A DNA stretch of 64,000 bases from Rosa chinensis. Its lineage: Eukaryota > Streptophyta > Magnoliopsida > Rosales > Rosaceae. The position numbers and the translations under genes were made by a program. The DNA lies in assembly GCF_002994745.2 (NCBI RefSeq), contig NC_037094.1, positions 9,634,501 through 9,698,500 on the forward strand, read 5' to 3'. This document shows positions 1 through 64,000 of this stretch, piece by piece (the stretch's first letter is position 1; each line of letters opens with the position of its first letter). Below the pieces are notes generated by a model. The model saw only the letters and a program-made list of their open reading frames with translations. It made no database searches and was not told the DNA's origin.

Positions 1-346
1 ACAGGCATTTTCTAGTGCCATTTTTTTAGGAAATAATGTATCTGTTGTATCTGATTTCACCATTTATAATACAAGAATTCTCCACTCTCATGGCTATGCA
101 TTCAAGGATTAGTATAAATTCAACAACTTAAAAAGTCTCAAGCTCAATTCTTTGCCACAACGTCATTCTTTGTCAAACCAGTTGTGCTTATGTGAGAAGA
201 GAATACTATTGATATGGTGTACATGAGTTGGAAAAACAAATTGACAGTTCATGATATTGAAAGTCTTATTACTGGAGATAAGAGTAGGAAGTACATATGC
301 ACTTATGTGCCAACAAGTTGGTATGTACACTCAATGTAACCCCTAA
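1..346. other. 3' flank of the first beta-glucosidase unit, no gene
   Basis: No gene is seen. The last part, from about 210, resembles the sequence just after the stop codon of the two intact beta-glucosidase genes (around 6530-6656 and 11165-11251): a 'gagttgga' stretch, then 'tatgtgcc/tatgcca' and 'caatgtaacc'. This indicates that the duplicated unit includes its 3' flank. Confidence 0.5.
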
Positions 347-1255
347 TTAACTCGATCGGGTCTGATTGCTTTTAAGGAAAGCTTGGAACCACTTAACAGA
401 AAGATTGGGGATCCGGTTGAAATTGTCATTGAAATCAATGTAGTAAAGCCCAAGTCTCTTCGTCAGCCCCATACCCCATTCAAAGCTGTCAAACAGAGTC
501 CAAACAAAGTACCCTGCCCTTTGATGTTTACTTCACTCCTGCAATGGTTGAAATCATAAGCCATTGTTTAATGGTTCAGAAGCAGCAGATGACTAGTTCT
601 GATGTTAAAGATGTGGATGATCACTTACTTAATTGCCTTATTGAGATGATATAAATGGTGAAGAACATAGGAGATTCGATATGGGTCGTTTGTTCGTTCA
701 GCTAGTGGAACGTTGTCGATCATTCCTTAGCTCAGGAGTTCCTAAAAACAAAAAGTTGCAGAAGATATTAAAGGTCATATTATTATGATAACATCCGAGT
801 CACATATGGTTTAACACTTTAACTCTAGTGCAAGAGACCAAACCATTTTCAGTAATGTAGATTTTTGGGTTTTGATAATTTTGCTTTATATACAGCATCA
901 GTTTTTCCAGCCCTTCTGGCCAATGTCCTAGGTCCTGTAATGTAAAAAAAATTATATGTTAAACGTACACGAGCAGTGAAAATATATAATTAATACTGAT
1001 GGAAACATAAATAGCAATGTACTTAAAAATCAGAGTTTTCGTGTACCAGGCCAAGAGCAACCCCATTATTGTTCACCTCTGCAAGAAATAAAAGATTGTA
1101 AATCCCGAGGAAAACATTGAAGTCTATGCTTCATATCTGATATTTCGTTTTTCTTTTTTTGACCATTGGATGTGAGGTAGTATAATTTACCTAATTTATC
1201 AGCGACTCCATCTAGAGAATAGAGCGGCACATCAGTTGGAGATACCTGCTATTTT

Positions 1256-2732
1256 AGGATTAAATTCAGTTTAGCCCATGAGGTTTGGGGGTAATTTCAT
1301 GTTAGCCCATATCCTTTTAATTTAATCAGTTTATCCTCCGAGTTAGTCAATTTTCCTCAACTGTGTCCAATGTCTCACTTTCTGTCCAATTTGGACATTA
1401 AATCTATAATTGGGGCCCACTTCAATGGCTAAAATAGTCATTTCAAGACAAAAAAAATAATTCAAAAAAAAAACCCTAGGGATAATCCGATGTCGTTGGC
1501 CTCTGCTTCACCATCCCATTCTCCTCTTTTCAACCCATGCAGCAGAAGCCACCTTGTCTGACTCCTCTTCCTCTTAGCCTTGCCGCCTTGGCTCGGCCTA
1601 CAAAAAAAAAAAAAAAAAAAAAAACTCCATCTTCTTCTTCTTCCATCAGTCCTCTCCTCTTCCCAACAATAATTTCTTGAGACCCAATCTCAGTTTGGCT
1701 AGACTATTTGGCTTAGTTCATCACCCAAAATCATCACCTATTAACGCCCCAGAGCTTCAGGTCTGGAACAACGCCGCCTTCGACGACAATGAAGGTTTTG
1801 AAGTCTTTGGCACCGTCTTAAACCTTCATGGTCTTCAGAATCCGATTGCAGCAAAAGAGAATCTGAGCCCCGTTATCGATGGCCTCGAAGAAGATGGGTT
1901 TTTGAAATTGAAGAAGAGAAAGGTCGAGACTTGGGGAAGATCGATTCAGAGATTGAAGATATCGAGAAGGGAAGATTGATTCGGACATGGTCAAGCTCAT
2001 GGAATCACCTAAACCGGTTGGGCTACAAGAATCAGCGTCACAAGCCCTTATTTCGCTGTTGACAGTTCGGTCGAACCAGAATGAGTTGGATCCCAAAAAC
2101 GAAGCTATGAGCCACAAGGATTGGCGTCACAAGCCATTCGGTCGCTGCCATCCAACATGTTGGATTTCTTGATAGGCTCGGGTTTCGACCCGTTGCTCCA
2201 CCAATTTACCGGAAGAAAAAGAAGACCCAGAAGCTGGAGTCGTCGGATTGGCAGTGAGGCGATGGTCCAGGTCGACCCAGAAGACGACATAGGGCTTGAG
2301 GTACGGCCATGATAGAACAATGGGTGCCCAAAGCATTTATGGGTATGATGAGATCGGCGCGTGAGCTGGTTTCCTGCTTCACCGGACGACGCGGAGGCCG
2401 GACAGAATTTGTCAGAGACTGGCGAGTATGGTGATGGTGATGAGTTGAGATGAAGTGTGGTTTGGTTTTGGAGAGGAGAGGATCATAAGAGGAGGAGGAA
2501 GAAGAAGATTTTAATTTTTTGTCTTTTTTGAATTATTTTTTTTGTCTTGAGATGACCATTTTAACCCTTGAAGTGGGTCTCAATTACAGATTTAACATCC
2601 AAATTGGACTGAGACATTGGACACGGTTGAGAAAAATTGACAAGCTCGAAGGGTAAACTGATTAAATTGAGAGGATATGGACTAACATGAAATTACTCCC
2701 AAACTTCAAGGGAGTAAACTTAATTTAATCCT
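1256..2732. mobile_element. Mutator-like element with about 210-bp terminal inverted repeats (Pack-MULE candidate)
   Basis: The left end (1256 to about 1465, starting aggattaaat) reappears as an inverted copy at the right end (about 2520-2732, ending atttaatcct). The copies agree along almost their whole length with scattered mismatches and short indels. Landmarks in both are the 'taatttcatgttag' block, 'gtgtccaatgtctca' and a terminal 'tttcaagac'/'tctcaagac' followed by an A-rich run. Long inverted repeats of this size are typical of MULEs. The element lies inside the large exon of the beta-glucosidase pseudogene. No transposase is seen; the interior holds gene-like sequence. The target duplication is not clean: 'tatttt' occurs on both sides (1250-1255 and 2733-2738), where 9-11 bp would be expected. 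Confidence 0.8.
1677..2335 (+). pseudogene. Gene fragment carried inside the Mutator-like element
   Basis: A frame over 1677-1979 reads as a piece of a normal plant protein, with APELQVWNNAAFDD, KENLSPVI and charged stretches. Around 1940-1970 another frame continues with IDSEIEDIEKG, so the reading frame is shifted. This combination (NAAFD..., KENLSP, then an E/K-rich IEKEI-type helix) is remembered from a family of uncharacterised plant coiled-coil proteins; the family was not confirmed. Downstream sequence to about 2335 remains open in short pieces only. Most likely a captured and decayed host fragment, not a working gene. Confidence 0.45.
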
Positions 2733-3999
2733 TATTTTTACCATAAAATGATTTATGGTAATTGATTCCAACAAAATCATAACTTCCCTTGATCAAAGTT
2801 TTCTCTTCTGTTCCATCCAAAAAAAAAAAGTTTTCTCTTCTGCAGAAAAAGTAGGCAGCCTTTCCTTCACCATCTCTTTCATACTTTTTGGATATTCTCC
2901 GTACACCAATGGTTCCATAAACCATCCTAGCTGGAAATCAATAAGTCTTTGTGTAGCAGCTTTATCTTCCGGTGATTCTGATCAATAGGGCTCATAATAA
3001 TAGGTACCAAGGACCATCCCAATCTCACCATTTTATTGTGCCAGGTATTTTTCACGGTAGAGCTTAACCGCGGAGGCGTGAGAAAGAATAAGGTTTTGAG
3101 CTGCAATGTAAGGTTCTGTGGATGAATTACCACCCGATGTACGTGGTCTGGCAGTGACTAAACACCTCCCTGGTGGAGCAATCCCAAGTTCATGCCCGAA
3201 AGTTGCATGAATAATTGGTACCTTCAGGTATATTTCAATGACAAACCCCTCTAATACCTTTGGAGAGTTTTCATCTCAACCTTCAGGTGTTTTTCACATG
3301 CTAATACTTTGATTCCGAAAGGCAGAGGAGGAAAAAGAAAGGAGAAGGAGAAAAAAGACGATAGAGGGGAATCAGGGGATAGATAGAATTCAGTTCGGAT
3401 TTTGGGGGTTTTTTTTTCCTCCTTTTGTGGAGTTGTGGTATTTTATCGACGTTAAGATTCATTTGAGAAGAAAAAAAAGTACAAAAAACAATGTTAGCTT
3501 ATGTGGCACAATTAAATTCATTGGATTAGAATGAGGATTAGGATTTTATGAAATTTAGGTAAATTAACTTTAGAGGATCCAAATCCATTCAAATGTTGGT
3601 AGTCAATCAGACAGGATAGTTGAGCTTGGGGATCAACCTGAGTGTTTTTCGACAAAATCATCCCAAACAATTCGTCCTGTTCCTCCTTCTTTAGGTGACC
3701 CTTCAGTCTGTAGCCAGTACACATTAATTCAGACATGCACACCTATTTTTTTTACTATTGATTACTAGAGAAAAATGTTAACAATCATATAACTGATATA
3801 TGTCCCTTTTAATCAATATGTTCGTACCTGTGCAGCACTGGTACCGATTCCAAAAATAAAATCCCTTGGAAAGTCTGATGTCTGATCGTATGATATTCAA
3901 CTCTTCAACAAATGTGGAACTATTTAAACTCAATTGAAATGTCAATCCACCTACTGTCACATTCGCTGGAACTGCAACAAGATCATCCACTTTGATCAA

Positions 4000-6656
4000 A
4001 ACTAAAAGTAAAAAAAAAAATGACTGTAAATGATCATTTCTGTGAGAATGGACTGCTTTGCTTTATATCTAACGATGATGGCAAACCTTGAGTGCTGTTT
4101 ACACCCAGTTATTCAACCTCCAACTCATCCAATCATAGCCGTTGGAAGAATAATTGGTGATGTTATTGTCGATTGATACATTTATAAGTTGATAATAACA
4201 ATATTATGTTGAGAACTTATCGGCTATTAATTATGTCATATATGATTGATTTGATGCGTAAGATTTAAAGTTTTATCACTATTAAAAGCATATGCCGAGT
4301 AGAAGTTTATGAAAAGCTAGCTACACCATTTACGTTGATAATCCCATGCACAACAGTTTGGATTAAGGTTTTGTTTTAACATATATCCAAACAAAGAGGA
4401 TAGATAATGAGGATAAAGGAATTTGGTTTCATGGATTAGTGGAAGTTGCATGGTATTCTTCCAAGCCATCCTCTAGTGTCTAACGTGGTGCACTACTAGG
4501 AATGAATCATGTCAATTGATAAATCATACACATCATTTGTAGAGCCTGAATCTTGGATAAGGATTGCGCCACATGCAATCATTATATGAAGGGTTCCATT
4601 GCATGAGGGACTCTAACCTAAGCTAAAGCAAGAGAGTTTGAGTTCAAGAGCAAGACCACCTCGGCTTGATTTATCAATGAACTCTATATAAAGCAGCATC
4701 AACAAAAGACACACATACACACATCTCCGGTCAAAACTCCATCATGGATTTCCTTTTATTTTTCTTAGCTCGAGGCCTCAAGATTAGTTTCATTGTCTTT
4801 TCAATTCTTTAGTTATTAGCTCTACCAGTTCAAGTCATTTCCCTTCATTTTCTTGTAACCTAGTATCAATATTTCAATTGTTTCTATTCTTACTTTTTTA
4901 AGTAATATTTGATAGTTTTGTTGTTCAAAACCGTTTACGTACTTTTTCGCTCTTTACGTTATTGTTCATTTAGTTTCTTGCAATTTAGTTTCTTGTTCTT
5001 TATTTTTCTACACTTAATTTAGAGTTTACTTCCTTGCTCTTTTACTATTGTGTTTATGCTCTTGCACTAGGAGTAGTTATAACTTAATTGTTTGGTTATC
5101 AATCACTATTTGCTTCATCCATTGAACGACTCGAAAGTCCTTGTCCCCAAGGCATTGGACTCTTAGCCGAAATTGTTCCTTCCTCGGCTTTCAATCCCTC
5201 GATGAAGTCAGAATCATGCACACTACATCTACATCACATTTACAATTGCACACTTGGTCGTGTGCTGGCACGCCCCGCAATCTATTCATCAAGAAAGATG
5301 TTTGTTTCTTGATCTCTCGACTATCTCGGCCGAGGTGATTTTCAGAGGCAACAAGTGCCCTCTACAAGTAATCAAGCAGGCTATCAAAACAAAGGCGCAA
5401 ACAGCAATGAGACCATACAAAATTTTTGTTGATGAAGATGAGGTAAAAGAATCCATGGCTTCCCAAGCAATAAGAGTACCAGTGAATACAATTTAATTTT
5501 CATTCTTGGAGCGTTAAATAGATCACAAGTTCGTCTCTACGTTCTTACCACATGCAGTTTATTAGTTAGGGTAGTTTATTTGTTATGTACTTGTAATGTT
5601 AGCTGTGCAATTTGTGAAAAAAGGGTTATCCACTCTGTAATCTGTGAAATGGGATATTAGTTAGCTCTGCAATTATCATTCAGCATTCAGTTGATGGGTT
5701 TCAAAATTGTTATATTGGTCTGCTGCCCTAGCTAGTGCTAACAATTGGGTGCGTTCTAAATTTGTTAAGGCCAACCATATATCTAATTCTAGCCCCTACT
5801 GCTTTGTTAGTTCATTTATTCTGACTAAAATGACACGTGCGCGTTGTGTAATATACTACTTAAATTAAGTGTGTACTGTAAAATTTTCAGACAATTTTTA
5901 ATTCCTTAATTTGAAATAAATTTAACACATGTCACTCTGGGAGAAGTCACCTCTTATATAGTTAACTTTCCTGAAAAATTTGAGAAAATATAATCTTTTT
6001 CAAACTTTGGGCTTAAACTGATAGAGGTTATGGAATCCTCAAAAATAAAAATAAAATCAGCTTTTGAATGGTAAAATGATGAACGAGGTGCTTTGAAACT
6101 CAAAAATATATACATACATACGATACGTCTCAGATTAGTGAAGAATTATTGAAATATTTAATATTTTCATTTTTTTCATATAACACAGTTACTGCCCACC
6201 AATGCTAAAATTATCTCATTGACATTGCCAATTGCAAAAAAGTACTAAATAAGATATTGCAACCGTAGAAATCAAGGCTTATCTATTGTGTATAATTAAG
6301 ATTTGTTACCTGGTGAGTGACAGTAAACAGTTGAACACTACTTTGTGATTAAATTACTATTCTTTTCTAACTTCAATCATCAATCGTCTAATCGTCTTAA
6401 TCAGCTGAGTTTGATTATTTGAAACGATTTTTATTTTTCTGCATTATGGATTGAGAGCGTACAATGATAATTAAGTGAAATGTTATTGCATATGAAGAAC
6501 TTGATTATTTACACGTGAGTTGAAAAACAAATGAATAGTTGGATCATGAAATCTAAAGTTTTATTACTAGGAATACACACACTTTATGTACCTACGTAAA
6601 TGATACAATTATATGCCAAGAAGTTGGTACAATCAATGTAACCATGCACATACTAA
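4000..6656. other. Intergenic, possible old LTR-element remnant
   Basis: No gene is supported. A stretch at about 4600-5500 looks like a decayed LTR-type promoter and leader: a TATA-like 'ctatataaag' at 4685, a CA-rich start, then 'tcgtgtgctggcacgccc' and 'gactatctcggccgagg' near 5260-5335, followed by a short open frame ending in KIFVDEDEVKESM that matches no family I know. No paired LTR or target duplication was found, so the origin is a guess. The rest (5500-6530) is AT-rich and featureless. From about 6530 the sequence is the 3' flank of the next beta-glucosidase. Confidence 0.3.
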
Positions 6657-9418
<2,762 letters not shown>

Positions 9419-11128
9419 GGATGGATGACCTAGCCTCGATCATGAGCAAGGATCGAGTAGTATATCTCATAAATACTTGATCAGCTTTAATTAAAGCATT
9501 GGTGAACACAAGGGTTAATTGGCACCACCTTCTACAATATTGGTAGTGCATATATGCTTATTAGAAACTAATTAACCATCACCAGATCTAAATATACAAT
9601 GACAAGAAAGCACAAATTTTGGAATGCATGTAATTGGCAAATTGATGAAATTAGTTCATAAAAAGCTGCCAGAAGGTCATAATTAAGCTCATGATAGACT
9701 TTAGCTATGCCTAGAATGAGACAGAAATTAATGAAATAGAAATATGAGCAAAGAAATCTATATCCACATATATTTGTTATCCACGGGTTGAAAGCGGTAA
9801 ATCCGCTCCCTCCTCCACCATACAAATCCTCCACAGCCCGCCCCTCAAGGCTTGGATTTCGATGGCTCCGAGAAACAAGTGTCACATTAATTCTGAAGCT
9901 GAGGAAAATTCGATACCATGTTTGACGTACGTACGCCAATTACCCACCGCCTTGAAACCAATTGCATGTTCATAGAAGACAACAAGCTAGAGCTTTCTCT
10001 ACGTACGTAATATTCTTCAGAAGTTTTCTGATATATATTATGAACAATCAGGAACATTGTGTTGTTGATCGTGCAGCACCTCATCAACTTGCCGCCGCAG
10101 CATCATCTGCCAAGGGCCAAGGCCAGTGCCGAAGCTAGTCCGGTAGAAACCATTTTTGTTGAAGAGATTGAAGGAAAATGCATGAGAACCACCAAATTCT
10201 GCAAAGGAGGAGGCGCCTTCCTAGCTAGTCAAGGTTTTCAATACAAACCGGCTTCTATGGCTGTCCAGTTCTTTTACTTACCTGGATTAACTGTGCATTC
10301 ATCAAGGGTCCAATATGTAATAGTCAAGGGGAATGAATGCTAGTGAAGATGATCGATGAGAATGATCATAAAGGGTTGTTTAATTGCTATGATATTTGAA
10401 AACAGTACTTAATTGTTTTGAGACAAACGAGCCTCAAGTGATCGATCACTTTGTAAAAGTACGAAATCATGATTTGGGTAGATTTATCATTTTCCAAATA
10501 GGAAGTTATGTTATCCTCACAGAATTTGACGATGTGTAAGCCATAAGTAACTCATCTACTTATGACTTACACACCGTCAAATTTTATGTGTATGTCGCAC
10601 ATGTGTTATAGTTGAATTCTCTTTTTTCAAATAGAACATAAAACAATCCCTATGACTCTATGAGTTCTAACAAATAAGAATTGTTCGGACTTCGGAGTTA
10701 GGTAGACTGTGTCTCAAACCATTGGTACAGACGTACAGTTTTATTGAATCGGATGCTCGAACCAACCACCTCGGTTTTATACTTTACATAAGAGAAATCT
10801 AACAACTCTCTTCTTTGGGTGTTTATGCTTTTGCCTCAAATCAATTTAGGTGTTTATACATTTTACGTCGAGAGAAGTCGGCTCTTAATACATAATATAA
10901 TTAATGGTTTTTTTTATTGTGAAAATTTGATGAAATACTTCCTTCTCTTTTCCAATTTTGTGCTTGATCATCTTACTATAAATTTCTTATGTCCAATATT
11001 GGCTTCAATGATTAAAAAGTTTAGATTAGTACAGTGATGAAAGCTCATCAACTGAGATTTGAAAAGCAACCGAGCAAATTTGATCATTTAAACCTTTTTT
11101 TTTCTTCATTAAACAGAAAACAACGTAC

Positions 11129-11175
<47 letters not shown>

Positions 11176-11251
11176 TTGGATATGAAGGAACTCTATGTAC
11201 GTATGTACGTACATGATACAGTCATATGCCACAATCAATGTAACCACGTAC
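9419..11251. other. Intergenic between the two intact beta-glucosidases
   Basis: The segment 9555-9700, upstream of copy A, is homologous to 14060-14195, upstream of copy B (shared 'aaactaattaacca', 'gcacaaattttggaatg', 'aagctcatgat'), so the duplicated unit includes upstream regulatory DNA. A 94-codon open frame at 10059-10343 (+) lies between the genes; its sequence matches no family I know, and it has no paralogous counterpart, so it is not called as a gene. The remainder is AT-rich. Confidence 0.5.
11135..11172. repeat. (AT)n microsatellite
   Basis: An uninterrupted AT dinucleotide run of about 19 units, 80 bp beyond the stop codon of beta-glucosidase copy B. Confidence 0.95.
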
Positions 11252-13944
<2,693 letters not shown>

Positions 13945-14889
13945 GGATGACCTCGATCGATATCCTGATCAGCGATAAGGAGTAGTTCTCCTAAGAACTC
14001 AGCTTCGATTAAAGTTGTGGTGAAACAAAAGGGTTAGAACTGCCTCTTATAATAGTTCAATGCATGCTTAGAAACTAATTAACCAGAGCCAGATCAACAT
14101 GCAATGACAGGAGCACAAATTTTGGAATGTAGTTTGTGAACAGTAATCAGTTCATAAAGAACTGCCAGGTCATTAAGCTCATGATTTGAAATTTGTTTGT
14201 TTTCATCAACCGTTTGATTTTGCGTGTTTAATTAGCTGGGTATTCTAGAAATGTTTTAGAATATAAGTGTGAAAATAACTTTCTATACGTTATATATATA
14301 TACTTGGGCAACATATTAAGAATATACACGAGATATTCCCAAGTTCTGTGAGCCGAATATATTAAACATATTTGTCTCATTTTCAAGTCGAGATTAAATA
14401 AATAAAATTGAATAATCTAATTTTTGATATAAAAAAATTCTATTTTGAGATAATGTAGGCTTCCATAATTTAAGAAAATGCAATAGCAGTTGTTAATTCC
14501 ATATCTTTCAAGATTCGAGTTTGTTGCAAGTCAATTTAACTTTCTCTACGATCTCATTTGCTGGAAGTTTTTTTTATGATCTTATATAACCGTTAGATTA
14601 TATGTGTATATCGTAAACATGTATGTGCATACCACATAGGAGAAGTTTCCATTCAACTTCATTTTGAATAGTTTGAGAACCATACGAATTTTAATATATT
14701 AAAACTCTAAGGACTAAGGATCAAAGTAGCATAGTGGTCAAAATTTAGGGGCGCTGGCCAAAATTAAAATTCTATAAATTTGGCTGCTGAAAGCTGGGCT
14801 CCCATGAGTGCAACCCTATGTTTAGAAACTAGACTCTCCCACACTACGGGATATACTACAGTCTCACACCGACACGTGTAAATACGTTA
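13945..14889. other. Upstream region of beta-glucosidase copy B and spacer to MPC1
   Basis: 14060-14195 is the duplicated upstream block shared with 9555-9700. The rest is AT-rich spacer, and no open gene is seen. Toward 14870 an ACGTG-containing 'cacgtgtaaatacg' lies just before the MPC1 leader exon and could be a promoter element of that gene. Confidence 0.45.
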
Positions 14890-14892
14890 TTC

Positions 14893-15031
14893 GTGAATCA
14901 GCGACCTTTCTATATAGTCGTCTTCTTCGCTCTACTGCGAGAGCTGGAAGAACCCCAAATCCCTCTCCCTGAGTTTTTCTCTGTAGCCAATCGGCGATCG
15001 TCCCCAGTTGGTTCGGCTATTTCTCCGATAA
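14893..15031 (+). other. Probable 5'-UTR exon of MPC1
   Basis: Pyrimidine-rich leader-like sequence ending at a plausible donor (gataag|gtattt, near 15031). The next acceptor (gttgtag, about 16013) lies 30 bp before the MPC1 start codon. A first non-coding exon with a roughly 1-kb leader intron is inferred from these splice signals and the absence of other coding sequence; the exact transcription start is not visible. Confidence 0.45.
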
Positions 15032-16042
15032 GGTATTTTTTTTTTTTCATTGCTATATTTGTAACGTACATAATCATCATCATTATTGTAATTTTGGGAA
15101 TTTTGAGATTGGGTTATGATTTTGGTAAAGGTCTGAACTTTGATCGGATTGGTTATCGAAAATTGATTTTATGCTCGATTCTAAATTTGAATTTGTATCG
15201 AAACCCTAAATTGTGAGTAACCACCATATCACTATAATCTGATTCTGATATGCACACTGAAATTTTTTTCTCTTACCAATGGGATTGAGCTTTTGGGTAT
15301 TTATTTTGTTTGTTTGGTCTGAATTGAGCTATACCGTTGAGAAATTGGTTGTTATTTTTTTTTTCATTTCAAAGTTGCTTTGACAAGTACTGCTGAAAAT
15401 TTCTTAGTGATTTGGCTCAGCAATTAGCATAAGTTGATCAAATGCGTTTCCTTTGTGTCATGTAATAAGTTAATGCAAAACTGGGTAGTTGGATATCAAG
15501 GCCTGATGTGAATGAGTATGAATTGTATGAGTACCATCAGTTGCTATCTATTGTGGTTTTTTTTTTTTTTTTTGAGTATGCAAATTCAGGCAGATCATTT
15601 TGTTCTTCAAAGTTTCACTAATCACCGTAAAGTTAGTAACTGTGGAGAGTTTGAGAATAGTAGAGAAGGCATTGTTTGACTGACCTTTTAGGAGCAAGGC
15701 GGATCTATTAGAATGATTTCTGTGGAACTATTGAGAGCGGGAACAGGATAAGAGCATTGAATCATAGAAATTGATTGAAATGAATAGTTGTTTGTTGCCA
15801 ACTAGAGATTTCTGGGAAGTTGGGTTTGGGGTTTGGCTGATTCACTTCTAACAGGACACTTGTTTTCCATGAATGAGTAGTTTTAAGATTGAGTGGATGC
15901 ATCTTTTTTTTTTTTTTTTTTTATGGGGTTGATGGAGCCTTACTATTTGGAAGTATGGAACCATTTTAATGCTGCATTGCCTTACTTTTTTCTTCTTTCT
16001 TATGACGTTGTAGAGATATACTATAAGCAGCAGTCGTAACAT

Positions 16043-16758
16043 ATGGCTTCGTTCAGAGCATTCTGGAATAGTCCAGTTGGTCCGAAAACCACTCACTTTT
16101 GGGGACCTGTTGCAAACTGGGGGTTTGTTGCCGCTGTATGCTTCACTACCCTGATTTCCAGTATATGAGAACAGATTTGAATATAAGTTGGTTTTCATGC
16201 TTTTTTACTAATGATGACCATAATGGTTGATTTAACAGGGACTGGCAGATATGAGTAAACCCCCAGAAAAAATTTCTGGAAACATGACAGCAGGTTGATA
16301 ATGATTGATTTTGAAGGATGTAAATTGTCTTCACAGCATATTATTTAGGAAAGATTATAATCTCTCTTTGAATTTGGCTCTGCAGCAATGTGCGTTTATT
16401 CAGCATTATTTATGAGGTTTGCATGGATGGTACAGCCTCGTAACTACCTACTTTTGGCGTGCCATGTCTCGAATGAGACTGTCCAACTCTATCAACTCTC
16501 CCGCTGGGCGAAGGGTCAGGGGTAAGTAACTGCACTTAATCTAGAAATTTTTTTCTCATTGAAATATCAAAATCAATAAGAACATTAATATACGGCACAT
16601 TGACTAGAAACATTAAACAGAAAAATTATGACGAATGGATGTCTAAACACTGATATATAGTACACTGACTAAACCACAGTTTCATAAAATTTATTCTATT
16701 TTCTTGCTTCTGTGATAGGTATTTGCCCCAGAAGAAGGATGAAGCTGCCACCCAATAA
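16043..16758 (+). CDS. MPC1: Mitochondrial pyruvate carrier subunit 1
   Basis: Four coding exons, 16043-16135, 16239-16293, 16386-16521 and 16719-16758, join in frame to 107 residues, the normal size for MPC1. The product starts [20 protein letters not shown] and contains the family's ANWGF, MSGNMTA-like and NYLLLACH...QLYQLSRW segments. MPC1 pairs with an MPC2-type subunit in the inner mitochondrial membrane to import pyruvate into the matrix. The N-terminal amphipathic stretch and two to three hydrophobic helices fit. The start codon is the first ATG after the leader acceptor. No defects are seen. Plants also have MPC2-type paralogues beginning with a HPAGPKTIHFWAP-like sequence; this one is clearly of the MPC1 type. 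Confidence 0.95.
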
Positions 16759-17342
16759 CTTGTTGCTTCTGTCATCTCATTGTTATATCTTCATTTCAGT
16801 TGTGATTTTTGAATTAACCAATGTTCATCATGTTAAGACTTTCGTATATTGCTATTTGCGTTTTAGATAAATTACCGAGCAGGTGAAACTTGTTTTGTAA
16901 TCTATTCTGTTTATGTCATGCTTTGATTTCTTTTCAAAAGTATTTGTTTCAGTCGTGGCTTTAAGCAACCAGTAGCATGGAGGATGTCTTATAAGTCCCT
17001 TTATAAGCTCAAGCTTACAATATATAAGGGTTCATGACTTCATATGAATTTTATGCAAATTTTGTATACCACTGTTGTCTGGGAAGTTTTTCCCCACCTC
17101 AAGCTCCAAGTATAGGAATGATGAAAACTGACACTAACCAAGATAAGTCAAAACATCACTTTTAGGACCCCAAACGGTACAAATACTGTAATGTCATTCA
17201 AAATTTAGCTGCACTGGCAGTTCAATCTGATTAAATAACAAATCTGATTCCCTTGATACAGAAGACCAATGTACAAAATTGCTAACACAGGCCCTCTTCC
17301 CTGTTTGTAATTAAAATGAGCCTACATACAATCTCATCTCAA
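16759..17342. other. Convergent 3' ends of MPC1 and WDR74
   Basis: The 584-bp spacer between two convergent genes should contain both 3' UTRs. No further coding signal is seen. Confidence 0.5.
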
Positions 17343-20300
17343 TCACAATTCGTCATCAAGATTTTCCCGTTTTAATCTTTTGCTGCTTTTCTTGGATTTT
17401 GACTTCTTGCCTCCATTTTCTTCGGAAACTTCCTTGTTTCCACTCTCTGCTTTTGCTTCCTTCTTGCTTCTTTTCTTTTCTCTAGATTTTTTCTTTTTCA
17501 CGGGTACTGTTTCACCATCATCTTCGCAAGGAGTCCCAGGTGCAATATGCTCTTCCTCATGCAATTGATCCGCTGCAGGAAGGGTAACTTTGGTTTCTAC
17601 AAAATAAAAAGGAAAATTTGCAGTCATGTTTAGGGAAAACTGTAGATGATATTTTAACTAGCAGGCCTAATCTACCAATAAAATTACTTGTCTAGGAGGA
17701 GGAAAAAAAAGCCGTGACCAGACCAAAATCACAAACAAACCTTCATCAGCAAAATTTGAATCAAAAAGAACGTTTGTTAGATGCTGCTTCAGGAAAACCT
17801 GCACCATTGAAGGAGAACAACTAATGTAAAAGAATTCCAAAGCCACAGCATATATCATCGTTACTCTACTGATCACATTTCAAAATCAGTTGCTGCTTTA
17901 GCTAAAATAAAAAATAAAAACTATCTCTAGCATGAAGTTTTGAGCCACATAACTGTATATTTGAAGTCATAAGGGCAGTAAAATAGTCAGCTCATGTCTT
18001 AAGAATTCTTCAGCTTTAAGTTAGGAGATCAAACCTTTTCTAGCCACTTATTTATAAAATTTTAAGACTTCAACATAGAAAGTGGTAGTCTCTTGGCAAC
18101 ATGTACAAATTGAAGTCTACCAATGAAAGTCTCACACCCACAATTACAAATTCCCCAGGCATGATTCCATTATAAAAATTAGGAAATAGTAAATTCAACA
18201 GGAGCAGACATCGTTAAGACTCAAGGACTATTCAATCGGATAGCAACAACTTTTACTTTCCCTCAAAAAAATTTATCACATAAAAACAATAAAAGCCAAA
18301 TACATACCGCAGAGAGTAGTTCCCGTGTCTTTACATTCCAAACGCGTAGATAACTATCCAATCCTAGAAGAAACAGAGCACCTAACATCAGTGAAACATG
18401 CAATAATTGTGTCTGAGAAGGCATGCATAAACTGCAGTAATAAATTTCCATTGCCATTCCTAGTACTCGCCGAATTCCAGAGGGATGTCTTTGAGAAGAG
18501 GTAACATTTCTAGTGTGTGCTTGTACAGGCACGCACACACTCGAACACACAAACACAGATAATGCATGTTATGCCAACAAAGGGGAGTAAAAGGATTAAA
18601 TTCTGAAATAGATACTACAGCCATGAACTCACCACATGATGCTATGACTGGAAATTCTGGGTGCCTGGCTATGGATCTTATACTACCAGAGCATTTTCCC
18701 AAAAAGCATCCTAGCAATTTCCCTATAAGACCACAATGCATTAACATAAAGCAAGAAGCAATATAAACAGTAAGAAATGATCGAGTACAAAATAATAGAA
18801 ACTTTAATGCATCCTATCCATGCACCTGTACGCATATCTACAGAAGCAAGATCACCAGATCCATTCCCTATATAGATTGTATAGCCATCCAAATCCTCTG
18901 CTACAGCTTTGATAGGGGTCTCCCGGAAATTAACTGTTATGACAGGTCTCCGCTGAGCAGAAATGTCATAGAGACGAACCTGGAGAATTAAACCAGACGT
19001 ATTAACAAAAGGTGTCAACAAAATTCTCCAAAAGTGAGCTACTGGGGAGTAGACATTCAAGAAACTGGACTCTGAAACAATAATAATCACTATATACCCC
19101 CAAGTACTGAAAGCCATCGCAAAAAAAAATCAAGATTAGATTCCGTATTTTCAAGGGGCTTATCATCTCATACAAAAATCTAATAATCTTATAACCATTA
19201 AATGTAGAATAACTACTTGCCCTCTCATTACATACCATATGTTAGTTTTTCAACTATCAATTGCAAAGAGAACTTCCCAAAACCAAAACCAAAACCAATG
19301 AGCTGAATGTGTTTTAAGTGCCTAAAGAAAGGAAGTACTTTCCACCAGTCTTTCGAAAGATCTGGATTGTTTATCCAGAGCAAGAGACAAAAAAAAAACC
19401 AGTCCAAATGTAAGCAATTACTACCTCATGGCTGTTGGTGCCGGCCACAAATTTGCGATGATCATCTTTACTCAAATACGTGGCAGATGTGAACCAAGTT
19501 GGGGTAAATATACCAAGGCTGTTTTTAGGAGGCTGCTCAGAGTGAAAATCAACAGAATAAACGTAGGTCATACTGATTACTAAAGAATACATAAATTGCA
19601 TGAGGTGTAATGGGAAAAGAAATAAGTGCTCACAGATTTTGCTGTCCAAATCTTGGCACAGTTTTCAAGATCCCATACATTCATTTCAACGCGCTTCCTG
19701 AGTTTGAAATAAAAAGCCATCACTTCTCACTTCTCAGACAATAGGCTAGTGACAATATGTTTTTAATCAAGCTGAAATAGATTCCAAAGCTTCAATAGTA
19801 AGTTAAACAACATGAGACTTACCCTCCGAACAAAGAATAGCTTTCACTACCATCTACTTTAGAACATAAGATATCACCACCAGCACATACATTCCATGTT
19901 CTTGAAGATCCAGTAGAGGTGACATCTGCAGCTGATTTAGTCACTTCATAAGATCTGATGCTTGCATTTCCTTTCATTGTACATGTGAGCAAAGTGCAAG
20001 ACCTAGCAGCAAAAATATAATTAAAAAAGTGTAGCAGCTGTACTGACTGAAGGGTTTAAGCTTGAGATAACTTGGTTACATGGGATACATGCCTACCTTC
20101 ATATGCATACAAACAATTAAACTTAAATAAAACATCAAGATGATACATGCGATATGTATTGCATGTTTGGTACAGCGACTACATTCTATAAAACTTGGGT
20201 ACTGAAGAACAATAGAGAGAAACATTCACATACTGTAAACCAAAAATTTGATCACCCCTTAACTAATGTAACATACGATGATCAGGTCTAACTTTTATCA

Positions 20301-21102
20301 AAACTGTATAAAATAAACTATGTAACTAGACTGAAAACAGGGATTGTATGAATGTGTTTCATATCAATAAAAAGAATTCTATGAGAGCCTTCTAGGCATA
20401 TTACCTAGAAGTTAGTTCCAAATTTTGTTTTGCAAATAAATGCAACCCAGAAACAGCATCCTCTACAGGCTGAACACCATTTTCACTGACATTGGAAACC
20501 GAAAAATGGAGATCACCATTAAGAGGATTAAGAACCTCAATCTGCAACACACATACAATACACACAAAAAATTATCAGCCAGCATTGAGTCCGCAGCTAA
20601 CAAACACATACCAAAGGCCACAACTTGCTTCTTCATAATCCAAAAGAACTACTCACCGTGCCATTCTTTCTCGCAACAGCTAGTAACTGCAACATTGCAC
20701 AATGATAAAAAAAAGTGTCACACATTTTTTTTAAATCTAGAATTTGAGTAAAACAAAACTAGTGCTACCCTTTTGAATACCTAATGACACAGAAATCAAA
20801 CACGTACCGGATCGAACTTCCGGTCATCCATGGAGGCGGCGAGCACGCATTTCGAGGCATCCGGGTCACCCCATCTCTCTACCATCTTGGGAACTCCTCC
20901 TTGCTTGCTCCGAGCTTCAGTAACTATTGAACCCAGAAAAGAAATTGTCTTTGAGATTGAACAACAAGAATTAGCAGATGCCCGAATTTGATTGATTAAG
21001 ACCTGGGTTGGATCAGATACCTTTAATGAGACCAAGCTCGTCGAAGGTCAAGGCCCGAAGTGGAGGGCAACCTGGGCACTCCAGTGTGGTGGTACGAGGC
21101 AT
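17343..21102 (-). CDS. WDR74: WD repeat-containing protein 74 homologue (ribosome biogenesis)
   Basis: Twelve exons: 21021-21102, 20808-20923, 20657-20686, 20405-20541, 19823-20002, 19634-19697, 19425-19532, 18826-18979, 18633-18722, 18308-18363, 17741-17798, 17343-17596. They join in frame to 442 residues. The product begins MPRTTTLECPGCPPLRALTF and has WD40-like segments such as VRLYDISAQRRPV and YLRVWNVKTRELL. It ends in a long Lys/Glu-rich tail (about residues 385-442), which suits a nucleolar protein. WDR74 (yeast Nsa1) is a nucleolar factor of 60S subunit maturation that is released by an AAA ATPase. Length and domain order match plant WDR74 homologues as remembered. All borders are GT-AG, and no damage is seen. 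The start is the only in-frame ATG ahead of the conserved TTTLECPGCP segment. Confidence 0.92.
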
Positions 21103-21285
21103 TGTGACGACTCTGTTTTGGCTCGGACGCGGTGAAGAAGAAGCGAAAAACCCAGAGAGATTCAAGCCTTAAACCCTAGTGCTTAAAAGTTATGAGCTAC
21201 GAGAAAATGTAATTGGAACCCCTTGTTTTTCTAAGAATTCTATTTGTGACCTGTGTTTTGGTAATTTTTATAAGAATTCTATTTG

Positions 21286-22949
21286 TAGGGCTGGCAAATT
21301 CTCCCGAGCGAAACTAGCCAACTGAGTCCGTCCCGAACCAAGATTTTCAGTAACCGACGGCTTCGGTAACCGAAGTTGTGGTATGGTATAACCGAACCGA
21401 GATCTCGTAACTGGTACGGTACTAGTATTGATTCTTACAGAAATATGGTATACCGTACCGTACCAAGTATTTAATATAATATTTATTTATTTTAAATATT
21501 TCTTATATTATCAATCATAGTCGTTGATTTTCTTCAGTTTTAATTCATATTAACTAACAACCGTTAGATTAAAAGTTTCCAAACCCTAATCCCTCAATCC
21601 CTCTCTCAGTCACTCCCTCAGTCTCTCTCTCTCTCTCTCTCTCGAACCTGAGCAAGGCTCTGAGCCTCTCAAAGTTTTGGATTGTTGAGTTGGGGTGTGA
21701 TTAGAAGCTTTGGATTGTTGAGATTTACCAATATATTTTGGGTTTTCATGGTTTTCCTTTTGTGCTTGGAGGAACAGGAGGATCGAGGACTAAGTTTGAT
21801 CTTTGAGGGAGAATAAGGTAAAGTTTGAATCTAGTAGATGCGGACTGCAGACCATGCAGACCCATAATCTGGTAGGTTTTTCGTTTTCCTTTTGTTGCCT
21901 TTCTTGTTTGGTCTAACATGCTTTGTTGGAGTTTCTAATCCAGAATCTTGGTTTTGTTGTTACTTGTAATGTTGAAATATTCTAGACCCTGGTGTTTTTA
22001 TCAGAATTGATGAAAGTTTTATGCTTTTTGTGTTTCTGAGTTGCTCCAAGCCTCCATGAATGTAATGATAGCATATATCTTCGATTTGGATATAGTTAGA
22101 AACTTAGAATTATTCTTGTATATATGAGGATGAATTTGGATGGTGTTTATGAAATCCCAGTAACTCTTAACTCTTAAGCTATGCATTTCATTATATGAGG
22201 CATTTGTAGATTAATTGAGAAATCAAATGGAGAGCATTGCTTTTGAAAGAGGGGGAATATAGTTTATAGGTTTTATGGGTTTCGGCATTATCAAAAGCTT
22301 GCTTCAGAAGCAGCAATTTACAGAAAGCTATTTTCAACAAAACTGAATTTGCAGAAACTGAGTATGAAGTGTAAATTTGCATAAACTGAATTTGCGGAAA
22401 TCGAATTTGAGGGAGCATAGCAACTCAGCAAGGCAGCAAGCAAATATGAACTGATTATGAGATGAACTTTGAGTCCTTGAACACTTTGTTTTCAATTATT
22501 GCACTTAGTTATTGTATCATTTGATATTTTGATTCATTTGTGTGAAGTGTGAACTATGAACTATGAATTATTGACTTAAAATTTGTATGAACTATGGAGT
22601 GATGAAGGGGATGAACTGAAGTGATGAACTCAAGTAGTGAAGTTGATGTATGAGAGTTTTAGCTTATTTTTCATTTGCAGGTTGGGCCTTTAAATTGATG
22701 TGAAGATTGCAGTTTTTTATTTGCTGACAGGTTTGGGCTTTTAAAATTTTATTGGGCCGTAGCTAAAATCTTGCCCAATCTTAAACTCGGTACGAGGCCC
22801 AACCAATCGAGATCTCGGTATACCGAGAAGTTGATATATATACCGACTTGTGTGGCCGGTAATGGTAGGCTATTTTGTGTGTCAACTTAGTTTGGTACAG
22901 TAGGTGGTATTGGGCTTCAAGGTCCTATACCGAACCGAACCCATCCCTG
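21286..22949. mobile_element. hAT-type non-autonomous element, copy 1
   Basis: The ends are tagggctggc... and ...acccatccctg, short imperfect inverted repeats of the hAT type (CAGGGGTGGG-like). They are flanked by the 8-bp target duplication TCTATTTG (21278-21285 and 22950-22957), the diagnostic length for hAT. Near both ends the sequence is full of short 'ggtacggta'/'taccgaacc' motifs that are partly palindromic, a typical subterminal repeat pattern. The interior contains a CT microsatellite (about 21622-21643) and a segment shared with copy 2 ('ggaacaggagga..gaggactaag'). No transposase domain is seen, so it is a deletion derivative. Confidence 0.85.
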
Positions 22950-23049
22950 TCTATTTGTGCCCCGTTTTGTGCCCTTTTTTTTTTTTTACCAATAATTCAT
23001 TTTTATTTTGTTACGTACGAGTGTACAACGGAAGAAATAGCCTAATTAA

Positions 23050-23361
23050 AACATTTTTTTTTTAATCAAACCTCCCAAATGCGAGGAAAAAGATTTATTA
23101 CGAATAAAGGGAAATACAAGTAAGAGGGGAGGACATATCCTACACCTTCTAGAAATAAGGTACTATTGATGAGGAATGACAGACAACATCCTACTTTCCA
23201 AAACAAAAGAAATCATCTAAAGTGAAAATTAGAGAGACCCAACTTATCTCTTAAACAAAATTAATTAACGAAGCTTGGAGATGAATCAAACCAAGTAAAG
23301 CCCGTACCTGAAGCACCAAAATTGGCCAATACATCAGCCACCTGGTTTCCTTCAAGAAAAA
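23050..23361 (-). mobile_element. 3' end of a LINE retrotransposon (truncated)
   Basis: Read on the minus strand, the frame from about 23361 to 23265 gives IFLEGNQVADVLANFGASG and then a short tail, matching the C-terminal RNase H region common in plant L1-type LINEs (the EGNQVADALAN motif). It is followed by 3' UTR and an A-tract (T-run at about 23053-23062 on the plus strand). The upstream part is cut off by the solo LTR at 23362. A typical 5'-truncated remnant. Confidence 0.7.
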
Positions 23362-25623
23362 TGACGCGCTCAAAAGCAAGCGCGCAATTTAACCCTGAAA
23401 ATATCGTTAGTAGTATAAGCAAATAGGGATCGTTCTATTCCGGGGATTGAGGGTACACTTGTAATTGTGAAACAAATAAATAAAAGTATTATTTACAAAA
23501 ATAAAATAAAGAATATAAATATATACAATTGTATAAACAAATAAAGAATTAAAATAATAAAGTATTATTTACAAAAATAAAATAAAGAATAAATATATAC
23601 AAGTGAACAAAAATAAGGGGGGGATTAGGATTCTTAAAATTAAAATTAAAATAAATAAAATAAAGAAAACGTAAAAAACATATATACAAGGGTGGAACGC
23701 AAGGAACAAAGATCAAAATCAATTCCATGTAATCAAATTCGATTCAAACCCTATAATTGTTCTTCCAAGTCATGAGAGAGGAGTTGATCATGTGAAACAT
23801 TCGAAAGCAAATGATTTCCCATATTTTACTTTTCAATGCTAATTAACCTAAGCGAAAGCACCTAGATTAATCCTATCAAACATGCAATTAAGCCCTAGAA
23901 AGCTAGTCAATCATGACATGTTCAACGCATTAGACATAGAGAAAGGCTATCAACTCAAGTGTACAACTTAGTTATGGAAAAGTCCACCTAATTGCAATCC
24001 TCTTCAATTAAATTCGATTCTTGTCCAGAACCTTTACTACTTTGATTCAAGTTTACACAAAACGAAAAGTCGATTTCATGTTCTTAAACCTAGCACCAAT
24101 TACATGCAAATCCTATAAGTGTCGACCCAAATAAGATAAACATATAAAAGTTTTCTATCAAGCAAATTCAATCGAACAAACTCACATAAGCAACTTAGAA
24201 TCACAATTATAGAATTTGAAAACTTTATTTAAACATAGAAATTGGGCTTAAACTTTGCCCTAAACATTATTGTTAACTAGAAACAAGTTCATACGAAATC
24301 AAACAAGGAAACCAAAAAGGTTACAAGGAAAAGGAACGAATTACACCGTGAGTGGAGATGGAGATGGAGAGCTAGATCGATGGTTGGATCTTGAATCTTG
24401 GAAGCAAGCCTTCAAGGTGGATGATGGAGGATATGATCTTCACGGCTCCTTCTTCTTCTTCCTCTTCTTGCTTGAAAATGCATAAACTTAAAACTAGAGA
24501 ATGGAGAAGGAAAATGGAAAGGAAATGGAGAGACAAAGAATATGAGATGGATGAAGGAATTGGTGTGGGAAAATGGAAAGGAAATGGAGAGACAAAGAAG
24601 ATGGAATGGATGAAGGAATTGGTGTGTTGGAAATGGTGACTAAGGAAAATGGAGAGGAAATGGTGAGACAAGGAGATGAGATGGATGAAGGAATTGGTCA
24701 CTAAGGAAAATGGAGAGGAAATGGAGAGACAAAGAAGATGAGATGGATGAAGGAATGTGTTTTAGAGTGAGAGGAGAAGGTGTTTATATAGGGAAGAGAA
24801 AGAAGAGTGAAATGATGAGTGGAAGAAAAATAATGAAAGTGGAGTATGAAAGTGATTTGTAAAATATGGAAAAGAAAGAGAAATGATGAAATGAAAGCAA
24901 AGCATGAAGGTGCAGCAACATGGAAGTGATGATGATCTATTAAAGAGATTGTAGAAAAAATATATCCAAGGAAAAAGAGAAAAGCATCTAGCTTTCTTCA
25001 TGTGGGTGGGAAACATGAATATGTGGTGTTGAGCTGTTTTCAGGTCAGTTTCTTCCCCTTTATTCCTTCAATTATTTCTCCAACAAGACTTCATTATATG
25101 CCTTCGACTTCTTCATATGAAATGTTCCACTATGAGTGTAGATCATCCTGACAAATTTTCAGAGCTTCAATCCATGTGGTTGGGCCGGAAATGCTGCTGG
25201 ACCTCTTACAGGTCCAGTTTTCCGGTTTTGCTTCTGTAGAAAATTGGGCTGATTGTTTGAAGGCCTTCCACTCATATTTTTCTCTGGCACTCTTCATAAG
25301 AAATGATCCTTTGGGTGTCTAGAATGGATCTGGAAGGTTTCAGCTCATTTGAAGTTCATTTGGTCAGGCGGCCGCTCCTTCTTCTTTGCTTGGCTTGGTT
25401 TCTCCTAGCCGGAGTAGGAATATGTGTAAAATTGATCTTTTAGTACATTTCCATTTTTCTCCATCATTTCCAGGTAATTATGGACCTAACGCTCATTTCA
25501 GCTTCATTTACTCCAATGTACCTAAAAATAGAAATTGAATTAAAAATCGATTCAGTTAAGGAATTAACTAAGCAAAATGTGAGGAATTAACTATTAAAAT
25601 ATCACATTAAAATGCTCCTATCA
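23362..25623 (-). mobile_element. Solo LTR of a gypsy-type retrotransposon (family 1), copy with variant U3
   Basis: Bounded by TG...CA ends (minus strand: start tgataggagc is the complement of 25614-25623; end is 'gcgcgtca', the complement of 23362-23369) and by the 5-bp duplication AAAAA (23357-23361 and 25624-25628). No internal region is attached, so it is a solo LTR left by recombination. The U5/R half (about 23362-24790) is closely shared with the LTRs at 53819 and 57065, including the 'gatcgttctattccggggattgagggtacac' region, the block of diverged 'ggaaatggagagacaaagaagatg...' repeats (24500-24760) and a TATA-like site near 24785. The U3 half (about 24990-25560) differs from the other two and lacks their 39-bp repeats. 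Confidence 0.85.
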
Positions 25624-26769
25624 AAAAACATGTGAACAATAAAATTGCATTATTGAAATGTGATGCACACAATTTTTCCATGCCACCTGTAATTGCCAAT
25701 TACCATTTGAGGAGAGTGGAGAAAATTTAGAATTAGAAACGAGTCAACTTCAAGCCAAATATACTTCTAATCACGAATCCATGCAAACTCGATAGTCTAA
25801 TTAAAACTTAATTCTGAACTTTTTTCATCATAATTCTAAGGGAAGTTATGACTATTTGGCCATATTAATATATACATGCCACAACCCATTAATTTCTCCC
25901 CTTCTCCAACTGAAGGATTATGCAATTTTTCTATCTTGCTAGCCATTATGTACATTTTCCTCATTACATTTTTATCAACAAATGATTTAATGAACTAAAC
26001 AGAGAGCTAAGTAGATTTATACGACACATTCTGTTACATCTTCTTGAAAACATACCTATAGATATATGATTAGCCTCATAATTTGATTAATCTTGAAGTC
26101 TCTCTAATTAGCTAACTAGAATCATGTTTTATCTTTCGGTTTCCTCCAAACTCTCAATGTAAAATTATTGTTTTATACCCTTTTTAATATTGACTTCTAA
26201 ACAATGCATATGTTCTTTGTCGTTGTGATGTTTATAATGGAGTCGACCAATACAATAATCGCTTTAAAACTCTGTATCACATTAAATATATTCATACTGC
26301 TTATGGGTCTTGTGGGTCATTTATGTTGAGCCCGATAACTCAATATTAGTGATCATGAAATTAATACTTAGTGATTGCATCATACTCTTGTCATGAAGAG
26401 AAAAATAGTAGTAATCCAGATTAAGTCTTTTTAAATCGTACACTACCGTCGTGTCAATATAATTTCATAATTCATGTCGTTTGTAGTTGTCTATTTCTTT
26501 AATGTCTATTTCTTTAATGTAGTTGTATAATGGTACAACACACCTTCTTAAGTGCTGTTGGTTGACCATTCATTTTCCCATCAGGCAATGTAGGCTACAC
26601 CACATCCTATACCAGCACGTGGAACCAGTATCTCCACTATTCTATACCATAGATCCGGATCCCATAGACCTTCACAGTTCACAGCACGAAAAACGCAGCA
26701 GCCTAGCCGCCTCTCTGGTCTTTGAGTTGAGCAACACAAAGCCAATAAAACTACCTCACTCCATTAATC
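25624..26769. other. Intergenic, AT-rich
   Basis: No gene or repeat is identified. A short open stretch at 26523-26792 has no recognisable family features. Confidence 0.4.
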
Positions 26770-27456
26770 TTATGACACATTTACTTACTTAGAATGAAAG
26801 TAATTATGAATCAGAGACAACTGAAATAGGAGAAGAAATGAATCGGTATTGATTCTGGAAGAGTTGATTCATAAACTCATCTCCCCCTTTCGGAATCAAA
26901 CTCCTGAGTATTCAGGAATCGATTCCTTATAAAGAGGTGAGACATACACCCATTCTGATTCCTTCATGTGTTAGTAAACGCAAGAATACTTTATCCGGAA
27001 TCATTTCAATTCCTTTATGTGTTAGTAAACGCATGAATAAATTTACTCCGTAATCATTCCCTCTCATTCCAAATAAGTGTACATGCCCTTACACTATTAC
27101 TATTATGATACGTTTACTTACTTAGAATGGAAAATAATCATGAATCGGAGATAAGTGGAATGAGAGAAGAAAAGAATCGGTATTGATTCTTAAACTCATC
27201 TCTCCCCTTCGTAATTAAATTTCTGAGTATTCATGAATCGATTCCTGATAAGAATGTGAAACCTACACATATCTTCATGTGTTAGTAAACATAAGAATTT
27301 TTATACCCGGAATTATTCTGATTCATTTATGTGTTAGTAAACATAGAAATTCTTTTACTCTGAATCATTCAAATTTTTTTATATGTTAATAAACGGATGA
27401 ATATTTTTACACCATAGTGATTCATTCCAATTTCAAGTAAGTAAAAATGTCATTAA
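26770..27456. mobile_element. Two tandem MITE-like units of about 340 bp
   Basis: Two diverged direct copies (about 26770-27093 and 27112-27456) share 'tttacttacttagaatg', 'gaatcggtattgattct', 'cctgagtattca.gaatcgattcct' and repeated 'cttcatgtgttagtaaac'. The outer ends are inverted: the start 'tgacacatttacttactta' is complementary to the end 'taagtaaaaatgtca'. Terminal inverted repeats, small size and no coding capacity fit a MITE. The family and target site were not determined. Confidence 0.6.
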
Positions 27457-27608
27457 TTCTTCTCAGACGTCCCTATCTGTCCCTTTGTCTTATTCTCTCA
27501 TAAAACTCGATAACAACAGCCGACAATCTGACTTGTACTGCTACTCTCACCACAATCACCTCAAACGTTCCTGTTCCTTCCACTTCCACTTCCACTCAAC
27601 GTTCAACA

Positions 27609-30600
27609 ATGGCCGAGCCGACCTCCAAGCTCCCCCCTCCGATCAACCCCAAGTCCGGCTTCTGCTCTGAAACGAAAACCTTCCACTCCCTCCGCCCCAT
27701 AGTCCCTCTCCCGCCTCTCTCCCAGCCCATGTCCCTCGCCCACTACACCCTCTCCCTCCTCCAATCGTCCTCCGCCAGTACTCCTCCATCCTCCACCCCC
27801 GCCCTCATCGACGCCTCCTCCGCCCGCCGCCTCTCCTACTCCCAGTTCCTCTCCCAGTTCCACTCCCTCACTCTCTCCCTCTCCCCCCTCCTCTCCAAAT
27901 CCCAAGTCGCTTACATCCTCTCCCCTCCTTCCCTCCACGTCCCCTCCTCTACTTCTCCCTCCTCGCCTTAGGCGTCGTCGTCTCCCCCGCCAACCCCCTC
28001 AGCTCCCACGACGAGATCGCCTACCAGCTCCGGCTCACCAACCCCGCCCTCGCCTTCGCCACCTCAGCCACCGCTCACAAGCTCCCCAAGGGCTTCAAAA
28101 CCATCCTCCTCGACTCCCCCGAGTTCTACTCCATGATCGAACCCGGCACCCGACCCGCACCACCCTGTAACCCCGTCGAGGTTAACCAGACCGACACGGC
28201 CGCCATTCTGTACTCGTCCGGCACCACCGGCCGGGTCAAGGGCGTGGTTCTGTCTCACCGGAACTTCATAGCCTTGATCGCCGGGATGCACGCGCTCCGG
28301 ATGGAACCCGACCCGGTGGTCCATCCGGTGTCGATGCTCACGCTGCCGCTGTTCCACGTGTTCGGGTTCTTCATGCTGATCCGGGCCGTTTCCACCGGCG
28401 AGACTCTGGTTCTGACGGAGCGGTTCGAATTCGAAGGGATGTTGAAGGCCGTGGAGAGGTTCAAGGTGACGCACATGCCGGTGTCGCCGCCGCTGATTGT
28501 GGCTCTGACCAAGTCCGAGCTGACTAAGAAATACGACCTCAGCTCGCTCAGGCTTCTCGGCAGCGGCGGCGCTCCGCTCGGCAAAGATGTAGCTGAGAGG
28601 TTCATTCAGAAATTTCCCAATGTGGAAATAGTGCAGGTTAGAAATGAAATCAAGTGAAAAATTTTAACAAGGTTATCATGCATGTTATGTTAGCCCAACT
28701 TTTACATGATCGTGATTACTTAAAGTTACACTTTTTATTACAAACTTTTTCTATATTAAGGAATCATAAAGGATATTACATATAAGTATCTGGGTACGGT
28801 ACGAGTTGTAAATGTTTTTAACCATCAGATATAAGTCATTAGTGACGTCTTTTTTTGTGCTAAGTAAGAATATAAAAAGAGACAGACTTTGGCCGGCGCC
28901 TTGTAATAGAAACATTAGCTAAAGTTGAACAGTAAGGTTTGGACTTTTCAATTTTGTATGAAGCATTGAGTAAACAACCAATTAAGATAATCCGGGCTGC
29001 TTATCTAATGCAAAATTTGAATAAAATACTTTTAGTACTAGAGTTGCGGCTTTAAGTATTAGATTTGGTAAAGTTAGAACATTAAGAATTTTCACTATTT
29101 GTGATTACTTTAGGGCTTTTGATTCTCCTTTTAGACAATGTGGGCTGCTTATCTGGTACAAAACATGTTAATTGGGTACTGGTATCTGATCAGCTCAAGT
29201 GACTGTCATAGTCATTGAGAATGTCAGCTACATGTGATGAATTTTCGTTTTCAAATCCAGCAGTCAATAACCAATTAAGACCATGCAGGCTGCTTTAATG
29301 GTATCATAACCCAAAAAAGAGTACAATTAATTGTTAAAACCACTCGAGATTTTGTTTAAGGTATTTGGTTAGTTGAATCAGACAATAATATTTGAGACCT
29401 TACACTCTTGAATAAGCATCCAGCAATGAGTCAATCCCCAATTACGACACTCTGGGCTACTTCTGTGGTATTGAAACATCTCAATGAATTAGCTATGACT
29501 TCCTTATATTCACGTAATCCTATAATCCCCCTTTTTTATGTATATATTTATTTTTTTATGACTCCTTGCCGGTTCTAGATTCCTAATCTTGGTAGGGACA
29601 TGGCAACTTGAAATTGATAGGTTTAGGCATGACCAGATGTGATATGACAACTCTTTCTAATTGTCAAATGTTTGAATAATGTTGCTGTTTAGGGATATGG
29701 TTTGACTGAATCTGGAGGAGGGGCTACGAGAACGGCAGATGCTGAAGAGGCAAAGCAGTATGGTTCTGTAGGCCGCTTGGCTGAAAATATGGAAGCCAAG
29801 ATCGTTGACCCAGAAACTGGAGAGGCCTTGCCCCCTGGCCAGAGGGGCGAGCTGTGGTTGCGAGGTCCTACAATAATGAAAGGTAAGAGCCATTGCCTTT
29901 TGTTAGTGTCACTAAGACAATGCATTTTGATATCTATACATCATGAATAGTTCGACCTTTCTAAAACAATTATGATGTCTGCAGGTTATGTAGGAGATGA
30001 CAAGGCAACTGCTGAGACCTTGGATAAAGACGGGTGGTTAAAGACTGGTGATCTTTGTTATTTTGACGACGAGGGGTTCTTGTACATTGTGGACAGGTTA
30101 AAGGAATTGATAAAGTACAAGGCTTATCAGGTGATTGAAAAATTCCCCTCCTTAACAACGATGTTTGTAAATTTGTCAGTCCATTCAAGTAATGTGGTAC
30201 ATCTGGAACAAATTGCAGGTACCCCCAGCTGAGTTGGAACATATACTTCAATCACATCCTGACATTGTTGATGTTGCTGTGATTCCGTATGTATCTATAA
30301 CTACGATAACAATACTATTTGCTTGTGGAGATTTGCTAGTTTCTTCTTTTGCTTTATAGCATTACGCTGCCAATTTATCATCTCTTGCTACCTCTGAAAT
30401 TTCATTGCTTAAAGAGAGAGTAATCATCTGTAGACAAGAACCTGGTGCACAGAGAAAAACTTTAAGAACTTATCAAATCCTTGAAAAACAAAGATAGAGT
30501 GGATATTTGCTTATAAGATTACCTCTGTTGGAGTCTTGCATAGCCACTAGCATGGCAAAACAACCTACTCTCTGAAAGAATTTACAAGATTTTGCATATA

Positions 30601-30993
30601 TTTTTATTGCTTCTCCCATTCATCAGTCCTTATTTCTGCCAATTGTCTTCTGATACAGATACCCTGATGAAGAAGCAGGGCAGATTCCCATGGCCTATGT
30701 TGTTAGAAAACCAGGAAGCAATATCACCGAGGCTATAGTAATGGATTTTGTTGCAAAACAAGTATGCTATTGAACAGAGAAACATCTCTTACTCATTTTC
30801 TGTTGAACCATTAGTATCAAATTTCTCTCTTGCCCTTTCATGCTCAATTGGATTCTTCTTCTTGCAGGTAGCACCATACAAGAAGATTCGGCGTGTATCA
30901 TTCATCAACTCTATTCCAAAATCTCCAGCAGGGAAGATTATGAGAAGGGAGCTAGTTACCCTTGCGCTATCTAGTGGCTCATCTAAACTATGA
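27609..30993 (+). pseudogene. 4CLL9: 4-coumarate-CoA ligase-like, peroxisomal; exon 1 frameshift
   Basis: Six exons: 27609-28636, 29693-29882, 29985-30130, 30219-30286, 30659-30761, 30868-30993. The product belongs to the acyl-activating (ANL) superfamily: ATP-binding loop YSSGTTGRVKGV, YGLTES, the [11 protein letters not shown] hinge region, and the catalytic Lys in [12 protein letters not shown]. The C-terminal SKL is a peroxisomal targeting signal. Similarity is to the 4CL-like 9 group, whose members activate carboxylic acids with CoA; the substrate is unknown. The frame starting at 27609 stops at about 27971, because the C-run at 27941-27944 appears one base short. Downstream of it the family sequence resumes in another frame and stays open through all later exons, with good splice sites. 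With that single exception the gene would be full length (about 553 residues). Exon 1 is strikingly GC-rich. The frameshift is either a recent loss of function or a consensus error; I list it as a pseudogene with that doubt. Confidence 0.75.
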
Positions 30994-32082
30994 TTTTATT
31001 ATTCAAACAAAGTAAGAGAGCTTGCCGAGCATTTCATTCAATTTGGCAGATTACCTTATTCATATTCTTTAGCGCGTAGATCACAGTAGGTGAGTTTCTG
31101 ATCAGAGTTCCACCACGTATGCCTACTGTAAAATCCAAACATTGTTTGTGACTTTGTTTAACTGTATATCCAAACATCTTTTGAATGAGAGAGTTTGAAA
31201 TCCATAATGAAAGACCCTTTTTGTCGCTCTTCTTCTTTTCTTTGCTTGCAAATGCAGCTAAAGACTTGATGCAAAAACTCCCCAGACCGTTAGGTTGGTG
31301 ATTCTTTAGTCACTCCAACTAGTCCACCCGCCGAAAGTTATATTGAACCATTGAAAGGAATGAGGTACAAAATTTGTAAAATGTTTACCGAGGGTAACAT
31401 TTTTGTTGCTCTTTCTGTGGAAATGCGGCCTTTTATTTTGATCCTCAAATACTAAATTGACTGTCAGGTTTCTGTCAATTTGTTGTCTCAGCGGATGATG
31501 CATTTACAAGTAACTAAATTGTCAGTTTCCAGTTGGCATTTTTTTCCCCTTGGCTAGAGTTTTTATAAAAACAAATTGGAGTGCATTTCAGCTATAAAAT
31601 ACAAGTAAAACAAAAGTATGTCAGAGAAAGAGACCCTTTGGTTGGGCTGGTGAAGCTCCTAGGCTCCTGGAGACCTCATTGGTGTCCTATAATATAATTT
31701 AAGAAACCATGTTTGAATTTTTTTTTTAAAATAAAATAAAATAAAGATCCAGTGTCCAATCTCCATTAAAGTGGTCTATGAATTTTTGGTCTGCTTTAGC
31801 ATCTTGGACAATCAAGATCACTTTTTTCCTACAAAGTAGGTATGCCAAGGTTTGCCTTGTGTATTAGTAGTTTAGCACATCGTGACTGGCAGTTGCTAAA
31901 AGCAAAATGAAAACTTTCAAACATTGCATACAAACTTACATCTGAATCAAAGAACAAACTGACCTGGGGATTCTGTTTCTTTTCTTATTTTCTTCATAGA
32001 TCAATGCCATATAAAGGGCACACACACACATACAATCATTTCAATAACCAGAGGCTGTTTGTTATTCAATTTCCTTCACCTT
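30994..32082. other. 3' region of the 4CL-like gene and spacer
   Basis: Contains the presumed 3' UTR, then AT-rich spacer with an (AAAAT)-like run near 31730-31745. From about 32010 the sequence looks like the leader of the next gene. No other gene is seen. Confidence 0.45.
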
Positions 32083-33974
32083 ATGGCAATCCCAGAATCA
32101 CAAGAAACCATAATCCCACTGATAGGCACATCAGAAACACAAACAAAAACAGAACTAGATGATGATACCCAACTTGATCACACTCTCTACCGCTTTGAGA
32201 CCTTTCTCAGGCTCTTTGGCTTCTGCCAGTATTCCTTTTGGAGCTTCAGTCTCTCATGGCTTGCATTCCTTCTCGTGGGTGTTGCACTGCCAGTGCTACT
32301 TATTGGGATCTTTCAATGTTCCAATTGTGATAAGTATCAGATCAAAAGTTTTGAGCTTGAGATTCTGGTTAGCGAGTCTCTTGTGGCTGCAAGTTCTTTG
32401 CTTTGTATTTCTCACAACCTCCGCAAGTATGGAGTAAGAAGGTTCTTGTTTGTGGATAGATATCATGGCCATATGACTCAGTTCCATGATGAATATATGC
32501 GAAAGATCAATGTGAGTGTGCCAATACCCACATCTCCCTTATTGCTTTGTAGTTATGGTTCTGAAGATTTTGTTGCTATATAAATAATTGTATTGTTAGT
32601 TACTTGTCTCCGGGAAGGGGTTGGTTTGGGAAAGAGTTGGCTGTTGAGTTGCATAAAATTTTAGTTGAAAACAGAACCTAAAAGTAGAACTAACAGTCTA
32701 ACATACATAACATTTACTAGTTTGACTGTCAGTTTCTTCAAACATGCACTTTGGGTGAAAATTTGCACAAATTTACCATATCTGCTTACGTATGTCATAT
32801 GAAAATTCATGTATTTTTGTGGTTGTTTCCATTATGAGATTGAACCCGTGCTTCTTCAGGATTTCTTTCACTTGCTGTCAGTGTGGCTACTACCTTGCTT
32901 CCTTCTGAAGACTGCTCGTGAAATAACTCGAGTCATTTATGTCCCTCAAGATTCATTGTGGAAATCTGTTGCTGTTTTACTTGCTTTCCTTGTGTCGTGG
33001 ATGTATTCAAATGTAATATTCCTATCAGGCAGTTGTTTGTTCAATTTGGTATGCAATTTGCAAGTTATACACTTTGAGAACTATGGGAAGCTCTTAGAAA
33101 TGGATATAGATGTTTCTGCATACCTTGAGGAACACATTTGTCTAACGCATTATCTGTCCAAGATTAGCCACAGATTCCGAATCTATCTTCTTCTTCAACT
33201 TTTACTTGTCACAGCTAGCCAGTTTGTGGCTCTTTTGGAGAGCACAGAAAACAGCAAAGTCATCACTCTTATCAATGGAGGAGACATTGTAGTAAGTTTA
33301 GAACAATATGCTTCATAGTTCATACACTACATGTATCACATGAAACACAAAAACTAAATACTTAAATTGCTTGGTTTCTAACTATGGCAGGTCTCCTCTA
33401 TTGTTGAGCTTGTTGGAATAATCATATGCCTGCAAGCAGCTGCAAAGATTTCACATAGAGCTCAAGGGCTTGCATCAGTAGCTAGCAGATGGCACGCTTT
33501 GATCACGTGCAGCTCCGGTGATGCTTCCCAATTGGGAATTGACAATGATACAGAAAACTTGGGGAGTTCTTATCCAGCTGGTTCATTGCCCATAAACTAC
33601 TCAGAAACTGATCTGGACTCTATTGATTATGTACCAGTGCCTACAAATACACAACTAGCTTCATACATGTCCTTGTATCACAAAAGACAAGCTTTTGGTA
33701 TGTCCACTAAAACTACTGCATTAATGCAAACCCCCTAGTTTATCTCAACTCGTTCCGGAGAATGAGTTGTTAATCTTTGATGTTGTGCAGCGAATTAGAG
33801 TCTTAACAAGTGATTTCTTTCTTGTTTTCAGTCACTTATATGCAGTCCAACCCCGGTGGGGCTACTATATACGGATGGAGGATTGATCGGGCACTGATTA
33901 ATACCATCTTCTTTGTTGAGCTCTCACTCGTTCTTTTTGTGCTTGGGAAGACGATAACCTTCACCACTAAATGA
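32083..33974 (+). CDS. DUF3537 multi-pass membrane protein (plant gustatory-receptor-like family)
   Basis: Four exons, 32083-32511, 32860-33291, 33391-33697 and 33832-33974, join in frame to 436 residues. The first ATG in the open frame is 32083 (MAIPESQETI). The protein has a polar N-terminus (about 1-45) and several strongly hydrophobic segments (for example about 55-82, 145-165, 178-205, 250-275, 290-310, and one near the C-terminus after YGWRIDR), with a hydrophilic loop at about 315-390. The sequence pattern (RFETFLRLFGF, VDRYHGHM, VSSIVELVGIIICLQAAAKISHRAQ, GATIYGWRIDR) is that of the plant DUF3537 family. From structure-based comparisons, that family has been proposed to be distantly related to insect gustatory/odorant receptor channels. 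The role in plants is not established. All splice borders are GT-AG and no damage is seen. Confidence 0.88.
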
Positions 33975-34289
33975 TTTACGAATATTGTTAGGTGACTTTT
34001 ATTCTGCTGTATTTTTAGGGGCAGGAGTAACATAGGCAATGCAATTGTAGTAGTCTTAATCCCTGCTGTATCTTAGTTGGTTTTTTTCTTCAGTTCAGTT
34101 GTATCACACACACATTGACCTATATTTATTGTTAAACAAAATGCACGTTTCTTGTCGACAAATATTTCGCGATAACTATCCTCAAATAAAAACACATTTT
34201 ACAGATGACTTACCCGTTGGGCAAAACGTTCATGACTAATATCGTCGGCAAAATCACTCGTGAAATAAACTTCTTGCCGAGAACAGCTT

Positions 34290-34470
34290 CAGTGCTCTAG
34301 TAGCATCAATACATCAAATTTTAGTGTGCTTTGCACATTATACCTCTTTTTAAAACTTAAATCAAATAATAATGATGCTCCACTACTAATGCTCTAGTCG
34401 CGTTCATGTATTAAATTTTAGTGTGCTTTGCACACCTCTTGTTTAAACAAGAATCAAATAATAATGGACG
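34290..34470. repeat. Tandem duplication, two units of about 95 bp
   Basis: Two consecutive copies share 'gctctagt.gc.t..at..at.aaattttagtgtgctttgcaca' and end in 'aatcaaataataatg' (about 34290-34375 and 34384-34468). Non-coding. Confidence 0.7.
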
Positions 34471-34535
34471 CGAAAGATATGGCATGCTAGGAGGTGCCGC
34501 CTATTGCCAGATTATTGCGCATTGATGGAGCTTAA

Positions 34536-34830
34536 GAGCAACTCCAACAGATTCCCTATATTTTGATTTTTCTCTACTTTAGAGAAAAATAAACCTCTTT
34601 TGCTCCAACAGATTCCCTATAACTATCTCTATTTTAGGGAAAGTGAGGAGAGAGAAAACCAAATTCCCTATATTTACAGCAAACTCCAAAATTTAAGGAA
34701 GAATTATGGAGATTTTAGAGATTGCTGCAAACTAGGGAATCTGTTGGAGTTAGAGAAGAAAAAATAGCTAAAGTTTTGACTTTTGCTTCCCTATAATATA
34801 AAAATTATAGGGAAGCTGTTGGAGTTGCTC
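34536..34830. mobile_element. PIF/Harbinger-type MITE, 295 bp
   Basis: Perfect 15-bp terminal inverted repeats GAGCAACTCCAACAG (34536-34550 and 34816-34830, inverted) are flanked by the 3-bp duplication TAA (34533-34535 and 34831-34833). The 'attccctata' motif recurs internally in both orientations, so most of the element can fold. Size, TIR and a TWA-type target duplication indicate a Tourist-like MITE. Confidence 0.8.
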
Positions 34831-34959
34831 TAACAAGGTAATATTTCCCTGCTTTTGAAGTGTTTACTTGTGTTGGAAAATTGAAGTCTTAGCATTTAAA
34901 CGAGCACCCTGTAAAGATAACACCAGTTTCATTAGCGACTCATATGCTTTGACAGGAAA

Positions 34960-36128
34960 CTGTCGGTCCTATCTGGGTCCAAAACTTCAATGGAATCCCT
35001 CTCCACAATTAAAAAATTGAAAACAAGAGTAACTGCTCATGCTGCTCTGCATTGGCTCTGAAGAGGCCTGTTTAACAAAACAACTAAATGTCTCAAGGCT
35101 CTCAAGGCTTCTTCGTTTTTTCCTTTTTCTATACCACGTACGCGCCAAAGAGCCAGACATACCAGAACTGCTCTTTATCCAAATAAGATACCTAATTCAT
35201 ACTGGAATACCCAGTGATAAATAGAACAGAAGCCCCAGACATATCAATCAGTAATATATATTCGACAGGCACCTTACCAGCCAGGTGGTGCAGGCAAGCA
35301 AAACTCTTAATTCACCAGTGGAAGGTCATTCCTAAATCAAGAATGAACACTGGGACACAAATTGGTAGAAGTAAAAAGTTAAAACTAACAGAAGGAAGAT
35401 GAAGAAAGGACTGAATATCAGAATGAAGTAGCAATCAGACCAAAAGGGGAACTACAACCAAGCCAGACACCCTGAAGTATGCATAGAATTTGAGTACCTA
35501 TAGAAAACGACACGGCTTAAGGGTAAAAACAGGGGGAAATGAAATTGAACTTCATAGTGGGTGAACTTAAAAACCAATTAATTCTAGAGTTGTTTGCCTC
35601 CCATCAAGAATAAGACTTGACAGGAATTCCTTATTTAACTTGTACTTCTAACAGTGTGTGAAACACTGAGAATTATGAACTGACAAAATATGGAAGATTG
35701 GCTCCACCTCAATGCATAAACCAACAATTACAAGCCATGGCCTAAACCTCATGGGTAATGAAATAACTTACATTTGCAAAACCAAGTCTGAAATGCAGTA
35801 TCGCATCCTCCCCTTCTTTTGAGACTTTATAAGCCGAGAATCACTTGCAAACAAGTATAAACATAAATAAAGAGTGAACAAAGGGTTTAGAGAAAATCGC
35901 ATAAAAATATGGGAATAAAAACAATGCATCCAATATGTACTCAAATTTAAACTAAAGTACACATTGGTTGAAACATTGAATATTTTTGAGTGTTTTCTGT
36001 TTTTCTCAACATTACTCCACACCTTTATATAGGCAGACAGTGCAACCTTGCACCTTCTTCAGTATCTTCTAGAGGATCAAGCAGTCAGTAAGCAGGGTTC
36101 AACTGCTAATTAAAAATAAATTAATTAA
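34960..36128. repeat. 3' part of tandem duplication unit 1 (downstream of CDKG copy 1)
   Basis: This non-coding stretch has a diverged counterpart at about 40150-41156. Shared blocks include 'ggtcctatctgg.tccaaa..t.caatgga.tccctctccaca' (34963 and 40153), 'caccttaccagccaggtgg' against 'cctcaccagccaagcgg', 'ttgcctcccatcaagaa' against 'tgcctcccatctagcaa', and 'caacattactccacacctttatata' against the block at 40996. It marks the downstream reach of the kinase duplication. The conservation may reflect 3' UTR exons. The open frames here are short and not shared, so they are not called. Confidence 0.65.
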
Positions 36129-38204
36129 TTAACGCTTTCCACGACGCGCCCTTTCCACATGCTCCCTTTCCTGACGCTGCCTGAGGGTCATGTACCTGTC
36201 ATGCACAGTAGGCGAAGGCTTGAAAGGTCTGGGTTCGGGATAGTCTTTAAACCAGTCATGGCTAAGAGCATCACCCACTGTTATCCGCTTTGCAGGGTCG
36301 TATGTTAAAAGTTTTGTCAACAAATCCAACCCTGAAGCAGAGAGCATTGGGGATCCTGTGAAACACGTCCCAGAAAATTTCTTGCGCAAAAGGTTCTCCC
36401 GTTGTTTAACCTGAATAGCTTTGAAGCCTGGCAATTTGGATACCCCAGGCCAATCTGTCTCACTTGGTGTACCAAGGGTTCTGAAAATCTTGTCAAGCTG
36501 ATCAACTTCGGTTTTCCCTTGAAATAGTGCTTCCTTGGCCAAAAGTTCAGCCATTATACATCCAACTGACCACATATCAATTGCTGTCGAATACTGCTTT
36601 TGACCTAATAGAAGTTCAGGTGCCCTGTACCACAAAGTGACCACTAGGGAAGTATATGGCTTCAGGGGACTCCCATACTGGCGTGACAAACCAAAGTCGC
36701 ATATTTTCAATTCACCCTCCTTATTTAAAAGAATATTGGAAGTTTTCACATCTCTGTGAAGAACCCAATTATCATGAAGATACTTCACACCCTCCAACAG
36801 ACTTCTCATCAAGTATTTAACTTCGCCTATACTAAATGGCTGTTTTGTCGCCTCCGTTAGAAGCTTGAGCTCATATTCCATACACTCCATAACCATAAAA
36901 ATATCATCACCGTTGTGAACAACTTCCTTCACACCCACAATGGAAGGGTGATTACAAGACAAAAGAATGTTTATTTCTCTCAATGATGTAATAGGGAAAC
37001 CTTCATTGGACTTATCCATCTTCACCTTCTTAATGGCTACAATTTCTCCAGTTTGTTTATCTCTCGCTCTGTAGACAACACCATAAGTGCCTTCACCCAG
37101 CATCCCATCTAGTTTAGTAAACTCGGCCACACTTCTGCATCCCTGAAGCATGTTTGTACTTCTTCCTCTTGGCACCATAGGCTCTTCAATCTGAGGAAGA
37201 CCTTCATCATCCTCTGAGTCAGGATACAGCTGGCCACCACTTGCATTCCCACCAACTCCATCAATCTCTTCTCCAGTGACAGAGTCGCTTTCTTCATGAG
37301 AGCTACAAGTTCTGCTCCTAGGCTCAACTGAGTCTTCTCTTCGGATTTCACCACTTTCTGGAGTTGAGTTACAGCTGCGATCATCCATCGGAGAATCAGT
37401 GTCAGATGCCCATCTTGACAAAGAGATCCTAGTCTGGTCTTTGTCATTCAGGTTACTCTGTGCCTCGGATTTGCATAGTGGAGTATGCACATCGGCGGGA
37501 GGTTCCAAATGAGAAATCTCCACCAGCCCATCAGCCAGAGAAGGTTCAGCTTCAGACACCTCCACTCCCTGAGACTGAATCTCTGAAGCAGGAGACTTTG
37601 AAGCAACCCAATTGGTTTGAGCAGGACGAGGAGATGTAGAAGAAATGACTGGAACAACTTTAACAACTCTGTTCTTTGATGATATCCTCACTTTCTTCTC
37701 TTCTCTGTCAATTGTAACAGGAGACTTACTCTTCTTCTCAGAGAGTAACGGAATCACATTTTCATGCTTGAATTCAGAAACCCCCTCTCCATGAGACTGA
37801 ATATCTGAAGCAGGACCATCAGAGACAACGTCACCAACCTCCAAAGATGATCTCTTCCGAGGAGATGAATGAGCAATGGCCGAGACAGGAACAACCCCAC
37901 TCCTTGTTAATGCCCTCGCTTTCTTCTCTTCTTTATCCCATATAATGGGCGAAAACTTCCTCTTCTTCTCAGGAAGTAACTCAACGACCCCTTCCCGATG
38001 AGGACCCCTTCCATTCTCAACCGACCTCCTTGAATTGCCAACTTCATCCCTATATTTGACACCCCCATCACCGCCATGGCTCAGCTTAACACCAGAGAAC
38101 CCGTTCCTATAATACTCAGAATCTCTTTTGGAGTACTTAGGAGAATCCCTTCTTCTAAAAACGTCAACTCTCCCTGTCGCCATATGATTAAGATTAACAA
38201 CCAC
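36129..38204 (-). CDS. CDKG2: Cyclin-dependent kinase G-type (PITSLRE family), copy 1
   Basis: Single uninterrupted coding exon of 691 residues. The N-terminal half (1-355) is low complexity, rich in Ser, Arg and Glu. The kinase domain spans about 363-653: glycine loop GEGTYG (370-375), Lys392, PITSLRE cyclin-binding helix (404-410), HRDVKTSN with catalytic Asp485, DFG (503-505), activation segment ending [10 protein letters not shown], and a basic tail. PITSLRE places it with plant CDKG and animal CDK11, nuclear kinases of splicing and transcription; in Arabidopsis CDKG proteins act with cyclin L in splicing and meiosis. All catalytic residues are present, so it should be active. The first ATG is taken; an ATG seven codons later is also possible. 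A 5'-UTR intron is likely (donor CCG|gtaag near 38540). It is the tandem partner of the gene at 41157. Confidence 0.93.
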
Positions 38205-38514
38205 AGCTCTTCTTAGTCAAAGATCAAACTCAACAATTACAAAACAAATCAACAAACCCCCCAAAAATATATGCCCAACAGGTTTCAACCCCAATTTCAA
38301 CGCTTCCTGAACCCTAAAAATAAAAAGTTCAATCTTTTTGTTTTTATTTCTTTTCTTCTAGATCAATCAGCAGAGCATACAGATAACACAGAGAAAAAAA
38401 TAAATATCCGAGCAGAAAATCAATTGCAGATCTCGGAACACCAATCGGAAAAGAAATTAAAAATTGCAGCGATTGACAGGCCAAGAAAACCCTAGACCTC
38501 GGAGCCGTGAAAAA

Positions 38515-38560
38515 TTCACAGGTATCGGAAGGTCTTACCGGAATCGAGATCGCCAGTGAG
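38515..38560 (-). other. Probable 5'-UTR exon end and donor of CDKG copy 1
   Basis: On the minus strand 'gatctcgattccg|gtaag' gives a strong donor. The same sequence lies upstream of copy 2 (about 43326-43360). The intron would end shortly before the start codon. Conservation in both copies and the absence of coding sequence support a leader exon. Confidence 0.5.
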
Positions 38561-38924
38561 AAGCGGTAGAGATCGATACGAACGCCTTCAAGGGTTTCGG
38601 CTCTGCTTTCGACCTCAAGAGAGAGAGGAGAGAGGTTATGATGGTTTTAGGGGCTGGGCGGCGGAATATAAAATATCAAATTGGTGTGGCGTCGGTTTGG
38701 AAGTTGCGGGGTGCGTGTTACTTTCTTTCACGCGGTTTGGGCCTGCATCTTGGGCTGTCAAAAGAACAGTATCTCGTCTTCTGAGAGTCTTTTAACATTT
38801 CACTTTCCTACTTGAATGTATGTTTACGTCAAGAGATAATGTTTTAGACTAATCAGTCACATCATAGTTTTCTTACAAAATATATATTAAAAAAATTCAT
38901 GGGTTGTAGCTCATTCTTATGGCA

Positions 38925-39361
38925 TCTCCAACCATTGAGCTATAAATCAAAATGGCTCTGGCTTTTTGGGTGAGTCATCTCCAACCATGCTCAATGTGGA
39001 GCCATTTTGACTCATGAGCCAAAAGCCGTGTCAAAATGACTCAACTTTGTAGAACGAAAGCCATTTCTGTGAGGGGAGAGAAATGGTGGCCCCCAGCTGC
39101 ATGTGCTGCAATTGCAGCTGAAGAAGTTGACGCGCCAGAGGGAGAAGACAGAAGGGACTCGCGGATAAAGACAAAATAACTGCACAACCGTGGTTGACGG
39201 GCGAGACACGCGATGGAGATGCAACCGACACATGGGGCCCGCCTGTGCAGAACTAGCAGAAGTCTTCCAACTGTAAGTAATCGAACAGCCCAGATTCAAC
39301 TTCATTAATTCTATTTAAAATGAAAGGCCCAGATTAATTCTTTCTAAACATAAAAAAGTAA

Positions 39362-39392
<31 letters not shown>

Positions 39393-39633
39393 CTGAATTT
39401 CTAATCTAACGGTGTAAAAAATGTCATGGATTAAAATCAACCGTAGATAATAAAGTAATTGTGTTTTAATTCATATTGTAGTTAAATAGTTGTCTAAAAT
39501 GATTAAATGAGTTTGACTTTTGACTAAAGATGGTTGGAGATGCAAAATAAGAATGAATAGTGATGACTTTAGGGGAGTCAAATTTTGCAAATGACTTTGG
39601 CTTTTAACTCCATTGTTAAAGATGCCCTTACGC
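38925..39633. mobile_element. MITE-like element of about 700 bp
   Basis: The left end 'ttatggcatctccaacca' is imperfectly complementary to the right end 'gttaaagatgcccttac', and the similarity continues inward (ATGGCTCT-GGCTTTT against AAGTCA-AAGCCAAA). 'catctccaacca' and its complement 'tggttggagatg' also recur internally at 38970 and 39530. No coding. An (AT)n run lies inside. The exact termini and target duplication were not resolved. Confidence 0.5.
39366..39392. repeat. (AT)n microsatellite
   Basis: An uninterrupted AT run of about 13 units within the MITE-like element. Confidence 0.95.
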
Positions 39634-40149
39634 ATATGATATGACTTATTTCGTTATTGAGATGACGTGTTGTTGAATTAATATCACATTTAAATTTTGT
39701 AAAACAATGATATTATTAACGAATTTTGACTGGAATATGGCACGTATCCATATTGGGGAGTAGAGATGGTGAGAATTTTTAGTGCAAGGGAGACCTTGAG
39801 TCGAAGCTTGTAAAAAGTTTGGGTGTTCTGTTCCTCTATTTTGTTTAGTATTCAATTATTTTTGTATCACTATACACTTGTTTAAATGACGAGAATTTTA
39901 GTCTACTATAAGGTCGGTCTAGTATGTTCGACACGCATCAAGATTATTTGCAGGAAGAAGGAAGGTGAGAATTTCACCATACAACTAATGAGTAATGACT
40001 AATGGAATGTAAAACTAGATTAACAGTTGGCATTACAAATAAGTAACAAATATGTATGTAGTGAACTAGTGATGAGCTCAAACAATGAATCAGCTCATCT
40101 CGAGAACTTCAGAAGAATGGAAATCTGGAGTTTACAATTGAAGAAGGTG

Positions 40150-41156
40150 GTCAGGTCCTATCTGGTCCAAATCTGCAATGGACTCCCTCTCCACATTGAA
40201 AACTCAAGTATAGCTGCTCTGATTGGCTATGAAGACCCTGTCATGCTCATTTAACTTTGGATTTATCTGTTATCAGATTTCAGTGACATATTGTGAAACA
40301 TGATAGCTCTCATAAAACTGGAGGGAAGAGAAGATTAACCAAATTTGATAACTGATCTAAATATGAATACCTAACAACAAATTTGGATAAAAGCAGAAGC
40401 CCTTGGAATCTTGAACTTCTAAATGAAACCTCACCAGCCAAGCGGTCTAGCTGCAGGCAAGCAAAAACCCTCTTTGATCACCAGAGCAAGGTAATTGTCG
40501 AGTTAGGAATGGCACTGGTTGATAGAAGTTAAAAGTGAGCTTCATATTGGGTGAATTCAAAACCAGTGAAACCCAAACAGAAATTTTTTTGGTGATGCAA
40601 TACATTGGTTACAAGTCCCTAACACTATGCCTCCCATCTAGCAAAGGGCCTAATGGAATTTCTGTTATATTCCTGGCGAAGTGTATGAACCATATGTGAA
40701 ACAGATTGAGAATCATGAAGGACATCAATACATGAACTGACATTTTACATCTATGACCTCATGGTAATGAAATAACTTACAATTGCAATCCTTCCTGTCC
40801 CAAGTCTGAAATGCCAGTTGCATTCTCCTCTTCTTCTCAGGTTTTTCAGGACCCAAATCACTTGCACAAAAAGGCTAACATGAACAAAGCAAACAAACAG
40901 CTCGAAAGTATAAAATAACGGAATGAAAATCCAATATGTACACTGGCTGAGATATGGAAATACAAATTAAATTTTTTTTTCTATTCTTCTCGATCAACAT
41001 TACTATCCGCACCTTTATATACAGAGCAACATAACCTTGCAACTCATTTTCTGTACCTTCTAGAAGACCCTGCACTCTGTTACCTTCACAAATGCCTAGG
41101 CAAAATTTCTACATATCAAAATCCAAAACTAATGCCTTTTCTCCCTTTTACGACGC
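40150..41156. repeat. 3' part of tandem duplication unit 2 (downstream of CDKG copy 2)
   Basis: Diverged counterpart of 34960-36128, in the same order and orientation relative to the kinase gene. It shows that the duplication unit was about 3.3-3.6 kb, from roughly 1 kb beyond the stop codon to the leader exon. Confidence 0.65.
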
Positions 41157-43157
41157 TCACTTTCCTCTCGATCTCTTTCTTTTCTGACGCTCCCTTTCCC
41201 ATTGCTGCTTGAGGATGTAGTTGTCATGAACACTAGGAGAAGGTTTAAAAGGGCTGGGTTCAGGGTAGTCCTTAAACCAGTCATGGCTAAGAGCATCATC
41301 CACTGTTATGCGCTTCTCAGGATCATATGTTAAAAGTTTTGTCAACAGATCCAACCCGGAAGCAGTAAGCATTGGTGATCCTGTGAAACATGTCCCACAA
41401 AATTTCTTGCGCAGATTGTTCTCCCCTTTTTTAATTTTAATAGATTTAAACACTGGCAATTTGGATACTCCAGGCCAATCTGTCTCCTTTGGTGCACCAA
41501 GAGTATCAAAAATCGCATCAAGCTGATGAACTTCGGTTGGCGTTTTCGGACTGAATAGTGGTTCTTTGGCCAAAAGTTCAGCCATTATACATCCAACTGA
41601 CCACATATCAATTGCTGTAGAGTACTGCTTTTGACCTAATAGAAGTTCAGGTGCCCTGTACAACAAAGTGACTACATTGGAAGTATAAGGCTGCAGGGGA
41701 CTCCCATACTGGCGTGACAACCCAAGGTCACATATTTTCAATTCACCCTCCTTGTTCAAAAGCATGTTTGAAGTTTTCAGATCTCTGTGAAGAACCCAAT
41801 TATCATGAAGATACTTTACACCCTCCAACAGCCTTTTCACCAAATATTTAACTTCGCCTATACTAAATCGCTGCTCCATCGATTCCATTAGAAACTTGAG
41901 CTCATAGTCCATATACTCCATAACCATAAGAATATCACCATCCTTGTCCACAACAACTTCCTTCGCACCCACAATGGAAGGGTGATTACATGACAAAAGA
42001 ATGTTTATTTCTCTCAATGATGTAATAGGGAAACCTTCATCGCGGTTATCCATCTTCACCTTCTTCATGGCTACAATTTCCCCAGTTTGTTCATCTCTCG
42101 CTCTGTAGACTACACCATAAGTGCCTTCACCCAGTGCCTCTTGATTACTAGTATAGTACTCCTCACTACTTCTGCAACCCTGAAGCATGTTTGCACTTCT
42201 TCCCCTGGGCACTGCAGGCTCTTCAATCCGAGCAATATTTTCGTCATCTGAATCAGGATACAGCTGATCAACGCCCGCATTGCCAACATGTCCACCAATC
42301 TCTTCTCCACCATCTCCACTGACAGAGCTAGAAGTTCTGCTCCTATCCCCAACTGAGCCTTCTCTTCGGATTTCGCCATTTTCAGGAGTCGAGCTGCAGC
42401 TAACATCATCCCTTGGAGAGTCAATGTCAGATGCCCATCTTGACAATGAGATTCTAGTCTGGTCTTTGTCATCCAGGTTATTTGGAACCTCGGAATGCCG
42501 CCGAACCTGCAAATCAGCAGGGGCTTCCATTTGAGAAATCTCCACCAACCCATCTGCCACAGAAGGTTTATCTTCAGAACCCTCCACTCCATGAGACCGA
42601 GTCTGTGAAGCAGGAGAATTTGAAACAACCCCATCGGAAACAATCACACTAGATGGAGGAGTGACCTGGACAAATCTATTCTTTGATGATATCCTCACTC
42701 TCTTCTCTTCCCTGTCACTTGTAACCGGAGACTTCCTCTTCCTGATCTCAGGAAGCAATTGAACAATGTCGACTCCTTCGGAGACAACATCATGAACCTC
42801 ACAAGATGGTGATCTTGAAACAACTGAGACTGGAACAACTCCATTCTTCGATGATACCCTTACTAATTTCTTCTCTTCTCTGTCCCATATAACAGGAGAA
42901 AACCTCCTCTTCTTCTCCTTCTCCTTCTCCGGAGTTTTTCTGGTCTCAACCAACGATTCTGAGGCATTTGATTGCCCTCTCCATCTTCGCGAATCGCGAA
43001 CTTCATCTCTAAATTTGCCACCATCATTGCAGCCATGGCTCAGCTTAACACCAGAGAACCCATTCTTATAATACCCAAATTCTCTCCTGGAGTATTTAGG
43101 AGAATCCCTTCTTCTCAGAACATCAACCTGCCCTGTCGCCATATTATTAACAACCAC
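41157..43157 (-). CDS. Cyclin-dependent kinase G-type (PITSLRE family), diverged copy 2
   Basis: Single coding exon of 666 residues, colinear with copy 1 over the whole length. Kinase domain at about 336-630: GEGTYG (343-348), PITSLRE (377-383), HRDLKTSN with Asp459. It departs from copy 1 in the activation segment: DFG is DLG (477-479), and TLWYRAPE is TLLYRAPE (W to L). The catalytic Lys (MKKVKM), HRD Asp and DLG Asp are retained, so activity is possible but may be altered. The stretch before the glycine loop ([10 protein letters not shown]) also differs from copy 1. There are no stops or frameshifts over 2 kb, which argues against simple decay. A leader exon and donor like those of copy 1 lie upstream (about 43326-43360). 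The HRD motif is actually closer to the family norm than in copy 1 (HRDLKTSN against HRDVKTSN). Confidence 0.9.
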
Positions 43158-43399
43158 AGCTCTTCTTAGTCAAAGATAAAACTCAAATATTACAAAACAC
43201 TACACCAACTCCCAATATCAAAACTATCTATAACCAAAAGCAAAAATTCAATCTTTTTTTTTTTTAATCAAAGGCAGATATGAAAAACCCTAGAACTCGT
43301 TTTTTCAGGGAGCCGTGAGAAATTCACAGGTATCGGAAGGCCTTACCGGAATCGAGATATGAGACCGCCGATTAGAAAAGCTCAGGATCTATTCGAACA

Positions 43400-45681
43400 C
43401 CGATGAGAAGAAATCTTTCTTCTTCACTTCGCGCCGTTATGATGGTTTTGGGAGCTGGCGGGTGAATATATAGGTTTTGGTGTCGGTTGGAATTTACATG
43501 TATTTTGCTGTCATATAGTACTTTTCTTAACCGTCAAGGAATGGGATTTTCTGTTTGGGCCTACCTGTGGCCCAATTTGTGTTGTCAAGGAATCCTAGTT
43601 GGTGAGGTTATAGACGGCAGAAAATTTAGAATACCAACGTGCACTTGCACTAACATGAATAGATGATTAAATTACACCAAATACATTTCTTGATTATTAA
43701 AAAAAAGTTTGATTATAAATATTAAAGGTTTGAGATCACCTTATAATGATCACTTGCACTGTCAGTGTGTATGTAGAAAAAATTCTAGTTGTGAAATTCT
43801 ATAGATTGGATAACCGTATATCACTTCAAAAATAATAAAGTTGTAAACAATAATTGATAAAATTTGAGCATTTCGATTACTAATTGATTTTGGGTTGAAT
43901 GTATAGATGCTTGTTGTGATATTCAACGACATTATGGGGCTCGTGTATAACATGTATGTATCTAGTCATCTGTTGAGAGGGGGTGTTGGAGAAGTGTGTA
44001 ACAAATCTTGCAAATGTAAAGCTTGAGATCTCTTTTGTAATGAAACTTAAATAACTCACACATTAAGAAATTATCAAAACGCTAAAAGCATGCTGCTCTG
44101 CTTTATATGTTTGGTTACTCTTCCATCCTTCTATACTTGTTTAGCGAGAATTTGAGGTTGGGTTCCTAATAATGTCCATGCCATTTTGAATTTTCTTAAC
44201 TTCTTTCTATTTGGACCGCCTCATAATTTCATATAATCTCACGGATTGAGCTCCTCTGCAGTGAATATCTCTCTGAAGTTATGAATTTCATAAAATCATA
44301 GCCATTGAGATATTCCAATGGTTAGATCATCGCCACATCAGCTTGTCCCATATTTTGGGCTTTTTTTCCTTTCAAACTGATCTACATCTACCCGATTGGA
44401 CAAAAAAAAAACCCATAGTTTTCCATTCAAAGTTTCAAACCACAATGTATAAGATCTAGAATCCTTCAAGAACATTAAGATATAAATCAGAAAGCTTAAT
44501 TTTCAGATTATGGGGAACTCAAACTCAGAGAACTTATAAGCATCTATCTTTTCTTTGTATTTCCCCATTTGCTTCATTCTTAGAAAGCTTGGCTTTCTTC
44601 GAATTTCAATTCATTCGTCAAGCTCTGGTATCCAATTTGATTAAAACCCAGATTGAAATCATGGTGGAAGAAAGTGGCAGCAAGGTTTTGACAGATACCC
44701 GGTCACCGAAGAATGGTTATCAGTTATCACAAACAAGGGAGCCTGTTCCATTAGCACTGAATAAGTAAGAGAGGTTAAGGGATTTTATGGAAGATGACCA
44801 TTTCAAAGTTGGAGCAGATCCCTTCACAATTATTAGAAAGACTGGGGTGCTTGGTGCAGCTACTTTGCCTTTGTGTATGGCTAGTTCTTCAACTGAATCT
44901 GATTGTATTTATGTTTTCTGGTAACCATGGGGGAGTTTTCATGGAAGCACAGAGAAAGAGTAACAAGCCACGCATAGGATAAAGACCGTACGTGAAGGGG
45001 TTCAATTTTTTTTTTTTTTGCTCGAGTTAACGGGGTTTAGAAAAGAAAAGAAAAACTAATAATTTTTAGAACGATTAGACAGAGAATTCAGATTTTACAG
45101 AGAATTCAGATTTTATGAAATTGAAGTAAATTTACAGACTTCTCACTTTAGAGAAGCCGGATCCTAATATCACATACATCAAAATTATAAAATTTTAACT
45201 CTAAATATATTCTCGCTAACAAAAGTTGTTTGATAAAATATCTCTAAGCTTCATCAAATTCCCATAAAAACCACAAATACTGTTAGCTAGTTAAGCATGT
45301 GCATGCAACACATTATCAACAGCATCGGAGTTAAATACTCCTACGGTCCTATCCAAAGGAATGATAAAACTTTTTTGATGATATCAAAATCATCAATACA
45401 CCAATCCTCTATATTCTAATTGTCTCAACCCCCTAGGCAGGCACAAAATTCAAGGCACCGCCACCCCTTATCTCCTCCTCCGTGATTTAATCACTTGCAT
45501 CACATCCCTCATCACCTTACGCACATAACGCCATGCACCGAAACCATTCAGCCCATGACGATAGTACTCTTCGCCCCTATCCACTGCTTCACATACGCCT
45601 CTATATATCTGATTATACCATTCCTCATTTCCACTATTCCATAACAAGCATAGCATAGATTCTTAGAGGGGAAAGGAAAAC
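43400..45681. other. Intergenic with one small gene-like fragment
   Basis: AT-rich spacer. At 44660-44775 (+) a frame opens with MVEESGSKVLTDTRSPKNGY and ends at a TAA. After that stop the same frame goes on with a gene-like RLRDFMEDDHFKVGADPFT (about 44780-44835), so this looks like a piece of a real gene broken by a stop codon. The parent family is not recognised. A few T-runs and no other features. Confidence 0.3.
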
Positions 45682-48318
45682 ATGATGGGAGTTGGCTCGT
45701 ACGGGTACCCTGCACCAGCGACGAACATGAACACTGGTGCAAGAGGGGGCTACGAAGCCCCCGATGGAGTTGAAATTCGGGGACGGTATGACCAAGAGTA
45801 TGTGAAGATTCTGAGCAAGGAGGCTTTGCAGTTCGTGGTGGAGTTGCAGAGGGAGTTCAGGAACAGGATTAAGTATGCATTGGAGTGTAGGAAGGAAGCT
45901 AAGAGGAGATACAATGAGGGTGGTCTACCCGGGTTTGACCCCGCCACGCAGTTCATAAGGGAAGGGGATTGGGTTTGTGCACCGGTCCCGAAAGCGGTGG
46001 CTGATCGGAGGGTGGAGATTACAGGACCTGTGGAGAGGAAGATGGTCATCAATGCTCTCAATTCTGGAGCAAAAGTTTTCATGGTGAGAAATTAATGATC
46101 AGTTTTAACTTTGGTACACATATACATGTTAATCTCTATAGGTGTCACGCCTTGCTGAGGTGTTTCAGCCTGCACAAAATGACAGGCATAGTAAAATTTC
46201 AATAATAATTTAGATATTTATTCGTCATCTACGAAAATATTAGATGTTTATGTTATACTCTTTTAACACATTTTAGAAGTTCTATCAATATTTTATTATA
46301 TATATATCTTCAAACACTAGACTTTTTTTTTTTTTTTTAACTCTAGACTGACTACTCGATAGTTAATACTTTTGAAGAATTTCTTAAAAATCATACCGTT
46401 TTTACCGACTATATCTATTTCCTGTAAGACCACCTAGCTAGAGAAGTGAATATGTTAGTACGACATGAAGCGACTTTTTTTTATTTGGTTAGGCTGATTT
46501 TGAAGATGCACTTTCACCAAGCTGGGAGAATCTAATAAGAGGCCAAGTGAACCTGAAAGATGCTGTTGATGGGAGCATAACTTTCCATGATAAGGCCAGA
46601 AACAGAGTCTACAAGCTCAACGATCACAACATAGCCAAGCTTTTTGTGCGTCCAAGAGGTTGGCACTTGCCTGAGGCTCATATTCTCATTGATGGTGAGC
46701 CTGCAACTGGTTGCCTTGTCGACTTTGGTCTCTACTTCTACCACAACTATGCAGCATTCCGCCGCACCCAAGGTGAAGGGTCTGGACCTTTCTTCTACCT
46801 CCCTAAAATGGAGCATTCAAGGTAAGGAATATTCATTATTTATACTTGTTTGTTCACAGTTCAAACAGAGTTCTCCAATTGATAATGGAAGACTGACACA
46901 AGCTGCACAATTTTGGCTGCAGGGAAGCGAAGATATGGAATTGTGTGTTCGAGAAGGCAGAGAAGATGGTAGGGATAGAGAGAGGAAGCATCAGAGCCAC
47001 TGTTCTGATCGAAACACTTCCAGCTGTGTTTCAAATGGATGAAATCCTGTATGAGCTTAGGGATCACTCTGTTGGTTTGAACTGTGGAAGATGGGATTAC
47101 ATTTTCAGCTATGTCAAGACCTTCCAGGCTCACCCTGACCGCCTATTGCCTGACCGGGTTCTAGTTGGCATGAATCAACATTTCATGAGGAGTTACTCTG
47201 ATCTCCTCATCAGGACCTGCCATAGGCGCGGTGCCCACGCCATGGGAGGCATGGTATGTGATTCTTGATCTCCATTATTTGTGTATGCCTAGCTATAAGC
47301 ATTTCTGTCACACATATATAGCATCATTATGCAGTCATACACAGGCTCTTTGCATTTCATACCGGTCATAATGGCCTAAAAGTCTTTATTCCCTAGCTAA
47401 TCGAATGATATGGAATTACAAAGTAATGCTCCCTTGCGAAACAACCCAGTATGTTAAGTTGTTAGACTAAGGATCCAGACCATAAATTCAAGAAACAGCC
47501 ATGGATATGCAGAACCATATACAAGCTTTGTGCATCTCTTGTAGTCGTACACACATATGGGACTAGCTAGTTCTTTCTTGGCTATATGAAGTTTTGTTGT
47601 TTGAAATGTTGAATACATGAGTATTAATGAAGGATGTTTATTTTGAATTGATGAGCAGGCAGCTCAGATTCCAATTAGAGATGATCCAGTAGCAAATGAA
47701 GCAGCATTGGATTTGGTGAGGAAGGACAAGCTAAGAGAAGTGAAAGCAGGACATGATGGAACTTGGGCAGCACATCCAGGACTAATCCCAGCCTGCATGG
47801 AAATCTTCACAAACAACATGGGCCGCAACACCCCCAACCAAATCCAAACCATGAGGCGAGAACATGCATCCTCCATAACCGAAGAAGACCTCTTGCAGAG
47901 GCCTAGAGGAGTCCGAACCCTGGAGGGTCTCCGGCTGAACACCCGGGTGGGGATCCAGTACCTGGCAGCATGGCTAACCGGAGCTGGTTCGGTGCCACTT
48001 TACAATCTCATGGAAGATGCTGCAACAGCTGAGATAAGCAGGGTTCAGAACTGGCAGTGGATCAAGTATGGAGTGGAGTTGGATGGGGATGGACTTGGAG
48101 TGAGAGTGGGGAAGGAACTGTTTGGGAGAGTGGTGGAAGACGAAATGGAGAGGATTGAAAGAGAGGTTGGGAAGGACAAATTTAAGAAGGGAATGTACAG
48201 AGAGGCTTGCAAGATGTTCGCAAGGCAATGCACAGCGCAAACTCTAGACGATTTTCTGACTCTCGACGCTTATAATCATATCGTCTTGCACCACCCCAAG
48301 GCATCATCCAGGCTCTAA
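45682..48318 (+). CDS. MLS: Malate synthase, glyoxysomal/peroxisomal
   Basis: Four exons, 45682-46083, 46493-46821, 46923-47253 and 47659-48318, join in frame to 573 residues, the usual plant length. The enzyme condenses glyoxylate with acetyl-CoA to malate, the second unique step of the glyoxylate cycle that turns stored lipid into sugar in seedlings and senescing tissue. Visible support: the malate synthase signature [16 protein letters not shown] (290-305), the preceding [15 protein letters not shown] strand with a substrate/Mg-site Glu, [11 protein letters not shown], and the C-terminal tripeptide SRL, a peroxisomal targeting signal. The start is one of two adjacent ATGs (45682 or 45685). 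All introns are GT-AG. No damage is seen. Confidence 0.97.
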
Positions 48319-49512
48319 ATGCACCTCATCAACATCATCATCATCATCTAGTTTTACCTCTGTTGTTGTTGTCAAATCAATAATGTACTCTCTCTTCAAT
48401 AACTGGATCGACTTTCAGTTATTACATAATGGAAGATATATCATATGGATACATATGAATTCCTGTTGTTATGTGCTATGATTGAATATAACATATGATC
48501 AATGATATTGATATTTTCATATTATCAATGTTTTTAATTACATCATTATTGCTTCAGTTACTGGAAAATAAAAACAAATTTTTTTTGAATGGTTCTAACT
48601 TGAGAAGATTCTGTTCCTGAACGAAAAAATATATTCTTTGCTGTAAGCTTGTGGTATTGGTAAACTGTCCTAATGATAAGAATCAAGTTTTCTGGTTGAA
48701 TAAGGACTCCTAATCACATCCCTAGTCATCCTAGGTTTATTATTATCCCAGTAGCTTATGGCTTGTGATGGACAGAATCTCTGTGCCTTGCAGATCACGT
48801 CCAAAACTTCTAGTTGATTCCAGTCTTAGAAGCGAAGTCCACATGCTGCCTAAGTTTAGTTTTTCGTAAATCTCTCTAAGTATGAGGTTTTCCACAAATT
48901 TGAAGATGGTATCAGAGATATTTATCGTTGGCAACCCTTACCCTCAGTTTCAACTAGTACTGCTAGATCTACAGATAGCACTTATCCTTAGTTTGCAATT
49001 CAGATTTCAGATTTCAAGAATAAATAATAAAACCAAAATTCCGCTTAGACCATTGTTGAGCTAGCTAGCCTTGTTTTTTCCCACTGGTATTAGAGATTTC
49101 TGTGGAAGAAACAAAAGAAAAGAAAAATGTGAAGTACTATTTGTACATGCAATTTAAGAAGCACGTTAATTAACAGGTTGAACCTTAACATGGTCGATGA
49201 GCAAAAGGAGCCTCCTGACTTGGAACTAGTGGCAGCAGATTTTCTCAAGGAGGGTCTCCCCACTGGAATGGGTGCATTTTTACAAGATTCTAGTAAGAGT
49301 AAACCGTCGTACATGGTTTGGGGAGAGAGAATTAGGAAGAGGTGGCCTACACAGCCAAAGGACTAGTGGGTTGCTTGCGCGCTACTAATGGCACTCTGCA
49401 ACGTCAAGAGATACCGTACTGCACTTTCTGAATGATAGGCTTCCATCTCCGGATCAGTATCAGTATCTCTTTTGCGGAAAAGTTTGACATGCATGCAGGG
49501 TAAAGCTATTGG
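48319..49512. other. Downstream of malate synthase; small unrecognised fragment
   Basis: AT-rich spacer. At about 49178-49366 (+) a 62-codon frame ending SKSKPSYMVWGERIRKRWPTQPKD looks protein-like, but I recognise no family. It has no clear neighbours or splice signals, so it is at most a gene remnant. Confidence 0.3.
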
Positions 49513-49967
49513 GAAAATTTTACAATGTGTTAATATTTGACATGCATACAATTACTTTAAAAATAGTAAAATTAATCCTCAAAATAATAATATTAGTCCA
49601 CAAAGTGGTAACATGAAGTGGTAAATAAGTTATAGTATTTTAATATTTCTCATACATCAAATATTTTTATCACTTTAAGGACTCGTGTTACCACTTTGAA
49701 GACTAATATTACTATTTTCAGGACTCACACGGTAAACTAAATTTTTTTACCACTTTAAGGACTTATGTTATCAATTTGAGGACTAATATTACTATTTTGA
49801 GGACTCATATGGTAACTAAGAAAATTTACCACTTTAATGACTCATGTTACCACTTTGAGGACTAATATTACTATTTTGAGAACTAATATTACTATTTTGA
49901 TGACCAATTTTACCACTTTTAAGGCAGTTGTATGCATGTTATACGTTAACACATTGTAGAATTTCTC
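49513..49967. mobile_element. MITE-like element, about 455 bp, built of internal short repeats
   Basis: The ends are inverted copies of about 36 bp: 'gaaaattttacaatgtgtta...gacatgcatacaa' on the left and the complement of 'ttgtatgcatgttata..ttaacacattgtagaatttc' on the right. The interior is a degenerate tandem array of 'ggactcatgttaccactttga' and 'ggactaatattactatttt' units. A truncated relative lies at 50830-50945. Confidence 0.65.
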
Positions 49968-50979
49968 ATGCAAGTGACAACAAGTTCTGTCTCGATCATT
50001 TTGTCTGGAGAAATTAATGGTACTTCATGGTCATAAGGTGCAGCAACATTTGATCGATGTAAAATTTAAAGATGATGCTCCCAGTGATCATGGAGGAGGC
50101 CGGAGGGAAACACTTCTACCACGAAAATCCACTGTGTTATTATCAATTTGACGATATTGATTCATGGTTGTCAAATCTACGTCGATTCAAGGAGAACTAC
50201 AAAATTCCAAGGCTTTATGATTATCACATATTCCACTATTCCAGGATGCTTTTGTCATGTACATTTGCTCTCTTTCTCCCTCTTCCTGTTTTTTTTTCAG
50301 TGATTTGAGCATATATCAACTGTTCTCATGCATTCTTTTTCATCCTTTTCTTTTCTATTACTTTCTAGTGATTTGTTGGTTTTTACTTTAATCCATCACG
50401 ACTTTCGCCTGCATTTGCTCGACTATATCGATCAATTCGGTAGATATATTCTGTTATTTAATTATTTAGTTTTTTTTGTCTCAGGTCCGCGGAACCTAAG
50501 AGTGAGCGTAACCATGAGCAAAAGCTTGATTTAGATTTCATGCATGGAATAGCAAATTATGATTAGGTAGATTTGATTCTCTATGTGTGGATTGTCCAGG
50601 GTTGGGAGGGGTGAGATAAGGCATCTGCAATCAACGACCTTTGTTGATCATCAAATCTAGATGTTGTTGTTGTTGTTGTTGTTGCCAATGACAATGGAGG
50701 CAAAATGTAAGCTTTTACAACAAGAGTCCACGGTTTATCCATTGAGTTTGACGATATTCCTACAAGGTTGCAATTCTTCATCTGTTCAATGACCAGGCGC
50801 TTTCAAAGCTTTATGATCACTGGTAAAGCTATGGTATGTTAACATTTCTCATACGTGTTATATTTCATGTGATATTTATCACTTTAAGCATTCATGTTAC
50901 CATTTTAAGGACTCATGTGGTAACTAGAAAAAATTCTCATTTTACCCTCGTTAAAATAAAGTAGGTAACTAGAAAAAAG
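49968..50979. other. Intergenic with unrecognised protein-like fragment and partial MITE copy
   Basis: At 50072-50245 (+) a frame reads as a protein-like piece (KHFYHENPLCYYQFDDIDSW...FKENYKIPRLYDYH). A related stretch at about 50720-50815 ('tttgacgatatt', 'caaagctttatgat') suggests a local duplication, but the family is unknown. A (TTG)n run lies at about 50662-50684. 50830-50945 is a partial copy of the MITE at 49513 and is the site of the hAT insertion. Confidence 0.35.
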
Positions 50980-53189
50980 TAGGGCTGGCAAATTCTACCG
51001 ATCCAAACCAACCAACCGATTACCACCCGAACCAACAATGTTGGTAACCAACTATGTCGGTTACCGAGACTTTGGTACGGTAGTACCGAACCGATTTCCA
51101 CATAATGGTACGGTACTGGTACTGATTTTTAGATAAATACAATATACCGTACCGTACCGTATATTATAGAGTACAAAACCTATTAACCTAATCCAGTTCC
51201 CTCACTCTTCCCCTCAGCCACTCTTTCCCTCGAGGCCTCGAAGGCTCGAACCCAGACATCTCCCGATCTCCGCCTCTCCGCGGCTCCGCCCTCTCTCTGC
51301 TTCTCGTTTCGATTCAAACCCAGAAATCTCCGCCTCTCCGCCCTCTCGACCTCTCCTTTGAAGTTCATTCGATTCAAACCCAGAACTCTCCGCCTCTGGA
51401 CCTCTCTTTTGAAGTTCGATTCGAATCAAACCCAGAAAATCTCGTGTCAATTCATTCGATTCATGTCCTTGTACTCTCTTATTGGTCAGTGTTGCTGCTC
51501 ATATCTTTATTTGACTCATGAAGATGCTAGTAATACGTTTCTTTTTTCTGGGTTTTTTGTGTTTTTTTGTCCCCTTTATACCAGTTTGATATCCAAAGAC
51601 TTAATCTTTTTGATTCAATTCTAGATTCAGGATTTGTTTTGTTTGATTCTGCTTGCCTGCTTGGTGGGTGTTGTGAATTGGAATACCCTTTTGGATTTTT
51701 GCTTGAGCACCCGGTTGTTTATGGATTCTCTAATAGTTTTACTAATTTTATGTGCTCTTTTTGCTGTTGGTTGTTTTAGGCTGATGGAGAAGGAGAGACG
51801 TGAGGAGCTCTCAGATGAGTGAAGCCTCAGCTCTGGGTATGTGCTTTTTTTTTTGTTGGTAAAGCTTGTTCTTTTATTTTTTTTCGTGAGTTCTAAACCT
51901 GTGAGTTGGGACTCTTTCTTAGTTTCTTAGTTTCTTTACCAATTTATTCTGGGTTTCATGGTTTCTTAGTTTCTTTACCAATTTGTGCTTGCAGGAACAG
52001 GAGGACGAGGACTAAGAAAGCAAAGTGACAGCACAACTGAAGGTATAATTCATATTATGCAAAGTGACTGTATGAATGTTCATCACTTGTATTTGACTTG
52101 AGAGTTTGTTACTGTAATTACTAATTTTCAGGTGTTGCTCCAATTTCAACAATTCAAGAGGTTTAGGTAATGAAAATGTTATATGTTATATGGTGAAAAT
52201 GGTTTGAAGTTTCAATTGTTATAAGCTTTCTGAATTTTTGTTTGTAAGAATTGTGAAGTTGTGAACTAAGAAGACATGTTTAATGTTTTTGTGAACTGTT
52301 TTATTGTGTTATTGTTTTCTGTTTTCTGTTTAGGGTATGGTTGGTTGCTATGTGGACTGTTATATATATGTTTGATGTTTGTTTGTTTCATTTCTTTCTT
52401 CTTCTTTTTTGTAGCTATGGGTACTCAAAGTGCTAACCTCAGTCAAGCTAGTAGCTCTAGCCCTTCAATCAGTTCTGCACCTAATATGACCAGTACTGAA
52501 GATGTATGATGAATGCATTTAGTTTGGGATGCATTCATGATATTGTTTTTAACCTCCTCTTTTGTTATTTTGCAGAGAATGCTTTTAATCAAGGAGTGGC
52601 GGGAACAATGACCAATACCAGCTCTACACAGTCACAAACTACTGCCTTGCTGCCCTCGCAGCCTACATCTTGAGCTTTCAGCTTTCTTGTTAATTGATTG
52701 AAATTGCAGAAACTACCTAAATTCTTCTTCATTGACTGAAGTGATGAATGATTGATGAGATGAACTGTGAATTGATGGGATGAATTATTGAACTGTGAAT
52801 TGATGAGATGAATTATTGAACTGTGAATTATTGAATTATAATTTGTATGAACTATGAAGTGATGAATGATTGATGAGATAAACTGAACTGATGAACTGAA
52901 GTTATGTAGGACAGGCTTTTTGCTTATTTTTCATTTGCTTATGGTTGGGCCTTTGTTTGGAAATTTCTGACAGGTTTGAGCCTTTACAATTTCAGTTGGG
53001 CCATAGCTGAAAGCTGGCCCAATCTTAAAGTCGGTTGGAGGCCCAACCAACCGATACCAACCGATACCGAGAAGTTGGTATACCGACTTTTGTGGCCGGT
53101 AATGGTAGCCTATTTTGTGTGCCAAGAGTGTCTAGTACGGTAGATGGTATTGGTCTTGAATGTCAGGTACCGAACAGAACCCACCCCTA
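50980..53189. mobile_element. hAT-type non-autonomous element, copy 2 (2.2 kb)
   Basis: The ends tagggctggc... and ...acccaccccta are inverted and are flanked by the 8-bp duplication GAAAAAAG (50972-50979 and 53190-53197). Subterminal 'ggtacggta'/'accgaacc' repeats match copy 1. The interior looks like the start of a transposase gene: a leader, splice-like borders and a short exon at 52417-52509 encoding MGTQSANLSQASSSSPSI..., the Ser/Thr-rich N-terminus usual for RICESLEEPER-type hAT transposases. The BED finger, catalytic core and dimerisation domain are missing. The element must therefore be mobilised in trans, if at all. Confidence 0.88.
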
Positions 53190-53197
53190 GAAAAAAG

Positions 53198-53818
53198 TAC
53201 TCATTAAGGTAAATAAGAGCATCTTTAGCAGACACTCTACTTTAACTCCTTATTTTGGAGAGCATGTTTAGTTTTTTATCTATTTTAACAGCTACACTGG
53301 ACTCATAAGTGGCTCTCCATTATAACTTTTAGCTATCTCGCTCCTAGATATAAAGAGGGAGATGAGACTCTATAATTTAAAACATTCATTTTAAGTTATT
53401 TCATGTAATTTATAACTGTATTTAAACTATTTAATCTTTATTTAAAAGATAATATAAACTCAAAATTAGATAAAATAGAGAGCACTGATAAAGACTTATT
53501 TCTAAAGTGGCTAGTCGAAATGAATTTTTAGCTATTTTGGCTAAAATTTGACCCAAAAAAAAATTTGATTAGCATTGCTTAAGTCCCTACATGTGTTGTG
53601 TAGGGCTAGTCAGGCTTTTTGCACGTGTATGCACTCAAAGTGCCTTGTTTGCTCTTGATAGGTGGCGAGCTCCATAATTCATCAAATGGTCACTACCACC
53701 TAGTGGCAGAGTGAAGCTAAGTGTTGTCGAATTTATTTTCCGGCGTAGGAAAGCTGTGCAATTGGTAATTATGCTACATTGTAATCGAGTTACATATAGA
53801 GTTTTATTTTCGTTATGT
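53198..53818. other. Intergenic, possible MITE fragment
   Basis: From about 53218 the sequence 'agagcatctttagcagacactc' resembles the end of small TIR elements, but no matching inverted partner was found. The rest shows no gene. Confidence 0.35.
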
Positions 53819-55696
53819 TGATAGGAGCATTTTAATGCGACGTTTTAACTGCATTTCCCTACATTTCTTACGTTATTTCCTTATTAAAACCCTGTTTAGG
53901 AAAGTTTCCATTCTTTGATTGGGAAAGTTCCTATTTGTAGAAAGTTTATATTTTTGTAGTTTCTATTTATCATTTTTAGTAAGTTTCCATTTTCAGTTTA
54001 GGAAAGTTGCCATTTTTCATTTTAGGAAAGTTTCTATTTTTCTTATTAGTTTCTATTTTTAGGACCTCCAAGCAAGTGGAAAATCTTGAGGAGGAAAATC
54101 AAAGTTGCAACCAAGTGGAAAATCTTGAGGAGGAAAATCAAAGTTGCAAGCAAGTGGAAAATCTTGAGGAGGAAAATCAAAGTTGCAACCAAGTGGAAAA
54201 TCTTGAGGAGGAAAATCAAAGTTGCAAGCAAGTGGAAAATCTTGAGAAGGAAAATCAAAGTTGCAACCAAGTGGAAAATCTTGAGGATGAAAATCAATTC
54301 AAGTTGAACAAGTGATAAACAAGTGGGAAGATATTTTTTACAAATTTGTCTAACATATCTAGCCTTTCATTTATGTTCATCTCCACCCTCCATTCATCAT
54401 TTTTTGGGCTATAAATACACTTCTCCTCTCACTCTCAAAATATCTTCCTTCATCCATTCCATCTTCTTTGTCTCACCATTTCCTTTCCATTTTCCCAACC
54501 AATTCCTTCATCCATCTCATCTTCTTTGTCTCTCCATTTCCTTTCCATTTTCCTTCTCCATTCTCTAGTTGCAAAGTTCTGCGTTTTCAAGCAAGGAGAG
54601 GAAGAAGAAGAAGGAGTCGTGAAGATCATATCCTCCATCATCCACCTTGAAGGCTTGCTTCCAAGATTCAAGATCCAACCATCTAGCTCTCCATCTCCAT
54701 CTCCCCTCACGGTGTAATTCATTCTTTTTCCTTGTAATGATCTTTTGTTTTCCTTGTTTGAATTCATATGAACTTGTTTCTAGTTAACAATAATGTTTAG
54801 GGCAAAGTTTAAGCCCAATTTCTATGTTTAAATAAAGTTTTCGAATTCTATAATTGTGATTCTAAGTTGCTTATGTGAGTTTGTTCGATTAAATTTGCTT
54901 TACAGAAAACTTTTATATGTTTATCTTATTTGGGTCGACACTTATAGGATTTGCATGTAATTGGTGCTAGGTTTAAGAACATGAAATCGACTTTTCGTTT
55001 TGTGTAACTTGAATCAAAAGTAGTAAAGGTTCTGGACAAGAATCGAATTTAATTGAAGAGCATTGCAATTAGGTGGACTTTTCCATAACTAAGTTGTACA
55101 CTTGAGTTGATAGCCTTTCTCTATGTCTAATGCATTGAACATGTCATGATTGACTAGCTTTCTAGGGCTTGATTGCATGTTTGATAGGATTAATCTAGGT
55201 GCTTTCGCTTAGGTTAATTAGCATTGAAAAGTAAAATATGGGAAATCATTTGCTTTCGAATGTTTCACATGATCAACTCCTCTCTCATGACTTGGAAGAA
55301 CAATTATAGGGTTTGAATCGAATTTGATTACATGGAATTAATTTTCATCTTTGTTCCTTATGTTTCACCCCTGTATATATGTTTTTACATTTTCTTTATT
55401 TTATTTATTTTAATTTTAATTTTAAGAATCCTAATCCCCCCCTTATTTGTGTTTACTTGTATATATTTATTCTTTATTTTATTTTTGTAAATAATACTTT
55501 ATTATTTTAATTCTTTATTTGTTGATACAATTGTATATATTTATATTCTTTATTTTATTTTTGTAAATAATACTTTTCTTTATTTGTTTCACAATTACAA
55601 GTGTACCCTCAATCCCCGGAATAGAACGATCCCTATTTGCTTATACTACTAACGATATTTTCAGGGTTAAATTGCGCGCTTGCTTTGAGCGCGTCA
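53819..55696 (+). mobile_element. Solo LTR of gypsy-type family 1 (1878 bp)
   Basis: Starts tgataggagcattttaatgc and ends gcgcgtca, flanked by the 5-bp duplication TATGT (53814-53818 and 55697-55701) with no internal region, hence a solo LTR. Order within the LTR: U3 with A/T-rich 'ggaaagtttc' repeats, then six 39-bp units (54072-54300), a TATA-like 'ctataaatac' near 54411 with a CT-rich start region, a block of diverged 'catttcctttccattttcc' repeats, and a long U5 with the 'gtgtaccctcaatccccggaatagaacgatcc' region near the end. It is homologous to 57065-58937 (inverted) along its full length, and to 23362-25623 in the R/U5 half. Confidence 0.92.
54072..54300 (+). repeat. 39-bp tandem repeat array (six units) in the LTR U3
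   Basis: 'gtggaaaatcttgag' recurs every 39 bp from 54076. Units alternate between 'gcaagcaag' and 'gcaaccaag' junctions, giving a 78-bp higher-order period. Because 39 is divisible by three, the array is open in several frames on both strands; one reads a 13-residue coiled-coil-like unit (QVENLEEENQSCN). It lies just before the TATA-like site, so a promoter/enhancer role is more plausible than coding. Confidence 0.9.
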
Positions 55697-55701
55697 TATG
55701 T

Positions 55702-57064
55702 CACCGTCATGTCAAAGCAAATGAAATAGCCATTTGTGCACTCTTTGCTAGTTGGTGTTTGTTAGAATACATGTATTTTGTAGATGTTTGGACCCAAAAT
55801 GAGCATTTTAGCCTGACAAGGCACGTTTTGGAGAAATTGAGCCAATGTTAGTGGCTCAAGCTATATATATTGTCGACAATTTCGAAATATATATTCAGAG
55901 GCTAAATAAAGCCTACTATGGAAGCATGGAAACATGAAAAGTCAACTTTAGCACATTTTCCTACTTCGGCTAGGAGAAACCGAGCTAAACAAGGAAGGAG
56001 GAGCGGCAGACTAACCAAATTAAATCGAAATGAGCTAAAACTTTCCAGATCAAATCTAGACATCCCAATGATCATTTCTTATGAAGAGTGCCAGAGATAT
56101 TTTTGAGTGGAAGGCCTTCAAACAATCAGCCCAATATTTTGCAGAAGCAAAACTGGAAAACTGGACCTGTAAGAGGTCCAGCAGCGTTTCCGGCCCAACC
56201 ACTATATGAAAAATTCTGAAATTTTACCAGAGTGATCTACACTCATAATGGAACATTTGTTATGAAGAGGTCACGGTCAAAATATGAATTTTTGATGGAG
56301 ATAAAATTCAAGGAATAAAGGAGCCGAAATTCAACATTCCTTATCTCCTTATCTCCAAAAGTCATCACTCCTTATCTCCTTATCTCCAAAAGTCATCACT
56401 CCTTATCTCCTTATCTCCAAAATTCATCATTTCTGATCTCCAATTAATGCTCCACTATCATTTGTTTAATGCTAAATGCTTTGGCATGGTAGCCTATAAA
56501 TAGAGGTTACAAATTCATCACAAAGACACATTCACAACAACAACATCTCTAAGATGATCTAAGTTCTCTCTAGAGCAACCTCTCTAAGAGCAACTCCTCT
56601 TCTTCTCTTTCTCTTACCGGTGATCACACTCCTAGTCCTAGTCTTCCCAGAAGCCGACTTTCAGTGCCACCAAATCCTCTGTCAACGTACTTTGGTCCTA
56701 GTCTCCTCGGGAGCCGACGATAGTGCTGCGACCACAACGGTTACAGAACCAGCCAAGCAAGGGTAACGCCCTAGCAACCCAGCCAAGCTAAAGTCACGCT
56801 TTAGCAAGTTCTCCTCATTTCCTAGTGGTTCTCGCTCTGCTTGATCTACAACATCGAGTATCGATTGTGATTTTCAAGAAGCTCAGCAAAAGTCCTCGCC
56901 ACGAGGCACAAAGGTGGTGATCCCTGCAGAGGAATCATTGGTTGCTTTCATGGTTAAACGATTCAACGCTGATATCCCAGCAGATGAACCCAAGCTCAAT
57001 CTTGATGATGACATGGACGAAACAGAAATGGTGGATACCTCTTGCAATATGGTTTATGTGCTCC
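55702..57064 (+). mobile_element. Remnant of a second gypsy-type element: LTR and start of gag/pol region
   Basis: Includes a TATA-like 'gcctataaatagagg' near 56492, a CT-rich leader, and then an open frame (about 56885-57064) with VIPAEESLVAFMVKRFNADIP and an acidic stretch ending in NMVYVLL, similar to the linker between gag and protease in plant gypsy polyproteins. The segment 56020-56200 is the inverted counterpart of 25140-25330 in the solo LTR at 23362. Three short 'tccttatctccttatctccaaaa' repeats lie at 56340-56425. It is interrupted at 57065 by the next element. Confidence 0.6.
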
Positions 57065-58937
57065 TGATGCGCTTAAAGCAAGCGCATAATTTAACCCTGA
57101 AATATCGTTAGTAGTATAAGCAAATAGGGATCGTTCTATCCGGGGATTGAGGGTACACTTGTAATTGTGAAACAAATAAAGAAAAGTATTATTTACAAAA
57201 AAAAATAAAGAATAAATATATACAAGTAAACAAAAATAAGGGGGATTTTGTTTTTGGATTTTCGAAAATAAAACTAAGTTAACAAAATAATTAAAATGCA
57301 AAAACATAAAAATAAAATAGAGTGAGAGAACAAAGATCAAAAACCGAAACATATGATTAAAATTGATTCAAACCCTAATATTGTTCATCTAAGTCATGAG
57401 AGAGGAGTTGATCATGTGAAACATTCGAAAGCAAATGATTTCCCATATTTTACTTTTCAATGCTAATTAACCTAAGCGAAAGCACCTAAATTAATCCTAT
57501 CAAACATGCAATCAAGCCCTAGAAAGCTAGTCAATCATGACATGTTTAATGCATTAGACATAGAGAAAGGCTATCAACTCAAGTGTACAACTTAGTTATG
57601 GAAAAGTCCACCTAATTGCAATCCTCTTCAATTAAATTCGATTCTTGTCCAGAACCTTTACTACTTTTGATTCAAGTTACACAAAACGAAAAGTCGATTT
57701 CATGTTCTTAAACCTAGCACCAATTACATGCAAATCCTATAAGTGTCGACCCAAATAAGATAAACATATAAAAGTTTTCTATCAAGCAAATTCAATCGAA
57801 CAATCACACATAAGCAACTTTGGAATCACAACATAAGAATCGAAATTCTTTATTCAATCATAAAATTTCAGAATATAAACCTTGTTCAAACATAAATGTT
57901 AACTAAAAACAATTCTCACGAAACTAAGCAAGATTACAAAGAAAGAGGTTGAATTACACCGTGAGATGGAGATGGGGATGAAGGATGAAACGTTATGGAT
58001 TCTTGAATCTCGAAAGCAAGCTTCAAGGTGGAGGATGGATGATGATGCTCACGGCTCCTTCTTCTTCTTCTTCTCCCTTGCTTGAAACGTTGAATGCACT
58101 AGAGGATGGAGAGAAAATGGAAAGGAAATGGAGAGACAAAGAAGATGGAATGGATGAAGGAATTGGTGTAGAAAAATGGAAAGGAAATGGAGAGACAAAG
58201 AAGATGGAATGGATGAAGGAATTGGTGGGAAAATGAAAACTAAGGAAAATGGAGAGGAAATGGAGAGACAAAGAAGATGAGATGGATGAAGGAATTTGTT
58301 TTTAAGAGTGAGAGGAGAAGTGTATTTATAGCCCAAAAAATGATGAATGGAGGGTGGAGATGAACATAAATGAAGGGCTAGATATGTTAGACAAATTTGT
58401 AAAAAAATATCTTCCCATTTGTTTATCACTTGTTCAACTTGAATTGATTTTCCTCCTCAAGATTTTCCACTTGGTTGCAACTTTGATTTTCCTCCTCAAG
58501 ATTTTCCACTTGCTTGGAACTTTGATTTTCCTCCTCAAGATTTTCCACTTGGTTGCAACTTTGATTCTCCTCCTCAAGATTTTCCACTTGGTTGCAACTT
58601 TGATTCTCCTCCTCAAGATTTTCCACTTGGTTGCAACTTTGATTTTCCTCCTCTAGATTTCCACTTGGTTGCAACTTTGATTTTCCTCCTCAAGATTTTC
58701 CACTTGCTTGGAGGTCCTAAAAATAGAAACTAATAAGAAAAATAGAAACTTTCCTAAAATGAAAAATGGCAACTTACTAAAAATGATAAATAGAAACTAC
58801 AAAAATATAAACTTTCTACAAATAGGAACTTTCCCAATCAAAGAATGGAAACTTTCCTAAACAGGATTTTAATAAGGAAATAACGTAAGAAATGTAGGGA
58901 AATGCAGTTAAAACGTCGCATTAAAATGCTCCTATCA
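57065..58937 (-). mobile_element. 3' LTR of a gypsy-type family 1 retrotransposon (1873 bp)
   Basis: Same LTR as at 53819, inverted: the minus-strand start is tgataggagc at 58937 and the end lies at 57065. A polypurine tract is adjacent to its start and the internal region follows at higher coordinates, so this is the 3' LTR of an element lying on the minus strand. The 5' LTR would lie beyond 64000. It inserted into the gag/pol linker of the element at 55702-57064 (nested insertion). It carries seven 39-bp units and a TATA-like site near 58325. Confidence 0.88.
58440..58715 (-). repeat. 39-bp tandem repeat array (seven units) in the 3' LTR
   Basis: Seven units of the same 39-bp repeat as at 54072. 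The sixth has a one-base loss (ctctagatttcc), which breaks the long reading frame. The variant 'ttggaac' replaces 'ttgcaac' in one unit. Confidence 0.9.
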
Positions 58938-58952
58938 AATTCCCCCACACTT
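58938..58952 (-). promoter_or_regulatory. Polypurine tract of the LTR retrotransposon
   Basis: On the minus strand 'aagtgtgggggaatt' lies immediately before the LTR start TGATAGG. A purine-rich run directly upstream of the 3' LTR is the plus-strand priming site of LTR retroelements. Confidence 0.8.
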
Positions 58953-60825
58953 AGCTTTTGCTAGTCCCTTAGTAAAATCACACTAAGACACACACTAACA
59001 CTCAACGAAAATTAAAGACTCTACAAAAACAATGACTCTATTGCCCTTCAACTTTTTGTCTCAGAAATCTCCTACTTTCACTACATCAAGATTAGCACTC
59101 AACCAAGAATCAATATGTAGATATTCAAGAGTTAATTAAAACATATAATCCACACATACACAAGTAGGACTTGGTTGTAATAATGGTGATGGTTTCTGTT
59201 AAGCATGCTTCGAACAAGTATGATTCATATCCTCACAAGGTATATCCACTCTTTCTTCTCTCAGAATTCAAGACAATGCTTAAAAGCTTATAATCACTCA
59301 ATTATATGTGAGAGAAAATATTTTGAGGCAATCAAATAGCTCACATATATAAGAAACGAAAAGCACTTTGTGAATATAAATTTTTTTTTTTTAAAAGATC
59401 TCATGAAGGATATCAACTACTTGCACGGATGGACCCAAGCCATAGGTTCAACTCTTGTAACTCATCTCCACAAATCAAAGGCTGTCCCATCTTAAGGATC
59501 AAGAAGGTCTTATTTAGGGTTGTAATGGGGCCAAGGCTCAAGGTTTTAAGAAATGAAGGGTAAGGATTTATCAAAGTGTCCTAAAAACCTAGCAGAGCAC
59601 ATGTAGATGTAGAGACCTCAAGAAATCCACCAAGGCATTGCAAAAACGTCACTTTCCCTAGAGGTAACATAAACTTCCCTAGAACTATAGTGGAATGGAC
59701 AAAGGCCAAATTTTTCTGTAGTGGGCCTTCAGTTCAAAGTAAACTCCAAAATCACTAAGTATGGGAGACTAAAATCCATAAACATTTTTCTTTCTTTTCT
59801 TTTCTAGCCGTACACAATTTTTTTCTTTTCATTTCATTTTTCACGGCTTTCACAAATTTTTTTTTTTCATGGACAAGTCTACCCCCACACTTGAACTTTC
59901 ACCTCTTCTCAATCTTCGTTCTCAATGCCAAATCCTCAAGTAAAGTCCCAAAATATAGCTCCACTAAGTTTTTAGAACAAAGGGTAGGAGTGTAGCTATA
60001 CTAAGGTTCAGGGTTAAGGATTTAAGGGTGATGAAAGAAAAGGCTTAATGTAAGCTCAAAGGGGTTTATCTAAGGGAGTCCCATGACGGGCACAAATAGG
60101 GACACATGCTTATTTGGCAATGGTGATAATTCCTAGGTTGCCTCTATCCCTTCCAGAATCAGGGCCATGTATTGACAAAAGTCTCAACAAGCACAAGAGC
60201 GAATTCTAGCATTCTCTAGTCCATCAAACTTAATCTATGGCAAGCAATCAATCAAATGAAAGAATAATGAGATCATCAAAACATCGCCAAGAAATTAAGA
60301 ATATATTTTTCAATTATCACTCCAAGAAAAAGGGACATGGCTCAAATATCTCACATGGGCTTTTATGAATCAAAACTTATCCTAACATGCTCATATTCTG
60401 TACCAAGGTTACGAAATCCATATCCACTACACATGCATGCATTTTTCATATATCTCAATTAACCAAAGAATACCATTTTAAAAATCATCTCAATTTTATG
60501 ATCCTCTTTTAATCATGATTTCAGAGATATAGAATCATCCTAGACAGTTGAAAGGGCATTCTAAGACTCAAAAACAAAAACAAAAGTAACCAAATTTTTT
60601 TTTTTTTTTCAACAATTTAATTTAATTTCAACACTTAGGTACGGGAACAGGGAGTCTCGATGTGCAATGGGACTGAAACAGCTACCCTTTTTCAAGACTA
60701 TGTTTAATCCAATATACCTTAGTGTATCACAACATCAATTAAAAACACAAAAAACACAATCCAACATCAACTATTTTTCATTTTTTTTTATATACTAACT
60801 ACTAAAAACACAATAAAGCAATAAC

Positions 60826-61080
60826 CCTTCCCCCATACTTAATTCATGCATTGTCCTCAATGTATAAACAAATATAAATCATGCAAAGCATAAATCAAGC
60901 ATAGAAGAGAAAATGAACACAACGAAACCTAAAACAACTTAAAATTTAAGAAAATAAAATAGAAGGAAGAGTTCAAGAAAGCAAATCTGCGTTTGATGGC
61001 TCCTCCACAGCTACAGTTGAAATGGGTTGCCTCCCATGCAGCGCTTAATGTTTAAAGTCTTTCAGCCTAGACTTGTACCT
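60826..61080 (-). repeat. Post-pol module of the retroelement, copy 1
   Basis: On the minus strand: 'gcgctgcatgggaggcaaccc' (about 61022-61043) and then, about 190 bp on, 'cattgaggacaatgcatg' followed by 'ttaagtatgggggaag' (about 60826-60861). The same pair occurs at 62997-63235. This combination is familiar from the region after the polymerase ORF in Athila/Tat-type gypsy elements, where one copy is expected. Confidence 0.7.
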
Positions 61081-61084
61081 CCAT

Positions 61085-61615
61085 TTACTCCTTTGGAGGA
61101 GCGGTATGCGGGCGAGTGGCAGCCCTCTTGCTGGTTTCAGCCTTCGGAGGCGGGTCCTCATGTTGTGATGCAGTAGCGTCCTTGCGAGGAAACCCAGGAG
61201 GATAACTCTGCAAGTTATTGACTTCCTGAGCAAGCTTGTTTATTGCAGTGTGACAGCGGATCAAAGAGCAGTTCATCTCAGAGATGTAATCGATCATGCA
61301 ATTGACTCTCCAATCTGTCACCATAATACCATCGCGGAGAGAGGAGCGCAAATCATCAATTGAATCCGACAAGCTTTCCAGGGTGGCCACAGGCCGAGGA
61401 GCACGAGCAGCTGGTGAGGAAGAAGACTCTCCGGGATGCAGTCTGGGAGAGCGACGAGGCAGAGGAGGGGGACTGCGGGTACGCTCACGGATAGGACGAT
61501 GGTCCCATGGACGAGTAAGCCCAGCTCTAGTGGCCGCCTGACGACCTTCTTCCTCCAAAGAGAGAACACGGCGTTGATTGACGCCCCTGCGAGGGGTTAC
61601 CTTGGTTCGAGCCAT
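61085..61615 (-). CDS. Retroelement-associated ORF, unknown function (176 residues)
   Basis: An open frame on the coding strand of the retrotransposon, taken from MARTKVTPRRGVNQRRV (ATG at 61615); an in-frame ATG 13 codons earlier exists but is less convincing. The N-terminal half is Arg/Pro/Ser-rich and basic; the C-terminal part (about 85-150) could form a helix (TLESLSDSIDDLRSSL, INKLAQEVNNLQ). There is no zinc knuckle, protease or integrase motif. It ends close to the 'gggaggcaaccc' motif, the place where an extra 3' ORF of Tat/Athila-type elements would end. Function unknown; it may be a gag-like or accessory protein of the element. Confidence 0.5.
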   Translation of the reverse strand: MARTKVTPRRGVNQRRVLSLEEEGRQAATRAGLTRPWDHRPIRERTRSPPPLPRRSPRLHPGESSSSPAARAPRPVATLESLSDSIDDLRSSLRDGIMVTDWRVNCMIDYISEMNCSLIRCHTAINKLAQEVNNLQSYPPGFPRKDATASQHEDPPPKAETSKRAATRPHTAPPKE

Positions 61616-61814
61616 GAGGAAGTAGAAGGAATTTGAAACTGCACGCTTAAACAAACCTTAGTAAAATCTGGAGGAGACAAAAAAGGATGTATATGTAAAG
61701 CACAAAATAGGGTAGAAATCTCAACAGGCACACGGTTTTAACAAAGCTTCTCCGGGAAGGAGAAGAGTTATGACAGTTCACGGCCCAAGAAACTCCTCCA
61801 CGTGTAAATATTCC

Positions 61815-62003
61815 TTTCTTTTCCTGGATTTATGGCATTTAGATCTGCTTTCAGCTGTAGCTTGTCTGTCACAGGTCCTCGAGATTCGTTTGATTCCCCC
61901 ACGCGTCCTTTCTTTTCCTTAATTTACGGCAATCATACCTGCTTTCGGCTGTAGCTTATCTGTCACAGCTCCTCGAGATCAGTTTGGTTCCCCCATGTGT
62001 CCT
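61815..62003. repeat. Tandem duplication of about 94 bp upstream of the homeobox ORF
   Basis: Two consecutive copies (about 61815-61908 and 61909-62003). Shared blocks: 'tttcttttcc', 'ctgctttc.gctgtagctt.tctgtcacag.tcctcgaga' and 'gattcccccacgcgtcc'/'ggttcccccatgtgtcc'. Non-coding. It sits 220 bp before the ATG of the WUS-like frame and could act as, or derive from, a promoter or LTR-like sequence. Confidence 0.8.
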
Positions 62004-62225
62004 TCACGCGTCAACAACTTTTCCGTGTTTTTGGGTGACTTTAATCCAACGCGTAGATTTAATCTCAGAGATCGTCGATCCAACGGTGGAGATCTGCTCA
62101 CTCGTTCTAGAAATAGGTGCATTCTGAGCGACTGTTCACTCCAAAAGAAAATTCTTCCGAGTTCCAGCCTTTCTCTCTCAACCCTTCAGCCTTTCTTTCG
62201 AAACTCAAATCCTTTCTTCATCAAC

Positions 62226-62825
62226 ATGGAACCACGAACTCTGCAACTAATGGAGCAACAGACCCAGCAACAAATCGAGGATGGAGGAAACAACCAAGCT
62301 GCCGGGACTAATAACCGGTGGGCTCCCACACCGCCTCAACTAAGAATCCTCAAGGGCCTTTACTATGATAAGGGTTTTAAGTACCCAACTCCAGAGCAGA
62401 TTCAAGAGATCTGCCTTCATCTGAAACAGTATGGGCAGATCGAGGACAAAAACGTCTTCTTTTGGTTCCAGAACCTCAAGGCTCGTGAGAGGCAGAAGTT
62501 GAAGGAATTTCGGAACGTTCCGGTTGGTGGATCTCTCGATCTCAATTTTGGTTCCACTGGTTCTACTAGTAATGATAGATCCACTGACAGATCCATTGAT
62601 CTAAACTTTGGGTCACGTGTCGGCTATGGTGCTGATGGATCGATCATGGAACAACGAGGAGAATATCACCAGGAGATTGAAACCCTTCCACTATTCCCCA
62701 TGCATGGTGAGGACATCTTTGGCAACATGAAGACTACTTCCGAGGGAGGTAGCGGTTATGGCGGTGGCTCTCACATTTCCCTTGAGCTCAGTCTCAACTC
62801 CTACAGAGATGCAGACATGGCTTAG
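62226..62825 (+). CDS. WUS: WUSCHEL-like homeobox protein, intronless, inside an LTR retrotransposon
   Basis: An open frame of 199 codons starting [11 protein letters not shown]; the frame is also open upstream, but that part looks like leader. Homeodomain of the WUS/WOX type at about 31-95 ([18 protein letters not shown], then KNVFFWFQN). A WUS box TLPLFPMH (153-160) is followed by GEDI, and an EAR-like tail LELSLNSY (186-193) is present: the WUS-clade order. WUS proteins are nuclear regulators that maintain stem cells in shoot meristems. Oddities: no introns, where WUS genes normally have two; shorter than typical WUS (about 250-300 residues) through loss between homeodomain and WUS box; the recognition-helix WFQNHKAR is WFQNLKAR (L84); and two DLNFGS repeats (105-110, 125-130) that add EAR-like DLN motifs. 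It lies antisense to the surrounding retroelement. It looks like a captured retrocopy kept free of stops; whether it is expressed is unknown. Confidence 0.85.
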
Positions 62826-62839
62826 TATAGTGTATAAAG

Positions 62840-62924
62840 TTTTTTTTTTTTTTTTTTTTTTTTTTGTAAATAGCTGAATTTAATAAGACAGAATGAATGC
62901 AGTTTTTTTTTTTTTTTTTTTTTA
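62840..62924. repeat. Two long T-runs after the homeobox ORF
   Basis: T28 at 62840-62867 and T22 at 62903-62924, separated by 35 bp. On the retroelement's own strand these are A-runs. A retrocopy in the plus direction would be expected to end in A, not T, so they do not represent its poly(A) tail. Confidence 0.9.
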
Positions 62925-62996
62925 ATATAAATGACTCAAAAATAAAAGACAAATATATATATATAGGACTCAAAATGAAAGACAAAAATATAAATC

Positions 62997-63235
62997 TCTT
63001 CCCCCACACTTAAATATTGCATTATCCTCAATGTAATCAATTAAAAGCATGCAATGTAATAAGTAAGCATAGATAGAAGACATTTACGAAAACAAATCCT
63101 AAAATAAAAACAATAGAGAAAAAATGAAAAATAAAAAGAAATAGGGAAAGAGAAAGCAAATCTGATTATATTCTGAATTGGGTTGCCTCCCAAGTAGCGC
63201 TTGTATTTTACGTCTTGCAGCCAGACGGTACCTAC
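62997..63235 (-). repeat. Post-pol module of the retroelement, copy 2
   Basis: On the minus strand: 'agcgctacttgggaggcaaccc' (about 63177-63202), then 'cattgaggataatgcaatatttaagtgtgggggaag' spread over about 62998-63033. It is the counterpart of 60826-61080. Together the two copies bracket the WUS-like frame, its leader repeat and the minus-strand ORF. Confidence 0.7.
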
Positions 63236-64000
63236 ATTAAATAAAGTTAGTAACTATAATTAACAAAGAAATACAAAAATAAAAACAAGTATAACTATTA
63301 ATTACAAACTACAAGTATAATTAACAAGTATATTATACACAAGACACAAGTTAAGTACTCAAGTGAGTATAAAACGTGAAAAGTATTTTTACAAGTATAA
63401 TGTGTGAAACAAAATAATTTACATGTATAGAGTATTCACAAGTATTTCTTTTATTATAAACATTATTGATATCGAATCAAATTCCAAGCGGTAAATCAAG
63501 TGGACGTGCGGCCCAAGTATAGTCGCCTAGACACAAACTCCCTTTCAAATCGTTTGGGCAACCTTACTGAAATGGCCAGGTGGGGGAGGACGAACACGAG
63601 AGGAAAAATCCATTTTGGCATGAGCTACTCCCACATAGTGGTTTAGGCCCATTTGCAAGCACTTCTGGATTCAAAAACCCGTCATGATAGTTGTCCCCTT
63701 CCTAGACACCATTTCACATAGGCTTTCTTACTAAGATGAGAAAGTTCATAAGTGTGAAGACAGTTCAACAAGTGTTAATAAAGGCCGCCCTCAACCTTAA
63801 GAGACCTGAGCTAGGTACCAATAAGGGGTTTAGGCCAATATTAACAAAAGAGACTTCACCTATTCCTCTCAATTTACAACCTACAATTAAAATTCGTGTT
63901 CAATAATATAAATAACATCCTAGTTAATTTAAAATAAGTTTCAAACAATTTTTAAACAACAAATATATACAATAAATGATACAATTTAGCAAGTGATTTT

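Follow-up and report, generated by a model that had tools for sequence, protein, structure and literature searches.

The window, which is the 64,000-nucleotide stretch of DNA analysed here (C7:9634501-9698500 in the 515-Mb Rosa chinensis assembly), carries a shortened derivative of WUSCHEL (WUS) within a recently spread non-autonomous LTR element. This derivative includes the N-terminus, the homeodomain, the WUS box and the EAR tail, together with new DLNFGS repeats. In addition, a processed rose WUS copy lies antisense in a Tat-type Ty3/gypsy context, downstream of pol. The best explanation overall, which can be held with good confidence, is that a processed WUS was captured and spread by a non-autonomous element and that the encoded factor is used. 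The separate parts of this explanation differ in strength. The origin from a spliced WUS copy and the mobility of the WUS-carrying element are highly probable. Judged from the sequences, there is about an even chance that the WUS-like protein is used, and a role for it in the meristem is possible but rather unlikely.

The WUS-carrying element (57065-65902, minus strand, 8.8 kb) is a complete LTR element. It exhibits paired LTRs with TG...CA ends, a 5-bp target site duplication (TSD), a primer binding site (PBS) after the 5' LTR and a polypurine tract (PPT) before the 3' LTR (Table 1). The LTR pair is 99.73% identical over 1862 aligned columns, with 2 mismatches and 3 gaps. The original prediction had placed the 3' LTR and polypurine tract at 57065-58952, and both the LTR pair and the PPT bear this out. 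The outermost ~13 bases at the U5 end of both LTRs (57065-57077; 64028-64041 in continued coordinates) fall outside the alignment, possibly reflecting a switch during copying. The PBS and PPT positions assign the element to the minus strand; its WUS frame, which is read on the plus strand, is thus antisense. The ORF lists, which cover intact frames, contain no gag-pol frame between the LTRs, and the element is therefore non-autonomous. Its sense ORF has six database homologues, two of them named R. chinensis; it gives no Pfam match above the cut-off and these homologues indicate no family. The primer site TGGCGCCGTTGCCGGGGA, which we take to be tRNA-Asp-like, points to a position near the Ogre/Tat/Athila group and is the sole pointer, the polyprotein being absent. 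The antisense location in an LTR element thus agrees with what had been predicted, but the label "gypsy-type" rests on the primer site and the context because the element has no gag-pol frame. Elsewhere in the window, 54004-55697 and 23361-24618 are related to the same LTR family, in opposite and same orientation, respectively, relative to the LTR at 57065. Repeat families with a spacing of ~4.5-5 kb, possibly tandem gene duplicates, occupy 2700-13900 and 36190-43150.

Table 1 Features of the WUS-carrying element, its WUS-like frame and the surrounding outer element (window positions; those beyond 64000 continue the same numbering)
Feature	Position	Strand	Basis or remark
Left LTR of outer Tat-type element	55784..56913	+	Paired with right LTR 77254-78383 (continued coordinates)
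Target site duplication GCTCC	57060..57064; second copy 65903-65907 (continued coordinates, C7)	.	Exact 5-bp match at TG...CA ends
3' LTR of WUS-carrying element	57065..58937	-	Paired with 5' LTR
Polypurine tract adjoining 3' LTR	about 58938..58952	-	AGTGTGGGGGAATT on minus strand
Internal region, window part (continues to 64027)	58953..64000	-	ORF lists
Sense ORF, 176 aa, start MARTKV	61085..61615	-	Intact in 18/20 other copies
WUS-like ORF, 199 aa	62226..62825	+	Antisense to WUS-carrying element; ORF list, Pfam, PDB and protein searches, copy comparison
Homeodomain, residues 28-93	62307..62504	+	Pfam PF00046 E 7e-11; PDB 6ry3; predicted model vs WUS-HD 6ryd
Two S[LI]DLNFGS repeats, residues 103-130	62532..62615	+	Alignment with native rose, Fragaria and Argentina WUS
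WUS box TLPLFPMH, residues 153-160	62682..62705	+	T153, L154, L156, P158 invariant in 43 aligned proteins
EAR-type tail LELSLN, residues 186-191	62781..62798	+	L186, E187, L188, L190 invariant in 43 aligned proteins
Primer binding site	64005-64022	-	TGGCGCCGTTGCCGGGGA read on minus strand
5' LTR of WUS-carrying element	64028-65902 (continued coordinates, outside window)	-	Paired with 3' LTR

This element is itself nested inside an outer Tat-type element, whose LTR pair is 99.65% identical over 1130 bases. The outer element encodes a protease, a reverse transcriptase (RT), two RNase H regions and an integrase, followed by an antisense 176-aa WUS-like frame and an antisense plant mobile domain frame. 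Its pol and this second WUS-like frame are located outside the window. RT_RNaseH and then RVT_3 are found together with RT and integrase in a single 1108-aa frame, and the additional RNase H (aRH) is given as the mark of Tat elements in passages of PMC6317226. Both the nesting and the non-autonomy, revealed by the LTR pairs and the ORF lists, had escaped the earlier picture of one gypsy-type element.

The uninterrupted 199-codon frame with homeodomain, TLPLFPMH and LELSLN, from which the original prediction started, is confirmed by the ORF list, Pfam and a PDB match. Upstream of 62226 the reading frame stays open back to an ATG at 61995. The best solved relative of the protein is WUSCHEL (6ry3, E 5e-22). 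Its predicted model is confident in the homeodomain only (77-87 in blocks over residues 31-90, with a whole-chain mean of 57), where the top structural matches are WUS homeodomain-DNA complexes (6ryd). The protein combines a WOX-type homeodomain, a WUS box and a C-terminal EAR-type motif, as do members of the WUSCHEL/modern WOX clade. Homeodomain residues that are invariant across the 43 aligned proteins include K75, N76, W80, F81 and N83. Opposite the two S[LI]DLNFGS repeats, native rose WUS has one related stretch, SISHNFGS; the repeats resemble DLN-type EAR motifs. The motifs that have been kept suggest that the 199-aa protein is a predicted nuclear regulator.

The native rose WUS gene (C2:11.71 Mb) has three exons, separated by introns of 86 bp and 335 bp, and encodes 299 aa. 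A full-length relative at C2:65.6 Mb (L051), 80% identical to Fragaria WUS and carrying three in-frame stops, has neither intron: exons 1-2 and 2-3 are joined exactly at the splice sites, and the capture thus came from an mRNA. The flanks of L051 match the surroundings of the antisense WUS in the outer element. The claim that the copy is mRNA-derived is therefore supported, although one step of the reasoning behind it, from the lack of introns in the window frame, fails for this copy. Both native introns sit in the middle region that this frame has lost, so that their absence is uninformative alone, and the window frame was rejected as evidence of intron loss by itself. The possibility that the locus is the single or syntenic WUS gene of the species was likewise rejected, given the intron-bearing gene at C2. 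In the 5' leader of native WUS (L058:2130-2467, C2:11.71 Mb), a ~338-base insert lies between 16-base direct repeats ACCTCTCTGTCAACTT. A 5' UTR intron was considered and rejected: the insert is flanked by the direct repeat and shows no splice signals. The same leader site is uninterrupted in an element-borne copy (L052), and the insert therefore probably post-dates the capture.

A genome search with 61700-62900 as query gave 727 first-look candidates, 40 of which were scored. All 40 match the query at 91-100%; the shortest match spans query positions 113-1201 of 1.2 kb, and one extra fragment row adjoins it. The presence of the WUS frame in the element is thus not due to chance, since every scored copy matches most or all of the query. 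Stop-saturated copies were looked for, and all 40 scored frames (window and 39 others) proved intact. They measure 195, 196 or 199 aa, each with homeodomain, WUS box and EAR motif, and their net length differences are multiples of three throughout. Twenty of the 39 other loci were taken as 10-kb stretches with flanks and the remaining 19 as frames alone. The order LTR, PPT, sense ORF, WUS, PBS, LTR is kept in 18 of the 20 flanked copies. The two rearranged copies (L012 and L013) are 99.9% identical to each other. LTR pairs occur in all 20, with identities of 99.2-100% in 18 and 95.4-95.5% in L012 and L013; the end of the 10-kb stretch truncates 8 of the 20 pairs, and in some others only part of the LTR is aligned. 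Among the 12 copies with uncut ends, 7 have TSDs (2 of these offset by 16 bases from the aligned LTR end) and none was found in the other 5. Two pairs, L012/L013 and L014/L015, are segmental duplicates, and the flanked copies therefore represent at most 18 independent insertions. A multicopy family spread by the element, which the original prediction had raised conditionally, is in good agreement with at least 40 matching copies, their LTR pairs and TSDs, and the layout common to 18 of 20. C2 holds 26 of the 40 scored copies although it represents ~17% of the assembly. The gene count reported in passages of PMC11405225 is similarly biased, with 226 of 381 RcWOX genes on chromosome 2.

The phylogenetic tree includes 32 proteins; its outgroups are WUS-type only, and the two-row outgroup is split rather than lying on one side of a branch. 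The 23 rose-type proteins comprise the window frame, the outer-element frame and 21 database proteins (20 Rosa and P0020). They group with native rose WUS, their sister (support 100/97), in a single clade among WUS proteins, while the Fragaria and Argentina WUS sequences branch outside the rose clade (97/92). In the protein search, among the best 120 of 292 hits, the 23 top R. chinensis clusters (P0001-P0024 without P0020) total 265 member sequences, and more R. chinensis clusters lie below them. The named non-Rosa matches listed among these 120 come from other plants and are by name WUS-like or homeobox proteins, and many WUS-like proteins of this kind from R. rugosa are found among the protein matches listed. 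According to passages of PMC8213826 (Table 3 of that paper), one of the transposon-like groups is a WUS orthogroup to which R. rugosa contributes 46 genes and R. chinensis 14; the split between these species is dated there to ~5.26 million years ago. Of the 381 RcWOX genes in passages of PMC11405225 (2024), 364 belong to rose-only clades I-V, including 265 in clade V, and the clade V motifs quoted there match the 199-aa window protein. The strings "transpos" and "retro" are absent from the main text of PMC11405225.

The copies are not uniform along their length. The core (60640-64000) is 92-97% identical to the window element in the 20 flanked copies. The 3' region is 67-70% identical in 16 of them (27-79% of the region aligned) and 93-95% in 4, and their LTRs are 78-92% identical to those of the window element (58-91% aligned). 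Because the copies were picked by their similarity over 61700-62900, this comparison favours the core; its parts beyond that interval are nevertheless similar too. We infer that the same WUS core came under different LTRs and 3' regions via template switching. Two R. rugosa proteins (P0025 and P0030) have a window-like N-terminus with another homeodomain type; from these two proteins, element lineages may exchange homeodomain modules.

Selection on the frame was estimated from the 34 distinct frames and from pairwise comparisons. Their pN/pS is 0.45 overall, 0.087 in the homeodomain and 0.52-0.61 elsewhere; reading the whole ORF in its two shifted frames gives 0.91 and 0.73. Homeodomain codon variants include 7 nonsynonymous (N), all private, and 7 synonymous (S), 3 of them shared. 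With an assumed ts/tv weight, a binomial test for a deficit of N gives p 0.0004 for the whole frame and p 0.07, not significant, for the homeodomain. The comparison of native and window WUS yields dN 0.17, dS 0.92 and a ratio of 0.19 in the homeodomain, with dN 0.045 and dS 0.17 in the C-terminal part; that of native WUS and the outer-element frame yields ratios of 0.43 (homeodomain) and 0.59 (whole), and all these native-pair ratios also count the constrained native branch. Between the outer-element and window frames the homeodomain ratio is 0.41. Silent sites differ between homeodomain and C-terminal part in the window frame (p 0.003, synonymous sites back-computed), whereas this contrast is absent in the outer frame (p 0.78). 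The window frame could be read as a mosaic with a homeodomain from an older lineage; the tree instead shows an origin in the rose lineage. The original prediction had proposed "constraint or youth" for the lack of stops. Youth is well supported by the near-identical LTR pairs, and constraint in part only: the low homeodomain pN/pS and the ratio of 0.19 speak for it, but these counts are low and do not all point the same way. In the frame as a whole, the variants that are shared (18 N to 14 S) do not differ clearly from those that are private (30 N to 19 S). Taken together, the selection signals, modest and mixed, favour a protein that would be used.

The most serious alternative is that the WUS frame is a neutral passenger, its intact copies explained by a recent burst and its low dN/dS by few mutations and by constraint on the native gene. 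We consider this a real contender, somewhat short of an even chance. The near-identical LTR pairs imply little time for the frame to decay, the pN/pS beyond the homeodomain and the similar N to S proportions of shared and private variants fit a passenger, and 6 of the 7 best full-length relatives besides native WUS carry stops, among the matches listed from the Fragaria WUS genome search (132 of 830 candidates scored, 247 matches, part of them listed). Moreover, RcWOX clades I to IV are almost unexpressed during rooting, according to passages of PMC11405225. A passenger would, however, hardly be expected to show frame length changes that are all multiples of three (n=40) when the neighbouring sense ORF is cut short in 2 of 20 copies. 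Nor does it readily account for a window homeodomain that has a dS of 0.92 yet a ratio of 0.19 and no stop, or for the invariance of key residues of three motifs in 43 proteins.

Two other explanations involve the host. Passages of PMC11405225 propose genome duplication for the RcWOX expansion, so that ordinary genes would have multiplied in whole-genome or segmental duplications. The two segmental pairs among the 20 flanked copies are of this kind, but the examined copies are bounded by LTRs, PBS and PPT, several have 5-bp TSDs, the full-length relative L051 is spliced and the rose-type copies group in a single clade next to the native gene. For the examined copies, whole-genome duplication is consequently rejected, and duplication as a general explanation is very improbable. 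Alternatively, some element-borne copies may have been co-opted as working host WOX genes, host selection keeping the frame. Passages of PMC12423424 describe reduced levels of 32 genes of the WOX family, located on chromosomes 2 and 7, in virus-infected rose; C2 and C7 also hold many of the element copies, so some copies may be transcribed. Selection on single host genes would nevertheless hardly keep 40 of 40 frames intact in mostly recent insertions, and we regard co-option as improbable.

Under the preferred explanation, a captured WUS spread by its element and used, the gag-pol proteins of a related Tat/Athila-type element would copy the WUS element in trans, and template switching between element RNAs would join the WUS core to different LTRs and 3' regions. 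The antisense transcript would encode a WUS-like transcription factor, which selection would maintain for its benefit to the element. The simplest benefit would be that the factor acts in meristem cells giving rise to the germ line. A bolder proposal, tentative and on balance unlikely, is that the WUS-like protein may be an accessory protein that mimics the stem-cell regulator and shifts meristem cells to favour copying or inheritance of the element, with homeodomain modules swapped among lineages. In that case the element would parasitise stem-cell identity. Self-regulation via canonical WUS sites was rejected: TGAATGAA, TTAATGG, TTAATSS, TAAT and TGAA are not enriched in the three element regions. 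The exception is a hint for G-boxes, with 2 vs 0.24 expected in the internal region (p 0.02) and 1 vs 0.06 upstream of the frame (p 0.055), uncorrected for 18 tests.

A captured spliced WUSCHEL, spread with an intact coding sequence, would explain the apparent hundreds of WUSCHEL-like genes of roses. Provided that the examined copies are representative, the published rose WOX family, with 364 of 381 genes in rose-only clades (passages of PMC11405225), consists mostly of mobile-element cargo and not of ordinary genes, which bears on gene-family and expression studies in rose. The presence of a stem-cell master regulator in many copies of a parasite is moreover a natural case in which the gain of an element from host developmental regulators is directly testable. 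Should the copies be expressed, a bearing on rose regeneration, flower form and bud sports is conceivable, though speculative.

The window protein resembles WUSCHEL (native rose WUS and Arabidopsis WUS, 6ry3) in its homeodomain, WUS box and tail, and native rose WUS is its sister group. Unlike WUSCHEL, it is without most of the native middle region, carries DLNFGS repeats and resides in a mobile element. LOG is a meristem gene. Steinbauerova et al. 2011 reportedly found a LOGL4-like gene in Athila-like elements and histone H3 in chromoviruses, with only two LOGL4-bearing elements. Like these cases, the rose elements are plant Ty3/gypsy elements that captured a host gene; unlike them, they number hundreds of candidate copies.

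The outer-element frame is antisense and lies between pol and the 3' LTR, as do the antisense extra ORFs of Ogre/Tat/Retand elements described in passages of PMC6317226 and PMC11963269. As in that group, the outer element also has an antisense plant mobile domain (Transposase_28) frame. In rose, by contrast, the extra frame can be recognised as a developmental regulator of the host. The 2-ODD (RNA demethylase) frame of an orchid Ty3/Gypsy element is, in passages of PMC9289625, another host-type domain that was gained and kept through several replication rounds; unlike the rose cargo, it is an enzyme and sits in a giant element with gag-pol. The strings "homeo" and "WUS" are absent from the main texts of PMC11963269, PMC7264820, PMC9289625 and PMC6317226. 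The titles and abstract openings of the literature matches listed, a scope that does not extend to the 2018 description of the rose genome (Raymond et al.), contain no report of WUS capture by a retrotransposon. Antisense extra frames and gene capture are already known in plant gypsy elements, and what would be new is a stem-cell regulator as an amplified and possibly selected cargo.
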